Source: a virus. Taken from it: 64,000 bases of DNA. The translations under genes and the position numbers were made by a program. Position 1 is the first letter of the stretch. Each line of letters opens with the position of its first letter. The notes under the pieces are model-generated. The model did no database searches. It saw nothing but the letters and a program-made list of their open reading frames with translations, and was not told the DNA's origin. Where the stretch lies: positions 62,001 to 126,000 of the IMG/VR virus record IMGVR_UViG_3300028920_000027; one strand, 5' to 3'. Positions 1 through 64,000 of the stretch are shown piece by piece.

Positions 1-177
1 TGAGACAGGATCAGCGCCCATGTTCTTCTTGATGTTGGCGCGGATAAGGCCAGCTACGTCCTTCTTGGACCCTGCCTTCTTCGTGACTGCCGCCTTCTTG
101 ACGGGAGCCTTCTTCGCCGCCTTCTTGACGGGAGCCTTCTTCGCCGGGGTAGTGATGGTTTTCTTCGTAGCAGCCAT
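1..177 (-). CDS. Histone H1-like lysine/alanine-rich protein (partial)
   Basis: The ATG is at 177 and the frame runs off the left edge, so 59 residues are visible. The N-terminus is Lys/Ala/Pro-rich with the block KKAPVKKAA present twice (from the repeated bases near 100-145), followed by a more ordered part (KKDVAGLIRANIKKNMG). Such sequences resemble histone H1-like or AlgP-like DNA-binding tails, so nucleoid or phage DNA binding is inferred. It lies just downstream of the RuvC-like gene on the same strand (2 bases after its stop). The C-terminal domain is not visible. Confidence 0.75.
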   Translation of the reverse strand, partial: MAATKKTITTPAKKAPVKKAAKKAPVKKAAVTKKAGSKKDVAGLIRANIKKNMGADPVS

Positions 178-179
178 GT

Positions 180-842
180 TCAGGTCTCCACATCCACATC
201 CTCCGGAGCCAACTGACTGAACCGGAAGTATCGACTGTTCTCTTTGAAAGCGAGCCCCGCCCTCGTAGTCTTGCCCGCGTTGCGCCCGCGTGTGTAGGTG
301 TGAATGCGCGCGTAAGAGTTGCGCTCCGAAGGGGTCAGCTCATCCTCACTAATCTTGCCGTTCACGAAATTCCAGAAGCGCGCGGCCTGGCGAGCAACGA
401 TGAAGGCGTCAGCCTCGTTGTGATTCCAGCGCTGGATACCAGTATCCCCCCTGGCAGCGTCCACCATGTCAGCTTTCTCCATTCGACCACGCCGAACCTT
501 GGGATCCATCCGCGCCAACGACTTGAGGCTCGTTGGGTCGAAGTAGACAACATCCTTACGGGACAAGTATGCTGCTTCGTTGACCTGGACAAACAGGCCA
601 TACATCCCTTCGGAAAACTCTTCTCCATACAATGGGGACTCGACCCCCATGGCCTCGACAGGATACCGTTCCAGCAACTCACACGTCCTCTCACGCAAGT
701 AGATGTAGCGCTTCACAAACACCCACTTGGAGGGGGTCGAGAAAACGCCCTTGGCCCGGACCCTAGCCTCACCGCCGACTGAGTTGTCATGGACACACCA
801 GCCGAACCCCGTAAGACTAGGGTCGAGGCCGAGCGTGATCAC
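180..842 (-). CDS. RuvC-like Holliday junction resolvase
   Basis: 220 aa. The N-terminus MITLGLDPSLTGFGW has the RNase H-fold first strand with the expected catalytic Asp (D7). An internal Glu follows a strand (AMGVESPLYG, about residue 68), and the C-terminal NHNEADAFIVARQA block supplies the acidic residues typical of RuvC/phage resolvases. The expected role is cutting four-way junctions during replication or before packaging. The stop overlaps nothing downstream, and the start overlaps the stop of the next upstream gene by 4 bases (ATGA), so it belongs to the same operon. Confidence 0.8.
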   Translation of the reverse strand: MITLGLDPSLTGFGWCVHDNSVGGEARVRAKGVFSTPSKWVFVKRYIYLRERTCELLERYPVEAMGVESPLYGEEFSEGMYGLFVQVNEAAYLSRKDVVYFDPTSLKSLARMDPKVRRGRMEKADMVDAARGDTGIQRWNHNEADAFIVARQAARFWNFVNGKISEDELTPSERNSYARIHTYTRGRNAGKTTRAGLAFKENSRYFRFSQLAPEDVDVET

Positions 843-1720
843 ACGTTGTCGATGACGTCGTTGTAATCGCCCGTATCGTCGTCCATGTCGCTGCCGCCAG
901 CACCATCGTCGATCCCCAGCTTGATCTTGAGATCAGCCGTGGAAAGCGAACGGAACGGATCCAGCTTCTCGTAAAGCTTGACAGCCCTCTCCAAAACCAT
1001 GGCCCTGAACTTGTCATTCCGGCGCCACGTGGCGGGGCCGTTGGCGTTGACATCGAAGTTCTGGAACCCCGAGTTGGTGCAGTCGAGCTTCACGTCCTGA
1101 TGCGCGATGTCGGTACTGTTCTTCTTCAAACTCGCGTTGAGCTTGTGAACCGCCTCGTAGCTCTTTGACGACAGACGCCATGGCTTGAGTCGCCAGTGCT
1201 TAGCCAATCGATCTTTGTCGATAGTCAGCTCCCCGTCCTCTTCCACCGTCGGGTAGATGAGCAACAAGGTGCCGAAGTAATTGCGTATGTCGCCGAGCTG
1301 CTTCCACACAGCATCGGCATCCTCGCCATCTTTGCCCATTCTGGTATACACATAGCCAATACCTTCTTTGTAGTGGGCTTCCCACTTTTTGAACTTGGCG
1401 ACGTTGATGTCGAGCTTCTCCGCTTCCGTTAAAGCGTCAACATCCTTGCCCAGCTTCTCAGCAACCTTGGCCAAGGCTCGGTTTCCGACTTCGACCATCT
1501 GCTCTCGAGTAGCCGTCTGCCCTTCCTTGGCCAACTTCCTCTTGAGGGCCAAGGCCGCCGCGATGGCGATGGGGTGGAAGTAGACAAAAGCCACGAGATG
1601 ACTGCGGCCCTTCTCAGACTTGAACCAGTCCTGCCGGTTGCCGGTTGCGTGCTTCTTGTCCTCGGGTTCTACGCCAATGTCTTCCTCATAAGCGTCGAGG
1701 TCATCAAACGGATCACTCAT
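839..1720 (-). CDS. Conserved phage protein with acidic tail, possible ssDNA-binding protein
   Basis: 293 aa. The N-terminus and C-terminus are acidic (tail about residues 270-293, DDGAGGSDMDDDTGDY). The middle is mixed alpha/beta with a conserved-looking block, NSGFQNFDVNANG, around residue 220. Acidic C-terminal tails are typical of single-stranded DNA-binding proteins, and the gene sits between a resolvase and recombination/helicase genes, so that role is inferred; no diagnostic motif was recognised. It is translationally coupled to the RuvC-like gene. A GGTGTAGAGT promoter-like element lies about 83 bases upstream (1803-1812). Confidence 0.6.
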   Translation of the reverse strand: MSDPFDDLDAYEEDIGVEPEDKKHATGNRQDWFKSEKGRSHLVAFVYFHPIAIAAALALKRKLAKEGQTATREQMVEVGNRALAKVAEKLGKDVDALTEAEKLDINVAKFKKWEAHYKEGIGYVYTRMGKDGEDADAVWKQLGDIRNYFGTLLLIYPTVEEDGELTIDKDRLAKHWRLKPWRLSSKSYEAVHKLNASLKKNSTDIAHQDVKLDCTNSGFQNFDVNANGPATWRRNDKFRAMVLERAVKLYEKLDPFRSLSTADLKIKLGIDDGAGGSDMDDDTGDYNDVIDNV

Positions 1721-1821
1721 GATTCAATCTCCTAACGGTCGCCTAGTGCCCACGGTGCGTTTTCTCTGGCTTGCTTGCGGGTGGACCCAGAACGAACAAC
1801 TGACTCTACACCACGGAATGG

Positions 1822-2802
1822 TCAGAGGTCCTCAAAAAGATCGGAATAGTCCTCTCCTTCTCCATCAAGGAATGCATCCACATCGTCATCCTCGGTGTCG
1901 CCCGTATTGTGGCCCTCACCCCCGCCCTCCCCATCATCCTGGGCTTCCTCTTCCTCGACAGGGCCTTCGCCTTCGCCCTCACCCCCGCCCTCCCCATCAT
2001 CCTGGGCTTCCTCTTCCTCGACAGGGCCTTCGCCTTCGCCCTCTCTCCCATCCTCTTCCTCAACAGGCTCTTCACCGGGGCCTTCACCCTCTCCCTCGTC
2101 GCCGGTCTCGTCGGACAACAGGCTATCAACATCGATACCATCATCCCTGGAAGACCCTTCAGCGAGCTCAGGCTCAGCGAGCTCGACCTTCTTGGCTGGC
2201 GGCGGTTTCTCCGGCTCTTCCGACTTGCCTTCACCCTCGACTCCTTTGAGGATATTCTCGTCGAAAATGACGGATAGCTCGTCCTCGTCGGGGACCCCGA
2301 CCTTCCCTCGACCCTCGCCCGTTTCGTCGCCGTACTGCCCCCCTGCCTCGACCTCGACTTGGAGGAGCGATCGTTGAAGACGAATGGCACTCATTGTCTC
2401 TTGAAGTTCCTGGTGCCGCATCTTGACGGCCTTTTCAACGAAGTCCACGTCAGCAATGGTATGCTTGATCTTCTCGATCTTCTGGTACTCATCCCTTTGG
2501 AGCATAGCGATCATGGCGCGGCGATCTTCGATCGCTGGAAGACGACTGACTCGGTTGTCACTAACCAGCAGGTTCTGGGCGCCAATGTCGTAAGCCGTTT
2601 GAAGCTCGCTCAACTGCATCGTCAACATGTGCTTTTGACGACTGAGCTTGGACCGCAGGACCCCCGCAGCGTTGAGAAAACCACGAGTCTTGCTGATTAT
2701 CCCCATCAGGTACTCAGTACCTCTGGCAGCGGGATTAGGATCAAGCTCAATGACGTAGGTGTCAATCTGGTCGTAGATCTTTTGGGCTTGCTCGGGGGTC
2801 AT
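1822..2802 (-). CDS. Coiled-coil protein with long acidic repeat tail
   Basis: 326 aa, function unknown. Residues 1-170 are helical with coiled-coil character (for example DEYQKIEKIKHTIADV). From about residue 190 the protein is low-complexity and acidic (E, D, G), containing a 21-residue unit present twice exactly (63-bp direct repeats at 1913-1975 and 1976-2038) plus a degenerate third copy. The start overlaps the upstream gene's stop. The tail may act as a DNA mimic or solubility segment, which is speculation. Confidence 0.65.
   Translation of the reverse strand: MTPEQAQKIYDQIDTYVIELDPNPAARGTEYLMGIISKTRGFLNAAGVLRSKLSRQKHMLTMQLSELQTAYDIGAQNLLVSDNRVSRLPAIEDRRAMIAMLQRDEYQKIEKIKHTIADVDFVEKAVKMRHQELQETMSAIRLQRSLLQVEVEAGGQYGDETGEGRGKVGVPDEDELSVIFDENILKGVEGEGKSEEPEKPPPAKKVELAEPELAEGSSRDDGIDVDSLLSDETGDEGEGEGPGEEPVEEEDGREGEGEGPVEEEEAQDDGEGGGEGEGEGPVEEEEAQDDGEGGGEGHNTGDTEDDDVDAFLDGEGEDYSDLFEDL
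1913..2038. repeat. 63-bp tandem repeat inside coding sequence
   Basis: Two adjacent exact 63-bp units (1913-1975, 1976-2038) with a degenerate third copy following. The period is a multiple of three, so the acidic tail of the 1822-2802 protein is lengthened in frame. Confidence 0.9.
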
Positions 2803-3155
2803 GAGTCTGGATTCTCCTGCTTTTCCAACAGCTTCTTGATGCGAACGTCGTATCGCTCGCAGGCAGCCTTCAGCTCACCACTCGCCGTTTGCTTTGAGAC
2901 CATCCGCCGGACTACTGCATCCAAGTAGACCTGGGTCACGATCCTCTTGCTGACGAGGCACGCTACGACCTCAGCTTCCTCGGGAGCCCACCCCTCTCGG
3001 TTTTCCCGCTGAGCCGTAGCCGACACCATGCTCCACCGCTTCTGACCGTTGGCGTCTCGGTCCTCGATGGAGAAACCAATTGTCACTCGACCGAAGCGGA
3101 TCTCACTCTCCAGCTGATTGAGCCGCTCCTGTGGTGTCTGTGGTGTCTTTGGCAT
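2799..3155 (-). CDS. Small phage protein of unknown function
   Basis: 118 aa starting at the ATG at 3155, six bases after the promoter-like GGTGTAAAGA (3162-3171), which implies a leaderless message. The N-terminus is TPQ/Q-rich and the middle carries a strand-rich block (VTIGFSIEDRD). No family was recognised. Its first 53 bases overlap the 3-prime end of the recD-like gene in another frame, so the promoter lies inside recD. The stop overlaps the start of 1822-2802. Confidence 0.65.
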   Translation of the reverse strand: MPKTPQTPQERLNQLESEIRFGRVTIGFSIEDRDANGQKRWSMVSATAQRENREGWAPEEAEVVACLVSKRIVTQVYLDAVVRRMVSKQTASGELKAACERYDVRIKKLLEKQENPDS

Positions 3156-5373
3156 CACCCCTCTTTACACCAATGAGGGCATCCGTGACCGCTTTCCCGA
3201 GCACGGAATTGCGAGATCGGACCTTGTTGTTCTCAATGGCCCGCTGGATGGCACGTTCTTCACCCAGAAGCCAAACCTGGCGTCGGGCGCGCGTCACACC
3301 CGTGTAAAGCAGGTTGCGCTGGAGCATCCAGCCCTGGCTGTTCACAATCGGCATGATCACCACATCGAACTCCGACCCTTGACTTTTGTGCACGGTGATC
3401 GCGTAGGCCAGCTGGAGCTTGTCAGGGGCTTCGCTGAAGGGGAAGGAAACGACGGCATCCCCACCGTGCTCCCCTGCCCCGTGTACGCGCAGGATCAACT
3501 GCTCCTTCACATAGTCGATGCCGTGCAGTTTGGCCATGTCACCGTTGTAGACCTCCCGCTGATAGTCGTTGCGGATGACCATCACACGGTCGCCTACCCG
3601 AAAAAGCATCTCCTCCTTAGTACCGGGTTTGCGGTACCGCCACTCCAAAGGTCCCGGGGGGTTGAGCCGTTCACGAAGAGCTTCATTGAGACTGTTTACC
3701 CCCACAGCACCTTGGTACTTCGGACTCAGCACCTGGAAGTTGGCATCGCGCTCCTTGAGACGAGCAGCCATGTTCACAATGACGGCACGGACCTTCTCTT
3801 CGTCGGGGATCCTTACGAATTTCAGCTCGCTCTCACCCTTAGGTTCACCCAATTCCGGCATCTCACCTCGATTGATGGCGTGACTGCCTCGAACAATAGC
3901 GCTCCGATGACTCTGCCGGAAGATCTGAGTCAGCCGCACTCGGGGAATGGCCTCACAGCTCACCAACTCCTTGAGTACGTTGCCCGCCCCCACACTCGGC
4001 AGCTGGGCATCGTCCCCCACCAAAACGACCATGGTGTCGGGTTGAAGCGCCGACAGCAGACGGTAGAGCAGTTCCTGGTCCACCATGCTGACCTCGTCAA
4101 CGATCACGGCATCACACTCAGTCAAGCGGTTATCAGCATTGTGCCCCCACTCCGAACTGTTGTACCGAAGCTTGCGATGGATCGTGAAGGCATCGTGCCC
4201 CACCACAGCGCCTAAGCGCTTAGCTGCGATGCCTGTGGGAGCCAGCAGCTCGAACCTCAGGTGAAAGGACTCCAGGAGGCGGACCAGGGCGCGCACGACC
4301 GTGGTCTTCCCCGTTCCAGGAAGCCCTGTCAGAACGAGAACTCGCTTGTCGGCAAGTTGCGAAACAGCTTCTCGTTGACTCTCAGACAGCTCGATGCGGT
4401 TGGATCGCTCGTAGTCCTCGATGAAGGGTTCGAGGTCAACCGTGATCTCAGAGGGGAGGATCATGCGAGCCAAGATCTTCGCAGAATCACGCTCGTACCG
4501 GTACAAGGCCGGAGCGTAGATGCCCGTCCCGCGCTCCAAAATCACAGCCCTTCGGTCCACCAGATCCTGGACCACATCACTGAAGTCGTGGTTCTCGAAC
4601 GACCGGGTACGCTCACGGGTCGTTATGTCTACGATGTGCCCCGTCAGCTCCCCCCGCCTCAGGAACAAGTGACCTTGGGTCGTAGCCTGCCACAGCGCCC
4701 ACAGCACTGCGCCCTCTCGACGACGAGGGTCGTCGGTTCCGATGTTGAGTTTCTGCCCCAGCTTGTCGACGGCCTCGAAGGTGAAGCCCTGGACTTCCAG
4801 AAGTCGATAGGGGTTCTGCTGAATGACAACGGGCGCGTCAGACCCAAAGTGCCCGATCACGGCGTCCACCATGTCGGCTCGAAGCCCAGCTTGCTGCATC
4901 AACAGAGCCGTACCCTTGGCCGCCAACATCTGAAGCCAGCCGATGACCGCGGCTTCCACCTGCTCAGGGGAAAACCCTGGGACGGGAACCTGTCGAACTA
5001 AGTCAGGGTCGTTCAGGGCCTCGAACACGTCGCCGTCATGTACCTCGACCCACTTGCGGCAAAACACTGAATCATGGCAGCCCTGCACACAGACATGAAG
5101 AAAGTGGGCTTGGTCTGATGGTCCGGATGCCCAGGGAGCCCAGCTGGTCACCGCGAGCTGGGACCCGTACTTGGGGTGCTTCTTCCACTCCCCCACCAGC
5201 TCCAAAGAGAGATCGGGCTCCAACCGAGAGACACCGTGAAGATTCCCTCGAAAGGTGACGCGCCTGGGCACCGTCCCGGCATCATCGGTGCCCCTTGCAT
5301 CAACATCGATCTGCCCAATCACGAATGCGCCCTCCTGGTACCGAACATCGACGATCCGCCCTCTCAACTTCAT
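3103..5373 (-). CDS. recD2: RecD2-like ATP-dependent DNA helicase
   Basis: 756 aa from the ATG at 5373, which overlaps the upstream stop (ATGA). It has an N-terminal OB-like segment (residues 1-70) and helix-hairpin-helix-like segments. It then shows Walker A GLPGTGKTT, Walker B with VIVDEVSMVD, a Q-rich motif (GDDAQLPSVG) and the C-terminal ITVHKSQGSEFD of the RecD/UvrD C-terminal domain. RecD2 is a 5'-3' helicase not associated with RecBCD. In phages, RecD-like proteins of the Dda family act in replication and recombination. The motifs are complete, so it should be active. Confidence 0.92.
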   Translation of the reverse strand: MKLRGRIVDVRYQEGAFVIGQIDVDARGTDDAGTVPRRVTFRGNLHGVSRLEPDLSLELVGEWKKHPKYGSQLAVTSWAPWASGPSDQAHFLHVCVQGCHDSVFCRKWVEVHDGDVFEALNDPDLVRQVPVPGFSPEQVEAAVIGWLQMLAAKGTALLMQQAGLRADMVDAVIGHFGSDAPVVIQQNPYRLLEVQGFTFEAVDKLGQKLNIGTDDPRRREGAVLWALWQATTQGHLFLRRGELTGHIVDITTRERTRSFENHDFSDVVQDLVDRRAVILERGTGIYAPALYRYERDSAKILARMILPSEITVDLEPFIEDYERSNRIELSESQREAVSQLADKRVLVLTGLPGTGKTTVVRALVRLLESFHLRFELLAPTGIAAKRLGAVVGHDAFTIHRKLRYNSSEWGHNADNRLTECDAVIVDEVSMVDQELLYRLLSALQPDTMVVLVGDDAQLPSVGAGNVLKELVSCEAIPRVRLTQIFRQSHRSAIVRGSHAINRGEMPELGEPKGESELKFVRIPDEEKVRAVIVNMAARLKERDANFQVLSPKYQGAVGVNSLNEALRERLNPPGPLEWRYRKPGTKEEMLFRVGDRVMVIRNDYQREVYNGDMAKLHGIDYVKEQLILRVHGAGEHGGDAVVSFPFSEAPDKLQLAYAITVHKSQGSEFDVVIMPIVNSQGWMLQRNLLYTGVTRARRQVWLLGEERAIQRAIENNKVRSRNSVLGKAVTDALIGVKRGDAKDTTDTTGAAQSAGE
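3162..3171 (-). promoter_or_regulatory. GGTGTANAGT-type promoter element
   Basis: Reads GGTGTAAAGA on the minus strand. The -10-like TAAAGA ends six bases before the ATG at 3155. It is one of the set described in the findings. Confidence 0.6.
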
Positions 5374-5765
5374 TGCAAAGTCTCCAACAAAGGGTAGTGC
5401 TTGACTGTGATGGCCCGGACTGAACGCACGCGGGACCCGAGAACCGCAAACCACCCGTGTGGCCTCATCAACCAAAACTGCTCCCCCCATCGAGGATACT
5501 GAGAAGCCATGACATTCCAAAAGCCGAACCGAGGGTCATCCTCGAACAGGACCAGGGGCACAAGCGTCAAGTAGTCCTCCCCCCAGGCTGCAAACAAAGC
5601 GGACCCTTCGATCCGTCGCATGGGTGGGCTACCCATCTGCATGGCGGATTGGGCATTCCTGTACACTGGAACGTCGTAGTAGGGCCCGACGTTGACCAAG
5701 GGGCACCGCGCCCGCAGGTCATCCCGCAAGTCACGTAGCTGATGAGTCACCTGGCTTTCAACCAC
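5370..5765 (-). CDS. Unknown protein between ligase and RecD-like helicase
   Basis: About 131 aa if the GTG at 5765 is used; a GTG at 5750 is equally possible and no strong ribosome site decides. It is rich in Trp, Phe and Tyr (GFWNVMASQYPRWGEQFWLM), suggesting a compact beta-rich domain. The start region overlaps the end of the ligase gene and the stop overlaps the recD-like start, so all three are coupled. No family was recognised. Confidence 0.6.
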   Translation of the reverse strand: MVESQVTHQLRDLRDDLRARCPLVNVGPYYDVPVYRNAQSAMQMGSPPMRRIEGSALFAAWGEDYLTLVPLVLFEDDPRFGFWNVMASQYPRWGEQFWLMRPHGWFAVLGSRVRSVRAITVKHYPLLETLQ

Positions 5766-7716
5766 CAACCAACTCCAGGAACTCGCGCTCACCAATGCAC
5801 TTGGTACCGTAGGAACGGGCCTTCTTGGCCTTGCTTGTCATAGAGTTGGGGTTCGCCATCACGAGGTACGTCAGCCCCCTGGTCACCCCACTCTTGACAG
5901 AGGCACCCGCCTCGGATGCCAAATTCTCCAAGAGATCGCGCTTGTTCTCCATTGTGCCCGTGAAGCATACTGATTGCCCCGTCAGCGCGCCTTTGGGCCG
6001 GGGACGGATCCCAACCCCTGCCGCCAAAAGCCGCTCGATGAAACCACTGTGGCGCCGTAGCCAGCCGTACAGCGACTGAGCCCGAACGGGCCCTATTCCC
6101 GGAATGGCACTAAATTGGTCCAAGCCAGCCGCCTGCACCTTCTCCAGAGTGTCGTAGCCCGCGTTCACGACCAGCTCGATGGTGCTGACCGAGCACAGGG
6201 GGATGGCGAGGCATCCCAGCCACTTCTCCAGGGGAAGGGGCACGACAGCTCGCAAATTACCGTAGACCGTCTGGGCACTCTTTTCACCCATCCGGTCAAG
6301 GGCCGCCAAATCCGCCACGGAAAGGCCGTAAAGGGCGGGGACATCCCTAGCCAGGCCCTGCTGTACCAGCTTGTGAATGAGGGCCTCTCCGACCTCCAGG
6401 ATGTTGAGCTTCCCGATCCAGTTCCTCAAACGTCCCTCAGCTTGAGCAGGACATTCCCCGAGGTTCGGGCAGATCAGATGCTCCCCCTTGAACTCCAAAA
6501 GACCTCCGCACTCAGGGCACTTCTCGGGCACGGGGGCTGTGGTTCCGGTCCCACGCACCACAGCCGCGATGCGAGGAATCACATCGTTGGCGCGCACCAC
6601 GGCGACAACAGCCCCAACGTCAATACCCAGCCGTTGAATGTACTTCCAGTTGTAGAGGCTGGCTCGCTCAACACGGGTCCCTAGCAAACGCACCGGCTCC
6701 AGGATGGCAACGGGGGTAGCCAGCCCCTGTCCCCCGATTTGAACAATGATCTGCTTGAGCGAGGTATCTCGCCGCACGGGCGGGAACTTGAACGCCACCG
6801 CGCCCACGGGGTTGAGCCCATCAAATCCCAACTCTTCCTGATAGCCCAAGTCATCGAACTCGACCACCAACCCGTCAATGTCGTAGGGAAGCCCTTCCCG
6901 AATTGTCTGCTGGTAGTCGACCCAGATGTCATGAGGGCTCTTGATGCCCGGACGGAAAGCCGTGAGGTAGGCGCTGGGGGTCTCCATGCCTAGGACCTCC
7001 CGGATGTACAAGACCTGTCGGTACCGAGAAGAGTAGTCCCAGTCGGGGGTCTCCAGACCGTCGATCTGGTAAAATAGGACGGTCAGGTGCTTACACCCCT
7101 TCCCATCGTACCGACGGGCGATGCCAGACGCGCCATTGCGGGTGTTAGCGTAGTCGTCCTGGAAGTGCTCCCGGAAGTCGGCCTTCAAGATCACGATCTC
7201 GCCGCGTAAGGTGATCGTCATGGGGGTGTCCAACTCTTGCCGGACCCCCTTCATACGAGCCACGTTGGGCGTGATGTCCTCCCCTTCAAGTCCATCCCCT
7301 CGGGCCACCGCGCGCACCAGCTTCCCGTCCTCGTAGTCCACCGAGACGCTGATCCCGTCCAGCTTGTCGGTGACACAGAGCTTGTTGAGAGGCTCCTGGG
7401 GGTCCTGGGCAGGGTCCTGGGGGTCGGGGCGGGAGTGCTTGCGGATCCAAGCCGTCATCATCTCCTGCGACGACACCTTGCTCAAGGACCCCATGGGGAT
7501 GTGGTGCCGAACCTTAGGCCACTCGCTCATGGCGGGAGCCCCCACCGCGGCTAGCTGAGGGCTGTCGGAACGAATCTCAGACAGCTCGTCGACCATCCCG
7601 TCGTACTCCTCGTCCGACATGATGGCCACGCCATTGTAGTAAGCTTCCCGGGCTTCCTGGATGCGCTCTTCTAACTCGTCGGCACGAGCAGCCTGTACCT
7701 CGTCCAGGATGTCCAT
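5758..7716 (-). CDS. ligA: NAD-dependent DNA ligase LigA
   Basis: 652 aa, near the bacterial LigA length. The adenylation motif is CVTDKLDGISV with the nucleotidyl Lys at KLDG, preceded by the Ia region (YYNGVAIMSDEEYD) that binds NMN. An OB fold, a four-Cys zinc site (CPECGG...CPNLGECPAQ), helix-hairpin-helix repeats (DRMGEKSAQ, AIPGIGPVRAQ) and a C-terminal BRCT domain (LTGQSVCFTGTM) follow. It seals nicks in phage replication. The ATG at 7716 sits six bases after a GGTGTATAGT element. NAD ligases are much less common in phages than ATP ligases. Confidence 0.95.
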   Translation of the reverse strand: MDILDEVQAARADELEERIQEAREAYYNGVAIMSDEEYDGMVDELSEIRSDSPQLAAVGAPAMSEWPKVRHHIPMGSLSKVSSQEMMTAWIRKHSRPDPQDPAQDPQEPLNKLCVTDKLDGISVSVDYEDGKLVRAVARGDGLEGEDITPNVARMKGVRQELDTPMTITLRGEIVILKADFREHFQDDYANTRNGASGIARRYDGKGCKHLTVLFYQIDGLETPDWDYSSRYRQVLYIREVLGMETPSAYLTAFRPGIKSPHDIWVDYQQTIREGLPYDIDGLVVEFDDLGYQEELGFDGLNPVGAVAFKFPPVRRDTSLKQIIVQIGGQGLATPVAILEPVRLLGTRVERASLYNWKYIQRLGIDVGAVVAVVRANDVIPRIAAVVRGTGTTAPVPEKCPECGGLLEFKGEHLICPNLGECPAQAEGRLRNWIGKLNILEVGEALIHKLVQQGLARDVPALYGLSVADLAALDRMGEKSAQTVYGNLRAVVPLPLEKWLGCLAIPLCSVSTIELVVNAGYDTLEKVQAAGLDQFSAIPGIGPVRAQSLYGWLRRHSGFIERLLAAGVGIRPRPKGALTGQSVCFTGTMENKRDLLENLASEAGASVKSGVTRGLTYLVMANPNSMTSKAKKARSYGTKCIGEREFLELVGG

Positions 7717-7722
7717 CGCCGG

Positions 7723-7732
7723 ACTATACACC
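7723..7732 (-). promoter_or_regulatory. GGTGTANAGT-type promoter element before ligA
   Basis: GGTGTATAGT on the minus strand. There are six bases between the end of TATAGT and the ATG at 7716, so transcription would start at or next to the start codon. Confidence 0.65.
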
Positions 7733-7759
7733 GACTAGGAGGCTGGGTCCCTTCCAGGA

Positions 7760-9703
7760 TCACCTGATGGGGCAAGCGCCGCCCTGGCACTCTTCGATCT
7801 CGATATCACCGCCTTTGACGAGAGGATGCCAATGCTCGATTCCATCGTACCGCTGCCAGTACTCTTCCTCAGAAATCGCTTCGTAAGGCGGCTGCTCATA
7901 GCCATGCGTTGAAGGCAAACAGGAAGTGCTCTTGAGTTGAGGAACATATTCCTTCAAGCAGGACGCCAGCTCTTCACGATCAGTCTTGGGGTTAAAATTT
8001 AGCGTGGCTGAGACCGCATTGTCGGCCCACCACCTCTGAATGGTGGCCTGGCGCTCGAACTGCCCACGGATAGTCTCGTTTTCCTTGGTAGTCTGCCCGT
8101 TGGGTGCGCGCATGGGGAACGAGAAGACCCAGGTGTGTCCGGTTTGGTCGTAGACATCCTCTTCATACGGAACGCCAGCTTCCATCATAGCACCCGCCAT
8201 GGGGTCGTTCTTGGCGATTCGCGTGCGACGAACATAGAACGGCGAATGGGGGGCGTGGATACCGGGGCTGGACCCATTCAAAAGGCTAATGGTTCCGCTA
8301 GGTTTGACTGTCGTCACCGTGATGGGCTTGTTCACTTGTAGCTCAGCGGCATACTCATCGGCTTCACGCCGACACGTGCCGTACCATTCAGCAAGCTGCT
8401 CGGGAGTCCACGAGAAGTCGCAGATGCCACCCAAACCAACGCCGACCCGCATATTGGTGCGACCCACAGCGTTGCTCTTGGGGTCGAGCAGGGGAGTCAC
8501 TCGTTGGCGCATCGTGTAGCGAGTCACCAGACGGAAGACCACAACGGGGTCGACTCCCTTTTCGAACTTCGCAGGGAAGACCTCCGCGAGGTTACAGCTC
8601 TCCCGGTCATGAAGGGCTTGCTCCCCACACGGGTTGACCCCCATTGCACTGGGGTCCGTCTGACGCACGAGTGGCAGATTGAGGAGCCCCGGCTCCCCGT
8701 ACTCAATGTTGTCGTTGACCAAGGACATCCAATCGAAGTCCTTGATCTCATCCCAGTCCTGGAATGAGATCGAGTTGTTGCTCGTGTGTCGATGGGAAGC
8801 GACGGCCGCGTAGTCCTTCTTCGCATCGCGGAACTCCTGGTCATCCGAACGCCCCAGCGTGATGAGTGCCGACCGTCGGACGTTGCCACTCTTGATGCAC
8901 AGTCCGATGTGGTTGGTGATGTCCAAGCATTCGACGCTGTTGAGCTGCCGACCCTGGGCACCCCTGACGATAGACCAGACGGCGCGCAAAAGGTTCGTAA
9001 GAGGGCCGGGGCCGCACGCAATGCCGCCGAACGTCTTGATCAGGGCCCCGCGGGGGCGGATGTTGCTGACATCGACCACGACGTCTTCCCCGTTGAAAGC
9101 GGCATTGAGGACTCGGCGCAGAGACTCTACCCAACCCGACCGTGAATCGGCAGCATGGTAGACGGGAGTCGAGCCGTTGAGGAACTCCGGACCCTCAGGC
9201 TTCACCTCACCAACGTTCTCGTGCTGATCGCTGCACCACACGGCCATGCGAGCCCCAGAAACCTTGGCCGTTGGCAAGCTTTCGATGCTGGTCAAACCCA
9301 CCCCCACTCCCCCTCCGAGCATGAGCTGGTTCGCGGTCCAGCACCAGTCCTCTAGCTCGTAGAGCGTCGAATACCAGCAGTTGAATCGAGCGTCGGCCGG
9401 GATACCCTCAACCCCTCCGACCCACAAGCTTCGTCCTGGTGGCAACGCCTGCATTGTCCAGAACAAGTGGAACAGCAGCTCAGCCTCGCTACGAGTCACC
9501 CCCAGCACGAGATTAACGTTACCCTCTACCACCCGCCGAATTGTGTCGGTCCAGGTCTCCCCTTCCCGACTGTACTTCGTCAGGTAGGTGGACCTCGCCA
9601 GCAAAGAGTCGAATGGGTCACGACGCTTGCGGTAAGGAGCAAGGAAATCCTCGCTGAAACGGAACTCGGTGGTGGTGGTAGTAGGCTGCTGTGTAATCAA
9701 CAT
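7760..9703 (-). CDS. Adenosylcobalamin-dependent ribonucleoside-triphosphate reductase (class II, monomeric)
   Basis: 647 aa from the ATG at 9703. The length fits monomeric class II RTPR. Visible features are the first active-site Cys region (ARFNCWYSTL), the NPCGEQ motif followed by ESCNLAEV (second Cys), a VKPSGTISLLNGSSPGIH phosphate-binding loop, and a C-terminal cysteine pair in EECQGGACPIR for re-reduction. It makes dNTPs for phage replication and needs B12 from the host. It is oxygen-independent. It overlaps the downstream-oriented holA-like stop region slightly upstream. Confidence 0.93.
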   Translation of the reverse strand: MLITQQPTTTTTEFRFSEDFLAPYRKRRDPFDSLLARSTYLTKYSREGETWTDTIRRVVEGNVNLVLGVTRSEAELLFHLFWTMQALPPGRSLWVGGVEGIPADARFNCWYSTLYELEDWCWTANQLMLGGGVGVGLTSIESLPTAKVSGARMAVWCSDQHENVGEVKPEGPEFLNGSTPVYHAADSRSGWVESLRRVLNAAFNGEDVVVDVSNIRPRGALIKTFGGIACGPGPLTNLLRAVWSIVRGAQGRQLNSVECLDITNHIGLCIKSGNVRRSALITLGRSDDQEFRDAKKDYAAVASHRHTSNNSISFQDWDEIKDFDWMSLVNDNIEYGEPGLLNLPLVRQTDPSAMGVNPCGEQALHDRESCNLAEVFPAKFEKGVDPVVVFRLVTRYTMRQRVTPLLDPKSNAVGRTNMRVGVGLGGICDFSWTPEQLAEWYGTCRREADEYAAELQVNKPITVTTVKPSGTISLLNGSSPGIHAPHSPFYVRRTRIAKNDPMAGAMMEAGVPYEEDVYDQTGHTWVFSFPMRAPNGQTTKENETIRGQFERQATIQRWWADNAVSATLNFNPKTDREELASCLKEYVPQLKSTSCLPSTHGYEQPPYEAISEEEYWQRYDGIEHWHPLVKGGDIEIEECQGGACPIR

Positions 9704-9716
9704 CGACTGGGGTCCT

Positions 9717-10667
9717 TCAGGTGGCGATGGCGAGCACGGCAAGCTCAACCTGAGTTCGCTTGGAAGGGGCCGTGCTTTTGACCAGGGCGTCCAATCTACA
9801 TAGATGCTGCATCTGCCCCAGCATCGCTTGAAGCGAGTGCTTTTGGGCTTGGGGGATCAGAGTTTTCTCGCATCGGAAACGATGCATCTCAAGCCGGTCG
9901 GCGATAGCTTGTGACCCGTCCCCACGGTCCAGCATCTGCCTGACGATGACCAACTTGGAAAGTGTGCGCATGAGCGCTGTGGTGATAATCACGGAAGCGC
10001 CATCACCCTTGTCCCCATAGAGCATAGCAACCTTGTTCATCGCCCTTACAGGCTGCTTCGAGTAGGCGTCTTCGACGATCTCGTAGCCCTCGGCAGAGGG
10101 CTGGGAAGCCACCACCAACTTCAACTGCTTCTCGGTGGCCATGCCTCCCTCCGCCAAGAGGGCCAGCTTGGACAGCTCGTTGTGGATGCACCCAAGGTCA
10201 TAGCCAACGTGGCGGATCAACATGGCAGCCAACATCTTGTCGATCTTAACCCCCACATACTTGGCCTCACGCATGATCACTTCGACCTGCTTCTCGTCCT
10301 CCCATGGCTTCGGCTGCTGGTGCTCGTACACCCGCCCCTTGGCAGTGGCTTCCTGCCACACCTTCGGCACCGAATCGCGCCGAAGTATTGCCACCAATAC
10401 GACCGAATCGTCCGAAGGGTCACGCTCCTTGAGGTATTGCTTCAGGTATGGACCATCGACCTTATGGGCGTTGTCGAGGATGATGACCCGCTCCGTCATG
10501 TCAAACGACATTGTCTCGCACTCGTCGACCAGCTCAGCATCAGACACCTTCGTCCCATCGAGCTGACTGACTTGACGGTCTTTCCAACTACGTGCCGTCC
10601 GAATGACGCGATCGAGCAAGAACTCTTCAGTCCCGAAAGCAACGACGAAGGGCACCTTCTTCGCCAT
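9717..10667 (-). CDS. holA: DNA polymerase III delta subunit-like clamp loader arm
   Basis: 316 aa. The N-terminus VPFVVAFGTEEFLLDRVI and the pattern MTERVIILDNAHKVDGPYLKQYL, RHVGYDLGCIHNELSKLAL and C-terminal helical collar match the HolA family: a degenerate AAA+ fold without Walker A that opens the sliding clamp. It is adjacent (3 bases) to a delta-prime-like gene, so a phage-encoded clamp-loader pair is likely. Whether it replaces or modifies the host loader cannot be told. Assignment is from family recall without alignment. Confidence 0.82.
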   Translation of the reverse strand: MAKKVPFVVAFGTEEFLLDRVIRTARSWKDRQVSQLDGTKVSDAELVDECETMSFDMTERVIILDNAHKVDGPYLKQYLKERDPSDDSVVLVAILRRDSVPKVWQEATAKGRVYEHQQPKPWEDEKQVEVIMREAKYVGVKIDKMLAAMLIRHVGYDLGCIHNELSKLALLAEGGMATEKQLKLVVASQPSAEGYEIVEDAYSKQPVRAMNKVAMLYGDKGDGASVIITTALMRTLSKLVIVRQMLDRGDGSQAIADRLEMHRFRCEKTLIPQAQKHSLQAMLGQMQHLCRLDALVKSTAPSKRTQVELAVLAIAT

Positions 10668-10670
10668 GCA

Positions 10671-11627
10671 TCACCCCATCAAGGCGCTCGCAAGCGCCGC
10701 CTTGAAGTGAAAGGAAAGAAGCGCTGTCTTGGGCAACGTGCCCAAGGCGCGAAGATGGGCTCGAACCTTGACCAGCTTCTCCAAGCCAAGCTTGTGCCGA
10801 AGCTCCCGGATGTCGCTCATCAGATCGAGGTTGGTCAACGACGCAGGCTCATAATCAACCAGGAAGAGGTCCTTGATGATGTGGTCGAGGAAGGCCAACC
10901 CTTCAGGTAGGTCGTCTGACTTCTTCTTCGAGTCAGCTTGAAGGGCGTCCGTCGTGTGAAAAGCGGTGACCAGATCACGATTTGCCGCCGCCCGCAGGAT
11001 GGTCACCATGCGGTCGCGCACCTGAATTCGAGAAGAAGCCCACAATCTGAAGGCTCGCCCCAGAGACCCGTCGGACAAGCGCGCACAGACCAGAGCCGCG
11101 TCAGCATCACTCCCTCGCTCACACAGCTTGCTGACGATGAATGCCTCACTGAGCCGGTTGTAGCGCACCAGCCCACAACGAGAGCGAATGGGCGGGAGAA
11201 CATCAGCAAGGCGTTCCGCAAGCAAGAAGAACCGTGTTGCGGGCGGGGGCTCCTCCAGAGTCTTGAGTAGGGCGTTGTCAGCCCCAGCCGACATCTGATC
11301 AGCTCCGTCGATGATGATGTAACGGTCCCGGGAAAGAGTGGGGTACATCTTGGCCTGGGCCAGGACCTCCCGAACCTCCTTGACCTTGAGGTCCTTGCCA
11401 GGCTCGTCGGGTTCGAGCAGTGCCAGGTCAGGATGGGTGCCAAGGCCCCCACCAGCGCCGATCATCACGGCGCTGGGCCCGAACGATTGTTTAGCGGCTT
11501 GCAGAACAGAGAAGCGGCGGCCGACCCCCGAAGTGCCCACGAGTAGCAAGGGGTCCTTCACCTTCCCCTCGATCACGCATTGGAGGGTGCGTAGACCCTC
11601 TTCCTGCTCATGTACTTCGCTCAGCAC
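10671..11627 (-). CDS. holB: DNA polymerase III delta-prime-like AAA+ subunit
   Basis: 318 aa from a GTG at 11627. It shows an AAA+ fold with a degenerate P-loop (LLVGTSGVGRR; the lysine is replaced), sensor-like YIIIDGADQMSAGADNALLKTLEEPP and the SRC motif (PPIRSRCGLV) that supplies the arginine finger in clamp loaders. The missing P-loop Lys fits delta-prime, which does not hydrolyse ATP. It lies directly upstream of the holA-like gene. The start overlaps the preceding small zinc-protein gene. Confidence 0.85.
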   Translation of the reverse strand: MLSEVHEQEEGLRTLQCVIEGKVKDPLLLVGTSGVGRRFSVLQAAKQSFGPSAVMIGAGGGLGTHPDLALLEPDEPGKDLKVKEVREVLAQAKMYPTLSRDRYIIIDGADQMSAGADNALLKTLEEPPPATRFFLLAERLADVLPPIRSRCGLVRYNRLSEAFIVSKLCERGSDADAALVCARLSDGSLGRAFRLWASSRIQVRDRMVTILRAAANRDLVTAFHTTDALQADSKKKSDDLPEGLAFLDHIIKDLFLVDYEPASLTNLDLMSDIRELRHKLGLEKLVKVRAHLRALGTLPKTALLSFHFKAALASALMG

Positions 11628-11812
11628 TGCTCACCCAAAATAGGGGTCCTAGTGTCGGCTTCCACCGGCACCAACTGCATCACCACCAAGTAGTGTTGAC
11701 CACACCCCTGGCACACGACCCGGTGTGGCTCGCGCCCACTGCTCTGACAGACACTCTTACACCGAAGGCAGCGCATCAGGGAGGCTGAGTTGTCAGATTT
11801 CGTGGCGTCCAT
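11621..11812 (-). CDS. Small zinc-ribbon protein
   Basis: 63 aa from the ATG at 11812 (a TTG at 11839 would add nine residues). Two Cys pairs (CLRCKSVC and CQGCGQHY) form a treble-clef or zinc-ribbon-like site. The C-terminus is LGEQC. It overlaps the delta-prime-like start by 7 bases. Function unknown; possibly nucleic-acid or protein binding. Confidence 0.6.
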   Translation of the reverse strand: MDATKSDNSASLMRCLRCKSVCQSSGREPHRVVCQGCGQHYLVVMQLVPVEADTRTPILGEQC

Positions 11813-11839
11813 GTCAAAGCTGTCCGACGTACCGGGCAA

Positions 11840-12661
11840 TCAGGATCGGGCTGCAAGAAGGACGTGCCGATAAAGGAACTCGTGGACCTGGGCGTACGGC
11901 TTTTCGTCTTGTAGCCCGTTGTCCGAAACGCGAACTACGACACCTTTCAAGGCGTTACGGATCGGGGCCGCGCGCCACGCCATGAGGAAGTAATTGGAGC
12001 CAGTGAACTGGCGCTCAAAATAGGCCAACGAGTCAGGAGAGGGCGGCCGACCTGACAGCCACATTCTCACCGCGATCGACATCGCATATCCGCGCTTTTC
12101 CCAGTGCACTCGTCCGGGAGCGGGCCAGGGCGCAACGAGCGCGAGCCCCCCGACGAGCACGAGAGTTTCCCAGCCCGTGAGCAAGAAGCTGGTGACGATT
12201 GTTGCAGCCAGAGCGCTGGTGATGATGGCGATGAACGCAGCCATTGACCTCTGTACAACCGCGCACCCCAACACGTAGCCCAGAATTGGCACGAGCATCA
12301 GCCACGAATGCCACCCCGCTAGCCATGCATACACCAGCAACGGTAAGGCCACGAGGATCTGAGGGAACATATAGGACACCTGAAACCACCCGGGGAACCG
12401 CCGACTGTCGTACAGATGGACATACTCGTGCGCCAATACCGTGAAGCTCGCTTCAGGATCCTTCGAATAGTACCCAAAGTTCGGAAACCAAATGGTCTTC
12501 CCCAGCGTCGTGACATATTGGTCCATGAAGCCGGGGTTGAAGGGCCACACCAGAAACCCAAGGGTCAGCATGAACCAAGATTCGTTTTTGAAACAGACCT
12601 TGAAGCCTGGCACCCATCTGTTGATGTCTGCCTCGAACTTCCGCAGTATATTGATGTCCAC
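11840..12661 (-). CDS. Membrane-associated zinc metalloprotease-like protein
   Basis: 273 aa. It contains FTVLAHEYVHLYD, an HExxH zinc site, at about residue 75. Two to three hydrophobic segments follow (QILVALPLLVYAWLAG; MAAFIAIITSALAATIVTSF; LVLVGGLALVAPW). The arrangement resembles M48-type or other membrane metallopeptidases but is too divergent to place. It lies between two small zinc-ribbon genes. A lysis or membrane-remodelling role is speculation. Confidence 0.65.
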   Translation of the reverse strand: MDINILRKFEADINRWVPGFKVCFKNESWFMLTLGFLVWPFNPGFMDQYVTTLGKTIWFPNFGYYSKDPEASFTVLAHEYVHLYDSRRFPGWFQVSYMFPQILVALPLLVYAWLAGWHSWLMLVPILGYVLGCAVVQRSMAAFIAIITSALAATIVTSFLLTGWETLVLVGGLALVAPWPAPGRVHWEKRGYAMSIAVRMWLSGRPPSPDSLAYFERQFTGSNYFLMAWRAAPIRNALKGVVVRVSDNGLQDEKPYAQVHEFLYRHVLLAARS

Positions 12662-12669
12662 GTTTCACC

Positions 12670-12885
12670 CTACAAATTAACCGAGCCGCCTGTGTTGACT
12701 CCCCAAGAGTGGCCGCACTTGGTGCAGCGGTACAGTCGCTGACCCCCTGCATTTTGGAGATGTACCTCCTGCGCCGTGATCGAGTCACACTTGGGATTGC
12801 GACACTTGAGCTGAACTGGTACGGGCTCTTCTTTTGCGCGCTTGGATAGGCCGGGAGTTGTCCCCGCCGGATCTACTTCTGTCAT
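12670..12885 (-). CDS. Small zinc-ribbon protein
   Basis: 71 aa from the ATG at 12885, preceded by AAGGGA six bases upstream. It has a CRNPKC...CTKCGHSW zinc ribbon like the C-terminal ribbon of TFIIS and RNA polymerase subunits. It ends in TAG; the downstream gene is not in the same frame. Function unknown. Confidence 0.6.
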   Translation of the reverse strand: MTEVDPAGTTPGLSKRAKEEPVPVQLKCRNPKCDSITAQEVHLQNAGGQRLYRCTKCGHSWGVNTGGSVNL

Positions 12886-12929
12886 GATGTCCCTTCTGAC
12901 ATGGCTGGACCTCGACAAGTCGGGGCCAC

Positions 12930-13319
12930 TTACAATGACGACGTTGGGTAGTCGTCAGTGAACAGACTCTGCAAGATGCCAAGCACCCGAGCATAGAAGG
13001 TGCGGTCCCGGGCGTCGAGAGTCCCAGGGGCGAAATGCACCTCGGGGTCTCGAACGGTCGGGGTGGCGGCAGGGACAATTTGGGGATGGAACGTGTCTGT
13101 CTCCACGTAGGGTAGAATCTTCTCCCAATCCTCGTGGCGAATAACTACGTTCACCGTCAAACCATGTAGGCGCACGTAGCTGATCCCCCGACCTTGGTTC
13201 GCATCCACACGCACTTTTCCACGCGCATAGGCTACGATGGCCACGGCTACTTCGGGGAGGTCACTCTTTAGCAGTCGAACGGGTCGCCGCCCGGAGATGC
13301 GTAACAAAGTGCCGTCCAC
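12930..13319 (-). CDS. Unknown protein
   Basis: 129 aa, TAA stop. The N-terminal half is beta-rich (LLRISGRRPVRLL; VRLHGLTVNVVIRHEDW) and the C-terminal half helical. No family recognised. It is the first gene after groEL in the direction of transcription. Confidence 0.55.
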   Translation of the reverse strand: MDGTLLRISGRRPVRLLKSDLPEVAVAIVAYARGKVRVDANQGRGISYVRLHGLTVNVVIRHEDWEKILPYVETDTFHPQIVPAATPTVRDPEVHFAPGTLDARDRTFYARVLGILQSLFTDDYPTSSL

Positions 13320-13352
13320 ATCAGGGGCAAGGCCACAAGTGAATCCATCACA

Positions 13353-15352
<2,000 letters not shown>

Positions 15353-15360
15353 GACCTGGC

Positions 15361-15370
15361 AGCATACACC
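15361..15370 (-). promoter_or_regulatory. GGTGTANAGT-type promoter element, groEL unit
   Basis: GGTGTATGCT on the minus strand, eight bases before the GTG at 15352. Confidence 0.55.
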
Positions 15371-15386
15371 AAGTCAGCCCGTGGTG

Positions 15387-16934
15387 TTACCAGCCCTGAC
15401 GGCTCTTTGAAAGCGAAGGCTTCTCGGCGACGAGCTGTGGCGATGGGCTCTCCGCAGGCGCGGCCCACTGAACCCCGTCCCCGAAGCTCGGTGTCTCTGC
15501 CGAAGCATTGAGAGGAGACTGCTCAGGAACGTAGAGGATGCCGCTGCCGCTGCCGCTGCCGCTGCCGCTGCCGCTGCCATTCCCCACGAACGAAGAAACC
15601 GTTGCATCACGCGCCGCATTGCTGAGCTGCACGCTTCCCAAGTTCTGAAAGTCGGCCAGGGCCTGGAAATCAGCACAGACCAAACCCATGCCCCGAGAAG
15701 CAAAGTGCCGTGCTGAGTTCCGATAGCCCGCGCCCACACTGTAGGCCGCCCCCGACACATAGTTCTGCCTCAGGTTGGTTGCCATAGCAGCCAGACCATC
15801 GTGACCTGCTACCTGATCAGAGACTTCGCGCAGAAGCTCTGATGCCGTGTCGAAGTTACCTCGGGAGGCTTCCTCTTCAGCCTTGCCTTGCGCCCGCACG
15901 ATCTTGGCAAGCCCCACGATCTCTTGCAGGTCCGCGGGGATCTCCTTGGCCACCTCGTCAGGCTTAACGAACCGCACCTGGCACGTGGCCTCAACGTTGT
16001 GAGTGCTGGTTGTGCCGTGCTGATCCAGCATCGCGTAGGTTGTGACCACCTTAAAGGCGTTGACGTCACGAGGGAATGCCTGCTTCTGCTCTTTCAGCTC
16101 GATCTCCAGCACGAGATGACGGTTCTCCTCCGCCAACATCTCGGGGATCTTGAGAGTGACCTGTCCGATCTCATCCTCGACGTCGACATCGCTCAGCACG
16201 TCCCGAATGCGATGCCCATTCAAGGGCTCGATCGAGACCTCGATGCTCGTCGCGTAAGTCGAGAGGAGTCCACCCAACTCGGCGCCGAACGCTGCCAGCG
16301 CGGCGTCAGGCTCCTGAACGTAGGCATAGTTCCCTTTTCCCGTGCGTGCAAACTCGGTCAGGAAGTCTTGGTCACATCCGGTCCAGGCATCGTTGCCCGC
16401 ACCATAGCCAAACGCGCTCACCGTCACGTTGCCACGTTGCTCGGACAACATCCGGAGGATAGCAAGGCTATCCTTGACACCCACCGTCGGCTGCCCGTCA
16501 GTGAACATGATGACGCGAGACCGGTAGCTTGGTGGCAAGTCGAGCTGAGTCACCAACGCCAAGCTCCGAACCATACCTTCACAGAAGTTGGTGCCACCCA
16601 TTGGTGCCAACTGGTTGATGGCCTTGACCAGCTGATCCCGAATCTGGCTCAAAGGCCCGGGTTCGACCCGAACATGGACATTGTTCTCGAAGACAATGAG
16701 CCCGGACACATCGTCGTCTTTCAGGTGCTCGACGAGCTTGAGGGCACTCTTCTTGGCGTACTCCAGCTTAGCTCCCCGCATCGAACCAGACACGTCGATG
16801 ACGGGCAGAACTGCGAGAAGGGGGCGGGTCTCGACCCAATCGACCTCGGGAGCGCTGAGGGTAAGGACGAGGTGGTCTACATTGGACTGGGTATGATCAA
16901 AATTGGGGGATGCGCAACGCGCCTGAATCTGCAT
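15387..16934 (-). CDS. von Willebrand factor A (VWA) domain protein
   Basis: 515 aa from the ATG at 16934 (GGAG seven bases upstream). The VWA domain (about 35-230) has an intact MIDAS: DVSGSM, a downstream Thr-Asn (MGGTNF) and TDGQPTVG. A beta-rich domain and a helical C-terminal domain follow. A (GS)n linker sits near residue 460, encoded by six CCGCTG-type hexamer repeats at about 15541-15578. Related VWA proteins in bacteria bind metal-dependently to protein partners; whether this is a virion protein or intracellular adaptor is unknown. Confidence 0.88.
   Translation of the reverse strand: MQIQARCASPNFDHTQSNVDHLVLTLSAPEVDWVETRPLLAVLPVIDVSGSMRGAKLEYAKKSALKLVEHLKDDDVSGLIVFENNVHVRVEPGPLSQIRDQLVKAINQLAPMGGTNFCEGMVRSLALVTQLDLPPSYRSRVIMFTDGQPTVGVKDSLAILRMLSEQRGNVTVSAFGYGAGNDAWTGCDQDFLTEFARTGKGNYAYVQEPDAALAAFGAELGGLLSTYATSIEVSIEPLNGHRIRDVLSDVDVEDEIGQVTLKIPEMLAEENRHLVLEIELKEQKQAFPRDVNAFKVVTTYAMLDQHGTTSTHNVEATCQVRFVKPDEVAKEIPADLQEIVGLAKIVRAQGKAEEEASRGNFDTASELLREVSDQVAGHDGLAAMATNLRQNYVSGAAYSVGAGYRNSARHFASRGMGLVCADFQALADFQNLGSVQLSNAARDATVSSFVGNGSGSGSGSGSGSGILYVPEQSPLNASAETPSFGDGVQWAAPAESPSPQLVAEKPSLSKSRQGW
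15541..15578. repeat. Hexanucleotide microsatellite encoding a Gly-Ser linker
   Basis: Six-plus copies of a 6-bp unit (CCGCTG on the plus strand) encode alternating Gly-Ser in the VWA protein. Confidence 0.9.
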
Positions 16935-17090
16935 GATAAATCTCCGTGCAAACAATCGAGTGGTCGCCTTCGACGCGGGCTTGGACAGAGCCCCAGAATC
17001 TCTGGCAAAACAGTTCGAGTGTCCTTACGGCCACCCCAAAACCTTGCGGCGCGGGCAACCGCGACAGAGAGCCAATCCTTCAGGGACGCA

Positions 17091-17471
17091 ATGCCCTCCG
17101 CGTTCCGTACTACACCAACTATCCGGCCAAAGCCACGAAATTCGTTCGATGCCCTGTCTCAAGTCATGGGCACGCAACGTCGCCATTCATCGCAACGCCT
17201 GCGCATCCGCAGTTCAACACCACCGCCGAAACGCGACACGCTGATCCCCTGCCCAGCGTGCGGCTCCAAGGGGGAGCAAATCTACGAGGACCACCGCGGA
17301 AGGTACCGCCATCGCGAATGCCCCTGGTGCGACGGCAAAGGTTTCACCGACTTTCAGACCATCTCGATGTTCTGCCGTTGGCAGCGCATCCTCCAGCACA
17401 ACTGGGCAACGGGAAGGTGTGGCATCAAGAAGAGGACGCCTCTACCACGACCCCCACCGCCGAAGAAATGA
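17091..17471 (+). CDS. Small DnaJ-type zinc-finger protein
   Basis: 126 aa from the ATG at 17091 (an in-frame ATG at 17166 is an alternative). It contains CPACGSKG and CPWCDGKG, two CxxCxGxG-type repeats as in the zinc-finger part of DnaJ, but no J domain. The C-terminus is basic with PRPPPPKK. The N-terminal part is of low quality, so the later start may be correct. It converges with, and overlaps, the gene at 17425-17757. Confidence 0.6.
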   Translation: MPSAFRTTPTIRPKPRNSFDALSQVMGTQRRHSSQRLRIRSSTPPPKRDTLIPCPACGSKGEQIYEDHRGRYRHRECPWCDGKGFTDFQTISMFCRWQRILQHNWATGRCGIKKRTPLPRPPPPKK

Positions 17472-17757
17472 CCGTGCATCGCGCGTGGACAACCCCACCG
17501 CCCCGGGTCAGGTTGAACTTGAACCCTGGTGTGAGTAAGTATGCTGGGCGTTGACTGAGCCATTCCACATAGCCCTCCACTTCCCCATTCGGATCTGGGT
17601 CACCCAGAAGCTCCCCCAGCATCGTCCAGTACTGGAACTCCTCAGGCAACAGGTCCCCCGTCGCCGGCATAGCTAACCGACGATTGGGGAAGTTGCAGGG
17701 GTTGAGGCGAGAGTGCTCGGTGACGAATCGGAAGCGGGCACGGGCGCGAGAGTCCAT
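17425..17757 (-). CDS. Unknown protein
   Basis: 110 aa from the ATG at 17757, six bases after GGTGTAAGTT (17764-17773). It has a helical middle part (LLPEEFQYWTMLGELLG). Its last 47 bases overlap the zinc-finger gene on the opposite strand, so the C-terminal tail (VGVVVEASSS) may be poorly constrained. No family recognised. Confidence 0.55.
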   Translation of the reverse strand: MDSRARARFRFVTEHSRLNPCNFPNRRLAMPATGDLLPEEFQYWTMLGELLGDPDPNGEVEGYVEWLSQRPAYLLTPGFKFNLTRGGGVVHARCTVISSAVGVVVEASSS

Positions 17758-17763
17758 GCCCTT

Positions 17764-17773
17764 AACTTACACC
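17764..17773 (-). promoter_or_regulatory. GGTGTANAGT-type promoter element
   Basis: GGTGTAAGTT on the minus strand, six bases before the ATG at 17757. Confidence 0.6.
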
Positions 17774-17788
17774 ACCACCAGCACTTAG

Positions 17789-18370
17789 CTACCCGGCTTG
17801 GAGGAAGGGTCTCCACTCGTCGGGTGCCTTTTCGAGATCGATGTGAGGCGAATGCATCGGCAAGATCGCAGGTCGGACCGGCACCCTCAGAAGCTCCATT
17901 CCCGCCTGTTCTGGCGTGCGATTGTCCTTGCGAGAGTTGCAGGGATAGCATGCCATCACGATGTTCTCCCACACGGTCTTCCCGCCTTGCGACCGAGGGA
18001 GTACGTGGTCGTAGTTAAGCTGACTCAAGGGTAACTTCTCACCGCAGTAGCAGCACCTGAAGCCATCCCGAAGAGCCACGTTAATCTTCGAGAACTTGAC
18101 CCCTGATTTGGTCATGCTCACCGGGCGTCGCAGAACAGCAACGGCGGGTGCCTTGATGGTCAAACTCTCGGTGTCCGTTCCAACAACTTGACGAAGGGCG
18201 CGTCGCAGCTCTGGAAAGCTCGATAGCGTCTGGCGCCCGATGACAGCCAACACCTCATCATACTGAGCCAGCACTTCGATGGACCCCTTGAACATGGCGG
18301 CAACAGCGTCCTGCCACGTGATGATGTCATGGGGCTTCCAGGCTTGGTTCAAAACGAGTGTACGGTACAT
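17789..18370 (-). CDS. HNH endonuclease
   Basis: 193 aa. The C-terminal HNH domain has the zinc pair CCYCG, the catalytic NYDHVLPRSQGG (H-N-H first His) and the second pair ACYPCNSRK with the final HNH-type Asn/Arg. The N-terminal part (MYRTLVLNQAWKPHDIITW) matches the leader often seen in this HNH_5-like group. These proteins are phage packaging-linked or free-standing nucleases; which one is unknown. It ends in TAG, followed in frame by only eight codons. Confidence 0.85.
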   Translation of the reverse strand: MYRTLVLNQAWKPHDIITWQDAVAAMFKGSIEVLAQYDEVLAVIGRQTLSSFPELRRALRQVVGTDTESLTIKAPAVAVLRRPVSMTKSGVKFSKINVALRDGFRCCYCGEKLPLSQLNYDHVLPRSQGGKTVWENIVMACYPCNSRKDNRTPEQAGMELLRVPVRPAILPMHSPHIDLEKAPDEWRPFLQAG

Positions 18371-18433
18371 GATGCTATTCTCCTATCTCTAACAGCTTGA
18401 CAGGGCAAATTCTTCTTGTGGTCCCGGGGGTTA

Positions 18434-18892
18434 TGCTTGAGGACTGGATTGCCGAAAACCTCGGAAAGGCCCTGCTGATAGGTATGGGAGCCACGATCCT
18501 GATAGCCATCCTGGCCTTCTACCTAGCACCATCATCACCATCGTAGGCGGGGGCCTGGCGCTGGCCCTCGGCATGGTTTTCTACCGAGCTTTGGCCATCA
18601 GCTGGGGAGTGGTCAAGGGCCATCACACACCGGTAGATAAGGGCCATCACACGGAAGAGGACCATCCAGGCGACGACTTTCTGACCGGCATCGATGCCTA
18701 CCTCAACGGGATACTGCTGACGCCAACCTCACCGAGGCAGAAGGCGCCCACACCTTTACACCACAGAACCCAGAAGCACACATCGTACACATGAACGTGG
18801 ACAAAAAGGGTACCGACTGGGAGGTCGAATCTCCGCGGCCGACCCACCAGTCATCGCCGACGAGCTGGGAGCGGCTACGCGAAGACGACTGA
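18434..18892 (+). pseudogene. Small membrane protein gene split by two compensating frameshifts
   Basis: The ATG at 18434 opens a 36-codon frame with a transmembrane segment (ALLIGMGATILIAILAFYL), ending at TAG 18542-18544. Sensible sequence continues in the +1 frame from about 18530 (TIITIVGGGLALALGMVFY, then GDDFLTGIDAYLNG). It then returns to the original frame at about 18715 and ends with PTSWERLREDD, the C-terminal WERL motif found elsewhere in the window. Two indels of opposite sign would explain this. Decay, sequencing error or programmed shifting cannot be separated here. The natural product would be a two-TM protein of about 150 aa. Confidence 0.6.
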
Positions 18893-18955
18893 AAGAGGTG
18901 GTAATTCTTGGGGTGTGGGCGTGAAACTACTTTTCGGCCTGCCTAGACGAGCCCC

Positions 18956-19867
18956 ATGAGAATCCTGATCGTCGAGGATAACCCCCAAGAGCGCGAACTG
19001 TTGCGCTATTTGCTGGAAGATCGCTTCCAGAATGAGGCGAAATTCCGAGAAGCCGCCAACTTGGAGCTTGCTCTCAAGTACCTGGCGTCGGACACCATCG
19101 ACGTTGTTGTGCTGGACCTCTCGCTACCCGACAGCGCCGGGCGCGAAACCTTCAACAAGCTGCATGAGGCACACCCCACCATCCCCATCGTGGTGATGAC
19201 AAACAACAAAGATCGCACACTCGCGATCGACATGATCCAGCACGGGGCAGCCGACTACATAGTCAAGAACTTCACCGACGAAGAGGAGCTGTTCCGGAGG
19301 ATCTTGTTTGCCGTCGAAAAGCACCAGACCACAATCCGAACTACCTCCAAGCGGGCAAACAGCATCCACGCCTTGGACCGGGCCCGCGCCAAAATGCAAC
19401 GAGCTCACCAAAGTGGTCAACACCAACTTGCTCTAGATGGGACCGTCGAGACCTCACAGGCGGTGGCAGCCCTTGCCCGTTCAATATTTGAGGGAATGCA
19501 GGATGTCACCCAGAGTGTCCAAAAGCTCTCATTGCAATCCGAGGCCATGGGCAAGACTGTCGACACCCTCGACCAGGAACTCCTCCGTGGATACTCGGGG
19601 CGCCCCTCGATGCGGTCCCAGGTCGACGTCATCGACACGCGGCTGACCAACCTCGAAGAGGAAGTTGGCGACGTCAAGAACTCAGTTGAAAACGACCGGC
19701 AGAGCGCCGTCGAGATCCAGCGGTTTCAGATTCAAGAAAAGCTGAGCGCACGGACCAAGGTCATCCTGGCCATCATCGGTGTAGTCGGCACCATCGCGAC
19801 AGGGGTAGTTACTTGGGCAGTGACAGTCGCTTCCGGGGGGACAGCCACAACAATTGAGGGGAAGTAG
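18956..19867 (+). CDS. Response-regulator receiver domain with coiled coil and C-terminal membrane anchor
   Basis: 303 aa. REC domain at residues 1-120: acidic pair VEDN, phospho-acceptor Asp in VVLDLSLPDS, switch Thr (VVMTNNKD) and Lys in YIVKNF. Residues 150-265 are helical/coiled coil. Residues 269-292 form one hydrophobic span (TKVILAIIGVVGTIATGVV). The stop is TAG, nine bases before, and in frame with, the ATG of the histidine-kinase gene, so amber readthrough would give a REC-TM-PAS-HK hybrid. It appears to act with the next two genes as a phosphorelay at the membrane. Confidence 0.88.
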   Translation: MRILIVEDNPQERELLRYLLEDRFQNEAKFREAANLELALKYLASDTIDVVVLDLSLPDSAGRETFNKLHEAHPTIPIVVMTNNKDRTLAIDMIQHGAADYIVKNFTDEEELFRRILFAVEKHQTTIRTTSKRANSIHALDRARAKMQRAHQSGQHQLALDGTVETSQAVAALARSIFEGMQDVTQSVQKLSLQSEAMGKTVDTLDQELLRGYSGRPSMRSQVDVIDTRLTNLEEEVGDVKNSVENDRQSAVEIQRFQIQEKLSARTKVILAIIGVVGTIATGVVTWAVTVASGGTATTIEGK

Positions 19868-19876
19868 GACAATGAC

Positions 19877-20950
19877 ATGCACAAGCCTTGCTCGAGTACC
19901 ACTGCCTACTATCTCTGCCAGCCTGCCTTTCACAACTCTCCCATAGGCCAGGCCGTCCTCAACATCGATGGGTCCTTCGTCGAGGTCAACCAAGCATTCT
20001 GTACCCTCCTTAGGCGAACCCGAGAAAACGTCATCGCTCGAGGGCATGACGAGCTGCTGCACCCCGACGAGACCCTGACCCTCGGTAAGGTAGCTGACCG
20101 CATTCGGATGCGACGCTCCTGTCAGACCGAAGCGCGCTATGCCCGCGGTGATGCAAACATCATGCATGCGCTGCTCAGCGTATCGGGGATCTTCCAGGCC
20201 AACCTGCTTCAGCACATCGTCATCCAGCTGCAAGACATCACTGAGCTGAAGCGCCTTCAAGAAGACCTCCAGCAGAACGCCGCCGACCTGGAGCAGTTCG
20301 CGTACATTGCCTCCCACGACCTTCGCGAGCCCCTTGTCACCATGGCCGGGTTTGCCTCCCTCCTCCAGAAGAAGTGCAGTGGTGAACTCGAAGAGAAGGG
20401 TCGGCACTGGGTCGAAGAGATCCTCAACGGTACCAAGCAGATGGAACGGAAGATCGACGATCTGCTCGCCTTCAGCCGAGCCAGTCGAATCGATCCCCAA
20501 GGTGAGTTCCCCCTGGGCGCCGCCGTCGAGGAAGCACGGCGTGCACTGGTAGGAGCCATCACTCGAACCAACGCCAGCATCATCCTCGACCACCAGCTCC
20601 CCCTCGTGCAAGGTGACCGGTCGATGGTGGCCCAGGTGTTCCAAAATCTATTCTCGAATTCCATCAAGTACAAAAGCTCCAAGGAGCCAGTGATCCATGT
20701 GTCAGCCAAACGATGCAGCGAAGGCTGGGTCGTGTCGGTATCTGACAACGGCATTGGGTTCGACATGAGGCATGCCAACCGCATTTTCGGAGTCTTTCAG
20801 CGCCTCTACACAATCGACCAATACCCCGGGACAGGAATCGGTCTCGCCATCACCAAGAAGATCATCGAGCGCCATGGGGGTCGCATCTGGCCCGAAAGCG
20901 AACCTGACAAGGGAACCACCTTCCACTTCATCCTGCGAGCCTCACAATGA
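19877..20950 (+). CDS. PAS-domain sensor histidine kinase
   Basis: 357 aa. An N-terminal PAS-like domain (HNSPIGQAVLNIDGSFVEVN) is followed by HisKA with the phospho-acceptor His in FAYIASHDLREPL. The HATPase domain has N box (NLFSNSIKY), G1 (VSDNGIGF) and G2 (YPGTGIGLAI) boxes complete, so kinase activity is expected. No membrane segment is of its own. It overlaps the next REC gene by 4 bases (ATGA). Sensor kinases are rare in phages. Confidence 0.92.
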   Translation: MHKPCSSTTAYYLCQPAFHNSPIGQAVLNIDGSFVEVNQAFCTLLRRTRENVIARGHDELLHPDETLTLGKVADRIRMRRSCQTEARYARGDANIMHALLSVSGIFQANLLQHIVIQLQDITELKRLQEDLQQNAADLEQFAYIASHDLREPLVTMAGFASLLQKKCSGELEEKGRHWVEEILNGTKQMERKIDDLLAFSRASRIDPQGEFPLGAAVEEARRALVGAITRTNASIILDHQLPLVQGDRSMVAQVFQNLFSNSIKYKSSKEPVIHVSAKRCSEGWVVSVSDNGIGFDMRHANRIFGVFQRLYTIDQYPGTGIGLAITKKIIERHGGRIWPESEPDKGTTFHFILRASQ

Positions 20951-21396
20951 GTCGTTGCCTCAACATCCTGCTAGCCGAAGACAACAGGCACGATGCCGAA
21001 CTGATCACGGAGGCTTTCGCTGATAGCGAAATCTGCCACAACATCCAGGTTGTAGCCGACGGCGAGGCGGCTCTCATCCACCTCAGGAACCGAACCCCTG
21101 ACCTGCTGTTCCTTGACCTAAACCTCCCCAAGATGGGGGGTCTCGACGTTCTGCGCTCCGTGCGCAGAACCCCCAACCTTGAACACGTCCTGGTTCTCAT
21201 TCTCACGAACTCGACTTCTGACGATGATGTGTATGCCGCATATCGAGCAGGCGCCAACGCCTACATCCGCAAGCCTCTTGGCTTCGACAGCCTCCTGACC
21301 GTCGTCAAAAGCACGACCGCCTTCTGGTTCCGGGTCGCCGTCATCCCGGGAAGGCCGGCTCCTCGCATCGATTCTGGGCCGCCCTCGGCGGTCTAG
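20947..21396 (+). CDS. Single-domain response regulator (Rcp1/CheY-like)
   Basis: 149 aa. REC domain with AEDNRHDAELI, phospho-acceptor Asp in LLFLDLNLPKMGG, Thr in LILTNSTSDDD and Lys in AYIRKPLGF. Kinases of the preceding type usually pair with such Rcp1-like regulators. There is no output domain, so it signals through protein partners. The C-terminal 25 residues are atypical. It ends in TAG with only 13 further sense codons. Confidence 0.9.
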   Translation: MSRCLNILLAEDNRHDAELITEAFADSEICHNIQVVADGEAALIHLRNRTPDLLFLDLNLPKMGGLDVLRSVRRTPNLEHVLVLILTNSTSDDDVYAAYRAGANAYIRKPLGFDSLLTVVKSTTAFWFRVAVIPGRPAPRIDSGPPSAV

Positions 21397-21471
21397 CCCC
21401 CTTGGTTCAGAAGACCCTGCCGCTATGCGAATCGCTAAGCCCTCATAATCCTTTTCTGTAACGGATTTGGC

Positions 21472-21807
21472 ATGGGCACCACCACCAAGAAAGTTGCCGC
21501 GCGTTTCAAGGAGCGCATGGCCAGTGCCTCAGGCGACCGTCTGATGCGCCCCCTTTCAGATGCCATCGACGATCTGGTGGAAGCCAAAAAGAAAGCCGAA
21601 AAGGCACTTCAAGCCCTGCGTCGCCACACAGAGAGTGTCGTCAAGAGCGAAGACTTCCAAGCTCGTGTCAAAGGGCTCGACCGGGAGGCCCCCCAGCAAA
21701 TGATCGGCTACATGAGGGAGCACCTGGAAACTGCCAAAAAAGGGATCGAGAGCTTGGCCTCCGAGTATGACGATGCCGCCATCCGCCTCAAGCGCATGGG
21801 AATCTGA
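21472..21807 (+). CDS. Helical protein with N-terminal KKVAARFKE motif
   Basis: 111 aa, almost fully helical and charged. The N-terminus MGTTTKKVAARFKER carries the R/K-V-A-x-R-Y/F motif seen in other proteins of this window. The stop overlaps the start of the next gene (TGATG). No family recognised; a structural or virion role is possible but unproven. Confidence 0.65.
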   Translation: MGTTTKKVAARFKERMASASGDRLMRPLSDAIDDLVEAKKKAEKALQALRRHTESVVKSEDFQARVKGLDREAPQQMIGYMREHLETAKKGIESLASEYDDAAIRLKRMGI

Positions 21808-22073
21808 TGGATCCAGTTGCTCGACGAGTTGCCAAACGCTTCCGAGACCAACGGGGCCCCAGCAAAGGCACGTTGATAGATCGCATCGTGGTATACGTGC
21901 GTGAGACCACCGGGCTCAGTCGGGGCATCGCAGAAGGCATCGCCAAAACTCTAGTTCGGAGCGGACGGAACATCGACCAACTCGCCGTGCAGAAGGGGTG
22001 GCCCCTTGATGGAGGCCAGCTCATGGGACCGCGGGGCGCCGTCACGTTGGACGAACTACGAGCCCTAGTCTGA
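21807..22073 (+). CDS. Small protein with N-terminal RRVAKRFRD motif
   Basis: 88 aa beginning MDPVARRVAKRFRDQRG. The remainder contains a short alpha domain with VRETTGLSRGIAEGIAKTLV, reminiscent of an HTH or SAM-like fold. It is coupled to the preceding gene. Function unknown. Confidence 0.65.
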   Translation: MDPVARRVAKRFRDQRGPSKGTLIDRIVVYVRETTGLSRGIAEGIAKTLVRSGRNIDQLAVQKGWPLDGGQLMGPRGAVTLDELRALV

Positions 22074-22110
22074 TCTGGCCGGCTTTCTCTGTCACTGCTC
22101 TGGGGCCACT

Positions 22111-22188
22111 CTAGTACTGCACTACCCTGACCGCGCGACCACACCCATCACAGACAACTTTCACCTGGGTACCCGGGACAATGACCAA
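22111..22188 (-). CDS. Tiny CxxC protein
   Basis: 25 aa from a TTG at 188, upstream of the next minus-strand region, with VVCDGCGRAV (a CxxC pair). It ends in TAG. It fits the gap between convergent genes, but the TTG start and length make it tentative. Confidence 0.35.
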   Translation of the reverse strand: MVIVPGTQVKVVCDGCGRAVRVVQY

Positions 22189-22201
22189 CCAGCCCAGCGC
22201 G

Positions 22202-22846
22202 TCAGTGATAGTCGTACTTGACCTTCAAATTGTCCCAAACCTTACGCAGTTCGAGGATGCTCATCCCGTTGACCTTGGACAGGTTCTCCTGAAGCCATAT
22301 GTTGAACAACTTGGCACCCTTGGCCACTTCTCGCTTACCGCCAGCTGGTGTGTAAAGGGTGTCCTGAGTGAAGCTTCCTCCGTCAGGCCTCCCCATGATG
22401 GCCACGCTCTTGACGCCCCAATCCGTAGGTTTGGACTCGATGACCATGTAGTCCCCGTTGTCGTTGGGACGAGTCTTGAGGGTGATCTTGGTGAGCCCCC
22501 CTGGCTCGACATCGACCCCTCGCGCCTGTGAACGGTTGACCTCGATCTCGCCAGGATAGCTCGCAAGCAGGTCCCGGAAGAAAGCCATCACTTGGTCAAA
22601 GGTCCGGTAATGAACCAACGCCTGTGACGTGCTGTCAAACCACTGGTCCCAGTCACCCTTGTAGGCGTAACTCGGACTGACGGTGGCTTCATCGACCTTC
22701 TTGCCCCGCTTGCCCGCGTTCGTCAGGTCCGTGACCCGAAAGTGGTCTCGGTACCGATGAACACGAACGTTCCCCATCTCGACGGTGCGGCCCACGCCGA
22801 TGCCTGCAAGGGCTTCCTTGTAGCGACGGGCAACTCTGGTCGCCAT
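22202..22846 (-). CDS. Protein with N-terminal RVARRYKEA motif
   Basis: 214 aa from the ATG at 22846 (MATRVARRYKEALAG); an ATG at 22882 and a TTG at 22900 are alternatives. After the N-terminal motif comes a mixed alpha/beta domain including a strand pair (LTKITLKTRPNDNGDYMVIES). No enzyme motif is visible. The shared motif links it to 21472, 21807 and 37908. Confidence 0.65.
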   Translation of the reverse strand: MATRVARRYKEALAGIGVGRTVEMGNVRVHRYRDHFRVTDLTNAGKRGKKVDEATVSPSYAYKGDWDQWFDSTSQALVHYRTFDQVMAFFRDLLASYPGEIEVNRSQARGVDVEPGGLTKITLKTRPNDNGDYMVIESKPTDWGVKSVAIMGRPDGGSFTQDTLYTPAGGKREVAKGAKLFNIWLQENLSKVNGMSILELRKVWDNLKVKYDYH

Positions 22847-22908
22847 GGACCTGTGGGCGGCAATACGGGCTTTGATGCTCATGCGTAGGCTGGCCCACAA
22901 GTAGAACT

Positions 22909-23322
22909 TCAGGCCCCCATGACGTAGCGAAAGATCTCGGTACCGCTCATCACTTCTTCCGACTTGACTTCTAGTTCAGGCTCAATGACCTGGGGCTCAC
23001 TTGAGAAGATGAGGACCGGCTTAGGGAGCAAGACCTTGCCACTGCGAAGATCAAGGATGAGCTGGCGACGACCTTGGAAAGTAGCGAGCTGTCCCCGGAA
23101 GGCTCGCAAGGGAGCCTGGGAGCCCCTTGTAGCTGCCCGCACCAGCGCCCGAGGACACAACCACCTCCGCGTGGGACCCCTTGTATCAGCCTCTGTAAAG
23201 CCCAGTATCGCCCCATCCACACTATCCCGCGGGATGATCATCGCGCCCGGCTCCACCTTGGCATCTTGTACCGCCTTGAGCCAGGCATGTGGATCCTCGA
23301 AAGTGAGCACATTTCCAGGCAT
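22909..23322 (-). CDS. Unknown protein
   Basis: 137 aa from the ATG at 23322, nine bases after GGTGTAAAGT (23332-23341). It is mixed alpha/beta with a basic middle (RRQLILDLRSGKVLLPKPVLIF). No family recognised. It heads a minus-strand pair with 22202-22846. Confidence 0.6.
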   Translation of the reverse strand: MPGNVLTFEDPHAWLKAVQDAKVEPGAMIIPRDSVDGAILGFTEADTRGPTRRWLCPRALVRAATRGSQAPLRAFRGQLATFQGRRQLILDLRSGKVLLPKPVLIFSSEPQVIEPELEVKSEEVMSGTEIFRYVMGA

Positions 23323-23331
23323 TCCAAGCTC

Positions 23332-23341
23332 ACTTTACACC
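23332..23341 (-). promoter_or_regulatory. GGTGTANAGT-type promoter element
   Basis: GGTGTAAAGT on the minus strand, nine bases before the ATG at 23322. Confidence 0.65.
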
Positions 23342-23356
23342 ACGATCCAGGGCTCG

Positions 23357-23716
23357 TCAGGCCAACCGCTCCCAGAGCGTCGGGATCGAGGCCCGTTTCC
23401 GGTTCGCAGCTTCCTTGATCCGTTTCCGGTTCGCAGCTTCCTCGATCAGCCCCTCGATGAACTCGTTACGGGCCGCCTGACCCCGGAAGGTGTTCCGAAC
23501 GGTCACGTCACGGTGGTGGGCAAAAACCTCGATCTGGACCTTGATCGTGACCCGAGCCACATCACCACTGTTGTGGAAAATATAGGTGATCTCGCGACGA
23601 GAGATGTTGTCACTGGGGGTCATCTTTTCGTAGCCCAGCGAAATGGCAGCAATCATGGCCTCGGAGAACTCGTCGACCGACGTGGCCGTGAACTCCCTGT
23701 GAAGGGTTAGAGGCAT
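23357..23716 (-). CDS. Paralog A of a small protein pair ending in WERL
   Basis: 119 aa from the ATG at 23716. The core (SVDEFSEAMIAAISLGYEKMTPSD) aligns by eye with its upstream neighbour (SMADFRDVMILALALEGYQVVPSD), so the two are tandem paralogs. Near the C-terminus a 27-bp direct repeat gives EAANRKR twice. The protein ends SIPTLWERLA, the shared C-terminal motif. Function unknown. Confidence 0.7.
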   Translation of the reverse strand: MPLTLHREFTATSVDEFSEAMIAAISLGYEKMTPSDNISRREITYIFHNSGDVARVTIKVQIEVFAHHRDVTVRNTFRGQAARNEFIEGLIEEAANRKRIKEAANRKRASIPTLWERLA

Positions 23717-24078
23717 CGGAGGCGCTCCCACACGTTGGGTTGTTTTTCAGCCATCTCCCGACGGCGACGTTGAATGTCGTTGGCCTGAACCTGCAAGCTC
23801 TCCAGGAGACCTACACTCGAATGAATCCGCGCCGGGCTCCTAAGCAGAACTTCCATTGGAAGCAAAACGTGGAAGAAGTGGTTCGATCGCCTTGTGTCCC
23901 AAAGTGTGTACCGAATCGCCCGCAGACGTTGATCGTCAGAAGGTACCACCTGGTACCCCTCCAGAGCAAGAGCGAGAATCATGACGTCTCGAAAGTCAGC
24001 CATGCTGCCCGCCTTAAAGGTTTCATCACAGCAGGCCCGGAGCTTATACTCGTGCTTGAAGTCCTCTCGGGTCAGCAT
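23707..24078 (-). CDS. Paralog B of a small protein pair ending in WERL
   Basis: 123 aa from the ATG at 24078, downstream of GGTGTAGAGT (24099-24108). It shares the F-x-D-V-M...VVPSD core with paralog A and ends QPNVWERLRCL. The stop overlaps the paralog A start region, so both are co-translated. Function unknown. Confidence 0.7.
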   Translation of the reverse strand: MLTREDFKHEYKLRACCDETFKAGSMADFRDVMILALALEGYQVVPSDDQRLRAIRYTLWDTRRSNHFFHVLLPMEVLLRSPARIHSSVGLLESLQVQANDIQRRRREMAEKQPNVWERLRCL

Positions 24079-24098
24079 GTCTGTTGGAGTCCCCCCGT

Positions 24099-24108
24099 AC
24101 TCTACACC
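24099..24108 (-). promoter_or_regulatory. GGTGTANAGT-type promoter element
   Basis: GGTGTAGAGT on the minus strand, 20 bases before the ATG at 24078. Confidence 0.6.
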
Positions 24109-24209
24109 AATCAACCAGTACAGTCGTAGAGAGCAGCCGGTGGTGGCCGCCGCATCTTGTGCATCGGCACCCTTGAACCTTGAACCCGGGCATCAGGGGA
24201 GAGCAGCCG

Positions 24210-24692
24210 CTACTCGATTTGGGAGGCCAGCCGCCGCAAGTGGGCGGCTAGATCCTGGCGCGAAGGTCGCTCGGGTCCTTGGCACGAAGCCAAAATATGG
24301 CCCAGCTCCTCCCGAAGCTCGTGGGGGTTCGTGATGCGAGCCGCCTTCGACCTCATGTACCGGTCCAGTTGTCGTTTCAGGCTCTTCTCAGCGCTCATCC
24401 GATCTCGGATGTTGGCCATCATCTCGGCGGAGGGCGGCCCCTCTTCACGACGTTGGTGGTCCGCGATGTTGGCGTGGAAGTGGAGCCAGTTCTTGGCGAG
24501 CATCAGCACTCCGTAGAGTCCAGGATCCCCCTCACGTTGCTTCTGATTCGCGATCTTCCCCATGGCCTCCTTGACGGCCATGATTGAGGTGAGGTCGGTC
24601 CCGATGGTGCGGGACATCTCTTCCAGAGCGATGTTGGCCCCCCGGCTGAGGGCCGTGCCCAGGAACTTTTCGGCTACCTGTACGGCGTTCAT
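24210..24692 (-). CDS. Helical protein of unknown function
   Basis: 160 aa, almost fully helical (LYGVLMLAKNWLHFHANIADH; DLAAHLRRLASQIE at the end). It ends in TAG; readthrough would add about 32 residues. Last protein gene before the tRNA array on this strand. No family recognised. Confidence 0.6.
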   Translation of the reverse strand: MNAVQVAEKFLGTALSRGANIALEEMSRTIGTDLTSIMAVKEAMGKIANQKQREGDPGLYGVLMLAKNWLHFHANIADHQRREEGPPSAEMMANIRDRMSAEKSLKRQLDRYMRSKAARITNPHELREELGHILASCQGPERPSRQDLAAHLRRLASQIE

Positions 24693-24826
24693 AGTCGAGG
24701 GTGCTCATAAGCAGATTCTGGTGAGCTGCGGTCTGATCGTGTACACTAAAGCCCTGTGCCCGTGAAGCCCCCAGCAGCCCCCGTGAAGACACCCAAGCCG
24801 GTGACGCCGGCAAGGAGGTCTTCGCG

Positions 24827-25012
24827 ATGCATTACAAGCGCAGGCGCCGCCGTAGGGGCGGCATCAAGGGCTGCTGCCTCATATGCAGCTTGGCGACCAC
24901 GGACGGTCGCCGTAACGGCCGCAAGCTGACTCTGCAAGAGGAGCGTTCGCTCCAAGACATGGTGGAGCAGCTCGAAGGCGTCGAGGTCGTGTGTCAGCCT
25001 CGAACCTCATAG
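24827..25012 (+). CDS. Small basic Cys-containing protein
   Basis: 61 aa. An AAGGAGG ribosome site lies eight bases before the ATG, one of the clearest in the window. The N-terminus is very basic (KRRRRRRGG), followed by GCCLICSL (CC and C) and a helical tail. Nucleic-acid binding is likely from composition. It ends in TAG 30 bases before the first tRNA. Confidence 0.6.
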   Translation: MHYKRRRRRRGGIKGCCLICSLATTDGRRNGRKLTLQEERSLQDMVEQLEGVEVVCQPRTS

Positions 25013-25043
25013 AGCGACTCATGTGAGCACTCTACGTCGGTTC

Positions 25044-25131
25044 TGGCGGAAGGTGGAGGAGTCGAACCCCTGCGCCTCTCGACACACCCCGGTGTTCGAG
25101 ACCGGTTGCCCACCACTGAGCGGCACCTTCC
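25044..25131 (-). tRNA. tRNA-Ser(CGA)
   Basis: Acceptor GGAAGGT/ACCTTCC, anticodon loop CTCGAAC, long variable arm (class II), discriminator G and encoded CCA. First gene of the array. Confidence 0.95.
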
Positions 25132-25168
25132 AAGGGGAAAGACAGGACAGATTCTCTGGAGTGGAAAT

Positions 25169-25239
25169 TGGAGCCTCCGCGCGGAATCGAACCGCGACTA
25201 GCTGAGTACGAAACAGCCGTCTGACCATTCAGCAGAGGC
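25169..25239 (-). tRNA. tRNA-Thr(CGT)
   Basis: Acceptor GCCTCTG/CGGAGGC, anticodon loop TTCGTAC, discriminator T, encoded CCA. The D arm is short. Confidence 0.9.
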
Positions 25240-25244
25240 AAGGG

Positions 25245-25317
25245 TCCCCACCGGAGGAGTCGAACCTCGTCAACGGCCTTCGGAGGGCCGTGCTCGGAAT
25301 CCGCCGAGGCGGTGGGG
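25245..25317 (-). tRNA. tRNA-Arg(CCG)
   Basis: Acceptor CCCCACC/GGTGGGG, anticodon stem CGGCC/GGCCG with loop CTCCGAA. CCA not encoded. Confidence 0.93.
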
Positions 25318-25377
25318 TTATAAACTGTCCTTCCAAAGAGGAGCTGGATACCCCGGGTAGAGGCAGCTGGAGCGGTG

Positions 25378-25452
25378 TGGTACCCCCGTGAGGATTCGAA
25401 CCCCTTGCACCGGACTAGAAAACCGGCTCCCCTTCCATCGGGTAACGGAGGC
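25378..25452 (-). tRNA. tRNA-Arg(TCT)
   Basis: Acceptor GCCTCCG with G-U closing pair, encoded CCA. The anticodon stem CCGG/CCGG encloses TTTTCTAGT; with a T-T mismatch the loop is TTTCTAG (TCT). Confidence 0.8.
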
Positions 25453-25458
25453 AAACGG

Positions 25459-25539
25459 AGGAAGGTAGAGGACTCGAACCCCTGCGCTTTCACGCACCCC
25501 GGCTTTCAAAGCCAGTTCGCCGCCTTGGCGGTACCTTCC
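25459..25539 (-). tRNA. tRNA-Ser(TGA)
   Basis: Class II. Acceptor GGAAGGT/ACCTTCC, anticodon loop TTTGAAA. The 3-prime triplet after the discriminator is CCG, not CCA. Confidence 0.92.
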
Positions 25540-25543
25540 AGGT

Positions 25544-25630
25544 TGGCGGAAGACGGAGGAATCGAACCCCTCACCCTTGCGGGTGCAGCCGCTTTCCAGG
25601 CGGACCAGGCGCCTTGCCTGTTCATCTTCC
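25544..25630 (-). tRNA. tRNA-Ser(GGA)
   Basis: Class II with long variable arm, anticodon loop CTGGAAA, discriminator G, encoded CCA. Confidence 0.95.
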
Positions 25631-25633
25631 AGA

Positions 25634-25710
25634 TGGTCTGGGTGAGAGGACTTGAACCTCCAACAACCGGCACCCAAAGCCGGTCCTCTACCAGGTTGAG
25701 GTACACCCAG
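25634..25710 (-). tRNA. tRNA-Pro(TGG)
   Basis: Acceptor CTGGGTG/CACCCAG, anticodon loop TTTGGGT, discriminator A, encoded CCA. Confidence 0.95.
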
Positions 25711-25713
25711 ATG

Positions 25714-25790
25714 TGGCTCCCCAGGCAGGACTCGAACCTGCAACCAGTCGGTTAACAGCCGACCGCTCTGCCAAATTGAGCTACCGGGGA
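25714..25790 (-). tRNA. tRNA-Asn(GTT)
   Basis: Close to bacterial tRNA-Asn: acceptor TCCCCGG, anticodon stem GTCGG/CCGAC with loop CTGTTAA, encoded CCA. Confidence 0.97.
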
Positions 25791-25798
25791 ATGAATTG

Positions 25799-25875
25799 GC
25801 CTCCCGCCGGGACTTGAACCCGGTAACGGAGCCCGTTCGAGCTGACTCGGGGCCGCACCGTGGGCCCACGGTACA
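25799..25875 (-). tRNA. Degenerate tRNA-like gene, anticodon unresolved
   Basis: The T arm (CCGGG/CCCGG, loop TTCAAGT) is perfect. The acceptor has about 5 of 7 pairs. The D stem could be GGCC/GGCC. The anticodon arm GAGTC/GGCTC has a 10-base loop. A 16-bp perfect palindrome (25857-25872) overlaps the 5-prime half. Probably a decaying tRNA; a non-standard tRNA is not excluded. Confidence 0.45.
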
Positions 25876-25945
25876 GCCTAACCCTTACCCTCTCGAATGG
25901 CGTCCCCGTCAGAGCCGGCTCTTGTGAGCTGCCATGGCAGGGTAG

Positions 25946-26019
25946 TAGGGGCCGGGGGAATCGAACCCACCCTTCGTCTGCTTGTAAAACAGCTGCCGTC
26001 ACCAGACAGCACGACCCCC
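25946..26019 (-). tRNA. tRNA-Val(TAC)
   Basis: Acceptor GGGGGTC/GGCCCCT, D stem GCTG/CGGC, anticodon loop TTTACAA with one G-A mismatch at the top of the stem. CCA not encoded. Confidence 0.82.
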
Positions 26020-26024
26020 AGAGG

Positions 26025-26126
26025 CTAGTAGCCCCCGAAGTGCAGCCCGATCAACACGACCGTCACGATGAACGGGATGAGTGAGAAACCGGCAATGAAG
26101 CCTTGCAGCCTGAGGTGGTAGTCCAT
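26025..26126 (-). CDS. Small single-TM protein
   Basis: 33 aa, mostly one hydrophobic span (FIAGFSLIPFIVTVVLIGL) after a short polar start MDYHLRLQG. It ends in TAG just before tRNA-Val. Small membrane peptides are frequent in phages, and the transmembrane pattern is unlikely by chance, but no strong ribosome site is seen. Confidence 0.45.
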   Translation of the reverse strand: MDYHLRLQGFIAGFSLIPFIVTVVLIGLHFGGY

Positions 26127-26173
26127 GCCTCAAGAGTAAAGGATTCGAGCGTCTGTGACAAGGGTGTGACAGG

Positions 26174-26644
26174 CTATTTACGGCTGGGTGTCAGTGACCG
26201 AACCGTCGATCCGCAAGCGCCGAGAAGTGTAGGGGAAACGTCGCCGATCTCGACAGTAGTGCGGTCGTTGTAGACCCGCTCGAAGGTGTCCTTGTCGGCC
26301 TCGGTCAAGAGTTCCAAGAGGTCCACGTTGGCGGAGCCCAACTCGCCCTCTTGTACAGCAAGGTCCGCATAAACCTTGACGTTGCCGTTGCCTACCTCGT
26401 ACCTGATGTCGGCTGTCCACCCCTTGGCCTCGATCTCGACTCGGGCAGGCCCGAGTCGCCCACTTCTCACGGGGCGGGCCTTGATGTTGAAGCGGCCCCA
26501 CCCGCCGCTGGCGCGTGACCAGTACTGCGCCGTCGCCTCAGCAACCTCGTCCAGCCACAGAGTCTGGGCCTGCGCCAGGTTCGGGAGCGACCCCGCCGTC
26601 TTCCGGATCTGGTACTGCTGGACAACGCGCTGCTCAGTGGTCAT
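26174..26644 (-). CDS. Unknown protein within tRNA array
   Basis: 156 aa using the ATG at 26644; the longer frame upstream is an artefact of the (AAG)10 tract read as poly-Phe. Contains a strand-rich middle (RLGPARVEIEAKGWTADIRY). It ends in TAG, with about 36 further sense codons. No family recognised. Confidence 0.55.
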   Translation of the reverse strand: MTTEQRVVQQYQIRKTAGSLPNLAQAQTLWLDEVAEATAQYWSRASGGWGRFNIKARPVRSGRLGPARVEIEAKGWTADIRYEVGNGNVKVYADLAVQEGELGSANVDLLELLTEADKDTFERVYNDRTTVEIGDVSPTLLGACGSTVRSLTPSRK

Positions 26645-26660
26645 GTCATAGTCAGCGCAC

Positions 26661-26691
<31 letters not shown>

Positions 26692-26696
26692 GTCGG

Positions 26697-26765
26697 TGCT
26701 GGCGAGTGGACTCGAACCACAGCCGCAGGACATATGAAATCCCCGTACCGCCTTGGTACACCAGC
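26697..26765 (-). tRNA. tRNA-Met/Ile(CAT), elongator type
   Basis: Acceptor GCTGGTG/CGCCAGC with a G1-C72 pair (not initiator). Anticodon loop TTCATAT. The 3-prime triplet is CCG. It could be tRNA-Ile2 if the anticodon C is modified. The next 197 bases (to 26962) hold no supported gene. Confidence 0.88.
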
Positions 26766-26962
26766 AAAATGGTGACCTCACTTGGTGTGAGGTCCAGTGT
26801 GAATTACTGGGATCGTATCAACCACCCCATGGGCGCACTTGGCGACTACGGTACCGTCAATACCGAGAGTATGACCTCGCAGATCAATACCGACAGCAGA
26901 TTGAGTACTGGCAATCTGCGGGCACCCACTGGTACACTAGTTCGTTCTATTTGCCCGAAAAA

Positions 26963-27038
26963 TGGTGACCCTGGGGGGAGTTGAACCCACCTCTTCCCGG
27001 GTGAAAACCGGGGCGCCTAACCGTTAGCAGACAGGGCC
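26963..27038 (-). tRNA. tRNA-Glu(TTC)
   Basis: Acceptor GGCCCTG/CAGGGTC, anticodon loop TTTTCAC, encoded CCA. Confidence 0.95.
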
Positions 27039-27040
27039 GT

Positions 27041-27113
27041 TGGAGCCAGCGGGGGGAGTCGAACCCGCCGTCGTCACCCATACCAAGGGTGCGCCTCGCC
27101 GTGAGTCGCTGGC
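27041..27113 (-). tRNA. tRNA-Thr(GGT)
   Basis: Acceptor GCCAGCG/CGCTGGC, anticodon stem CACCC/GGGTG, loop TTGGTAT, encoded CCA. Confidence 0.95.
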
Positions 27114-27174
27114 AAACGGTGTACAAGGTTTGAAGATCCGAAGCTGCACCAAGGCTGGAACCCTGACATCCTAG

Positions 27175-27247
27175 TGACCCCACCGGGACTTGAACCCGGA
27201 TTTCCTGAGTGAGAGTCAGGTTGCCTCGCCAGTTAGCAGATGGGGCC
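27175..27247 (-). tRNA. tRNA-Glu(CTC)
   Basis: Acceptor GGCCCCA/TGGGGTC, anticodon loop CTCTCAC. CCA not encoded. Confidence 0.94.
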
Positions 27248-27351
27248 AGTTTGCGACGCCCGAGCAAGCTCGGGGCCGCCCACACCCCCTGGTGATCAAG
27301 CAGGGGGCTTGTGTGACGCAGACCATTTGGTTTACTCCCGTCTGCGAGGGG

Positions 27352-27426
27352 TGGAGCGAGTGACGGGAATCGAACCCGCCAGGACTGCGTTGGCAACGCA
27401 GTTCTCCACCTTGGAGAATCACTCGC
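27352..27426 (-). tRNA. tRNA-Gly(GCC)
   Basis: Acceptor GCGAGTG/CACTCGC, anticodon stem CTGCG/CGCAG, loop TTGCCAA, encoded CCA. Confidence 0.95.
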
Positions 27427-27482
27427 AGAAGTTCTCGGCAGCCGTTACTGCTACCACGGTCGCCTGTTCGAATTCTTTTAAA

Positions 27483-27689
27483 TCATGCTGTCGGGTCGGA
27501 GGGTAGACGAGCCGCTTCCGATTCCAAGCCCACCGCCAACAAGCTCAGCGCGTCGCGCAGGGCCCTATCCAGACGGTCGTCGTAGGTGATTTCCCAGGTG
27601 CCCTCTTGAGTCAAAATCTCGATGTGACTCATCGTGGACCGGTTCGACACGCGAAAGGTGTTGCCCCGAAAGGTGCAGTAGCCATACAT
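27483..27689 (-). CDS. Small unknown protein in tRNA array
   Basis: 68 aa from the ATG at 27689, five bases after GGTGTATAGT (27695-27704), so probably leaderless. It has a beta-rich N-terminal half (YCTFRGNTFRVSNRS) and a helical C-terminal half. No family recognised. Confidence 0.65.
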   Translation of the reverse strand: MYGYCTFRGNTFRVSNRSTMSHIEILTQEGTWEITYDDRLDRALRDALSLLAVGLESEAARLPSDPTA

Positions 27690-27694
27690 GAGAA

Positions 27695-27704
27695 ACTATA
27701 CACC
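27695..27704 (-). promoter_or_regulatory. GGTGTANAGT-type promoter element
   Basis: GGTGTATAGT on the minus strand, five bases before the ATG at 27689; tRNA-His ends just upstream. Confidence 0.68.
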
Positions 27705-27708
27705 GTTG

Positions 27709-27776
27709 GGGTGTCGCGGGGAATCGAACCCCTCAACTCGGGTCACAGCCGAGTTCGCTCCCAGAGCTACGACACC
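27709..27776 (-). tRNA. tRNA-His(GTG)
   Basis: Acceptor GGTGTCG/CGACACC with C73, anticodon loop CTGTGAC. The encoded base before position 1 is T, so the G-1 needed for histidylation is not encoded. Confidence 0.92.
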
Positions 27777-27825
27777 ATTCGCACCAGCCGGTAGACGTGT
27801 TCTCGACGAATCGAGAATCGCTCAG

Positions 27826-27910
27826 CGGAAGGCGAGGGAATCGAACCCCTTAGCCCTTACGGACTACACTGGGTAGCGACCAGCTCCAGCACCATGCTGG
27901 ATCACCTTCC
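27826..27910 (-). tRNA. tRNA-Ser(GCT) with C33
   Basis: Class II. Anticodon loop TCGCTAC: position 33 is C instead of U. Discriminator G; CCA not encoded. Compare the canonical copy at 28392. Confidence 0.88.
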
Positions 27911-27931
27911 AAGAGTCATTTGCTGTCTAAC

Positions 27932-27941
27932 GGTGTAAAAA
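27932..27941 (+). promoter_or_regulatory. GGTGTANAGT-type promoter element
   Basis: GGTGTAAAAA, five bases before the ATG at 27947. Confidence 0.6.
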
Positions 27942-27946
27942 ACTCC

Positions 27947-28219
27947 ATGGCACTCAGTAACAAGAGGCGACAACACGCCCTGCTGTCAGGCGAAGCATGG
28001 GCCAAGGGAATGCTCAAGATCTTCATCGAGGACCCGAGTTACTTCCCGAAAGGTGCCGAGTCACTCTACGACTTTGTACCCAGAGCGGCTCGATCACACC
28101 TAGCCATGAATTGCACCCACAAACCCAGTCAAGAAGAAGAAGACCTGGCTCAAAAAGGTGCAGCCGATCTGATCCGGCTGGCTCTCGACTTCGCCGAAAA
28201 GGTGCCGGAGAATCCTTGA
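27947..28219 (+). CDS. Small unknown protein in tRNA array
   Basis: 90 aa from the ATG at 27947, chosen because a promoter-like element ends five bases upstream (a TTG at 27920 would add nine residues). Helical, with KRRQHALLSGEAWAKGM and a C-terminal helix. It is on the opposite strand to the surrounding tRNAs, and its 3-prime end touches a degenerate tRNA-Ser. No family recognised. Confidence 0.6.
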   Translation: MALSNKRRQHALLSGEAWAKGMLKIFIEDPSYFPKGAESLYDFVPRAARSHLAMNCTHKPSQEEEDLAQKGAADLIRLALDFAEKVPENP

Positions 28220-28221
28220 GC

Positions 28222-28287
28222 AGAGAGCAGGGGTCTCGATCCCCAGGGCTTCTCGACCCCGAATCGCTTTCCAAGCGGACCCGGCAC
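28222..28287 (-). pseudogene. tRNA-Ser(GGA)-like remnant
   Basis: Readable anticodon arm with TTGGAAA loop and a T arm with altered loop ATCGAGA, but no D arm and no pairing acceptor. A parS-like site lies at its former 5-prime side. Confidence 0.55.
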
Positions 28288-28292
28288 GATGA

Positions 28293-28308
28293 TGTCTCAC
28301 GTGAAATA
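28293..28308. promoter_or_regulatory. parS-like palindrome (site 1)
   Basis: TGTCTCACGTGAAATA matches the bacterial ParB-binding consensus TGTTTCACGTGAAACA at 14 of 16 positions. It lies between tRNA genes. Confidence 0.55.
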
Positions 28309-28312
28309 TCGG

Positions 28313-28385
28313 CCCCCACCGGAGGAGTCGAACCTCGTCAGCCGGTTTAGGAAACCAGCGCCCGGAATCCGCCGAGGCGGTGGGG
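28313..28385 (-). tRNA. tRNA-Arg(CCT)
   Basis: Acceptor CCCCACC/GGTGGGG, anticodon loop TTCCTAA, discriminator G. Body similar to tRNA-Arg(CCG) at 25245. Confidence 0.94.
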
Positions 28386-28391
28386 GAGTTG

Positions 28392-28474
28392 CGGAAGGCG
28401 GAGGAATCGAACCCCATGGCCGTAAGACCACTTCGGGTAGCAGCCGAGCCCAGCACCTTGCTGGTTCGCCTTCC
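28392..28474 (-). tRNA. tRNA-Ser(GCT), canonical copy
   Basis: Class II. Acceptor GGAAGGC/GCCTTCC, anticodon loop CTGCTAC with normal U33, discriminator G. Confidence 0.94.
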
Positions 28475-28530
28475 AAGGGTTTCGGACGGGCCCGAAACCA
28501 AGAATCTGCTTGTGCCCTCGCTGAGGCACC

Positions 28531-28863
28531 ATGTACTCCTACGATCGACGTACCGCCTCCCGTCACGGCCCCGTGGGGGAGATTCTGATGAAGCGCTGGA
28601 ACATTCTCCACGACCTCGACCGCGAGCTGCAAGACGCGAGTCAGGAGTATGACGTGGCGGCCTCCTACAAGGGCAAGCCGGGGGAGAAGGGCGCCGAAAA
28701 GGTGATGGAAGCCATCAAGAAGGTCCGTGAGGCCATCTCCAACCTCGCCGACAGTGGCAAGGACTTCGACAAACTCCTCGAAGCCGAGACCAAGTTCGTC
28801 AAACAGCATGGCTCACCTGGCGACTACGCTCAGGCCCAGCGCGACGCGATCTACCCGCTGTAG
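28531..28863 (+). CDS. Helical protein with N-terminal YDRR motif
   Basis: 110 aa. It starts MYSYDRRTASRHG, one of several proteins here with a YDRR/YDYR motif near an end. The rest is helical and charged with HDLDRELQDASQEYDVA. It ends in TAG directly abutting tRNA-Ala on the other strand. Function unknown. Confidence 0.62.
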   Translation: MYSYDRRTASRHGPVGEILMKRWNILHDLDRELQDASQEYDVAASYKGKPGEKGAEKVMEAIKKVREAISNLADSGKDFDKLLEAETKFVKQHGSPGDYAQAQRDAIYPL

Positions 28864-28934
28864 TGGAATCGGGGGGACTCGAACCCCCATCTCTGGCTTG
28901 CGACACCAGCGTCTTCCCGTTGGACGACGACCCC
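28864..28934 (-). tRNA. tRNA-Ala(CGC)
   Basis: Acceptor GGGGTCG/CGATTCC with the G3-U70 alanine identity pair, anticodon loop GTCGCAA. Confidence 0.93.
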
Positions 28935-28938
28935 TTAG

Positions 28939-29010
28939 AGCCGGCGAGCGGAATCGAACCGCAACCCTGAGGTTTACAAAACCCCCGCTCCTCCTTGGAG
29001 CTGCACCGGC
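28939..29010 (-). tRNA. tRNA-Thr(TGT)
   Basis: Acceptor GCCGGTG/CGCCGGC, anticodon loop TTTGTAA, discriminator T. Confidence 0.94.
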
Positions 29011-29174
29011 ATTCTCCCGGACCACCCAGAGCCTGCAATGGGGACCGGGGCGACGTCTCGTGCCAGACGCCCTCCTGTATGCAGGAAGGAGGGTCCGAAA
29101 GGTCACGTACATGGTCGCACGCCTTGAAGTAATCAGGTCCCAGGCAGCTACCCCCGGGTTGATAGCTCATGGCG

Positions 29175-29251
29175 TGGTACGGGGCGTGGGGATCGAACCC
29201 ACCAGGAACCTGCTTGTCGAGCAGGTGTGTTCACCAGCTCACTCGCCCCGC
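29175..29251 (-). tRNA. tRNA-Val(GAC) with C33
   Basis: Acceptor GCGGGGC with G-U first pair, anticodon stem CCTGC/GCAGG, loop TCGACAA: C at position 33. Encoded CCA. Confidence 0.88.
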
Positions 29252-29260
29252 ATCTAGACA

Positions 29261-29276
29261 CATTTCACGTGAAACG
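29261..29276. promoter_or_regulatory. parS-like palindrome (site 2)
   Basis: CATTTCACGTGAAACG contains the 13-base core TTTCACGTGAAAC of the ParB-binding consensus (13 of 16 overall), 968 bp from site 1. Confidence 0.58.
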
Positions 29277-29323
29277 TTCAGTTGCGTGGTTCAGACAACC
29301 TACCGAAGGCCAACCTGAACCCG

Positions 29324-29395
29324 TGGTGGAACTGCCGGGTAACGCTCCCGGTTACCCTGGTTGCGACCCAGGGTCCCTGCCTTCAGGACAGCCCC
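29324..29395 (-). tRNA. tRNA-Ala(CGC), second copy with abnormal T loop
   Basis: Acceptor GGGGCTG/CAGTTCC (all seven pairs with two G-U, including G3-U70), anticodon stem CCTGG/CCAGG with loop GTCGCAA, encoded CCA. The T stem is perfect but the loop is AGCGTTA instead of TTCNANT, so standard searches could miss it. Confidence 0.75.
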
Positions 29396-29427
29396 GAAGA
29401 ACGCCTTCCCAAGGATGAGGGTTGTAG

Positions 29428-29502
29428 TCAGGATGGCCGGAATCGAACCGGCGGTCTCCGCACCCCCAGTGCGGCGCTCTAGCCAAACTGAGCCACACCC
29501 TG
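29428..29502 (-). tRNA. tRNA-Pro(GGG)
   Basis: Acceptor CAGGGTG/CATCCTG, anticodon stem CCGCA/TGCGG, loop CTGGGGG. Confidence 0.94.
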
Positions 29503-30088
29503 AATCTTGTGCCAAGCCTCCAAAGTTGAAGGCTTGAATGAAACGTACCTGCCGTTGCTGCCGATGTCCTCCCAGGTGAAGACGTGTACCTCGTCCAGCA
29601 ACAGGTCGTAGCCGACTAGTAGGTCAAAGTCGGAAGGCTCGTAGTGGCGGCGACCTTGGCGCTTACTGGATGGGGGGCCCCTGCCTATGACGGGCAGCCC
29701 ACTTTACCTGGAGCCTGACTACGCGCGCATCTTCTAGCTCGATGAGCCAGTCGCTGCGGCTCCCCTCGAACACTGAGCGTAAGGGAGTGTACCCTAAGAC
29801 CACCAGCCGAAACAACACCGCCGCCTCCGCGATGCGACCCTTGTGTTCGGAAGTCAACCCGCCCGCCATCAGGTAGTACTTGGAAGGGCTGATTACCCGG
29901 GACGGTTTTGGCTTGTTAGTTGCCTGTCGAGACCTCAACTCGCTAGCCGTCAGAGGGTACTCCTTGAGCCAGAGGGACAGCGAGCCTTTTGCGGCTCCTG
30001 TAAGGTCGTGAATCTCGCGCAAGGAGCGTCGCTCCTCGACTCTCAACCGCACACATTCAGCCCTCAACCCGTCGTTACGCTTTGTCAT
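29479..30088 (-). pseudogene. PD-(D/E)XK homing-type endonuclease gene with frameshift
   Basis: The ATG at 30088 gives MTKRNDGLRAECVRLR, an HTH-like N-terminal part (LREIHDLTGAAKGSLSLWLK) and then HKGRIAEAAVLFRLVVLGY with SDWLIELED...VRLQVKW. This is the pattern of group I intron-associated PD-(D/E)XK endonucleases (GxxxE...D...ExK-type core). The frame ends at TAA 29663. One base fewer in the C6 run at about 29675-29684 would restore the continuing frame (RQGRRHYEPSDFDLLVGYD...VHVFTWEDIG), which ends inside tRNA-Pro. A free-standing homing endonuclease damaged by a one-base indel is the simplest reading. Confidence 0.72.
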
Positions 30089-30121
30089 AGGTTCATTGAA
30101 CCATATCTGGGTTCGTAGAGC

Positions 30122-30196
30122 TGGTCGGAGACCCGGGGATCGAACCCGGCGAGTCTTGGTCCCGAACCAAGCGGCACACCCTGCGCCTTGTCTCCG
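30122..30196 (-). tRNA. tRNA-Pro(CGG)
   Basis: Acceptor CGGAGAC/GTCTCCG, anticodon stem CTTGG/CCAAG, loop TTCGGGA, encoded CCA. Nearly identical to the copy at 34533. Confidence 0.95.
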
Positions 30197-30197
30197 T

Positions 30198-30274
30198 TGG
30201 ACCCCACCGGAGGAGTCGAACCTCGACAACGGGTTTCGTAGACCCGTGCCCGGTAATCCGCCGGGTCAGTGGGG
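30198..30274 (-). tRNA. tRNA-Arg(ACG)
   Basis: Acceptor CCCCACT/GGTGGGG, anticodon stem CGGGT/ACCCG, loop CTACGAA, encoded CCA. A34 would need deamination to inosine. Confidence 0.94.
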
Positions 30275-30294
30275 ATGGACTTCAGTTGGAGTTG

Positions 30295-30375
30295 TAGGCC
30301 GCGTGAGAATCGAACTCCAAGCCAAAACGCTCATAAGACGCCCGGATGCGACCAGCACCCTGAAGGACGCGGCCC
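30295..30375 (-). tRNA. Atypical tRNA, possibly Ile(TAT)
   Basis: Acceptor GGGCCGC/GCGGCCT pairs fully and the T loop is TTCGATT, but the T stem has only three good pairs, the D region is long (81 nt overall) and the anticodon stem is G-U rich around CTTATGA (TAT). Decaying or unusual tRNA. Confidence 0.45.
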
Positions 30376-30382
30376 AGATCAG

Positions 30383-30455
30383 TACTCGGGAGAGGAGTCG
30401 AACCTCCACTGGTCGGCTTCTAAAACCGATGTCTCTGCCGTTGGACTACCCGAGC
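30383..30455 (-). tRNA. tRNA-Leu(TAG), class I-like
   Basis: Acceptor GCTCGGG/CCCGAGT, anticodon stem TCGGT/GCCGA, loop TTTAGAA. The variable region is only CCAGT, whereas bacterial tRNA-Leu has a long arm. The anticodon TAG reads CTA, not the amber codon. Confidence 0.8.
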
Positions 30456-30456
30456 G

Positions 30457-30532
30457 TGGTAGGGGCGGAGGGAGTCGAACCCTCACTGGCCGCGTTTTAA
30501 GGGCGGTGTCTCTGCCGTTGGACTACACCCCC
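30457..30532 (-). tRNA. tRNA-Leu(TAA), class I-like
   Basis: Acceptor GGGGGTG/CGCCCCT, anticodon loop CTTAAAA with a C-C mismatch below, variable CCAGT, encoded CCA. Same short-variable design as its neighbour; anticodon TAA reads TTA. Confidence 0.78.
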
Positions 30533-30533
30533 G

Positions 30534-30605
30534 CACCCCAAGAAGGAATCGAACCCTCATCCTCGGTTCCGAAGACCGATGCTCTATCCGTTGAGCTACT
30601 GGGGC
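30534..30605 (-). tRNA. tRNA-Arg(TCG)
   Basis: Acceptor GCCCCAG/TTGGGGT, anticodon stem TCGGT/ACCGA, loop CTTCGGA. Only one base separates it from tRNA-Leu(TAA). Confidence 0.9.
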
Positions 30606-30612
30606 AAGGTTT

Positions 30613-30700
30613 TGGTGCTCGCAGCAGGACTTGAACCTGCACGTCCACAAGGAACACTGGAGTTTGAAACCAGGATGTCTGCCAATTCCATCATGCGAGC
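30613..30700 (-). tRNA. tRNA-Leu(CAA)
   Basis: Class II with long variable arm, acceptor GCTCGCA/TGCGAGC, anticodon loop TTCAAAC, encoded CCA. Confidence 0.94.
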
Positions 30701-30701
30701 A

Positions 30702-30791
30702 TGGTGCCGAGGACAGGAGTCGAACCTGCACGCCCCTTCAAAGAGCACCTGGACCTGAACCAGGCGTGGCTGCCATTTACACCACCTCGGC
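30702..30791 (-). tRNA. tRNA-Leu(CAG)
   Basis: Class II, acceptor GCCGAGG/CCTCGGC, anticodon stem CCTGG/CCAGG, loop TTCAGGT, encoded CCA. Confidence 0.95.
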
Positions 30792-30856
30792 AAGTAGCGT
30801 CACACTGTCCCTGGACGACTGCTGGACCATTCCAACGACACCGCCGCGTGACGCAG

Positions 30857-30939
30857 TGCTAGGAGCGGGACTTGAACCCGCACGCCCACAAGGAGCACAG
30901 CTTCTCAAGCTGCCGTGTATGCCATTCCACCACCCTAGC
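30857..30939 (-). tRNA. tRNA-Leu(GAG)
   Basis: Class II, acceptor GCTAGGG/TCCTAGC, anticodon loop TTGAGAA. Confidence 0.94.
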
Positions 30940-30943
30940 AAAG

Positions 30944-31004
30944 CTCAGTTGCAGGGAATCGAACCACCCGGGCACCGACGTCGCTTGCCATTACGCCAAA
31001 CTGA
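30944..31004 (-). pseudogene. Shortened tRNA-like sequence (61 nt)
   Basis: Acceptor TCAGTTT/CAACTGA (6 of 7 pairs), T loop TTCGATT, D-like arm present, but about 9-12 bases are missing and no anticodon arm can be formed. Confidence 0.6.
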
Positions 31005-31008
31005 GCGG

Positions 31009-31079
31009 TGGAATCGGAGGGAATCGAACCCTCATTACAGGTCTGCCAGACCCGTGTCTTCCCGTTAGACGACGACCCC
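31009..31079 (-). tRNA. tRNA-Ala(GGC)
   Basis: Acceptor GGGGTCG/CGATTCC with G3-U70, anticodon stem CGGGT/ACCTG, loop CTGGCAG. Confidence 0.93.
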
Positions 31080-31144
31080 AAGTTGAAGGCGGCGCTACCC
31101 TCGCTCTTACATAACCACCGTACAGATGGCGTAGCCTTCACCAG

Positions 31145-31216
31145 CTCCGGGCCTAGGGATCGAACCTAGCTCAATGGGGTCAAAGCCCACCGTCCTCACC
31201 AGAAGACCAACCCGGA
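31145..31216 (-). tRNA. tRNA-Gln(TTG)
   Basis: Acceptor TCCGGGT/GCCCGGA, discriminator G, anticodon loop CTTTGAC. Sister of Gln(CTG) at 35591. Confidence 0.95.
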
Positions 31217-31318
31217 ATAGTACCCCCTGTACGGGGGTGTAATCTTGAATTTTCTCAGTGCATCCTCGTGTGATCCTTGGGACTCGACACAACATCCTGA
31301 GCACTACACCTTGGGAGC

Positions 31319-31570
31319 ATGTACATTCACAGAAAGACCCCCCTCGAACGCTTCATCACCTACGACGCGGCCCGCACCGGCTGCACCTACGACGCGGCCA
31401 GGCAGCGCCTTGAGCAAGCTGGGTTTGACCTCAACCGAAGAAGCTGGGAGATGGTCTTGAAGTACTATCTCCCCCTTCTCCAAGAAGACCCCTCGCTGCT
31501 GGAGGAGTTCGTCTACCGCCCGCCGACCTTCGCGCGGCTTCGAGAACTACGAGTCAGGCTGGCAGCATGA
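31319..31570 (+). CDS. Small unknown protein in tRNA array
   Basis: 83 aa. A 16-bp direct repeat in the gene duplicates TYDAAR. The C-terminal helix is Arg-rich (FARLRELRVRLAA). It is on the strand opposite the tRNAs. No family recognised. Confidence 0.6.
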   Translation: MYIHRKTPLERFITYDAARTGCTYDAARQRLEQAGFDLNRRSWEMVLKYYLPLLQEDPSLLEEFVYRPPTFARLRELRVRLAA

Positions 31571-31636
31571 ACCGCGGGAGTGCCTCCGGTTGACTAGACC
31601 GTTGGCTGTGCCGGGCAGCCACCCCCAGCACCTCCC

Positions 31637-31712
31637 TGGTGCGAGCAGCGGGAATCGAACCCGCGTCTGCGGCTTGGGAAGCCGCCGTCCTGGCCAACTG
31701 AACGACGCTCGC
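31637..31712 (-). tRNA. tRNA-Gly(CCC)
   Basis: Acceptor GCGAGCG/TGCTCGC, anticodon stem GCGGC/GCCGC, loop TTCCCAA, encoded CCA. Confidence 0.95.
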
Positions 31713-31713
31713 G

Positions 31714-32355
31714 TCATCCTCGGTCCACCACTTGACGGGCCCGGCGAATCGCCGCCGGGACCGTACGCGTGGGGTCGAACTCGTCATCGGCAAAGTCGGC
31801 CACATCCTGACTCACCGATTCGTTGATGAGATTCAAGCCGTACCGGTGACGTCGAACGCCCTTATGCCGCATCGACCCCAGATGCTCGCCCACCCAGCCG
31901 TAGAGGAAGCCCCAGGAGGGCTCCCTGAGCTTGACCCAGGCACCCAATCGGAGCCGCCGCTTCTCGGGCTCTGGGGGCTCGTACAGCTCGGGAGCGGGCA
32001 CCGACTCCTCGACGAGGACAGGGACGTGGGTGAAGCCCAAGTCCTTGCTTGCATTGTATCGGTGGATTCCATCCACAATGTCGAACTTGCCGCCCTTGTC
32101 CACCACATCGAGGGGGTCAAGAGGAGTCCCACGCTCGATGTGGCGCCGTACCTCTTCGTAACGCCCCGGGTTCCAGACCGGCTTGGGAATGATGAGGCGG
32201 ATGGGCACCAGCAGAAGTCGTGCCTTGGTGTAGACGCCCAGCTCTCGAGCCTCATCGCGCTGGGTCTCAGGATCGTTCTTCGCGTCCAGACTCCGGCGAT
32301 CCACCTTGTAGTGGCTCCTCGCGCGGGCGATGCGGCGGTCATAGTGATACGCCAT
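31714..32355 (-). CDS. ParB/Srx-like nuclease-fold domain protein
   Basis: 213 aa from the ATG at 32355 (MAYHYDRRIARARSHYK, a YDRR-motif N-terminus). The central part, PLDPLDVVDKGGKFDIVDGIH followed by RYNASKDLGFTHVPVLVEE, matches the ParB N-terminal (ParB/sulfiredoxin) fold with its D-G-x-H-R loop, where the Arg contacts nucleotide. It lacks an obvious HTH, so specific parS binding is uncertain. It is 3-4 kb from two parS-like palindromes. It is coupled to two tiny upstream genes. Confidence 0.7.
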   Translation of the reverse strand: MAYHYDRRIARARSHYKVDRRSLDAKNDPETQRDEARELGVYTKARLLLVPIRLIIPKPVWNPGRYEEVRRHIERGTPLDPLDVVDKGGKFDIVDGIHRYNASKDLGFTHVPVLVEESVPAPELYEPPEPEKRRLRLGAWVKLREPSWGFLYGWVGEHLGSMRHKGVRRHRYGLNLINESVSQDVADFADDEFDPTRTVPAAIRRARQVVDRG

Positions 32356-32368
32356 GTTTCCAACAGGC

Positions 32369-32449
32369 TCAGTCTTGGTCAGCGTAGATGTTGGCTTGTT
32401 CCCAGATGTACGCCGCGATCTGCTGTGGCACATTTGCCTTCAGGCTCAA
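32369..32449 (-). CDS. Tiny coupled ORF upstream of the ParB-domain gene
   Basis: 26 aa from a TTG that overlaps the upstream stop (TTGA). It contains VPQQIAAYIWEQANIYADQD, a plausible amphipathic helix. It is positioned in an operon chain 13 bases before the ParB-domain ATG. Confidence 0.4.
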   Translation of the reverse strand: MSLKANVPQQIAAYIWEQANIYADQD

Positions 32450-32550
32450 CTTCGCTGGCCGAGAATCGTTGAGTAGGCCCTCCGAGCCTCTTCCACCATA
32501 TTGGAAAGAGTCTTGGCACCCGCTGCCATTCGATAGTCATAGTGCGTCAT
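32446..32550 (-). CDS. Small protein with N-terminal YDYR motif
   Basis: 34 aa beginning MTHYDYRMAAGAKTL. It shares the YDYR motif with 33429-34109 and the YDRR motif with 28531 and 31714. Helical. Part of a chain of overlapping genes leading to the ParB-domain gene. Confidence 0.5.
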   Translation of the reverse strand: MTHYDYRMAAGAKTLSNMVEEARRAYSTILGQRS

Positions 32551-32578
32551 GCTACCGATCGATCACAAGAAGAATCTC

Positions 32579-32649
32579 TGGAGAGCCGAGTGGGGGTCGA
32601 ACCCACCCTCGAAGGGTTGCAATCTTCGTCGTCCCCGGGACGCCGGCTC
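32579..32649 (-). tRNA. tRNA-Cys(GCA)
   Basis: Acceptor GAGCCGG/TCGGCTC, discriminator T (cysteine identity is U73), anticodon loop TTGCAAC, encoded CCA. Confidence 0.93.
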
Positions 32650-32655
32650 AAGTAG

Positions 32656-32728
32656 TGGGGCGCCAGGGAGTCGAACCCTGCGCAGGAAGTTTATCGGACT
32701 TCCCCGGTCATACCGGGCCGCACGCCCC
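32656..32728 (-). tRNA. tRNA-Ile(GAT) with C33
   Basis: Acceptor GGGGCGT/GCGCCCC, anticodon stem GAAGT/ACTTC, loop CCGATAA: C at position 33. Confidence 0.88.
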
Positions 32729-32784
32729 AAGTAGTGCACTCCGAAGAGCGCGCTACCTGCCCCCGCTGTAGTGCAGGGGCTTTG

Positions 32785-32858
32785 TAGCGAGGGTGGGATT
32801 TGAACCCACGATCTCCGGGTTATGAGCCCGACGAGCTGCCAAACTGCTCCACCTCGCA
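32785..32858 (-). tRNA. Initiator tRNA-fMet(CAT)
   Basis: The 1:72 position is a T-T mismatch and the anticodon stem ends in the three G-C pairs of initiators (GTCGGGCTCATAACCCG-type arm). The body resembles bacterial tRNA-fMet. Confidence 0.93.
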
Positions 32859-32859
32859 G

Positions 32860-32934
32860 TGGGTCGTCGAGGAATCGAACCTCGTTCTCCCGCTCTTCAG
32901 GCGGGCGCTGAATCACCAGACTAGCTCACGACCC
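32860..32934 (-). tRNA. tRNA-Phe(GAA)
   Basis: Acceptor GGGTCGT/ACGACCC, anticodon stem CCCGC/GCGGG, loop CTGAAGA. Confidence 0.93.
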
Positions 32935-33290
32935 TTGTAGTCTTCTACAACCTTCAGAAGAAGCTTATCGCGCGAGCTATGCTCTATACGATGGCAGTTC
33001 GAGCACAGAAGCTCGCACTTGCTCAGCTCCTTCTAGATGACATCCCACGACCGGTTGGCAACGTTCCCGATCGTGAACTCCTTCTGACCTTCTCGGTGGT
33101 GAAACTCGAAGGCTGCGATCGACCCCTTCCAACCGCACCTCTGGCACCTACCTCCAAGGTGGGCAACGGCTGCCTTCTTGGCCCTCAACCTCCGAATCTT
33201 GGTGTTGCATGACCCGCACCGCTTGCGCCTCCCACTCGTCATCAGGCGAGAGCACAGAGGGCATGGGTAGGGGTCTTTCTTGGGCCGCAT
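32913..33290 (-). CDS. HNH endonuclease gene interrupted by an in-frame amber codon
   Basis: The ATG at 33290 reads 85 codons to TAG at 33033-33035: an N-terminal zinc pair (CPLCSRL), a second (CGSCNTK) and the HNH core (RCQRCGWKG...AAFEFHHR). The same frame then continues KELSKCELLCSNCHRIEHS, exactly the second zinc/HNH half expected after WDVI, to a TGA at 32913 inside tRNA-Phe. So TAG replaces one sense codon of a 125-codon gene. It is either a nonsense-mutated homing endonuclease or one needing amber suppression by the CTA tRNA at 58214. Confidence 0.8.
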
Positions 33291-33700
33291 ACAACTGGTG
33301 TGACATAAGATGTTTCACCATCTGGATCCAGGGGAGGGGATCGAACCCCCAAAAATCTCGGTTAGCAGTCGGGCACCGGAACTTCTGGGGGATAAACTGC
33401 TCCCAAGGGCCGACGCCGCCCTTGTCTACTACCCAACCAGAGCTTGTGCCTTCATGGCGGCCCTCTGGGCTGATCCTGAACTTCCCCAGCGGTGTCGTCG
33501 CGATGTACGACTGGTACGTGACGCCGCGCTGGGTGACCTCGACCATCCCACTTCCAGGGAGTGCCGAGCTTCTTGGACCCCTTCTGCTTGATGACGGGGC
33601 GAGCCCACTCGACGCCATCCCGACAGAGCTTGATGGCCTCCTTGACCGCAGGGCGAAGGGCTCGGTCTATCGACTGCCGACGCGCTCGACGAGCGCGGCA
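33148..33700 (-). pseudogene. Fragmentary gene with frameshifts
   Basis: Two frames each carry sensible pieces: AVKEAIKLCRDGVEWARPVI with KQKGSKKLGTP in one, then GMVEVTQRGVTYQSYIATTP and LGKFRISPEGR in the next, followed by WVVDKGGVGPWEQFIPQKF. The join is near 33555. A tRNA-Asn 3-prime-half remnant follows at 33327-33361, so the gene looks cut by tRNA-array rearrangement. Parent family not recognised. Confidence 0.55.
33327..33361 (-). pseudogene. tRNA-Asn 3-prime-half remnant
   Basis: About 35 bases match the 3-prime half of tRNA-Asn(GTT) at 34210 (one difference), then similarity stops and no 5-prime half pairs with it. Confidence 0.75.
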
Positions 33701-34109
33701 GCTGCATCAGTCGGGGAGCCTTCGAGTCCCGCAAGGTAGTCATCATTGTAGGGTGGAGAATGGTAAGGGCCTTGATGCCTTTCATGGCGGCTTCGGCGCG
33801 GCTCGCCCAGCCCTCGATGCCCGTGAAGAGGTCGTCGATCTGATTGTCGATCACGAAGAAGGCGTCATCGAGAGCTTGGGCAGACTTCTCGTTCGGGCTC
33901 CGTTGAACTTCTGCCAGAGCGGCCTCCAAGGACGAGACGTGACCATTGACTCGCTGCACCGTCGCGGCCACGCGATTCCCCACACCTTGGTTCATCTCCT
34001 GGATGGCGAGCTTTCGCAGCGCACCAGCCAGCTCACTTGCCTTGGCCTCGGCCTCCTTGAGAGGGTTGGGGGAGGCAGCGGTTCGGTCTCGGTAGTCGTA
34101 CCTCGTCAT
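33429..34109 (-). pseudogene. Helical YDYR-motif protein gene, probably frameshifted near its 3-prime end
   Basis: It starts MTRYDYRDRTAASPNP. Residues 20-115 are helical (EAEAKASELAGALRKLAIQ; ALDDAFFVIDNQIDDLFTG). After about residue 120 the composition becomes Ser/Arg/Pro-rich nonsense. A neighbouring frame reads NDDYLAGLEGSPTDAAAALV to a TAG, a more natural end. A one-base shift near 33750 is inferred. Function unknown. Confidence 0.5.
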
Positions 34110-34209
34110 CGTGAAAGAACAGAGCCATCAACAGAATATGGGGTGGCCGCTCCGCGACTCTTCCCGACTCGTCGGACCACCTGTGTCAAGAAGCGGCAGA
34201 CCCTTTCAG

Positions 34210-34284
34210 CTCCAGGGGAGGGAATCGAACCCCCAAAAATCTCGGGTAACAACCGAGCGCCTTACCATTCAGCTCCACCCTGGA
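34210..34284 (-). tRNA. tRNA-Asn(GTT), second copy
   Basis: Acceptor TCCAGGG/CCCTGGA, anticodon stem CTCGG/CCGAG, loop TTGTTAC, discriminator G. Different body from the copy at 25714. Confidence 0.94.
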
Positions 34285-34290
34285 ATGACA

Positions 34291-34373
34291 ATCACATCAC
34301 GGGACTCGAACCCGTCCCTCCGGCTTTAACTCGCTTCCGCTTTCCGGCGTGCTACCGACACACCCTCATGTGA
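34291..34373 (-). tRNA. Degenerate tRNA, possibly Ser(GGA)-like
   Basis: Acceptor TCACATG/GATGTGA (six pairs), D stem GTGT/GCAC and T arm are good. The anticodon arm can only be drawn as CGC/GCG around CGGAAA, a six-base loop lacking U33. Length (83 nt) fits class II. Confidence 0.4.
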
Positions 34374-34532
34374 CTGCGTTCAACAGCCCTACTCGAGCGC
34401 CGTACTCCAGCCACCTACTCACCCCAGACCCCTGTCCGGCGCTGCCCCGGCTCGGCGTTTTTATAGCGTAAAAGCGAGTGTTAGGTCTGACTTTTCTGTG
34501 GATGTTCCCGACGCCTTTTCAAGGCTGTCTAG

Positions 34533-34604
34533 TCGGAGACCCGGGGATCGAACCCGGCGAGTCTTGGCCCCGAACCAAGCGGCACACCCTGCGCCTTGTC
34601 TCCG
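34533..34604 (-). tRNA. tRNA-Pro(CGG), second copy
   Basis: Same as the copy at 30122 except one base in the anticodon loop (TTCGGGG versus TTCGGGA) and no encoded CCA: a recent duplication. Confidence 0.94.
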
Positions 34605-34638
34605 TTGTTGAGCGCTATGGATGACCCCCTTTGGACGT

Positions 34639-34714
34639 TGGAGCGAGAGACGGGAATTGAACCCGCCAAATCCGGCTTGGAAGGCCAGCATCACGCCATT
34701 GTGATTTCTCTCGC
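34639..34714 (-). tRNA. tRNA-Gly(TCC)
   Basis: Acceptor GCGAGAG/CTCTCGC, anticodon stem CTGGC/GCCGG, loop CTTCCAA, encoded CCA. Confidence 0.95.
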
Positions 34715-34776
34715 AAGTGCCCCTGGGGCCAGTGTCCCGACCGAGACCGAGCAGGGGCAAGACGGCGTTGCCGCAG

Positions 34777-34847
34777 CAGGCCTGTAAGGAGTCGAACCCT
34801 ATCGACAGTGGACTTGGAAACCACCCGGCTACCTCAGCCTCAGACCC
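34777..34847 (-). tRNA. tRNA-Trp(CCA)
   Basis: Acceptor GGGTCTG/CAGGCCT (all seven pairs with G-U), D stem GGCT/AGCC with a five-base loop, anticodon loop TTCCAAG, discriminator G. The 3-prime end of a REC gene lies inside its 5-prime half. Confidence 0.88.
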
Positions 34848-35185
34848 ATTGAAATCTTGTACATCAACTGATCAAGTCCATCCATCTTTGACCAAAAGTC
34901 ATCAGCTCCACATATCCCGGCTTGTATTTCCAAGTCCTCAGAAGGTATTCCCGAAATCAACCATATCGGGGAAGAGGATACTTGGCGAATGAAACCTACT
35001 GCTCGTGGCCCTGGCACCTCAGGAAGGTGAACATCCAACAAGATCAAATCTGGTCCTCTAGCCCGAATCTCGGTGAGGGTCCCCCCAACCGACCTCTTCC
35101 AAAAGAGTCGATGCCCTCGTTTTTCAAAAACCGGAAATACTAACTGACCAAACAGGAAGTCGTCATCGATCAAAAACACCAGCAT
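34829..35185 (-). CDS. Response-regulator receiver protein in tRNA array
   Basis: 118 aa from the ATG at 35185. REC fold: acidic LVFLIDDDF, phospho-acceptor Asp in LILLDVHLPEVPG, Ser in IWLISGIPSED; the usual C-terminal Lys is in DFWSKMDG. It resembles the two REC proteins of the 19-21 kb cluster. The TAG stop (34829-34831) lies inside tRNA-Trp on the same strand, so tRNA processing would remove the end of its mRNA. Confidence 0.82.
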   Translation of the reverse strand: MLVFLIDDDFLFGQLVFPVFEKRGHRLFWKRSVGGTLTEIRARGPDLILLDVHLPEVPGPRAVGFIRQVSSSPIWLISGIPSEDLEIQAGICGADDFWSKMDGLDQLMYKISMGLRLR

Positions 35186-35238
35186 ATGCACGAGATGCGC
35201 ATAACTTTTTTTGGCGGATGTGTAAAAGGAACACCAAG

Positions 35239-35308
35239 TGGACCCAGGGGGAATCGCACCCCCGCGAGTCTGCTTGCAAGGCAGACCGGTTGCCTTCAAC
35301 TTGAGCCC
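35239..35308 (-). tRNA. tRNA-Ala(TGC)
   Basis: Acceptor GGGCTCA/TGGGTCC with G3-U70, anticodon stem TCTGC/GCAGA, loop CTTGCAA. The T loop is TGCGATT rather than TTCGATT. Confidence 0.9.
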
Positions 35309-35314
35309 ATTTCG

Positions 35315-35389
35315 TAGCGAGAGTCGGACTCGAACCGACGACCTCCGGCTTATGGGGCCGGCGAGCACTCCAGACTGCTCTATCTCGCA
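35315..35389 (-). tRNA. tRNA-Met(CAT), third copy, C33 and 1:72 mismatch
   Basis: 1:72 is T-T as in the initiator, but the anticodon stem CCGGC/GCCGG lacks the GGG:CCC run and the loop is CCCATAA with C33. Initiator-like or odd elongator. Confidence 0.8.
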
Positions 35390-35390
35390 G

Positions 35391-35462
35391 CGCCCCTGAC
35401 GTGGATCGAACACGCCTCGACCGGTCGACAGCCGGTCCGCCTCACCAGATGCGTACAGGGGC
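35391..35462 (-). tRNA. tRNA-Asp(GTC)
   Basis: Acceptor GCCCCTG/CAGGGGC, discriminator G, anticodon stem ACCGG/CCGGT, loop CTGTCGA. One base from tRNA-Met. Confidence 0.94.
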
Positions 35463-35590
35463 AAATGAAGGGTGGCACGTTGGCACATACCACCCCAGGA
35501 GAAGCAACCGATCACCCGAAGGTGCTCGGTCCTATTGTCCTGTCAAGTTGTCAGAGAACGAGGGTGGTGCAACGCCACCTCTTTGCTCAG

Positions 35591-35662
35591 CTCCGGGCCA
35601 AGGGATCGAACCTTGCTAGGCGGTGTCAGAGACCGCTGCCTTCACCAGATGGCTAGCCCGGA
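35591..35662 (-). tRNA. tRNA-Gln(CTG)
   Basis: Acceptor TCCGGGC/GCCCGGA, discriminator G, anticodon stem GCGGT/ACCGC, loop CTCTGAC. Confidence 0.95.
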
Positions 35663-35693
35663 ATGTCAAAATGTCTGCCCTGCTCGTGGCAGG

Positions 35694-35768
35694 TGGTAGG
35701 CCAGGTGGGAGTTGAACCCACAGTCATAGATTAAGAGTCTACTGGTTTTGCCGTTAACCGACTGGCCC
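35694..35768 (-). tRNA. tRNA-Lys(CTT)
   Basis: Acceptor GGGCCAG/CTGGCCT, anticodon loop CTCTTAA, encoded CCA. Confidence 0.95.
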
Positions 35769-35921
35769 AGATTTTACCCAGCGGCACTTTCGAGAGCAGA
35801 ACCGCTGCTTGGCACTAACATGTGACTTGAAAGACACCTCAACCCAACCTCTTGTTGGGGGTACTCATTGATGTTTACTGACGGGCATAGCACTTGTATA
35901 ACCTCAGTGCTTTAGCCGCCC

Positions 35922-35996
35922 TGGTAGGCCGAGAGGGATTCGAACCCTCAGTCACGGGGTAAAAACCCGCTGGTTTGCGCATTAACCGACCGGCCT
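35922..35996 (-). tRNA. tRNA-Lys(TTT)
   Basis: Acceptor AGGCCGG/TCGGCCT, anticodon stem GCGGG/CCCGT, loop TTTTTAC, encoded CCA. Confidence 0.95.
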
Positions 35997-36111
35997 TCAA
36001 AGGCGAATGGTCGGCACCTGTTTATCCTTGCTCATTTTCGTTCCCGTAGAGGTTGTCAACCCGGTCTAGAGTCATCTTCAAAGAAGATTCGTGGCAGTAA
36101 AAGCAGGGGTG

Positions 36112-36201
36112 TGGTGGGGCGTGAGGGAATCGAACCCACTCGGATCTCGAAGGACTCCAGTTTTACAGACTGACCCGCCTGCCTTAGCGGTCTAACGCCC
36201 C
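36112..36201 (-). tRNA. tRNA-Tyr(GTA)
   Basis: Class II with long variable arm, acceptor GGGGCGT/ACGCCCC, anticodon loop CTGTAAA, encoded CCA. First gene of the array in the direction of transcription. Confidence 0.95.
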
Positions 36202-36231
36202 ATGGTCTATGTTGATGTTCTTAAAACGACT

Positions 36232-36263
36232 GAGGCCGCCTCAGGTCTTTCCTGGGCGGCCTC
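36232..36263. terminator. Inverted repeat upstream of the tRNA array
   Basis: GAGGCCGCC (36232-36240) and GGCGGCCTC (36255-36263) form a 9-bp stem. On the minus strand four T follow a few bases later. It could end transcription entering the array or mark its 5-prime boundary. Confidence 0.4.
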
Positions 36264-36297
36264 GCTCTCTACTCCTACTGAGTGTGAACTAGGCCGC

Positions 36298-36453
36298 CTA
36301 GGTATCCACCTCCGGCTTGGCGATCAGAATGCTGGAGGTGATGGGCAAATAGGCTGAATTCCCTGCAAATTCTCCCTGATGCCCACGCGCACACCACTGT
36401 GCCGACGCCATTCTGGCGACTGCGAGTGATTGGAGTTTGTGCGTTGTGGACAT
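36298..36453 (-). CDS. Small unknown protein
   Basis: 51 aa from the ATG at 36453 (MSTTHKLQSLAVARM). It ends in TAG. The sequence is neutral with no motif. Given the surrounding spacing it is plausible but weak. Confidence 0.35.
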   Translation of the reverse strand: MSTTHKLQSLAVARMASAQWCARGHQGEFAGNSAYLPITSSILIAKPEVDT

Positions 36454-36554
36454 CGAAAGCAGAACCTCGTTACATCTACGTCTACACTCTCCCTTGAAGG
36501 GGTGCAAGCATAAAAGTGATCCTGATTTGTCCGACAAGGGTTAGACCCTTGTAA

Positions 36555-37244
36555 TCACAAGGATTGTACGGTGTTGGAAATCTGAATCGACTCAATGCTA
36601 CCGTTGAAGGAGTCAAAGGCCCCAAGCAAATTGGGAGGTTCCATCGTGATCAGATACTCCGGTCGGAAAGGAGTCCATGGGCTCGTGGGATCCACAGGCG
36701 ACCAGTCGGCATCCGGCACGTCCACCCCATTGACCTGAAGCCGTATGTGCCGGGCTCCATGAACGGGTGTAGTACAATCCCATACGCAACGGATGTGCAG
36801 CTTTGTGTTGGACCCGTTGCCCGGGCCCGAAGGGGTCCCACGAGCAACGGCGTTGGCCCCCAGGTCCATCCACTCGATGTGAGGTCGGTTCGAAGTGTCG
36901 ATGGCGATGTGCATAATCCGAGTCACCGGCATCCTGTCGGCAACAGAGAAGATTGAGCGGGTGGTCCCATTCGAACCAGAATCAATGACGAGATCGATCG
37001 AACCCTGCCTGCCCGATATCCGGGAACCGCGCGGAAAGCGTCCTGGCTCACTCAATGCCCACCGGCCTCGACCGGCCACGCTGAAGACCTGATCCGAAAA
37101 GGCCCGCGCGCTGATAGCAGGGGCCAGCATCGAGCTGCCAGCATCCCACAGAGGAGCCCCTCCTGTGGTGTTGGGGGTGGCCATCTGGTTGGTCACGAGA
37201 ACGTTGGAGCCGTGGGCGTGCAGGTCTTGAGAGCGCTGGGCCAT
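36555..37244 (-). CDS. Possible virion protein with LamG/concanavalin-like domain
   Basis: 229 aa from the ATG at 37244. Beta-rich and neutral, with patterns such as SIDLVIDSGSNGTTRSIFSV, KLHIRCVWDC, IRLQVNGVDV and GAFDSFNGSIESIQI, typical of a jelly-roll LamG-type domain used by phage tail or decoration proteins. This is inferred from pattern only. Its ATG overlaps the ATG of the divergent gene at 37243 by two bases. Confidence 0.55.
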   Translation of the reverse strand: MAQRSQDLHAHGSNVLVTNQMATPNTTGGAPLWDAGSSMLAPAISARAFSDQVFSVAGRGRWALSEPGRFPRGSRISGRQGSIDLVIDSGSNGTTRSIFSVADRMPVTRIMHIAIDTSNRPHIEWMDLGANAVARGTPSGPGNGSNTKLHIRCVWDCTTPVHGARHIRLQVNGVDVPDADWSPVDPTSPWTPFRPEYLITMEPPNLLGAFDSFNGSIESIQISNTVQSL

Positions 37245-37908
37245 GCTGAAGCAATTCAAAAAGCTCTTTTTGAACGCCACAAGGGTGAAGTTCTCACCTG
37301 AAACCCAGAACCTGCTGACATCTGCCTCGGTCAAGGCCAAAGCCCGCACCGCCAACACAGGATTCCGCTGTCATCTGGGCATGGGGGACTATGACCGGTT
37401 CACCGAATACTGGGCCAACGTCGCGTACCAATTCGTGGCTCAAGTCTATGCGGGCTACGACGTCGAGCCCCTGCGCGAGATCGGCGCCGTGGATGATGCT
37501 GACCACACGAGTGGGGCCAATGCCAGCTTCCAGCCCAGCTCAGGCAAGATCTGCCTCTGCCCTAGTTACGTCGCTGGGCGACCAGGGCGCGTCCTGGAGA
37601 AGCTCACCCATGAATTGACTCACGCCGCCCTTGATGGATTCCCCGCCGGTGACCCCTTTTATGAGGAAGGCTACACCGACTTCAGCGTCTGGGTCCTTGC
37701 CCACGCGCCGGTCTGGGGCGAGTACCGTCGCGCCATGATCGAGAGCGCGGAAGAGAACATCACCCTGCGTCGGGAGCGTGCCCTGCGTGACCTAAGCGAC
37801 TACGACCGCAAACGGTGGGCAGGCGGAGTCTTCGCCGCAGAGATGCATGGGCCCATGCTGCCCATCAAGCTCCGGATGCGAAAACTCGAAGGGACCAGAT
37901 ATTGGTGA
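37243..37908 (+). CDS. HELTH-motif metallopeptidase-like protein
   Basis: 221 aa. VLEKLTHELTHAALDGFPAG is an HExxH zincin site (about residue 123) followed by EEGYTDF, where a Glu could be the third zinc ligand. The N-terminal part has a compact Phe/Tyr-rich segment. Proteolytic role uncertain; similar proteins occur in phage accessory regions. The stop overlaps the next ATG (TGATG), giving a three-gene unit. Confidence 0.65.
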   Translation: MLKQFKKLFLNATRVKFSPETQNLLTSASVKAKARTANTGFRCHLGMGDYDRFTEYWANVAYQFVAQVYAGYDVEPLREIGAVDDADHTSGANASFQPSSGKICLCPSYVAGRPGRVLEKLTHELTHAALDGFPAGDPFYEEGYTDFSVWVLAHAPVWGEYRRAMIESAEENITLRRERALRDLSDYDRKRWAGGVFAAEMHGPMLPIKLRMRKLEGTRYW

Positions 37909-38420
37909 TGGACCCCATCGCGATCCGCGTTGCCGCCCGCTACAAGGCCGCCTCCTATGATTCAGTCTCCTACGACGTGCTGAAGGAGGACTTGTCCCGG
38001 TTCCTACGCTACGTCAAGAAATTCGAACGACAGTCCAAGCTCTTACTTGAGTACCTCGAAAGCTGCAACCAGCTGCTTCGAAACCCGGAACTGGGGGAGC
38101 GGATCAAGACACTCCAAGAATGTCGACATAAGGCCACGCGCCTCCTAAGATCCCTCCCCTCTGCGATTGCCGAGGCCCACAACCCTCAGCGCACCCCCAA
38201 CTGGCACGACTTCCTCTCCTTCTACCAGAGCGGGTTCTTCATCGCGAGCCAAACGGAGAACTGGGAGGGTCTTCTTGAAGAGGAACTCTGGGGGAGTCAT
38301 GTTGCCCAGAGGATCTACAGCCGCATGAACGCGATACCACTGCATGATGCCGTCTCTGAGATCCATGATGATCTCAAGACCATCAAGGGAAAGTCCAACG
38401 ACGAGTGGGGGTGGAGATGA
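37908..38420 (+). CDS. Helical protein with N-terminal RVAARYKAA motif
   Basis: 170 aa from the ATG at 37908: MDPIAIRVAARYKAASYDS, almost the same start as the 21807 protein (MDPVARRVAKRF). The remainder is helical. Co-translated with its neighbours. Function unknown. Confidence 0.68.
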   Translation: MDPIAIRVAARYKAASYDSVSYDVLKEDLSRFLRYVKKFERQSKLLLEYLESCNQLLRNPELGERIKTLQECRHKATRLLRSLPSAIAEAHNPQRTPNWHDFLSFYQSGFFIASQTENWEGLLEEELWGSHVAQRIYSRMNAIPLHDAVSEIHDDLKTIKGKSNDEWGWR

Positions 38421-38809
38421 GCAGTCGTGAACAGCTCCTGCAAAAGGAGATTCAGAGCCACCGAAGCACCATCAAGACGCTGGAAGGTATCGCGAAAAAG
38501 CTCAGGGACGTCGTGCGCGTTGTGCAGCCTGACGCTAATGCCAACGGCAGCCCCCAGCAGATGATTGAAGAGGCCAAGACCACAGCTACACACTTTGAGA
38601 GAATGATCGCGCTGCTGGAAAGTGGTAGCGATGGGGACATCGAGGAGCATCTCAGCCTCGCCGATGACGTCCCCTACAGCTTCCTGAGCGAGTACACCCT
38701 CATATTCGATGCCAGCCAGCTGCTGGTCGAACTAGGCCACCTCTACGAATCATCAACCAACGCCTTTGATCGAGCTGAGCGCCTCTATGACGCCCTCGTT
38801 CATGAGTGA
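38417..38809 (+). CDS. Helical coiled-coil protein
   Basis: 130 aa, helical throughout (EIQSHRSTIKTLEGIAKKL). The ATG overlaps the upstream stop. It is similar in size and style to 37908-38420 but without the motif. No family recognised. Confidence 0.6.
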   Translation: MSSREQLLQKEIQSHRSTIKTLEGIAKKLRDVVRVVQPDANANGSPQQMIEEAKTTATHFERMIALLESGSDGDIEEHLSLADDVPYSFLSEYTLIFDASQLLVELGHLYESSTNAFDRAERLYDALVHE

Positions 38810-38854
38810 GCCCGGCGCTCGCGGGTGAGCTTGGTCTTGTAGCGCCGACACGGG

Positions 38855-39028
38855 TCACGCTTGCTGAGCCACCGGATGGAAGCGGTGGATGCTGCTGTGG
38901 CAGTCTCGACAGAGCGCAATAGTCTCAGTGCCACCTTTTGATTTTGGAATCAGGTGGTGTTCGGTCCACTCGTGGACTCCGATCCGGCGGCAGATCGGGC
39001 AGGGTAGGATCGTGTAAAATGCGGTCAA
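38855..39028 (-). CDS. Small HNH endonuclease-like protein
   Basis: 57 aa from a TTG at 39028. It contains CPICRRIGVHEWTEHHLIPK, SKGGTETIALC and RDCHSSIHRF: both zinc Cys pairs and the HH of a minimal HNH domain. It overlaps the 3-prime part of the 38925-39212 gene in another frame. The start codon is weak, so it may be a remnant of a longer HNH gene. Confidence 0.62.
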   Translation of the reverse strand: MTAFYTILPCPICRRIGVHEWTEHHLIPKSKGGTETIALCRDCHSSIHRFHPVAQQA

Positions 39029-39212
39029 TTTGCTCTTTCTTCAGACGCCAGGTCGACCAGAGGTATAGCCCAGCACCCGCGACAATCAGCACGACATACC
39101 AGGGCCACAGGAAATGCTTGACCATGAATACAAGGCCCACGACGAAGCTAGTCTGAGCCAGAGCTTGAACGAGAACGACCAGGAAAGCTACTCGGTCTGA
39201 TATCACTTCCAC
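38925..39212 (-). CDS. Two-TM small membrane protein
   Basis: 95 aa from a GTG at 39212 overlapping the upstream stop region. Hydrophobic spans at about 8-30 (FLVVLVQALAQTSFVVGLVF) and 36-54 (YVVLIVAGAGLYLW), then a Pro/Asp-rich soluble tail. Possibly holin-like by topology; this is only a suggestion. Confidence 0.55.
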   Translation of the reverse strand: MEVISDRVAFLVVLVQALAQTSFVVGLVFMVKHFLWPWYVVLIVAGAGLYLWSTWRLKKEQIDRILHDPTLPDLPPDRSPRVDRTPPDSKIKRWH

Positions 39213-39712
39213 CCAGGTGGAGCCATCTCAGCGTACTGATCGATATACTGCTGATCTGTCTCAGACAGGGGTTGGGGGAAGTTCCGAGCCAGGTACTCTC
39301 TAAAAGTCCGACCCCGACGATACTCGACCTCCCCCACTGAAGAAGTCTCACCCGAAGCATCGTATGTCACCCCCAGCCCAAAGGTCTCGGACAACTGCTC
39401 CTCGATGCACCCCTGAGCCCACCCCTCGAAGGGGTTAGGACTGTGGCGGAAAGCCACCGTCGACCCTTTACTCTGAAGTGCCACAGCAAATCCCACTTCC
39501 TGGTCACACGACAACGGGCCTTCATCCCGATTCCACTCGCGCGTCCCCGGAATGCTCACGATCCACACAGGACCATCATCCTGGAAGTCAGTCCTGTGAA
39601 CAACCATTCGGTCCTCGAAGACCTTCACAACGGCTTCCTTCAGAAGGTCCTCAAAATCGTCAGGGGTCAAGCGCTTGCTAGTGTCGAGGTAGATGTATCC
39701 GTAGTTTGCCAT
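39203..39712 (-). CDS. Unknown protein
   Basis: 169 aa from the ATG at 39712, seven bases after GGTGTACAGT (39720-39729). Mixed alpha/beta with VYDASGETSSVGEVEY-type strands. No family recognised. Confidence 0.6.
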   Translation of the reverse strand: MANYGYIYLDTSKRLTPDDFEDLLKEAVVKVFEDRMVVHRTDFQDDGPVWIVSIPGTREWNRDEGPLSCDQEVGFAVALQSKGSTVAFRHSPNPFEGWAQGCIEEQLSETFGLGVTYDASGETSSVGEVEYRRGRTFREYLARNFPQPLSETDQQYIDQYAEMAPPGWK

Positions 39713-39719
39713 CACCCCA

Positions 39720-39729
39720 ACTGTACACC
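39720..39729 (-). promoter_or_regulatory. GGTGTANAGT-type promoter element
   Basis: GGTGTACAGT on the minus strand, seven bases before the ATG at 39712. Confidence 0.65.
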
Positions 39730-39731
39730 GG

Positions 39732-41108
39732 CTACTCGTCCTCAAATAGCTCGCCACTCATGATCAGGTCGAAGGAATCCTGCTGTCCGTACAACTCCTT
39801 AGCCTCCTCCATCACGATTTCCAAGCGCTCGGTCGCGATCCTGTGATAGGGCTCATGCTTCTCGATGCCCAGGAAGTGCATCCGTTCAAGCACCGCCGCA
39901 TGCAAGGTTGACCCCGACCCACAGTAGGGATCAAGCACCAAACCACCCTTGGGACAGACGAGCCTGACCAACCACCGCATGAGCTTGAGCGGTTTGCGCG
40001 TTGGGTGATCATTCTCGATACGCCCACCAAGGGTGGTCTCCTTTTTGGCAGCCTTGGCACAGTAAAAGAAGGGTGCGTCAGGGGGCTCCTGCCCCTCAAA
40101 GTTCGGGAAGAAGCGTGAGGGAGCGGTGTCCACCACGGTCTTCCCCGTGCTTTGCCCCTCCAGCTCCAGGATGGGGCAACCGTCAACACACTCGTAGACC
40201 GGAACTTCCTCATTGCCGTAGACCCGCGCGTTGGGGGCCTTGTCACCATTCTCCGCGCCCACGTTGGCGAACCCACCCGGACGGCGCCCGCCAGGGTCCC
40301 CCCGCTGGTCCCCTCGAATCGTACGCGTGCCGATCTGCCGACATTCCGGGTGGTGAGTCAGGGTCAGATTGGTGGGCCACCGACCACCCTCGTGCTGCTC
40401 CCGCTCGATGGCACCCGAACTGGTGGGATTCCACCGTTGGTCCCCCGCCGCATTGTGGAAAGGATCCGAAGAACTGATCGACAACTGCTCCCCGTTCGTC
40501 GAGATGCGCGTGCCGTCGATGTTGAACGCACCAGTCTCGTGCTCCAAGAGATTCTGCACGACGGTTCCATCAAAAGGCTTGCGGAAGACCATGATAGGCT
40601 CCCACGATGGCTTGAGCGCCGTGCCCCAGCCCTTCCACTTGATGGCCTCGGGATGCTTCTGCTTCTCCAGCTTGGCGCCCACGTTGAGGCTCTTGGGAAA
40701 CCCTTGGGAGTGGACCCACTGGAGTACGTTGGACCCAAACTCGTCAGCAATGGTGTCACGGCACTCAAAACCCGCCGCGCGCAGGCCCATCGAGATGATG
40801 TCCCAGGTTCGAGTCCCGCCGAAACTCAGAAGATGCCCACCGGGCTTGAGCACCCGAAGACACTCCTGCCAGACGGCAATCGGCGGGATCTCCCACTTCG
40901 CCCCCATGAAGTCCCCCCCTGTGTCGAGGCGGACGCCTGCCAGGTAGGCAATGATCTCCTCAATAGTGGGCTCACGAGTCCCAAGCCCATAAGGAGGGTC
41001 CACCACAATGGCATCCACGCTGTTGTTGGGGATCTGCTTCAACCGATCGAGGCAGTCCCCCAGCAGGATGACATCATACAGTTCATTAACCGTTAGAAAT
41101 CCGGACAA
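39732..41108 (-). CDS. DNA (N4/N6) methyltransferase
   Basis: 458 aa. Catalytic DPPYGLG near the N-terminus (about residue 36) and the SAM-binding VLDPYCGSGST near the C-terminus (about residue 370) give the beta-class order. A long Cys/His-containing insert (HHPECRQIG; CVDGCPILELEG) separates them. It probably modifies phage DNA against host restriction. No cognate nuclease is adjacent. It ends in TAG. The next gene upstream is a related but motif-less copy. Confidence 0.92.
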   Translation of the reverse strand: MSGFLTVNELYDVILLGDCLDRLKQIPNNSVDAIVVDPPYGLGTREPTIEEIIAYLAGVRLDTGGDFMGAKWEIPPIAVWQECLRVLKPGGHLLSFGGTRTWDIISMGLRAAGFECRDTIADEFGSNVLQWVHSQGFPKSLNVGAKLEKQKHPEAIKWKGWGTALKPSWEPIMVFRKPFDGTVVQNLLEHETGAFNIDGTRISTNGEQLSISSSDPFHNAAGDQRWNPTSSGAIEREQHEGGRWPTNLTLTHHPECRQIGTRTIRGDQRGDPGGRRPGGFANVGAENGDKAPNARVYGNEEVPVYECVDGCPILELEGQSTGKTVVDTAPSRFFPNFEGQEPPDAPFFYCAKAAKKETTLGGRIENDHPTRKPLKLMRWLVRLVCPKGGLVLDPYCGSGSTLHAAVLERMHFLGIEKHEPYHRIATERLEIVMEEAKELYGQQDSFDLIMSGELFEDE

Positions 41109-41934
41109 GGAACTTCCCTCCAGGCGGCACGAGAAGCCGCGTCAACCAATCCACCAGCTCGCCGTGACCTTGAAGCTGGGGAAAGAACCGAGAAGCGCCT
41201 CCCGAGTCCCCGCGCGCCGTGTGTGCACAGTCAATGGTACCAAAGAGCCCTCCCTTGTAGTTGGCGCGATGCTCCCCTCCACCACTCATCCCAGGCCGGT
41301 TACCACTCAAGATGTCGAGCATCACCGCTGAGCAGTTGGGTGCACACTCCCACAGCTGGAGGGTCTCCTTACCATCGTCATCAGCATAACCCACCCGCTG
41401 GAAGCCCGTCTTCGACGTGCTCTTCCACGACCGGGCCTTGGGCGGTTCGAGACTGTCCTTCGAACCCCCCACTTGAACCGCGCTCGCGCGCCGGCACTCA
41501 GGAGTGTGGACGATCAGGACGTTGGACGGCCAGCGTCCCAGCTCGCTGACCTCACTCGCCCCCGAAAGGTCAGAGGTGTTCTTCCACGAGTTGCCCAGCG
41601 ATCCACCCTCGACCTTTAGTCGATCGACCATGGCCTTGTGCTTCTTGAAGTCAGCAGGGTCCGCATGCTCGACTCGCGTGGCGTCGATATTGAGCGCGCC
41701 CGCGCGGTGCCCCACGACGTTTTTGGTGATGGTCTGGTCAAGGGGCTTGCGGAACAAAAAGACTAACTGCCCACGAAAGTTTGGCATCACCAACCAGAGT
41801 GTGTCTCGCAGCTCCAGATGTTGCCGCCCCCAAAGGGCGTCATAAGGGCTCAGAATGGCCGCTATGTGGCCGCCAGGGGCCATCTCGGACACGAATCCCC
41901 AATCGGGCATGTCAATGATGGCCGCTGACAACAC
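41086..41934 (-). CDS. Methyltransferase-like paralog lacking catalytic motifs
   Basis: 282 aa from the GTG at 41934. It shares the middle of its neighbour (GALNIDATRVEH; GRWPSNVLIVHTPECRR; CAPNCSAVMLDILSG; ASRFFPQL) but has no DPPY and no FxGxG motif, so it should be inactive, perhaps a partner subunit or target-recognition piece. A promoter-like GGTGTAGTAT lies six bases upstream. The preceding J-domain gene ends in TAG four codons before, in frame with, this start. Confidence 0.72.
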   Translation of the reverse strand: MLSAAIIDMPDWGFVSEMAPGGHIAAILSPYDALWGRQHLELRDTLWLVMPNFRGQLVFLFRKPLDQTITKNVVGHRAGALNIDATRVEHADPADFKKHKAMVDRLKVEGGSLGNSWKNTSDLSGASEVSELGRWPSNVLIVHTPECRRASAVQVGGSKDSLEPPKARSWKSTSKTGFQRVGYADDDGKETLQLWECAPNCSAVMLDILSGNRPGMSGGGEHRANYKGGLFGTIDCAHTARGDSGGASRFFPQLQGHGELVDWLTRLLVPPGGKFLVRISNG

Positions 41935-41940
41935 CTGGCT

Positions 41941-41950
41941 ATACTACACC
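41941..41950 (-). promoter_or_regulatory. GGTGTANAGT-type promoter element
   Basis: GGTGTAGTAT on the minus strand, six bases before the GTG at 41934. The element also supplies the TAG stop of the upstream J-domain gene. Confidence 0.58.
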
Positions 41951-43707
41951 GCCGCTCGACGGTCGTAGCTCGCAACTTTCTGCATGGCCGCCGGGACTTT
42001 ATCCCACCAGGGCAGTCGGTCTTGAGGGCCTGTCTCGAACTGAGCCAAGATCCACTGGGTCTCTTTGGAGGCAGGCCCATAGTTGATGGCGACGTTCATG
42101 ACGCTTTGGAAGTTCGTGAGGACTCGATTCTTGGTATCCGCCGTGAAGGGCACTCTCTGCAAGACCGGCTGCTTCTCGGCCCACTTGAGCGCTGCCACGG
42201 CCTTACCTTTACTCTCAATCCACAAGTTGAGGCTGTAGCCCGACGGTTGAAGAATGACCTTGTAGCGCTCGTACCGGGCGCCCTCTTCGGTGTCGACGAG
42301 CCCCAGTTTGCCACCGAAAAACAGGACCCCAGGGGTCTCGATCATCTCGGATCCACCGCCTTCTGCCCGAACCAACCGCTGGACCATTCCCTTCGTGGCT
42401 GCCGTTCGACGATCGTAGGCTGTCTTCAAGGTTCCGCCGTAAGCTACGACTGCCTCGGCCATGGCATTCTTGAGTGGGCTCGGATCGAGAGCTTCATAAA
42501 CGCGCGCCATCAGCTCCCCCACGGGGTACTTACGCGACCGGTGCAGGTTGAGGGGGCGTCGCCCCACGAACTCCCAGTAGGCATACCCAAACAGGCCGAA
42601 CAAGACAAGGTTGCTCTTCAAGGCCCTCATCTCGCGATCGTTCAAGGTCCGACCCTTACCATTGACCAGCAGCTCGAAATTGTAGAGAGGCCAGGTGTCG
42701 TCACCCCGCTTCAGGGTCTCCTTGAGGCGGCGGTACTCGGCAAGAGGCTTCTGCTCGACCGACATCTGAACCGCAGGCTTGACAGACTTGCCCTTGCCGC
42801 CCGAGCCCATCAAACCCAAGCCACTCAGAGCCTCCTTGAGGCTGATGCCACCCTTGTAGAGCTTGGCGAGGGCCTCTGGACTGGGAGGCATCCTCCCATC
42901 GAGGACATGCCACTTGGCGCGAGGGCGCCAGCCGGGGGTGTGTTCCTCCATCCAAAGCTTGAGCGCCTTGGGGATGGCACGCTCGACTGCCCCCCGGATG
43001 GGGAAGATCTTGGTGTCCCACGTCTGCGTATAGGCGCGCTCGCTCGGCACCCCCACCGTACGGTCGTGCCGACGATGGACGATACCCATAATATAACCCT
43101 TGCCGTCCTTGATTCCGAACGCGATGCGTGGGTGAACGCGGATCTGGTACAAGATCCCAGCGTCGTCCTTGGTGTAGTTGCTGCTGTAGCCTGGGTCGCT
43201 AACAAGCTTCCACTCGACGCTGTCGCCTCGACTCATGGCCGACGAGTAGCTCGTGCCCTCGGGCTCGGGCGGTGGGATCTTGCCTTGGCGACTCTCTTCT
43301 TCGCGCTTCTGATTCCACTTCTCGCGCGCCCGAGCTTCGGCTTCTTCCGTCTTCCGACGCAGATCTTCCCACGAGCCGCCACCTCCCCCAGGTGCGCCCG
43401 AAGGGAGAGTCACATTCTGAGCGATTCCTTGATTGAGCAGAGTCTCGGCAGCCACATTGACCTGGGCCATGCCCTCAGTGGATCCGCCACGATCTGGGTG
43501 GAGCTGCCTCAGCAGCACCTTCCAACGAGCGCGAATGTCCTCAGGAGAGGCTCCCTTCTCCAAGCCCAAGATCCGGTATGCTTCACTGGGAGACATCTGC
43601 CGAGCCACGCGTACGACCGCGCGCCATGCCTCGAACTGGTCATCAGAAGCGGCTCGATTGTGATGGGCCTTGTAGGCTTCCCATGTGTAGGTCCACGGAT
43701 CCATCAT
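41944..43707 (-). CDS. J-domain (DnaJ-like) protein
   Basis: 587 aa. A J domain at about residues 38-90 contains AYRILGLEKGASPEDIRARW and LHPDRGGSTEG (the HPD tripeptide is intact). A Gly-rich linker, a charged segment and a large unassigned C-terminal domain follow, ending MQKVASYDRRAAV (YDRR motif at the C-terminus). It may recruit host Hsp70 to a phage substrate. The ATG overlaps the upstream sigma-like gene's stop. Confidence 0.82.
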   Translation of the reverse strand: MMDPWTYTWEAYKAHHNRAASDDQFEAWRAVVRVARQMSPSEAYRILGLEKGASPEDIRARWKVLLRQLHPDRGGSTEGMAQVNVAAETLLNQGIAQNVTLPSGAPGGGGGSWEDLRRKTEEAEARAREKWNQKREEESRQGKIPPPEPEGTSYSSAMSRGDSVEWKLVSDPGYSSNYTKDDAGILYQIRVHPRIAFGIKDGKGYIMGIVHRRHDRTVGVPSERAYTQTWDTKIFPIRGAVERAIPKALKLWMEEHTPGWRPRAKWHVLDGRMPPSPEALAKLYKGGISLKEALSGLGLMGSGGKGKSVKPAVQMSVEQKPLAEYRRLKETLKRGDDTWPLYNFELLVNGKGRTLNDREMRALKSNLVLFGLFGYAYWEFVGRRPLNLHRSRKYPVGELMARVYEALDPSPLKNAMAEAVVAYGGTLKTAYDRRTAATKGMVQRLVRAEGGGSEMIETPGVLFFGGKLGLVDTEEGARYERYKVILQPSGYSLNLWIESKGKAVAALKWAEKQPVLQRVPFTADTKNRVLTNFQSVMNVAINYGPASKETQWILAQFETGPQDRLPWWDKVPAAMQKVASYDRRAAV

Positions 43708-44564
43708 GACTCCAGGTAACGATCCACAGTTTGATTGGCCAGGGGAAGCCAGCGCTTGAAAAACTCATTAACGGTACCCAAACCCAGGCCCAATTGCTGA
43801 GAAATCTGCCGCTGAGAGTGCCCCTCGACGGCGAGGTTGACCAGCTCACCCAGGACTGACAAGTCCCCTTTGAAAACCCCCGTGCGCCGCGCGTCGGTGC
43901 GGAGGGCTTCCATGAACTTGGACCGCTCCACCCCCGGGAGTCGCAACACAGCTTGCTCCAAAGCTTCAGTATCATCAATCTCGACCTCGATATCACGCAT
44001 TTGACCTTCATCATCGATCAAGCTGGTCTCCCGTTGCTCCTGACGAATCAACGAGCGGAAGGCGTCGATGATCGCGTTTTGGAGGATGACCCGCACGTAC
44101 TTGGCAGCCTCCGCCCGAGAGGCGCCTTCCTTCACCGGGTGAGCTTGGAGCTTGACGAGAGCCTTCCCTACGGCTTCGGCAAATAGGCCGTCAATCGCCT
44201 GGGACGGAATCTTAACCACGCTTATCGCGTACTTGAAGGCCGTTCGGCGAATGGCGTCGGCTTCCTCACGGAAGTAGCGCCCCGAGATGAGCAGCGCAAG
44301 GCGATTGACGGCCCTGTTGAAGGTAGCGCCCTTGGAAAGCCGGTTCTTGTCAATGACCTCCCGAACCTTGTCCGAAAGAGGGGCTAGCTTCATGTCCACG
44401 ACATCGCGCAACAAGAAGTGGGCGGCGACGAAGCGGCTGAACATCTCCCGATCGGAGATGGCTAGCTTCTGGAACACGGCAGCGACCCGCACGGAAAACG
44501 GCTGGCCGTTGAGAATGTGCAGCTGAAGAGATTGGGCCGCTGCGGCGAGGCGGGTCTGCAACAT
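43704..44564 (-). CDS. Sigma factor-like protein
   Basis: 286 aa from the ATG at 44564. Region 2-like helices (SRAEAAKYVRVILQNAIIDAF) are followed by an acidic linker and a region 4-like HTH (HSQRQISQQLGLGLGTVNEF). The order fits an ECF-like sigma factor, divergent. Together with the next gene it is a candidate for recognising the GGTG-TANAGT element. Assignment is by pattern only. Confidence 0.65.
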   Translation of the reverse strand: MLQTRLAAAAQSLQLHILNGQPFSVRVAAVFQKLAISDREMFSRFVAAHFLLRDVVDMKLAPLSDKVREVIDKNRLSKGATFNRAVNRLALLISGRYFREEADAIRRTAFKYAISVVKIPSQAIDGLFAEAVGKALVKLQAHPVKEGASRAEAAKYVRVILQNAIIDAFRSLIRQEQRETSLIDDEGQMRDIEVEIDDTEALEQAVLRLPGVERSKFMEALRTDARRTGVFKGDLSVLGELVNLAVEGHSQRQISQQLGLGLGTVNEFFKRWLPLANQTVDRYLES

Positions 44565-44587
44565 ACCAGACCCGCCCAATAGAAGGA

Positions 44588-45883
44588 CTATGCCTGCTGA
44601 GCGACCCGAACCCGCTGTCGCTGCCGAGTGCGCCGCGCCTTATCAGCCGCTTCCCGAATGCTACAGCACCCGCGCTCGACCTCAACCGAGATGTCGATGA
44701 GCGTGCGCTCGACCGCCGCCCCATCTGAAGCGCCCGAGACACGAGATAACTCAGATGGTGTTCCCAAGGCACGAGCCAGGTCGAACCGATCCTCAAACTC
44801 GACGAGAGGGTCTTCCTCGGTCAAACCAACCTCCCAGGCAGATCCATCCTCCAACGGGCTGAGGGTGTATTCCTTGACAAATCGACGATTCTTCTTGCGG
44901 CACCAATTCGAGAAGATGTTGTGAACTGTATGCTTCAGATACCCCACCAGGGCCTTTTGGTTGGAATCGACGGTTGACCCAGGGCCCAGCCTCCGCACGA
45001 ACTTTTTGAGAACATCAGCGTGGCAGAGACACATCCACATCTCCTGCAACAGGTCCTCTGACTCATCCTTGATCTGGTTGTAGTTGAGCATCCACTTTGC
45101 AAGTAGGCGCCCATACTTCTTGTGGAGGATCGCCATGCTGCGAGGGATCCCCGCAGGCCATGAAGGCACTCCCAAGTGCTCGTGTAGAGCCTCATTGACC
45201 GCCTCCGCGCCATGACGAAGGGTGATACCCTTCTCTTGAACCAGGGTCAGGGCAACGTCACCGTCACCGTCTACCCCCAAAGCCTCGAACAGCTTCCAAT
45301 GGCGCATGACAATACGCTCAGCCACCTCATGCTCAGAGGCGGTCGAGCTGTGGAGGTAGTCCCTGATGGCGGCCTCGACCTTTGTTGAACCATGGCGGAG
45401 GTCAACAAGCTGCCCCCGAATCAGAGCAAGAGCTACCTTGGTGGCATCAGGAACCAACTCAAACAGCTCCAGGTGGTGCTCGACAAGTATCTCGGCCCTT
45501 ACCTCGTCAGGAGTCTTGTAACCCAACCCGAGGTACTGGCAAACCGCCTTCTTGATCGTCTCCGCACCATGGCGAAGATCGACACCACGCTGAGCCAAGA
45601 CGAGTGCCACCTTGTAGCGCGCAAGAGCCTCCACCCCCAGAAGCTCGAACACAGCACGATGCTTCACAACGAGGGCTTCGGCCCTCATCTGCATCTTCCA
45701 GCTGGCCGCCATATGGGCACGAAGGATCCTGCTGACAGTGGCTGACCCGTGGCGAAGATCGACCTTCTTGGCCTGAACCAGCTCTAAAGCCACTCGTGCC
45801 GGATCATCTACCTTCATTTCCAAAAATAGACGCCAATGGCGTTGAAGTAAATGACCCGCAGTGTCCTCTTGCTTTTTACCCAT
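44588..45883 (-). CDS. Four-repeat protein fused to a sigma region 2-like domain
   Basis: 431 aa. Residues 10-240 hold four repeats of about 45-60 aa, each with an H-x-x-L/V-F-E helix followed by V-A-L-x-L and D/T-L-R-H-G (VDLRHGSATV, VDLRHGAETI, VDLRHGSTKV, ITLRHGAEAV). Residues 245-330 read like sigma region 2 (NYNQIKDESEDLLQEMWM; KALVGYLKHTVHNIFSNW). The basic C-terminus (KARRTRQRQRVRVAQQA) could bind DNA. The repeat family was not recognised. Confidence 0.6.
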   Translation of the reverse strand: MGKKQEDTAGHLLQRHWRLFLEMKVDDPARVALELVQAKKVDLRHGSATVSRILRAHMAASWKMQMRAEALVVKHRAVFELLGVEALARYKVALVLAQRGVDLRHGAETIKKAVCQYLGLGYKTPDEVRAEILVEHHLELFELVPDATKVALALIRGQLVDLRHGSTKVEAAIRDYLHSSTASEHEVAERIVMRHWKLFEALGVDGDGDVALTLVQEKGITLRHGAEAVNEALHEHLGVPSWPAGIPRSMAILHKKYGRLLAKWMLNYNQIKDESEDLLQEMWMCLCHADVLKKFVRRLGPGSTVDSNQKALVGYLKHTVHNIFSNWCRKKNRRFVKEYTLSPLEDGSAWEVGLTEEDPLVEFEDRFDLARALGTPSELSRVSGASDGAAVERTLIDISVEVERGCCSIREAADKARRTRQRQRVRVAQQA

Positions 45884-45951
45884 ATACCCCCCTACATCGT
45901 GAGGTCGTAAAACGTTCAGATCTATAACGGCCCGTCAAGAGCACCCGCTCA

Positions 45952-45961
45952 GGTGTATACT
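45952..45961 (+). promoter_or_regulatory. GGTGTANAGT-type promoter element
   Basis: GGTGTATACT, 18 bases before the ATG at 45980, in the divergent gap with the sigma-like gene. Confidence 0.55.
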
Positions 45962-45979
45962 CTGGTTAAACTGGACCTG

Positions 45980-46513
45980 ATGGATTCTGCCATACATGAA
46001 GCTCAAACCATCGCTCGGGCAATGAAGCTCGTGGTGTTGGCCGGTGAGAGCAGCCTGGCGCCGGAAGATGCCAGGAATGCTGTGCGTGAGGCAGCTCCCT
46101 ACCTGGAAGGGTTGAGTCGTACAGCGGCCGCTATCGTGCTTGGAGAGCTCGGCGCCGAGCTCCCGGTGCTCCCTCGCAGGACCGCAGGCGAGCGCCTGCT
46201 CGATACCATCGCCCACGTTTGGTGGGGTTGGATTAACCAACGCCATCGAGAAGTTTCGTGGCGGGCTCATGCCGCTCAAGGGCTTGCTCTCGCCCTGGAT
46301 GAAGCCAAGAAGGAGGGTGAGGGATTGATTCAAGTGATGACCCTCCGTCTCGTTGCCGAAGCATTAGGACACCTGCTCCAGAACGAGCTAGACCTGGGTA
46401 AGCGGCGATGGCAACAAGCCTTGGAGCTTGGTGCCCACCATGGCATCGAGTCGCAGCTCGACCTGAACTGGATGTTCGCAGCGACCCTCATTATGGCTCG
46501 ACAAACTGGTTGA
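45980..46513 (+). CDS. Helical protein of unknown function
   Basis: 177 aa, helical (LLDTIAHVWWGWINQRHREV; RLVAEALGHLLQNELDLG). Divergent from the sigma-like genes and followed by the hairpin-rich non-coding region. No family recognised. Confidence 0.62.
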   Translation: MDSAIHEAQTIARAMKLVVLAGESSLAPEDARNAVREAAPYLEGLSRTAAAIVLGELGAELPVLPRRTAGERLLDTIAHVWWGWINQRHREVSWRAHAAQGLALALDEAKKEGEGLIQVMTLRLVAEALGHLLQNELDLGKRRWQQALELGAHHGIESQLDLNWMFAATLIMARQTG

Positions 46514-47424
46514 TAGCTCCCCCTTCCTCTGTGGAGAGGTCAGAGTGCTGTTCCCTAAAAAATGACTGTGGTGTCGCTGAGAGGTTCTCCTCAACGCCCC
46601 GAAGGTCCTGCCTCTTCCGAGGCTTCATGGTACCGCCTTCCGAACCTTGAACAGTCCCAGCTCTTTCCCACAGGCTACCGTACTCATCCTGCTCTCTCCA
46701 GTTCCTTCTCCAAGAGCTAGGTCAAACTATGACCAACTTCCTTCTTTGGCTTGATGACCTTGGCAAAAAGCAGTCCCCGTTGTTCTGCCTTTCCTGAGAG
46801 GCTCTGGAGCCTCCCGAAGCTCCAAGAGGAGCCACTTCGACCCTGACGGGTTCCGGGAATGATGTCGTTCTCAACCCTGTTCCTTGCGATCACGCTAGAG
46901 CTTTCACCCTTGCTGTCGTTTCTGGAGGAGTCGTGAAGAGGACACCTTGCTGCTGCATCTTCGATGCTCGCAACATTGCTACCTTCTAGGTTGCTGCTGG
47001 CATTTACGGATAGGACTTCAGATACGTATTTGGTGTGTGTATTTAGGATCTTAGAGATGATCCTACCGATCACACCAAGTCCCCGAAGCCGGGATTGGCT
47101 GGGGGTACTGCTCCTACTTGTCTCGTGCTGAATCACTCTGAAAAATTCCCTCAGGGATCAGTTCCCGAAGTGCCTCTTGGGTTCATCGGAAGAGACTGCT
47201 CGATTGCTCCTACCAGTGGTCTTCTTGGTTTGGGTCCGAAGACTCAGGGGGAGACTATCAACCCCCTTGGACGCTTCGTTCGATAAGCGTCCCTCCTTGG
47301 TACGGCTCGCGAAGGGACCTGTCCAGGAAAATCGTCAAGGCTTCCCCGACGGGATCGGGAAGTGATTAGAATCACGAACAAAGGGGGTCGATGTTCGGCC
47401 AGTCAACTGGTACGCTTTGGCTTC
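46514..47424. ncRNA. Candidate large structured RNA or regulatory region
   Basis: About 900 bases with no credible gene. Clear hairpins: GCCTC/GAGGC (46610-46623; on the minus strand a GGAA tetraloop), TGGAGC/GCTCCA (46805-46824), AGGATC/GATCCT (47045-47064), GGGGG/CCCCC (47247-47266) and CCCGA/TCGGG (47345-47359). Phages with tRNA arrays often carry giant RNAs such as GOLLD or ROOL, but I cannot confirm membership, strand or ends. Confidence 0.45.
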
Positions 47425-47751
47425 ATGGGGTTGATGGTGCCGATGAGTGTGGTGGAGCTGAGCGACGTGACAGGAAGGCCCAAAGTCCTTCAGGAGCTAC
47501 CTCAGCTCCGGGTAGGTGACCCAGTGGCTCTTCGCTTCAAGCTGAAGCGCACGAACGATTCTGGGCGAGACGAGGAGCTGATGGTGGATCACCGCTTCCG
47601 GGTCGAGGCCGTTGGCTACGACGCCTCAGGGCCCCACAGGCAGCTCCTCGTGGTCTCGATGGCCTCTGGGAAGGCTCCCACCTGGAGGAGCGTGAAACGG
47701 TCTCCTGGACGCCGTCTCGGGCCAGCACGGCATCCCCGAACGAGCATTTAG
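47425..47751 (+). CDS. Small beta-rich protein
   Basis: 108 aa from the ATG at 47425 (MGLMVPMSVVELSDVTGR). Strand-rich pattern with VGDPVALRFKLKR and FRVEAVGYDASG, ending in a basic tail. Preceded by the hairpin-rich region, so possibly expressed from a long leader. Ends in TAG. No family name recognised. Confidence 0.62.
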   Translation: MGLMVPMSVVELSDVTGRPKVLQELPQLRVGDPVALRFKLKRTNDSGRDEELMVDHRFRVEAVGYDASGPHRQLLVVSMASGKAPTWRSVKRSPGRRLGPARHPRTSI

Positions 47752-47780
47752 GCTTCCCAAAGCGGGAACTCGGACTTCTC

Positions 47781-47790
47781 GGTGTAGAGT
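47781..47790 (+). promoter_or_regulatory. GGTGTANAGT-type promoter element
   Basis: GGTGTAGAGT, five bases before the ATG at 47796. Confidence 0.62.
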
Positions 47791-47795
47791 GGGGC

Positions 47796-47939
47796 ATGGC
47801 GACTCTGCTCATAGCCAACCACGCCTTCACCACGATCCAGGGGCCGCTCACGGACGTAAAGCACGGTCAATACTCGTCATCGTCGCGCTTCATGCGCTTC
47901 AGCTCTTGCTCGAACCAACACAGCTGGTTGACAGAGTGA
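47796..47939 (+). CDS. Short ORF behind a promoter element
   Basis: 47 aa starting MATLLIANHAFTTIQGPL. The second half lies antisense to the methyltransferase gene at 47867 and looks unconstrained. It may be a truncated gene; supported mainly by the promoter placement. Confidence 0.35.
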   Translation: MATLLIANHAFTTIQGPLTDVKHGQYSSSSRFMRFSSCSNQHSWLTE

Positions 47940-48565
47940 ACATGCTTGGCCCAGCGCGCTCGGAGCCGCCGCATTTCAGCCAAGTTGTCTGTCGTGCGGT
48001 CGGTCCAGATGTCCCACAGGGCCACGTCCCACCGTGCCTTCTTCGGGGGCTTGTACTCAAACACGTCCGCGGTGATGACCTTGAGCTTGTCGGCCGCCAC
48101 CGGACTGATGTTTTCGTCAACCCACGTCCGGAGCGGGAACTCGACCAACATTCGCACCGCCGGATGCTTCTCTAGGACGGTCACTTCTGTCACTCGGTCA
48201 AGTGATAAGATGGGGGGTAGGATCATACCCAACCCCAGACCACCGATGATGGCACGTCCACGCGCTTCATCAACGAAGTAAGCACATGTCTCGCGCTCCA
48301 TCCAGGTATCACTCATCACGACGTCACACCCTTGGTGGACCAGACGAGCATACTTCCCAGGAGGGACAGCCCCCCATTCATCTCGAGCAAAGAGCGCCTT
48401 GGTAGCCGTCTTCTCTGACTCTTTTGTGTCGATCTCGAAGTGCTCGACGGCCCAACCGTCAATTTGGCCTTCGGGGACTATTTCACGAACGGAAGGGAAG
48501 TTAGCCCCTTTGAATACACGTCTCATGACTTCTCGGTACAGGTAGTCGTTGCCAGCTGGCGGCAC
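47867..48565 (-). CDS. SAM-dependent methyltransferase (spermidine-synthase-like fold)
   Basis: 232 aa from a GTG at 48565 four bases after the upstream stop; an ATG at 48526 is the alternative. GGLGLGMILPPILS is the glycine-rich SAM/dcSAM loop, VTVLEKHPAVRML the acidic second strand, VITADVFEYKPP the next, and WDVALWDIW the motif IV region. Substrate unknown. In an operon with 48569-48874. Confidence 0.72.
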   Translation of the reverse strand: MPPAGNDYLYREVMRRVFKGANFPSVREIVPEGQIDGWAVEHFEIDTKESEKTATKALFARDEWGAVPPGKYARLVHQGCDVVMSDTWMERETCAYFVDEARGRAIIGGLGLGMILPPILSLDRVTEVTVLEKHPAVRMLVEFPLRTWVDENISPVAADKLKVITADVFEYKPPKKARWDVALWDIWTDRTTDNLAEMRRLRARWAKHVHSVNQLCWFEQELKRMKRDDDEY

Positions 48566-48568
48566 AAG

Positions 48569-48874
48569 TCAACGTCTCGGATCCCACTTCTTGAAGGTGA
48601 TTCCCTTCCGAATCGTGTCGAGCGCCTCATCGAGAACATCCTTCGGAACTTCGGGCTCCTCCTGGAGACGGCAATGATCCTGCCGTGCGTAGGTTTGTAC
48701 GACATCCTTCTCGGCAATGCGCCCCCGCTTGTTTGCAGCCCGCTCATACCGAACGTAGCCTTCAAGGTAAATGGCGGCGACTCCCCCTCTTTCCAGGAAG
48801 ATAAACCTCCACACTTGGCGAACCCTTGTCTCTCCGGGAGTGGAGGTGTCTCGTTGGACTTTGAATAGTTGCAT
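48569..48874 (-). CDS. Unknown protein
   Basis: 101 aa from the ATG at 48874 (MQLFKVQRDTSTPGETRV). Beta-rich start (WRFIFLERGGVAAIYLEGYV) and helical end. The longer open frame upstream is antisense to another gene and rejected. No family recognised. Confidence 0.6.
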   Translation of the reverse strand: MQLFKVQRDTSTPGETRVRQVWRFIFLERGGVAAIYLEGYVRYERAANKRGRIAEKDVVQTYARQDHCRLQEEPEVPKDVLDEALDTIRKGITFKKWDPRR

Positions 48875-48926
48875 GATCCCACTTACGAAGGCAGTTCCCA
48901 GAACGTTCGGTAAACCGACCAACCTG

Positions 48927-48936
48927 GTGTAAAGTA
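48927..48936 (+). promoter_or_regulatory. GGTGTANAGT-type promoter element
   Basis: GGTGTAAAGT, 16 bases before the ATG at 48953. Confidence 0.62.
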
Positions 48937-48952
48937 GGCCACCAAGCCAGGG

Positions 48953-50074
48953 ATGCCAGAGACTATCATCCGCTATGGGGACCTTGCCCAGCTCAGTAGG
49001 CATTACGATTTGCTGTCGAGGTGTGCCCTTGTCCGGTACGTCGAGATTCAAGACGTCGCCGATCGAGATATCCTTGCCCTGAGGATTGTGTACCGGGCCT
49101 GTGCTGAGGTGCGGGTGGAGTTGGACCACTTCGCCCAAGAAGCCAGTGGCACTATCACCCGTCTCACACGCGAACGGATCACCATGAGTATCCTTCAAAC
49201 CCAGGAAGGGCGGTCCCGCCTGGCGAGCCTGGCGGAATCATTTCGACAACAATTGGACTACGCGGGGATAGCCCGCCGTGCCCTTGTTGTCGACCCTTTG
49301 CCTGAAGGCGCGGTCCCCGTCTTCGAAGGTGATCTTGATGTTGCTCAACATGTTCTGGCAGAAGAGCACGTCTATGCCTACACCGAAGCTGAGCACGTGA
49401 ACCGTCCAGCTCCTCACCGCAACACGTTGGGCAAGTATGCCGACCTCATCACGACCGTCTTCGCGCCCGATGATCGCAACCTCTTACCCAGGAACCCCTT
49501 CGACTGGGGTTGGTGGGAAGGTGGTTGGTGGGGCGATGACGTTCACCCAGCAGGGTATTGGGTCTACTCAGATCCCTGGTGGTATCTGTGGCGCCGACAG
49601 ATTCAACAATCCGTTCTGACAGACCGAAGGATGGACAAGAGCATTCGACAAGTCACGGTGCCAATGTTCGAGATCGAATCGAGCCCCACTATAGCCATTG
49701 CGGATGTTCGAGAGCACCGCTTCAACCTCATTGAACGGCCTCAGTCGCTGACTCAGTCGCTGACTCAAACCGAGGTGGTGGGTAGGGGGGGCTACTCCAA
49801 GTCTATGGACCAGTGGCGCCCCAAGGACCGTCACTTGAAGCACTTCATGCCCATGGACCAGGAATGGCCCGAATGGGTCCAGCCAGGAGCCCATGTGCGC
49901 TCAACCTGCCCTGGTATGGGAGTGGCCACGGTCGTCGAGGTTCATAACCTCTACCTCACCCTCAACTGGAAAGGGTCCACCCAGCGGTGGTCTAAACATA
50001 CCGGGTGGTTCCACGACCACTGGCAGTATGAGGAGGCACCCCCAACCCTTTGGGAGCGTCTCAGCGCGGCTTGA
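48953..50074 (+). CDS. Unknown 373-aa protein ending in WERL motif
   Basis: The N-terminal 150 residues are helical (RERITMSILQTQEGRSRLA). The middle has an unusual Trp/Gly cluster (DWGWWEGGWWGD; DPWWYLWRR). The C-terminal 55 residues form a small beta domain (GMGVATVVEVHNLYLTLNWKG, SH3/KOW-like), and the protein ends APPTLWERLSAA. No enzyme motif. Size and Trp-rich loops suggest a structural protein; unproven. Confidence 0.65.
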   Translation: MPETIIRYGDLAQLSRHYDLLSRCALVRYVEIQDVADRDILALRIVYRACAEVRVELDHFAQEASGTITRLTRERITMSILQTQEGRSRLASLAESFRQQLDYAGIARRALVVDPLPEGAVPVFEGDLDVAQHVLAEEHVYAYTEAEHVNRPAPHRNTLGKYADLITTVFAPDDRNLLPRNPFDWGWWEGGWWGDDVHPAGYWVYSDPWWYLWRRQIQQSVLTDRRMDKSIRQVTVPMFEIESSPTIAIADVREHRFNLIERPQSLTQSLTQTEVVGRGGYSKSMDQWRPKDRHLKHFMPMDQEWPEWVQPGAHVRSTCPGMGVATVVEVHNLYLTLNWKGSTQRWSKHTGWFHDHWQYEEAPPTLWERLSAA

Positions 50075-50382
50075 CCGTGGTCACACGACGGGCGTTGTAG
50101 GGAGTTGCCGTGACCGTCGTGGTGTTCATGGTGTCCCAAGCCCACGCATAGATGGTGCTTCCAGAGGTGTTCGTTGTGGCCGTGGGGTAGCCCTGGTGGC
50201 GGAACCGGATGGCTACTGGTATTGGGAAAGGGCCCACCGAGTAGGTGACGACTTGCTGAACCTGAGGGCGAGGTCGAAGCTTCAGCTCTTGGAGCTTGGA
50301 GGAGGGGCATCGACCGTAAGCCGCAGACGACCTGAGGGGTGAACCCCAGCTCGTCCAGAACTTGCTGTTGGGTCAGAGGCAT
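50061..50382 (-). pseudogene. Small gene with internal frameshift
   Basis: The ATG at 50382 starts MPLTQQQVLDELGFTPQ. After about 20-30 codons a neighbouring frame carries sensible sequence (LQELKLRPRPQVQQVVTYSV; TIYAWAWDTMNTTTVTATPY) to a TGA at 50061. A one-base indel near 50300 is inferred. Parent function unknown. Confidence 0.5.
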
Positions 50383-51047
50383 CGTGCTCGATAGCGCGTG
50401 GCTACCTTCTTGGCGGTTTCGGCAGGCAGCTTCCAAATCTTGAAGAGACCCATCGTCTTGTCCTGTTTGCGACCCTTGGGGACGGGCTCGATGGTTACCG
50501 TGGGATTGCCCTTGGCATCGGCCCCGAACTCCTTGATCTTGCCCTTCTTGTTCTTGTACTTCCCATACAGGATGATGTCACCCACGTTGAATGAATATGC
50601 CTTCTTGTAGAACTTGTGAGTGAACTCCCCGCAGCCAGGGCCGAGATCCTTGCGCGGATGCTTCTTTCCTTCGTTGTCGACCTCGAAGACCATTCCCCCG
50701 TGGTAGACAAATTCCCCGGGTTTGAAGCCCTCCCCCTTGGCATCACCCTTCCCTTCATTCTTGGCAGCCAGGCGAGAAGGGCCACCCTGTTGCTTGTACT
50801 CTCGCAGCACGTCGCTGATGAACCGCGGCCACTTAGGCTCGGTCTCATCTTCCCAGTCCAGGATGCGCTGAAGCGCCTCCGTGAAGTAGGTACCGCCCTT
50901 GTGCATCCCTTGGGTGTAGCGGTCATCGAAGTCGTCAGCCAACGTGTTCGATACACCCTTTCGAGTCGGCTCAGTCTCCCACTTGCGGCAAATGCTCACC
51001 GCATGGCTGATTAGAGACTTGCGGTCGGGGAAGAGGGGGTTCGCCAC
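50373..51047 (-). CDS. Basic protein with C-terminal KKVATRYRA motif
   Basis: 224 aa. The N-terminal helical part is followed by a beta-rich domain (GEFVYHGGMVFEVDNEG; DIILYGKYKNKKGKIKEFG, KOW/SH3-like). The C-terminus PAETAKKVATRYRARCL carries at the C-terminal end the same motif that other proteins have at the N-terminus. Its stop overlaps the 50061-50382 start. Confidence 0.65.
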   Translation of the reverse strand: MANPLFPDRKSLISHAVSICRKWETEPTRKGVSNTLADDFDDRYTQGMHKGGTYFTEALQRILDWEDETEPKWPRFISDVLREYKQQGGPSRLAAKNEGKGDAKGEGFKPGEFVYHGGMVFEVDNEGKKHPRKDLGPGCGEFTHKFYKKAYSFNVGDIILYGKYKNKKGKIKEFGADAKGNPTVTIEPVPKGRKQDKTMGLFKIWKLPAETAKKVATRYRARCL

Positions 51048-51057
51048 AAGGTTCCTT

Positions 51058-51888
51058 TCAGCGGAAAGAGGTGCCCAAGGTCGGTACCCAGAAGTCTGTC
51101 GATTGTTTCCAGCTCAGGTACTCAGGCGCCATGACACAGAAGCCGTCTTCGCCCCAGCCGGGGCCCCACGAGTTCTTGATGAGAAAGCCATCAGGCACGT
51201 AGCCGATGATCATCATTGCGTGACCACCCGCGAACACATTCCCCTTGGGGCGCGGTACAGGGCCTCGCGATCGGAGCTTCATGAACTCCTTGGTCACCTG
51301 CGTACCGAAGACCACCGGGTGGTGCGACCGAAGTGCGTCGATAATCAGGTCGAGCCGGGTGTTGCCGGTTGAGGTGATGCGGTAATAGCTGTGGATGCGG
51401 TGGCCCGTGGCCTCGCGCATTGCTTTCAAGGAAGGCAGGCGGTAAAGCCGCCTCAGGTCGTAGGGCCAGATCTCCTCGGTGCAGATGCCAAACCGCTGGA
51501 GCACACAGAAGGCCAGACGAACCCATGTCCCCTCGTCGTGGTCGATGTCCCCCTTACCGTCTCTGTCGAGGTCTTGAAGGGCCCGACACATCGAGTAGAC
51601 GAAGAGGCGACTCAGCTCGACGCGCGGGCGTCCCTCGATGGCATTGACGACTTCAACGGCATCCGCTGTGGCATTGCCGACACACGAGCTGGCTCGCAGC
51701 TGGTTGGTGTCGGTCGTGAAATCGCTCAAATCGACGTAGGTGCTGTTACCCGCTCGGGTCTTGAGCAAAGCGTTGTTGAACTTGCGGTCGGGCTTTTCCC
51801 CACGTAGCTTGGGCGGGTCGGGTACGTAGCCAAATCGTTTGCCAAGTTTGCGGGCGCTGAAGTTTGGGTGCTGGGTGAGTTGTGACAT
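51058..51888 (-). CDS. Papain-like cysteine protease (C1 family)
   Basis: 276 aa from the ATG at 51888 (GGAGG five bases upstream). The catalytic Cys is in QLRASSCVGNATAD, the His in GGHAMMIIGYVPDG and the Asn in LIKNSWGPGWGEDGFCVM, so the triad is complete. No signal peptide is evident. Targets unknown: host or phage proteins. It is divergent from a lipoprotein gene with overlapping 5-prime regions. Confidence 0.92.
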   Translation of the reverse strand: MSQLTQHPNFSARKLGKRFGYVPDPPKLRGEKPDRKFNNALLKTRAGNSTYVDLSDFTTDTNQLRASSCVGNATADAVEVVNAIEGRPRVELSRLFVYSMCRALQDLDRDGKGDIDHDEGTWVRLAFCVLQRFGICTEEIWPYDLRRLYRLPSLKAMREATGHRIHSYYRITSTGNTRLDLIIDALRSHHPVVFGTQVTKEFMKLRSRGPVPRPKGNVFAGGHAMMIIGYVPDGFLIKNSWGPGWGEDGFCVMAPEYLSWKQSTDFWVPTLGTSFR

Positions 51889-51944
51889 GGTCCCTCCAGG
51901 AACCCCGGCCCACAAGAAGATTCTTTCGATGCCCCCCTACCAAC

Positions 51945-52301
51945 ATGACCCCAACCATTCGCTTCGTGCCGCTACTCGTCGTGCCGCTGCTACTCACGGC
52001 GTGCCCGAAGACTGATCCCACCAAACCTCCAGTGCCGCCGCCGCTCGATCCGACAGGTACCGAGTTCTGTGCCGAGATGTGCAAGCGCATCGGGCCCGCG
52101 GGTCTCAAGTGTGAAGAGGGCGAGGACGTCTACAACTCCGACCTAGAAGGCGAAGAGGGCGTGCCTAACCAGAGCTGCACTGACTGGTGTGAAGAGCAAC
52201 AGGAACGCGGTTTCTACATCAACCCCAAGTGTGTCCGACTTGTCGAGTCCTGCAAGGAAATCGAGGACGCTCGTCAAAAGGACGAAGCCGAGTGCCCCTG
52301 A
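51945..52301 (+). CDS. Cys-rich lipoprotein
   Basis: 118 aa from the ATG at 51945. Signal peptide with lipobox: FVPLLVVPLLLTAC (cleavage before Cys 17). A Pro-rich linker (KPPVPPPLDP) follows, then eight or more Cys in the mature part (FCAEMCKRIGPAGLKC; CTDWCEEQ), probably disulfide-bonded. Expected at the host outer or cytoplasmic membrane; superinfection exclusion is a possible role. Confidence 0.82.
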   Translation: MTPTIRFVPLLVVPLLLTACPKTDPTKPPVPPPLDPTGTEFCAEMCKRIGPAGLKCEEGEDVYNSDLEGEEGVPNQSCTDWCEEQQERGFYINPKCVRLVESCKEIEDARQKDEAECP

Positions 52302-52305
52302 TCCC

Positions 52306-52315
52306 GGTGTATCAC
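52306..52315 (+). promoter_or_regulatory. GGTGTANAGT-type promoter element
   Basis: GGTGTATCAC, five bases before the ATG at 52321. Confidence 0.52.
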
Positions 52316-52320
52316 TGGAC

Positions 52321-52596
52321 ATGGCAAGCTATGGCAAGTACCGTGAAGAGGGCTCCATCATTCTCGTCGAGATCCTGTCAGACAAGACCAACGACAATGG
52401 TCGAGAGGTCGAACTCAAGTGTCTCCAGGTCATTCGGCCCGTGAGAGGCGGGGTGCCACTCCCCAACCCTGACCCCATCGTCGGACAGGTGTGGAGCGTT
52501 TGGGCAGGTCCTGGGTCCGGACCCTATTGTGGGTGGAGCCTGGAAGTTCTCGAAGCTGGCGCCCCCGAATTAAAAGGTCTACCCAAGGCCGGCTAG
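52321..52596 (+). CDS. Small beta-rich protein
   Basis: 91 aa (MASYGKYREEGSIILVEIL). Strand-rich with VGQVWSVWAGPGSG. The TAG stop is 12 bases before, and in frame with, the start of the next gene. No family recognised. Confidence 0.6.
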   Translation: MASYGKYREEGSIILVEILSDKTNDNGREVELKCLQVIRPVRGGVPLPNPDPIVGQVWSVWAGPGSGPYCGWSLEVLEAGAPELKGLPKAG

Positions 52597-52608
52597 ACTG
52601 AAGTTATA

Positions 52609-52908
52609 GTGCTCAACTCCACCCGCCCCATCATGATCGTCCACGAAGGGCAGAACCGACTCACCCGTCACCGATGGGTGTTCGAGCTGGAAAGCAGCCG
52701 ACTCGTGTTAGTGCGCTACCACTACGAGATCCGGCGCAAGATCGAGAGTCCCTGGGGTCTACGCAAGTTCTACGAAGCCAACCCCACGGGAGCCTACGGG
52801 GACTGGGAGTGGCTCAAGATCGACGACGTGCCTTGGCCCTCCGAATTGGAGCAAGAAGCCAAGGAGAAAATCTTGGAGGGGCTGGTCGTTTTACGACAAG
52901 TCGCTTGA
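52609..52908 (+). CDS. Small unknown protein
   Basis: 99 aa from a GTG at 52609 (an ATG at 52633 is an alternative). Beta-hairpin region RLVLVRYHYEIRRK then a helical acidic end. In frame with the preceding TAG. No family recognised. Confidence 0.58.
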   Translation: MLNSTRPIMIVHEGQNRLTRHRWVFELESSRLVLVRYHYEIRRKIESPWGLRKFYEANPTGAYGDWEWLKIDDVPWPSELEQEAKEKILEGLVVLRQVA

Positions 52909-52916
52909 CGCTTGAC

Positions 52917-52926
52917 GGTGTAGAGT
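52917..52926 (+). promoter_or_regulatory. GGTGTANAGT-type promoter element without clear gene
   Basis: GGTGTAGAGT just after the 52609-52908 stop. No convincing plus-strand gene follows; the next minus-strand gene begins at 52991 in antisense. Confidence 0.5.
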
Positions 52927-52990
52927 GAAGAGAGCCCGCCGCCCCGATGCACTCCCCCCTCGGTGCACGGCAAGAGCGGCGGTGCTCATC

Positions 52991-53521
52991 TTACTGCCAG
53001 GCTACCTCGACACAGACTTCGAGGGGCTCGGGCTGGGGTAGTGACTTACCTGAAATGCGGCTCAGCATTTGCACAAACTGCGGGTTTGACAGCGGCTTGT
53101 AGCCATCCTCACCCCAGCGTCTTGTGCGGCGAATCAGCTCGATGGCGGCCCGCCCCGATAACCCTTTGTGCATGATGAGCGTAACGGCCGTCACGAGGCC
53201 ACTGCGGTTCATTCCCGCCGCGCAGGTGACCATGACTCTCTTCCCCTCCGAAAGCGCGTTAGCGGCCCGCCTGGCGGCCCCCACGACCCAATGGAGCCCT
53301 TGGCGATCGAGGGGCTTCTCCCCGGGCAGGTCATCAATGGGAGCCCGCACGACTTCAACATCGGGATAATAGACGCTTGCCGGCTGAATCTCACGCGCCG
53401 CCAGGATCAGCATGTCTATGCCCAACTCACTCAGGGCAGTGCCATAGGGAGGCTTGCTTCCCTGATAGAGGCCAGGGATGATCTTGTCGTAGGTCCAGGG
53501 GTGATCCGCGATGATGAGCAC
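52991..53521 (-). CDS. Dual-specificity / tyrosine phosphatase
   Basis: 176 aa from a GTG at 53521 (TTG at 53539 possible). The P-loop VTCAAGMNRSG gives the CX5R signature, with the general-acid Asp likely in APIDDLPGE, and the N-terminal IIPGLYQGSKPP matches DSP folds. It could dephosphorylate host or phage proteins; link to the phage kinase system is only proximity-free speculation. Confidence 0.86.
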   Translation of the reverse strand: MLIIADHPWTYDKIIPGLYQGSKPPYGTALSELGIDMLILAAREIQPASVYYPDVEVVRAPIDDLPGEKPLDRQGLHWVVGAARRAANALSEGKRVMVTCAAGMNRSGLVTAVTLIMHKGLSGRAAIELIRRTRRWGEDGYKPLSNPQFVQMLSRISGKSLPQPEPLEVCVEVAWQ

Positions 53522-53616
53522 GCCTCTGATGGCCCACAAGAAGAATCACTAGTACCGGAGTACCAGAAGTAGCCACGCCCCCCGCGGGGACCATACCCAC
53601 CTTTGAACCAGACATC

Positions 53617-53757
53617 CTAACTGCGAGTCAGTTCACCAATCACGTGCGAAATCTCCAGGCCCGTCATATCGCCTTTGAGCCTCTTCCGAAGCACGGCTAT
53701 CGGGATGCCAGGGTTGTCACGAATGACCTCGTAGACCGCTCGCTGGTGAAGGTTCAT
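53617..53757 (-). CDS. Small winged-helix-like protein
   Basis: 46 aa from the ATG at 53757 overlapping the upstream stop. RAVYEVIRDNPGIPIAVLRK and LEISHVIGEL resemble a minimal winged helix. Co-translated with two upstream ORFs. Confidence 0.5.
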   Translation of the reverse strand: MNLHQRAVYEVIRDNPGIPIAVLRKRLKGDMTGLEISHVIGELTRS

Positions 53758-53792
53758 GCGGCTTCGTCCCAATCGTAGCGAATCTTTTTCAT
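53754..53792 (-). CDS. 12-codon coupled micro-ORF
   Basis: MKKIRYDWDEAA, with ATGA overlaps at both ends (with the genes starting at 54142 and 53757) and a GGAGG about eight bases upstream. Either a tiny peptide or a translational relay. Confidence 0.4.
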   Translation of the reverse strand: MKKIRYDWDEAA

Positions 53793-54142
53793 TTGAGGTC
53801 CCTCCACACCTTCTTTCGGGCATTGTCCCCTGGAAGAAGAACAAGAGCGTCCGAGGGTCGATGTTCAACACACACTCGGCGCCGTCCCTTACTATTCAGG
53901 CGAAACCAACCAGGCTCTGAACACCCTTCGGTGCTGCACCGGGGGGTTTGCTTCTGCCTCGCCCGAATTTTGGTCCACATGAGCAGGAGTGATGAGGTTG
54001 CAACGCAGACCTCTAGCCCTCTACGACCCGCCACCCAAACTCGACCCTGACCCAAGTCGATCTTGGTGATGACTCCTTCGGAGCCTTGAAGGGCCCACAC
54101 GTCGCCCACCTTCAGACTTGTCGGCTCGACTGGATTGATCAC
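53789..54142 (-). CDS. KOW-like plus zinc-binding small protein
   Basis: 117 aa from the GTG at 54142. SLKVGDVWALQGSEGVITKI is KOW/SH3-like. A Cys/His cluster follows (RCSTEGCSEPGW; RVCVEHRPSD). The GTG lies five bases after GGTGTATCTC, part of a divergent double element. No family recognised. Confidence 0.55.
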   Translation of the reverse strand: MINPVEPTSLKVGDVWALQGSEGVITKIDLGQGRVWVAGRRGLEVCVATSSLLLMWTKIRARQKQTPRCSTEGCSEPGWFRLNSKGRRRVCVEHRPSDALVLLPGDNARKKVWRDLK

Positions 54143-54151
54143 GCCCCGAGA

Positions 54152-54165
54152 TACACCACGGTGTA
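54152..54165. promoter_or_regulatory. Overlapping divergent promoter elements
   Basis: TACACCACGGTGTA is a perfect inverted repeat: GGTGTA on each strand. It serves the minus gene at 54142 and the plus ORF at 54176. Confidence 0.6.
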
Positions 54166-54175
54166 ACATAAAGCT

Positions 54176-54262
54176 GTGAACAAGCCAGCCTTCCCAGCCC
54201 TGTGGTATGTCAGCTCCCCTTCGCAGGAGCTTATCGCTCTGACCAACGGTGAGTGGCTTTGA
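54176..54262 (+). CDS. 28-aa coupled ORF
   Basis: GTG start 11 bases after the promoter element. MNKPAFPALWYVSSPSQELI. Its stop overlaps the start of the YspA-like gene, suggesting translational coupling. Confidence 0.42.
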   Translation: MNKPAFPALWYVSSPSQELIALTNGEWL

Positions 54263-54654
54263 AGGTACTGGTTACCGGCAGTCGGAGCTGGGTCAGCCCG
54301 GTACCGATCCGTGAAGAGTTGGAGAAGCTCCCCCCAGGGACCATCCTCGTCCACGGCGCTTGTCGAGGTGCCGACAACATCGCCGCTGATGAAGCTCGCA
54401 AGCTGGGGTTCGAGGTCCGTGCCTACCCAGTGTCTGATGAGGAGTGGAATTCCAAGGGTGGGGGCGCCGGCCACGCCCGCAACCAGCAGATGCTCGATGA
54501 GGAGCACCCTGATCAGGACGACGTGTACATCGACCTCGTGCTTGCCTTTCACCGGGATTCCGGGTTAGGCCGTGGGACCCGTGACATGATGGCGCGCGTG
54601 GCCGTCGCAGACCCGCCCATTGAGCAAAAGGTCGTCGTCCACAGAAAGGGTTGA
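54253..54654 (+). CDS. YspA/DUF2493-like SLOG protein
   Basis: 133 aa from the GTG at 54253. LKVLVTGSRSWVSP, ILVHGACRGADNIAADEA and YPVSDEEWN...GAGHARNQQML are the Rossmann-like nucleotide-binding motifs of the YspA (cpYpsA-related) SLOG family, thought to sense or process nucleotide-derived ligands. Such genes are common in large phages; role unknown. Confidence 0.85.
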   Translation: MALKVLVTGSRSWVSPVPIREELEKLPPGTILVHGACRGADNIAADEARKLGFEVRAYPVSDEEWNSKGGGAGHARNQQMLDEEHPDQDDVYIDLVLAFHRDSGLGRGTRDMMARVAVADPPIEQKVVVHRKG

Positions 54655-54812
54655 CAGGTTTGGGCATCGGGTCCATCATGCCTGTCACCGTCTTCGATTT
54701 CCGTCTTCGCAGGCTTCCCATCATGTCCAAATCGTAGACCTACAGCCGTTCGAGGTCGCCTCCAAGGTGCGCAGTTGGTACATAACCCCACTGCAACCCT
54801 TGGAGATCCAAA

Positions 54813-55256
54813 GTGAAAGAGCCCTCGACACCAATATCTAGACTGCGAACAGTCATTCGCGAACTGGCCAGCGCTGGCCACAACCATCGCCGACACCAGC
54901 AAGAACTGCGGCGCACCCCTGGTACGGGCCCGGTGCGGCAGGCCCTGCGGGAAGACTACCTGATCACGACGCGAGCTCAGGCCCGACACGCCTTGCTGGC
55001 CTACGCCATGATTAGAGGTCGGAAGTACGCCGATATCGAGCCCCGATCCAATGAGGCCCCTTCCGAGCGCTGGCTGATGGCCAACCTCTTGAAGGCTGAG
55101 CCTGAGGTCACTCCTACGCCGGCTGATCTTAAGGCGTGGATTGCAGGAGAGGAGTGCCCCTTCCAAGTGAACCTCAACGACCGGTGGGAGACCCGCCGCG
55201 CCTTGAGGAAAGCCGCCGCACTGAAAGCTTCCCCCGTACTGGAGGCCACGGGATGA
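54813..55256 (+). CDS. Unknown basic helical protein
   Basis: 147 aa from a GTG at 54813. Arg-rich helical N-terminus (HNHRRHQQELRRTPGTGPVR). The stop overlaps the start of the next small gene. The 158 bases upstream (54655-54812) hold an open frame of about 40 codons without a good start (VQIVDLQPFEVASKV) that may be part of another small gene. Confidence 0.55.
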   Translation: MKEPSTPISRLRTVIRELASAGHNHRRHQQELRRTPGTGPVRQALREDYLITTRAQARHALLAYAMIRGRKYADIEPRSNEAPSERWLMANLLKAEPEVTPTPADLKAWIAGEECPFQVNLNDRWETRRALRKAAALKASPVLEATG

Positions 55257-55348
55257 TCGAAGTCAGAACCGTAAGCACCAAGCTCTTCCAGTTCCGAGAA
55301 GGTGCTGAGGAACGGATGGCTGACGCCTGCGACTACGACAATGACTGA
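55253..55348 (+). CDS. 31-aa coupled ORF
   Basis: ATG overlaps the upstream stop, and its TGA overlaps the start region of the Pth2-like gene. MIEVRTVSTKLFQFREGAEE, acidic end. Probably translated as part of the chain. Confidence 0.5.
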   Translation: MIEVRTVSTKLFQFREGAEERMADACDYDND

Positions 55349-55637
55349 CCGACTCCGCATTGTGACCCGCGCTGATCTCGCGCATGGCTCCCGCGCCGTG
55401 CAGGCTGTCCACGCCATGCGCGAGTGGGTCGACCAGTATCCGATCCTCGACCAGGAGTGGTACGAAAAGAGCAACACGATTGCCTTGCTTGAGGTTCCGA
55501 ATGAGTCTAAACTGCGCGCCCTATTGGAGCGCGCAACAGAACGGGGAATCCCTGTTGCATCGTGCTCAGTCCTGGGCGTGATGCTCGGCGGCTGTGCTCA
55601 TCCCTTCCCTTGGCTCTCAAGTTCGATGCCCCGGTAG
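55341..55637 (+). CDS. Pth2-like peptidyl-tRNA hydrolase
   Basis: 98 aa. IVTRADLAHGSRAVQAVHAM followed by NTIALLEVPNESKLRALL and ERGIPVASCSV fits the Pth2 fold used to recycle peptidyl-tRNA. The last codons and TAG stop lie inside the following tRNA gene on the same strand, so message and tRNA are mutually exclusive products at the 3-prime end. A tRNA-recycling enzyme beside tRNA genes is a sensible pairing. Confidence 0.75.
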   Translation: MTDRLRIVTRADLAHGSRAVQAVHAMREWVDQYPILDQEWYEKSNTIALLEVPNESKLRALLERATERGIPVASCSVLGVMLGGCAHPFPWLSSSMPR

Positions 55638-55700
55638 CTCAGTTGGCAGAGCGGCTGGATTCTAACCCGGTGTGCGCAGGTTCAAGCCCTGCCTGGGGCG
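55628..55700 (+). tRNA. tRNA-Arg(TCT) or suppressor, imperfect anticodon arm
   Basis: Acceptor GCCCCGG/CTGGGGC, D stem GCTC/GAGC, T arm GCAGG/CCTGC. Standard numbering gives loop ATTCTAA (TCT), but the best stem (CTGG/CCGG) leaves an eight-base loop ATTCTAAC in which CTA could also be presented. Confidence 0.75.
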
Positions 55701-55704
55701 CTTT

Positions 55705-55780
55705 GGAGGTGTAGCTCAGTGGTAGAGCGCGGCCCTGTAAAAGGGGCTGATGTCGCGTGGTTCGATCCCACCCACCTCCA
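55705..55780 (+). tRNA. tRNA with eight-base anticodon loop, anticodon unresolved
   Basis: Acceptor GGAGGTG/CACCTCC, D stem GCTC/GAGC, T loop TTCGATC. The best anticodon stem GGCCC/GGGCT encloses TGTAAAAG. GTA keeps U33 and A37. Confidence 0.65.
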
Positions 55781-55815
55781 CTCTTTGAAAAAGTCGCGGG
55801 CGTTTTTTGATCCGC

Positions 55816-55825
55816 GGTGTACAGT
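55816..55825 (+). promoter_or_regulatory. GGTGTANAGT-type promoter element
   Basis: GGTGTACAGT between the tRNA pair and the 55939 gene, with a leader of about 110 bases. Confidence 0.55.
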
Positions 55826-55855
55826 CCGAACTCAACACAACGTCGGCGAGCCAAC

Positions 55856-55920
55856 GATCAACACCGAGATAATCAACACCGAGATACCAGGGGCTTCCAG
55901 GCCCCTAAGGATTTCAACAA
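55856..55920 (+). repeat. Tandem 15-mers and hairpin repeat upstream of 55939
   Basis: ATCAACACCGAGATA occurs twice in tandem, then a hairpin unit GGGGCTTCCAGGCCCC with downstream AAGGATTTCAACAA (55890-55920). The hairpin unit recurs at 56757-56787 after the gene. Confidence 0.8.
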
Positions 55921-55938
55921 CATCAAGATGAGGATCCA

Positions 55939-56679
55939 ATGTCGAAGCTGAGCCACGTTCTGGCAGTCGTCAACCAGGTCAAAACCAACGCGATGGAGCA
56001 GGTCACCGGGCTGTACCAGCAGCTTGATAAGGCCAAGTTGACGGTGGGCCTGACTCGAACCTACAAGCCTCTGACCGACGATGGTGAAACCCTTCCCGAC
56101 GAGAATTCCATCGTTCAGATGCGAGTTGAGGATGTTCTTCGCGACGTAGTCAAGCACCTGACGCCCCTCTACGACGTATCCCTCCAGCGCGATGCTGCGA
56201 ATTGCGAGGCCAAGGCTGATCTTGTCGTCGACGGTGAGACCCTGCTCAAGGACGTGCCCGCTACCTATCTGCTGTGGTTGGAGAAGCAGGTCAACCACAT
56301 GCACACGATCATCTGCAAGCTGCCCACGCTGCCGGCGGAAGGTGAGTGGACCTTCGACCAGGGGTCCGCATGCTACAAAGACACTGTGTCCATGAGGGCA
56401 CGCACCAAAAAGGTACCGAAGCCCATCACCCTGTGTGAAGCTACGAAGGAACACCCAGCCCAGGTTCAGCTTGCCCACGAGGACATCATTGTTGGCTACT
56501 GGCATCAAACCGCACTCTCCGGGGCCATCCCCCGTACGCGTGCACAAGAGCTGCGAGACAGGGTTGAAACCTTGTTGGCGGCCATCAAAACAGCGCGGGA
56601 AACCGCCAACCACGTCGAGGCCCCGAAGAAAGAAGCGGGTGCCGTGATCTTCCGCTACCTTTTCCGGAAGGAAAGCTAA
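55939..56679 (+). CDS. Conserved-looking phage protein of unknown function
   Basis: 246 aa. Helical N-terminal part (AMEQVTGLYQQLDKAKL), a middle with KQVNHMHTIICKLPTLP and SACYKDTVSMRARTKK, and a C-terminal helical region with an Arg/Lys end. It stands alone between tRNA groups, flanked by a repeated hairpin. I recognise the type from large phages but no function. Confidence 0.68.
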   Translation: MSKLSHVLAVVNQVKTNAMEQVTGLYQQLDKAKLTVGLTRTYKPLTDDGETLPDENSIVQMRVEDVLRDVVKHLTPLYDVSLQRDAANCEAKADLVVDGETLLKDVPATYLLWLEKQVNHMHTIICKLPTLPAEGEWTFDQGSACYKDTVSMRARTKKVPKPITLCEATKEHPAQVQLAHEDIIVGYWHQTALSGAIPRTRAQELRDRVETLLAAIKTARETANHVEAPKKEAGAVIFRYLFRKES

Positions 56680-56756
56680 CCTGCCTCCGTGGTGGCAACC
56701 CCTTACCCAAGGAGGTTCATCTACATCCTGCTGCGACCCCAACAAGGGGTACCGGG

Positions 56757-56787
56757 GGGGCTTTTAGGCCCCTGAGGATTTCAACAA
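56757..56787 (+). repeat. Second copy of the flanking hairpin repeat
   Basis: GGGGCTTTTAGGCCCC followed by GAGGATTTCAACAA, matching 55890-55920 except in the loop and one base. Confidence 0.8.
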
Positions 56788-56820
56788 GACTACCTAAGCT
56801 GAAGCTAAGACTGAGACTGA

Positions 56821-56960
56821 CGACCCTTGGAGTTAAGTGTTGGTTCGATCCCAGCCCCGCCGACCGAGTCCCGCGGGCTCCTTCCCCGGATTGAGTCCCG
56901 GGCTCTCACCCTCTCATCGGCGGGTAGCCCAATCTGGCAGAGGCACTCCGTAGCCGGGTC
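56821..56960 (+). tRNA. Circularly permuted tRNA gene A (3-prime half before 5-prime half)
   Basis: 3-prime half: anticodon stem GGAGT (56829-56833), variable region, T arm GTTGG/TTCGATC/CCAGC, acceptor CCCGCCG (56856-56862), discriminator A. A 54-base spacer follows. 5-prime half: acceptor CGGCGGG (56918-56924), TA, D arm, anticodon stem ACTCC (56945-56949). Acceptor 7 of 7 and anticodon stem 5 of 5 pair. Outside the anticodon arm GGGTC (56956-56960) pairs with GACCC (56822-56826). Anticodon cannot be assigned without knowing the join. Confidence 0.72.
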
Positions 56961-57024
56961 TACCTGATGCCTGAGACTTGGTAGAAAGCTGACCAAAAGC
57001 GGTGGTCTCGCTCATCGACCGTTA

Positions 57025-57179
57025 CCTCGACAATCTTCGTGGATGTGGGTTCAAGTCCCTCCGGGCCAGCTCTGTCGAGTAGGGTCCGAACCACCCCCTC
57101 CCCCTTGGGTGGCTCCTTACTCGGCAGAGCTGGCCTGTAGCTCAATGGCAGAGCACACGAACTTTAGATCTGATCGAGG
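57025..57179 (+). tRNA. Circularly permuted tRNA gene B (3-prime half before 5-prime half)
   Basis: 3-prime half: anticodon stem TCGTG (57037-57041), T arm GTGGG/TTCAAGT/CCCTC (one mismatch), acceptor CGGGCCA (57062-57068), discriminator G. 61-base spacer folding as a long extension of the acceptor stem. 5-prime half: acceptor TGGCCTG (57131-57137), TA, D stem GCTC/GAGC, anticodon stem CACGA (57156-57160) then ACTTTAG. Acceptor 7 of 7, anticodon stem 5 of 5. Flanks TCGAGG/CCTCGA and AGAT/ATCT also pair. TTT (Lys) is possible if the whole loop comes from the 5-prime half. Confidence 0.72.
57063..57137 (+). other. Long hairpin linking the two halves of permuted tRNA B
   Basis: The bases after the 3-prime half are complementary, with two G-U pairs, to those before the 5-prime half over about 20 bp. 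A second hairpin (ACCACCC/GGGTGGC-type) lies in the loop. It would bring the acceptor halves together for end processing. Confidence 0.8.
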
Positions 57180-57339
57180 TCGACCCTGTGGAGCAGTAGT
57201 CTTCGGACTGAGACCAAACCGAACATCAATCCTAATACGACTGATCACAGAACCCGGGGAGCCGGCTATGCTCCTCGGGTTCGCCTATTTTGAGGACCGC
57301 GATGTTCAGGCTCGCCAAAAGTTGTTGACAGGGTGGGGA

Positions 57340-57362
57340 GTGGGGACTACAACAATCCCCAC
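57340..57362 (+). promoter_or_regulatory. Promoter with operator-like inverted repeat before HTH gene
   Basis: TTGACA (57325-57330), 17 bases, then TACAAC (57348-57353). GTGGGGA (57340-57346) and TCCCCAC (57356-57362) form an inverted repeat across the -10 and up to the GTG at 57363: probable autoregulation. Confidence 0.6.
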
Positions 57363-57707
57363 GTGACAGAGTTTGGAGAGCACGTTCGGGCTCGCCGTGA
57401 GGCGGCGGGGCTATCGGTACGTCAGTTGGCCAAGCAAGCAGGTCTCGACCACAGCTACTTGAGCCGACTGGAGCTGGCCAAGGTCGGGACCTACCCCCCT
57501 TCGGAGGGGAAGGTCCAGGAGTTGGCCAAGGTGCTGGGCGAAGACCCAGACGTCCTGCTTGCGATGACGGGTCGAGTTTCCCGGGAGCTACTCAAGGTGA
57601 TCTTGAGCCGCCCCCGGGAGTTTGCTCAGCTTATCCGGCAGCTCAAAGACGCACCGGCCAACGCCATCCTCAGGGTGGTCCGAGAAGTGCGGGATGGAGA
57701 GTGGTAA
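57363..57707 (+). CDS. XRE-family HTH transcriptional regulator
   Basis: 114 aa from the GTG at 57363. Cro/C1-type HTH: FGEHVRARREAAGLSVRQLA, KQAGLDHSYLSRLELAK (recognition helix), then ELAKVLGEDPDVLLAMTG. The C-terminal helix may dimerise. The start directly follows an inverted repeat over a sigma70-like promoter, so a repressor acting on itself and the genes downstream is likely. Confidence 0.85.
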   Translation: MTEFGEHVRARREAAGLSVRQLAKQAGLDHSYLSRLELAKVGTYPPSEGKVQELAKVLGEDPDVLLAMTGRVSRELLKVILSRPREFAQLIRQLKDAPANAILRVVREVRDGEW

Positions 57708-57709
57708 CA

Positions 57710-57857
57710 TGCTGGAATTGCACAATGATGAGCTGGTTTATGCGGTCCGCCACTCGGGATCACTCCAGAGAGCATCAGGGCAACCCTTTCCAGTGACCAG
57801 GTGCAGGTGCTCAAGGAAAAGCGTAAGGGGACCGTTCGTGACGGAGCGTGGGGTTAG
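57710..57857 (+). pseudogene. Short gene with apparent frameshift
   Basis: The ATG at 57710 gives MLELHNDELVYAV. A neighbouring frame then continues PLGITPESIRATLSSDQVQV, LKEKRKGTVRDGAWG to TAG 57855. A one-base shift near 57750 joins them into a sensible small protein. Confidence 0.4.
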
Positions 57858-57876
57858 CCCTGCTGTAGCTGGATCG

Positions 57877-58188
57877 ATGGCACTCATGGGACACCTAAGT
57901 GCCGCCACCCGCGGCTTCGAGACCTGGGTCACCGAGGTGGCCCAGTCCGCGGGGATTCCCTACCTCGAAGAAGGGGAGCACCCCTCTGACTATAAGGTCA
58001 TGTCGATCTCTGACGTGATGCGCCTGGTCTCGAAGCCCAAGGGGATGTGGTCGGATAACTCCCAGCTGTGCTGGGTAATCCTCAACGGGGACGGACAAGC
58101 TCTGGGTATCCGGTCAATCGATCTATATCATAACCGAGAACGCGCCTATGAGCTGGTCCGGGTGCTGGAGCGCTCCGGTGTAGAGTGA
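57877..58188 (+). CDS. Unknown protein downstream of HTH regulator
   Basis: 103 aa from the ATG at 57877 (MALMGHLSAATRGFETWV). Alpha/beta with SQLCWVILNGDGQALGIR. Its stop overlaps the GGTGTAGAGT element that precedes the suppressor tRNA. No family recognised. Confidence 0.6.
   Translation: MALMGHLSAATRGFETWVTEVAQSAGIPYLEEGEHPSDYKVMSISDVMRLVSKPKGMWSDNSQLCWVILNGDGQALGIRSIDLYHNRERAYELVRVLERSGVE
58177..58186 (+). promoter_or_regulatory. GGTGTANAGT-type promoter element before tRNA-Sup
   Basis: GGTGTAGAGT, 27 bases before the first base of the CTA tRNA. Confidence 0.62.
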
Positions 58189-58213
58189 GGTGTGGGGCCT
58201 TGTGCCCCGCGCC

Positions 58214-58287
58214 GTCCCCGTAGCTCAATCTGGCAGAGCACCCGCTTCTAGTTCGGGTTGTTGCAGGTTCAATTCCTGTCGGGGGCC
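58214..58287 (+). tRNA. Amber suppressor tRNA (anticodon CTA)
   Basis: Acceptor GTCCCCG/CGGGGGC, D stem GCTC/GAGC, T arm GCAGG/CCTGT. The anticodon arm CCCG/CGGG encloses CTTCTAGTT, and standard numbering gives loop TTCTAGT, anticodon CTA, which reads UAG. Position 31-39 is a C-T mismatch. Discriminator C. The amino acid charged is unknown. The 58291 gene starts three bases later. Confidence 0.82.
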
Positions 58288-58290
58288 CCC

Positions 58291-58566
58291 ATGGCCACGT
58301 TTGAAGATCAAGTCGACGAGTTCATCGAGAATTGCACTGCCATCGACGTGGGGGTCAGACAGCTTCTTCAAGAGCAGGGGGTGGAGGCCAACACCCCCGA
58401 GAATGTCGAGATCATGGCTCAGATCAACGCCAAGCTCAGCGAGGTAGTTGATCTTGTGGGGGCGCTCGTCAGGTCTGCGGGTAGCTCTTGTTCCACTGGA
58501 CCTGTCGAGGCATCAGCTCAGCCACCGCATCCTGCTGTTCATCGGTCCACTGACCCTGAGCCCTAG
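58291..58566 (+). CDS. Small acidic helical protein
   Basis: 91 aa (MATFEDQVDEFIENCTAID). The last 30 residues lie antisense to the convergent gene and look unconstrained. ATG is immediately after the suppressor tRNA, so both probably share a transcript. Ends in TAG. Confidence 0.55.
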   Translation: MATFEDQVDEFIENCTAIDVGVRQLLQEQGVEANTPENVEIMAQINAKLSEVVDLVGALVRSAGSSCSTGPVEASAQPPHPAVHRSTDPEP

Positions 58567-58882
58567 CGTACCAATTGACCACCAGCTTTTCCTTGCTGGG
58601 GGTGTTGCGGCTGTCCACATAGATCTCGCCCATATCACGGAACGAGATCCCTTGGTCCAGAAGGTCGGGCCGAGCATTAACCACTACGTTCTGAAGTGCT
58701 TGGAGAGCCTTCTCGGCAGAAACAAGGCTCCCAGTGAGGTGGTGAATGCGGCCGTAGCCCGTGACTGTCGTCCACACCTGGATCCCATACTGGTCCACCT
58801 CAGCATAGAGGCCATCGTGCTGACCAGACCCAACTCTCTGCTGGGCTTCTCGGGTTTTCCAATCCTTGGCGGTGATAGTCAT
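58469..58882 (-). CDS. Unknown protein
   Basis: 137 aa, alpha/beta (GIQVWTTVTGYGRIHHLTG; KLVVNWYARAQGQW). Convergent with and overlapping 58291-58566. No family recognised. Confidence 0.6.
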   Translation of the reverse strand: MTITAKDWKTREAQQRVGSGQHDGLYAEVDQYGIQVWTTVTGYGRIHHLTGSLVSAEKALQALQNVVVNARPDLLDQGISFRDMGEIYVDSRNTPSKEKLVVNWYARAQGQWTDEQQDAVAELMPRQVQWNKSYPQT

Positions 58883-58946
58883 GGATCCTCATACGATGGA
58901 AGCAACTCGTTCAGTCAAGAATGGGCCACAAATGAATCACCGGGCC

Positions 58947-58956
58947 GGTGTACGGT
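58947..58956 (+). promoter_or_regulatory. GGTGTANAGT-type promoter element
   Basis: GGTGTACGGT, six bases before the GTG at 58963. Confidence 0.58.
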
Positions 58957-58962
58957 GGTTTC

Positions 58963-59547
58963 GTGCAGGACGAACAAGAACGCCTCAAACGCGAGCTGGC
59001 CGACCTGGAATCGAAGGCTGCCTTCGTTCGCCAGCGCCTTTGCGAGTTGAACGATGACATCGTGGGCCCCTTCGGGTCCCGTGCCAAGGGCAAGCAAGAC
59101 GACATCTACACATGTCGAGGGTGCGGCTTGAGCAGCAAAAATGTCGAGTGTGCAGGCATCTACTACTGCCCCAATCCCCTTTGCACGTCGAGTGGGGCCG
59201 CACCCCACCGGGCCAAGATGAAGAGCTTCCAGGAGGACAAGAACGGCCGGCACACGGTGGACCCCGACGAGATGCTTCAGGTGGGGCTCAAGTTCCTGCA
59301 CGAGCACCCACCTAGTGATCTCACCGCCGCCGTGCGACGGATGCTCCCCTACTGGGCCAAGCAAGGCACTTGGGGGGCCATCGAGGCGTGGATGGAGGCG
59401 ACGGGCCAGACCCTGCCCGATCACTACGAGTCGGGCTGGGGTCCCGGTCCACACCCCTGCACCAACGGCTCAGAGAAGGGCGTGGAGCCCCTGCGATATG
59501 TTCACTTGACCTCCGCCTGCTTCTCGCCGTCGGGTGACACCCCGTAG
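58963..59547 (+). CDS. Coiled-coil zinc-binding protein
   Basis: 194 aa from the GTG at 58963. Coiled coil at residues 2-30 (DEQERLKRELADLESKAAF), then a zinc site CRGCGLSSKN...YYCPNPLC. The C-terminal helical part has LTAAVRRMLPYWAKQG. Ends in TAG overlapping the convergent gene. Function unknown. Confidence 0.62.
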   Translation: MQDEQERLKRELADLESKAAFVRQRLCELNDDIVGPFGSRAKGKQDDIYTCRGCGLSSKNVECAGIYYCPNPLCTSSGAAPHRAKMKSFQEDKNGRHTVDPDEMLQVGLKFLHEHPPSDLTAAVRRMLPYWAKQGTWGAIEAWMEATGQTLPDHYESGWGPGPHPCTNGSEKGVEPLRYVHLTSACFSPSGDTP

Positions 59548-60434
59548 CCCATCTTTTTCAGCTCCTTTGCCATGTCACATTCATCGCCGGGGAGCATCGA
59601 TCGGGGCTCAGGCTCGGGCCCCTCATCCGATTTCATCAGCGCCTTGACGTGGGTATGTGCCGGGCTGCGGAACCGACTTACCTCGTCGGCCCCCTCGCGT
59701 TGAGCAGACCACACCACAATCGACGGAATATCACCAGGAGAAGTAGACTTCTCGATGTCAACCTGTCTCACGACGTATGAGACAGGTTGGTTCGTGACCA
59801 TGCGTCGCCTGGCGTCTCTCACCGGGTTCGACATGAACACCACCATGCCAACCGTCAGCCGTTCGACAGGAAGGTGCACGACGGTGGAGGGGCCCACCGT
59901 GGTCTCGCTCTTCAAGTGGTTAGCGATCTCTCCAGGAAGAGGTGTGTTCCCCCGCTTCGTGCCCGGCTGGGTCGGCGTGATGAACGTTCGGGATAGGACC
60001 TGGGTTCCTTCCTGCGCTTTGACGTCTTCAGCCAGCCTTGCCTGCGATTGTTCCAGCGTGAAGGGCTGTACGCCCATGAGTTGCAGCTGCCCTCTCCAGA
60101 AGAGTCGGCGAACGCGCGAAAGGTCCGAGCCGGAGCCGGGGTCGTGGGCGCCCAATTGGTGAGCTTGGTGGAAGAATCCTGTACCCGGGATCCCCGTGTC
60201 GTGGTTAACCACAACTGCTGTGGTTAACGGGCGACCTCGGGTGTGGTCTTCCTCGGCAATCATCGCGAGGGCATCAGGAAGGCTGCACCCCTTGGGAGTG
60301 TCCTTCAGGGCGTCGGCGATGGCACCATAGGTGGTGAGCAGCTTGAGGTGGTGGGCGAAGTAGTGGACAATCCCTCGAACCTGGGCAGCGTAGACAGCTA
60401 CCCGCACGTCATCGTGCAGACCTTCGATAGGCAT
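59502..60434 (-). CDS. Unknown 310-aa protein
   Basis: From the ATG at 60434, with AGGAGG just upstream. The N-terminal part (MPIEGLHDDVRVAVYAAQVRG) is alpha/beta. The middle is strand-rich with VVHLPVERLTVGMVVFMSNP. The C-terminus is acidic and Lys-rich. No motif identified. It is the longest unknown on the minus strand at the right end. Confidence 0.65.
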   Translation of the reverse strand: MPIEGLHDDVRVAVYAAQVRGIVHYFAHHLKLLTTYGAIADALKDTPKGCSLPDALAMIAEEDHTRGRPLTTAVVVNHDTGIPGTGFFHQAHQLGAHDPGSGSDLSRVRRLFWRGQLQLMGVQPFTLEQSQARLAEDVKAQEGTQVLSRTFITPTQPGTKRGNTPLPGEIANHLKSETTVGPSTVVHLPVERLTVGMVVFMSNPVRDARRRMVTNQPVSYVVRQVDIEKSTSPGDIPSIVVWSAQREGADEVSRFRSPAHTHVKALMKSDEGPEPEPRSMLPGDECDMAKELKKMGYGVSPDGEKQAEVK

Positions 60435-60513
60435 GATGCCTCCTGATTGTGAGCGCCCGCCAGTTTGTGCGGGCCGACACGGGACCATCCCCGCGGCACT
60501 CAAAGCCAAAGCA

Positions 60514-60948
60514 TCAAAGGATCCTCAGCGTAGAGTCCACCCACGCTACCCAATCGACGAGGCGGTAGAAGCGTTGACCCTCGATGTAGTCCAGCACGCG
60601 CCTGAGGCTCCACGGCTTCCAGTCTGGGTTGTCCCAACGCATGGGCTCGGAGTCATAGGCACGCCACTCGTTGAGTTTCCAGTTCCAGCCCACCTCGGGG
60701 CGGGGGGCACTGGAGTCAGCCCCTTTGCAGAAGACAATAGTCCTGAAGGTAGGCATCCTCGCCGGCAGCTCCATGTTCAGCGCTCGCCTCTTCAAAAGGT
60801 AGCGTGAGTAGCTGATGAGAAGCTCGATCTCTGCCGCGGTCGGCATTCGACTCCCCTGATCAAGGCAGATGAGCCAAGGGATGGACACCCGCGGTGGAGC
60901 CACTGCGATTCCCATCTCCCTCAGTCTCTGCTCTTGGGTTGGAGTCAC
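60514..60948 (-). CDS. Unknown Trp-rich protein
   Basis: 144 aa from the GTG at 60948, six bases after GGTGTAGACT (60955-60964). Contains GWNWKLNEWRAYDSEPMRW and DWKPWSLRRVLDYI. No family recognised. Confidence 0.6.
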   Translation of the reverse strand: MTPTQEQRLREMGIAVAPPRVSIPWLICLDQGSRMPTAAEIELLISYSRYLLKRRALNMELPARMPTFRTIVFCKGADSSAPRPEVGWNWKLNEWRAYDSEPMRWDNPDWKPWSLRRVLDYIEGQRFYRLVDWVAWVDSTLRIL

Positions 60949-60954
60949 CCCTTC

Positions 60955-60964
60955 AGTCTACACC
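60955..60964 (-). promoter_or_regulatory. GGTGTANAGT-type promoter element
   Basis: GGTGTAGACT on the minus strand, six bases before the GTG at 60948. Confidence 0.62.
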
Positions 60965-61050
60965 ACGGGCCGGAACGTGGGAGTCTGACAAATGGCGAGA
61001 ACAACTCCTGCGTGCCTTCACGCCCACAGCATGGCAACGCCTGATGTAGG

Positions 61051-61088
61051 TGAGCCGCCATCACGAGGTGGGCCCGTGCGGCGGCTCA
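61051..61088. terminator. Strong inverted repeat
   Basis: TGAGCCGCC (61051-61059) and GGCGGCTCA (61080-61088) form a 9-bp GC-rich stem without a T run. The surrounding 60965-61168 holds no supported gene. Confidence 0.4.
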
Positions 61089-61149
61089 GCATTAGGCACA
61101 TCCCTCCAAAGGAGTTTTGTCTTTCCCTCCAGAAGTCGTGTCTGGGACT

Positions 61150-61159
61150 ATTCTACACC
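61150..61159 (-). promoter_or_regulatory. GGTGTANAGT-type promoter element
   Basis: GGTGTAGAAT on the minus strand, reading towards 61 kb. No clear gene starts next to it. Confidence 0.42.
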
Positions 61160-61168
61160 AGTCCCGAC

Positions 61169-61273
61169 TTATCGGTCCATACAGAACGGCTTGCGAGCAC
61201 AGTCGGGGCAAATGCGGCTCACCTGCTCCCGGGTGAGCAGGGGATCAGCTGAGGCTACCTTCTGCTTGACCAT
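61169..61273 (-). CDS. Small Cys-containing protein
   Basis: 34 aa (MVKQKVASADPLLTREQV), ending with ICPDCARKPFC, three Cys that could bind a metal. AGGAG five bases before the ATG supports translation. No family recognised. Confidence 0.55.
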   Translation of the reverse strand: MVKQKVASADPLLTREQVSRICPDCARKPFCMDR

Positions 61274-61370
61274 GCCTCTCCTGGACATCAAAACTTCTGC
61301 CACTCACCTACACTCACTTATATTTACCCACACTAATGGCAGATTCTTTGATGAACCACTCTGGGAAGAC

Positions 61371-61556
61371 ATGAGACCTCCAATTGCTTTGAACCAGCCA
61401 CAGCTTCCCTACCGCGTCGTCCGGAAGCGGGTTCGTTTCAGCGATGGGACCACGAAGGTTTTTCCTGTCAAGGTCTACAAGTTCCCTCAGGACGGAGGCA
61501 CCCCTCTCAAGGTGCTGCCCTCAGAGTACGGGTTGGGGGACGCTTTCAGCTTTTGA
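61371..61556 (+). CDS. Small beta-rich protein
   Basis: 61 aa from the ATG at 61371 (MRPPIALNQPQLPYRVVRK). Strands VRFSDGTTKVFPVKVYKF. The longer frame upstream is not protein-like. No family recognised. Confidence 0.5.
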   Translation: MRPPIALNQPQLPYRVVRKRVRFSDGTTKVFPVKVYKFPQDGGTPLKVLPSEYGLGDAFSF

Positions 61557-61558
61557 TC

Positions 61559-61568
61559 GGTGTATGAT
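61559..61568 (+). promoter_or_regulatory. GGTGTANAGT-type promoter element
   Basis: GGTGTATGAT, five bases before the ATG at 61574. Confidence 0.6.
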
Positions 61569-61573
61569 CCGCC

Positions 61574-62149
61574 ATGGCGGATCGTGGCGATTGGATGCAG
61601 ACGACGAGTGGGCGTGCCTTCTGGCCCCTCGACCCAAGACCCGAAGACATTTGCATTCGAGATATCGCCATTGCGTTAAGCAAGCTTTGTCGTTTTGGAG
61701 GCCACACCCACGAGTTTATCTTTTACTCTGTTGCGGAACACTGCCTCTACGGCGCCCACAACGGCGCCTTCGATTTGGAGTTGCAGCACCTGTTCTTGCT
61801 GCACGATGCCTCCGAAGCCTACCTTCAGGATCTGATTCTGCCCCTCAAGCGCGTCCTAACGGATTACCGCAAGATCGAGGCACGTGTTGAACAGGTCATC
61901 TTCGAGAAGTTCGGACTCTGGGAAGCATTCCAACGACGTCGAGCCGAACTGAAGGCGATCGACGACCGGATGCTCGCCACGGAACTACGGGATTTGATGG
62001 CGGACCCTCCCTACCCTTGGGCCATCGTCGAGAACGTCAAACCTTACCCTCTCAAAATCGAACCTCGGAATGACACCCTAGCCGTAGTCGAGAGTTACCT
62101 ACGATTACACCAAGACCTGTCAGAGAGGAGAGGGCTACATGCTAAATAG
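61574..62149 (+). CDS. HD-domain phosphohydrolase
   Basis: 191 aa. MQTTSGRAFWPLDPRPEDI leads into an HD domain: His in FGGHTHEFIFYSVAEHC, the HD pair in FLLHDASEAYLQD and a downstream Asp (AIDDRMLA). It resembles YfbR-like nucleotidases and phage HD hydrolases acting on nucleotides. Ends in TAG overlapping the next gene in another frame. Probably part of nucleotide metabolism. Confidence 0.85.
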   Translation: MADRGDWMQTTSGRAFWPLDPRPEDICIRDIAIALSKLCRFGGHTHEFIFYSVAEHCLYGAHNGAFDLELQHLFLLHDASEAYLQDLILPLKRVLTDYRKIEARVEQVIFEKFGLWEAFQRRRAELKAIDDRMLATELRDLMADPPYPWAIVENVKPYPLKIEPRNDTLAVVESYLRLHQDLSERRGLHAK

Positions 62150-62513
62150 GGGCGAAGGGGTGGTCTACCCTCGGCGCACGTTCACCCTGAAAGCCGATGA
62201 CCTCATCATTGGTCGGGTTGGAATTCGCTGTGCCGAGGAGCACGTGCGAGCGCTGCTGAAAGCGCTGCTCAAGGGCGGTTTCAAGGTTGAGCCTGGGCCG
62301 TCGGTGGATCCCTCCAAGTGTGCCGACTGCTCAGGCTACGTGCCGATGTACGTGGTGGGAGACGAGGTCTGGGCCAAAGCCATCGCCACGAAGCCTGCCC
62401 GATTCCTTTGCCTGAGTTGTCTGGAGCAACGTCTCGGGCGCCTACTACTGTTCCAGGACTTCCCTGAAGCTAACCCCACCAACCAAGCCATACACTACTT
62501 GAGGCCCCGGTGA
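62139..62513 (+). CDS. Small zinc-binding protein
   Basis: 124 aa. Two Cys pairs, KCADCSGYV and FLCLSCLEQ, form a treble-clef-like zinc site. N-terminal helix-strand region (HVRALLKALLKGGFKVEPG). It overlaps both neighbours, so three genes are coupled. Function unknown. Confidence 0.62.
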   Translation: MLNRGEGVVYPRRTFTLKADDLIIGRVGIRCAEEHVRALLKALLKGGFKVEPGPSVDPSKCADCSGYVPMYVVGDEVWAKAIATKPARFLCLSCLEQRLGRLLLFQDFPEANPTNQAIHYLRPR

Positions 62514-63025
62514 AACGTCGTCTATTCCTCGAACGAGTCGACACCAAAGAAGTGCACATCGCCCACGTCACGGGTTCGGTGATGGTATGGGAAGAAGGCG
62601 ACTGGAGACCACTCGGCAGTGGGGTGTCGAGGTTAGACACCACAGGTACTTATATTATCGCGCCCTTGGTCGAGATTCTTCCCCTCAAGCCCAGCTTGCG
62701 GGAAGCTCGGAAGTGGGAAGGGTATAACGACAAATGGCACGGCCTTCGCGCCCGCGCCGCGCTCTGGGACCAACAGAGGTATGACTACGTGACCTCCTGC
62801 ATGGGCCTCTTGGCTCAGTCGTGGAACTTCGTCCTCTCTTGGAACCGCAAGCTCCCTCAAAGCATCGCTCTGGTTGCCATCCAACATGACGTCGTGGATT
62901 ACCAAGACCCGGGGCACGCACCGAACTGGGTCGAGATGCTGCGGGATGAGTTCGCGAGGCAATCGAAGACCGTTCAGCCCCACCAGCTTTCCTTCTGGGA
63001 ACGTATCGGCAAGGGCGAGTTCTGA
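62510..63025 (+). CDS. Unknown protein ending in WERI motif
   Basis: 171 aa from a GTG overlapping the upstream stop. Beta N-terminus (VTGSVMVWEEGDWRPLGSG) and helical C-terminus, ending HQLSFWERIGKGEF, the shared W-E-R-L/I motif. Function unknown. Confidence 0.65.
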   Translation: MKRRLFLERVDTKEVHIAHVTGSVMVWEEGDWRPLGSGVSRLDTTGTYIIAPLVEILPLKPSLREARKWEGYNDKWHGLRARAALWDQQRYDYVTSCMGLLAQSWNFVLSWNRKLPQSIALVAIQHDVVDYQDPGHAPNWVEMLRDEFARQSKTVQPHQLSFWERIGKGEF

Positions 63026-64000
63026 TGAACCGGGAAGCCGTTCGCATCCCACGGGCACACCGGGTTGCCTACTTCGAGAAACAGTTGCGCCTCCACCGCA
63101 ACCATCCAGAATTCCGGCTCGCCGACGAGCCCTTGCGCCGCTTGATCGGCTTCTCCTGTACCTGTGGAGGATCCGAGACCTTGATTCAGATCAGCCTTGC
63201 CTCCGTCCGCGAGCTGATGCCCCAAGCGTTGCGGGCCTTCCAGAATGTCCGCAACCAGCACATGAACTACGGGTTGCGGCAAAAGAAGAGGCGAACTCGC
63301 GCCGATAAGAAAGCACGGGCCCTCCTATTCAGTCACCTCACCAAACAGCAGAAGTGGCACTATCGGGCCCACGGCTGCATCCGCTTCACAGGTGGTGACG
63401 GGCACGAGTACGAGATCGAGCTGAACGTCTGCAACAACGTCTACAAGCTCGAAGACGGCCATCGAAAGGTACGCTACTGCGTCGTCTTCAAGGGTCATAG
63501 AAGACTCCCCCTGTACGACCTGATGCTGGCCCAAATGGTCATACTCAAGGTAAACCCCGACTACTTCCACGAGATCGCCATCAAGTCAGAGATCAACGAC
63601 TACCGTGACGTGGGAGCCCCTCTCCAAGGTCAGCAGCTAGAAGGTGCCGCCGAAGCCGCCGAGGTGGGTCATGAGGGCGTTGTCATCCGCCGAAACGTGC
63701 AAGGGCTGGTTGAGCGCCTTCAGCAACGACTCAATGAGTTCGAGCAGCAACGCTACACCCATCCTGAAGCCAACCTCCGCCAGCAACTTCAGGAAGTCGG
63801 GTTTGGGCGTCCCGAGATCCTGATGAACGACTTGATCTTCAGAAAGGAGCAGGGCAACGATCAGGCGATTGAGTACGACGTTCCCCTGGGCGGGGCCGCC
63901 TACTACTTGAACTGGGACGACAGCATTGTGGCCACGTGCGGGCCCCGCGTCATGGTGCCGCGCCTCAACCTCGATGACGTCGACTACGCAGTGGCCGTGA
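63025..64000 (+). CDS. Unknown protein (partial, runs off the window)
   Basis: 325 residues visible from the ATG at 63025 (MNREAVRIPRAHRVAYFEKQ); the frame is open at the right edge. It has CTCGGSET near residue 47, a basic helical stretch (RQKKRRTRADKKARAL), a beta region (GHEYEIELNVCNNVYKLEDG) and an Asp/Asn-rich C-terminal part (YYLNWDDSIVATCGPRVMV). No family recognised. Confidence 0.65.
   Translation, partial: MNREAVRIPRAHRVAYFEKQLRLHRNHPEFRLADEPLRRLIGFSCTCGGSETLIQISLASVRELMPQALRAFQNVRNQHMNYGLRQKKRRTRADKKARALLFSHLTKQQKWHYRAHGCIRFTGGDGHEYEIELNVCNNVYKLEDGHRKVRYCVVFKGHRRLPLYDLMLAQMVILKVNPDYFHEIAIKSEINDYRDVGAPLQGQQLEGAAEAAEVGHEGVVIRRNVQGLVERLQQRLNEFEQQRYTHPEANLRQQLQEVGFGRPEILMNDLIFRKEQGNDQAIEYDVPLGGAAYYLNWDDSIVATCGPRVMVPRLNLDDVDYAVAV

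What the first reader, a model, noticed from the sequence alone, without database searches (positions are those of the whole stretch)
56821..57179. Two tandem circularly permuted tRNA genes
At A (56821-56960) and B (57025-57179) a tRNA 3-prime half (anticodon-stem 3-prime strand, T arm, acceptor 3-prime strand, discriminator) is followed by a 54-61 base spacer and then the 5-prime half (acceptor, D arm, anticodon-stem 5-prime strand). In each locus the acceptor strands pair 7 of 7 and the anticodon strands 5 of 5; pairing A halves with B halves fails. In B the spacer extends the acceptor stem into a long hairpin, and in both the outer flanks also pair (GGGTC/GACCC; TCGAGG/CCTCGA). Permuted tRNA genes are known from red algae, green algae and some archaea; I know of no established phage case. 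Two copies side by side argue against chance decay.
Basis: partly seen in the sequence, partly recalled or inferred. Interest (0 to 1): 0.95.

Follow-up and report, generated by a model that had tools for sequence, protein, structure and literature searches.

The report
Two-headed tRNA-mimic RNA beside DUF7873
The two "scrambled tRNA genes" are really two tRNA-shaped domains of one conserved non-coding RNA that sits just after an uncharacterised protein gene in many phages and bacteria; it resembles bacterial Y RNAs but lacks their usual protein partner and is in no RNA family library searched here.

Summary
In the 182 kb record only A and B combine a T arm and a D arm in permuted order with a perfect 7/7 acceptor stem, and both also have a 5/5 lower stem. 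The reading as permuted tRNA genes is not supported. The same two-domain arrangement lies directly downstream of a DUF7873 (PF25283) gene in phages and in bacteria of several phyla. A covariance model of domain B finds it in 145 of 160 DUF7873 loci (69/80 viral, 76/80 cellular). Covariation is overwhelming and includes the 15-48 tRNA-elbow pair. The domains have no conserved U33 or anticodon loop, no bulge-helix-bulge, encode CCA in about 40%, and their acceptors are mostly capped by 6-10 nt loops. This is the architecture of bacterial YrlA Y RNAs. Yet Rfam YrlA hits stay far below threshold, no Ro60 gene lies in this record or in three complete phage genomes that carry the RNA, and the constant neighbour is DUF7873, a confidently predicted fold with no PDB match. 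Best reading: an RNP in which DUF7873 binds the basal helices and the tRNA-like heads engage a tRNA-handling factor; the function is inferred. The window's copy is a diverged member with enlarged caps. New variant of a known kind.

The parts
55939..56679 (+). DUF7873 protein gene (246 aa), presumed protein partner
   Evidence: Pfam PF25283, E 1.9e-86; beside the RNA in nearly all loci; AlphaFold2 mean pLDDT 91.8
56796..56820 (+). U-N-A segment with 6-nt period upstream of domain A (AAGCTGAAGCTAAGACTGAGACTGA)
   Evidence: conserved position by position in homologues; its pairing partner is unresolved
56822..56960 (+). Domain A: outer stem GACCC/GGGTC, lower stem GGAGT/ACTCC, T arm 56839-56855, acceptor 56856-56862 with 56918-56924, 55-nt cap, D arm 56927-56944
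   Evidence: homologous position in other loci
57014..57021 (+). Conserved internal-loop sequence AUCGACCG between the A and B domains
   Evidence: present in the family consensus
57025..57179 (+). Domain B: outer stem CCTCGA/TCGAGG, lower stem TCGTG/CACGA, T arm 57045-57061, acceptor 57062-57068 with 57131-57137 extended to a 23-bp hairpin, 62-nt cap, D arm
   Evidence: covariance model R1, 54 bits, E 3.3e-13, best hit in the window and in the record
57162..57173 (+). 3' side of the B internal loop, CUUUAGAUCUGA
   Evidence: matches the family consensus loop
57250..57282 (+). Terminator-like hairpin ending the RNA
   Evidence: 13-bp stem followed by a T-rich tail

Best explanation
A and B are two tRNA-like domains of one structured non-coding RNA of about 450 nt in the 3' region of the DUF7873 gene, ended by a terminator-like hairpin. 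Each domain is a tRNA elbow and acceptor (T arm, acceptor, D arm) whose acceptor end is closed by a loop and whose anticodon arm is replaced by stacked helices joining the RNA's own 5' and 3' sides. The permuted order follows from that topology and needs no splicing, as in bacterial YrlA Y RNAs. Shown: structure, covariation, linkage to DUF7873, spread over phages and bacteria. Inferred: DUF7873 binds the basal helices and conserved internal loops, and the tRNA-like heads engage a tRNA-binding factor (exoribonuclease, tRNA-modifying or tRNA-cleaving enzyme), tethering or decoying it. In phages, where the unit often lies in tRNA arrays, a role in tRNA protection or turnover during infection is most likely.
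For: Tandem perfect domains downstream of DUF7873 in 80 of 158 loci and at least one in 139, against 9 perfect hits elsewhere in 3.6 Mb of scanned strand. Model R1 finds domain B at E<=1e-10 in 69/80 viral and 76/80 cellular loci. Pair counts on 33 sequences: 92.7% of cells paired against about 40-46% when the partners are slid, 36 of 39 pairs with double changes, 0/500 shuffles as high; the 15-48 Levitt pair is 33/33 with both U-A and C-G. In Herpetosiphon the RNA lies far from DUF7873 but both are in the genome. Of 79 other genomes of a phylum sample none has DUF7873 and only one has a hit, to the tRNA core alone. YrlA is the only Rfam family of similar architecture that scores there, 29-38 bits. 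No other gene is conserved beside DUF7873 in cells. 48/80 viral loci have tRNA genes nearby, 30/80 at least three.
Against: No expression or binding data. That DUF7873 binds the RNA rests on linkage and co-occurrence only. DUF7873 has no fold match that hints at function. The window's copy lacks the UUAAACG motif and most of the outermost helix (model positions 19-121 of 143 matched), so it may be partly degenerate. The helices around domain A outside the tRNA core are not supported by covariation. 14 of 21 cellular genomes with DUF7873 also have Ro60, so Ro60 may take part; the background frequency of Ro60 was not measured.
Confidence: 0.6

Rival explanations
1. Ordinary YrlA Y RNAs that act with a Ro60 protein supplied by the host or by another locus.
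For: Same topology; sub-threshold YrlA hits; 14 of 21 cellular genomes and 4 of 23 viral records with the RNA also encode TROVE; in Nonomuraea Ro60 lies about 9 kb from the RNA on one contig.
Against: No TROVE in this record nor in the complete phages Mimi, NiceHouse and GodonK, and none found in 7 of 21 cellular genomes. In a phage that has Ro60, a different YrlA-like RNA sits next to it and matches only the tRNA core of R1. The constant neighbour is DUF7873. Scores are 29-38 bits against a gathering score of 69.
Confidence: 0.2
2. Two-piece tRNA-like RNAs: RNase P and tRNase Z open the capped acceptors, giving free CCA ends that can be aminoacylated, as in split tmRNAs.
For: G1 in 70-75 of 80; discriminator A in 68/80 (A) and U in 62/80 (B); C74 in 67-75 of 80; CCA in 34/80 and 27/80.
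Against: CCA is not encoded in most copies and not in the window (ACCG, GCUC); the window's long capping hairpins make processing less likely. Host CCA addition could compensate.
Confidence: 0.1
3. True circularly permuted tRNA genes, joined at the anticodon by an endonuclease and a ligase.
For: Permuted order, intact acceptor, D and T features, lower stem of 5 bp.
Against: No conserved U33, no constant anticodon, no bulge-helix-bulge, flanks conserved as helices, no RtcB or Rnl2 ligase found; same structure across phyla with no tRNA identity.
Confidence: 0.03
4. Decayed remnants of tandem normal tRNA genes.
For: The window has many tRNA genes, and adjacent tRNAs mimic the order.
Against: Perfect acceptor pairing and compensatory changes in well over a hundred loci.
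Confidence: 0.01

Closest known systems
YrlA bacterial Y RNA (Rfam RF02553)
   Same: 5' and 3' ends form basal helices with internal loops; T arm, capped acceptor, D arm in that order; tRNA mimicry (described in PMC8394870); Y RNAs also occur in tandem (yrlB-yrlA, PMC7790460)
   Different: Scores 29-38 bits against a gathering score of 69; partner gene is DUF7873, not Ro60; two tRNA-like domains in one conserved RNA; different conserved loops (AUCGACC/UUAAACG)
Circularly permuted tRNA genes (algae, archaea; PMC3978253, PMC3218864)
   Same: 3' half encoded before 5' half
   Different: No bulge-helix-bulge, no U33 or anticodon, no splicing machinery detected
Permuted or two-piece tmRNA
   Same: tRNA-like domain with a long stem in place of the anticodon arm (own knowledge)
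   Different: No tag reading frame was found; two tRNA-like heads; not hit by the Rfam tmRNA model at threshold
tRNA-like RNA reported with SPFH/Band-7 RNA-repair modules (Burroughs and Aravind 2016; recalled from its abstract, paper not held)
   Same: A tRNA-like non-coding RNA in conflict-related loci; NiceHouse has a Band-7 gene nearby
   Different: A Band-7 relative was found in only 2 of the loci; identity could not be checked

Membership tests
YrlA / Y RNA | Basal stem plus T arm, capped acceptor and D arm in that order | tested here: met
YrlA / Y RNA | Score above the Rfam gathering threshold (69 bits) | tested here: not met
   32.2 bits in the window, 29-38 in relatives
YrlA / Y RNA | Encoded near a Ro60 (TROVE) protein | tested here: not met
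   No TROVE in the record nor in three complete phages; the neighbour is DUF7873
YrlA / Y RNA | Bound by Ro60 | not testable with these tools
   needs a binding experiment
Circularly permuted tRNA | 3' half before 5' half with pairing acceptor | tested here: met
Circularly permuted tRNA | Bulge-helix-bulge at the junction | tested here: not met
   Domain B consensus has an internal loop of about 6 + 12 nt
Circularly permuted tRNA | Canonical anticodon loop (U33, constant anticodon) | tested here: not met
   U33 11/35 and 9/41
Circularly permuted tRNA | Circular or joined RNA product | not testable with these tools
   needs RNA
tmRNA | Rfam tmRNA model match | tested here: not met
   no match at gathering at this place
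DUF7873-linked RNA (model R1) | Covariance model match in the window above tRNA background | tested here: met
   54 bits against at most 31.8 for tandem tRNAs

The most novel reading that the evidence does not exclude
A two-headed RNA whose capped acceptors are opened by RNase P so that both heads become chargeable CCA ends held on one scaffold with DUF7873, letting one RNP present two aminoacylated or decoy tRNA mimics at once, for example to the ribosome or to a tRNA-cutting defence enzyme.
Probability: 0.08. Interest if true: 0.95.

Novelty: new variant of a known kind. Interest (0 to 1): 0.78.

Why it matters
It would be a second kind of tRNA-mimic RNP beside Ro60-Y RNA, with a dedicated protein partner of unknown fold, shared between phages and bacteria of several phyla. 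It gives a clear first hypothesis for DUF7873, and the pair is small and ready to test. It also explains how apparent permuted tRNA genes turn up in phages and warns against annotating them as tRNAs.

Tried and rejected
Permuted tRNA by splicing: rejected (U33, bulge-helix-bulge, ligase searches). The T4 Rnl1 search is uninformative because its control rang nowhere. A coding reading of the KLKLRL-like repeat upstream of A was rejected because one-base shifts in homologues leave the U-N-A pattern intact. Pairing of the upstream and downstream U-N-A segments: duplex energies favour own partners somewhat, but pair counts equal shuffles for the first helix, so unresolved. Band-7 as a constant partner: only 2 loci. 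DUF7873 fold: no PDB or viral match at E<=0.001; weak hits to Cas7 of Cascade have TM about 0.13 and are not used. Single-sequence scans with DUF7873 and with the 188-aa ORF found no relatives; the profile did. Literature search for DUF7873: none.

Full report
What is there. The window is bases 62001-126000 of a 182,335-base IMG/VR virus record with a large tRNA array. A scanner written for this order finds A and B as the only perfect cases in the record and none in shuffled sequence. The B acceptor runs on into the spacer as a 23-bp hairpin.

The first lead came from Rfam: B is a sub-threshold match (32.2 bits, gathering 69) to YrlA, the bacterial Y RNA, which itself has T arm, capped acceptor and D arm in this order. 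The same model also hits pairs of adjacent normal tRNAs, so this alone proved little. No Ro60 (TROVE) gene was found in the record.

The decisive step was comparison. The gene directly upstream, 55939-56679, is DUF7873. A profile of it with three cultured-phage homologues (Arthrobacter phage Mimi, Rhodococcus phage NiceHouse, Gordonia phage GodonK) fetched 80 viral loci and 80 cellular loci out of more than 500 (Actinobacteria, Chloroflexi, Cyanobacteria, Myxococcota, Armatimonadetes). Most have permuted tRNA-like domains, typically two, about 90 and 235 bases after the DUF7873 stop. Of 158 loci with enough sequence, 80 have two perfect domains and 59 more have one; only 9 perfect hits lie elsewhere in 3.6 Mb of scanned strand. 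In the cellular loci no other gene is conserved beside DUF7873.

Structure. Covariation analysis of 35 and 67 divergent sequences recovered the acceptor, T and D stems of both domains, the outer helix of B, a further helix closing B, and the 15-48 tertiary pair of B. On a formal alignment of domain B (A3) the structure has 92.7% paired cells, 36 of 39 pairs with changes on both sides and a covariation score of 0.676 against 0.235 +/- 0.012 in shuffles and at most 0.152 when slid. The model R1 finds domain B at E<=1e-10 in 69/80 viral and 76/80 cellular loci. In one locus (L076) it lies on the opposite strand. In the window it scores 54 bits, E 3e-13, against 31.8 for the best tandem tRNA pair, and it is the best hit in the record. 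The window's nearest relatives (L020, L021) also have enlarged acceptor caps. The window's copy has lost the UUAAACG motif and most of the outermost helix, so it is a diverged member. The training sequences of R1 match it by construction; 87 loci, nearly all outside that set, were searched separately and most also match.

Is it a tRNA? The elbow elements are kept (15-48 Watson-Crick in 153/160; the T-loop and D-loop letters are partly imposed by the scanner), but U33 is at chance, the nucleotides next to the lower stem form no constant anticodon loop, the junction is a large asymmetric internal loop, and CCA is encoded in 34/80 and 27/80. The acceptor is mostly capped by a 6-10 nt loop. Published permuted tRNAs have a bulge-helix-bulge, U33 and a splicing endonuclease and ligase (PMC3978253); here no RtcB or Rnl2 ligase was found in the record.

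Is it YrlA? It is built like YrlA (basal stem, tRNA-like domain; PMC8394870), and tandem Y RNAs are known (PMC7790460). But relatives score 29-38 bits, nothing in Rfam 15 reaches threshold at these places, and Ro60 is absent from three complete phages that carry the RNA and found in only 4 of 23 viral records. In one Ro60-bearing phage a separate YrlA-like RNA lies beside Ro60 and matches only the tRNA core of R1, while the same phage also has the DUF7873-linked RNA (L039). 14 of 21 cellular genomes do encode Ro60, so a role for Ro60 in some hosts is not excluded; the background rate was not measured.

Partner. In Herpetosiphon the RNA (103 bits) is about 1.8 Mb from DUF7873, yet both are present. 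In a sample of the phylum of Lentzea, of 79 other genomes none has DUF7873 and one has a hit to the tRNA core only. DUF7873 is predicted with confidence (pLDDT 91.8) but matches no solved or viral structure at E<=0.001 and no defence or NCBI family.

Mechanism. Shown: one conserved RNA with two tRNA-like heads, linked to DUF7873 and often placed in phage tRNA arrays (30/80 viral loci with at least three tRNAs nearby). Inferred: DUF7873 binds the basal part, and the heads bring or block a tRNA-binding enzyme, in the way the Ro60-Y RNA complex tethers PNPase (PMC8394870). A role in tRNA protection or turnover during infection fits the setting, but no result here tests it. The abstract of Burroughs and Aravind 2016, recalled and not held in the library, mentions a novel tRNA-like molecule with Band-7 modules; whether it is this RNA could not be checked, and a Band-7 relative was found in only 2 of our loci. 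If it is the same, novelty would fall.

Noticed in passing
window 55628-55701 and 58214-58289: Two tRNA genes with amber-reading (CUA) anticodons, one with an 8-base loop, flank the RNA; possible stop-codon suppression in this phage.
   Followed up: no
window 25044-36201, - strand: Array of 43 tRNA genes with small ORFs between them.
   Followed up: no
window about 33325-33365, - strand: Apparent isolated 3' half of a tRNA-Asn, nearly identical to the 3' half of the tRNA-Asn at 34209-34284, seen by eye.
   Followed up: no
window 55302-55634: Weak match to peptidyl-tRNA hydrolase PTH2 (PF01981, 24.1 bits against cut-off 23) next to the tRNA genes.
   Followed up: no
L012:3384-3912 (Gordonia phage GodonK): tmRNA at 90 bits inside the phage tRNA array, not among the annotated features as a tmRNA.
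   Followed up: no
L181:2774-2837 and 3075-3184: YrlA-like RNAs beside a Ro60 gene in a 341 kb viral record that also carries the DUF7873 RNA.
   Followed up: partly
L100 genome (Nonomuraea), contig 11: DUF7873 RNA at 13.7 kb and a Ro60 gene at 22.5 kb, with a further YrlA-like hit beside Ro60, on one contig.
   Followed up: partly
DUF7873 loci, flanks of domain A (window 56796-56820): U-N-A motifs spaced 6 nt apart before domain A, and matching ones after it (with UCGCUC between), nearly invariant and unexplained.
   Followed up: partly
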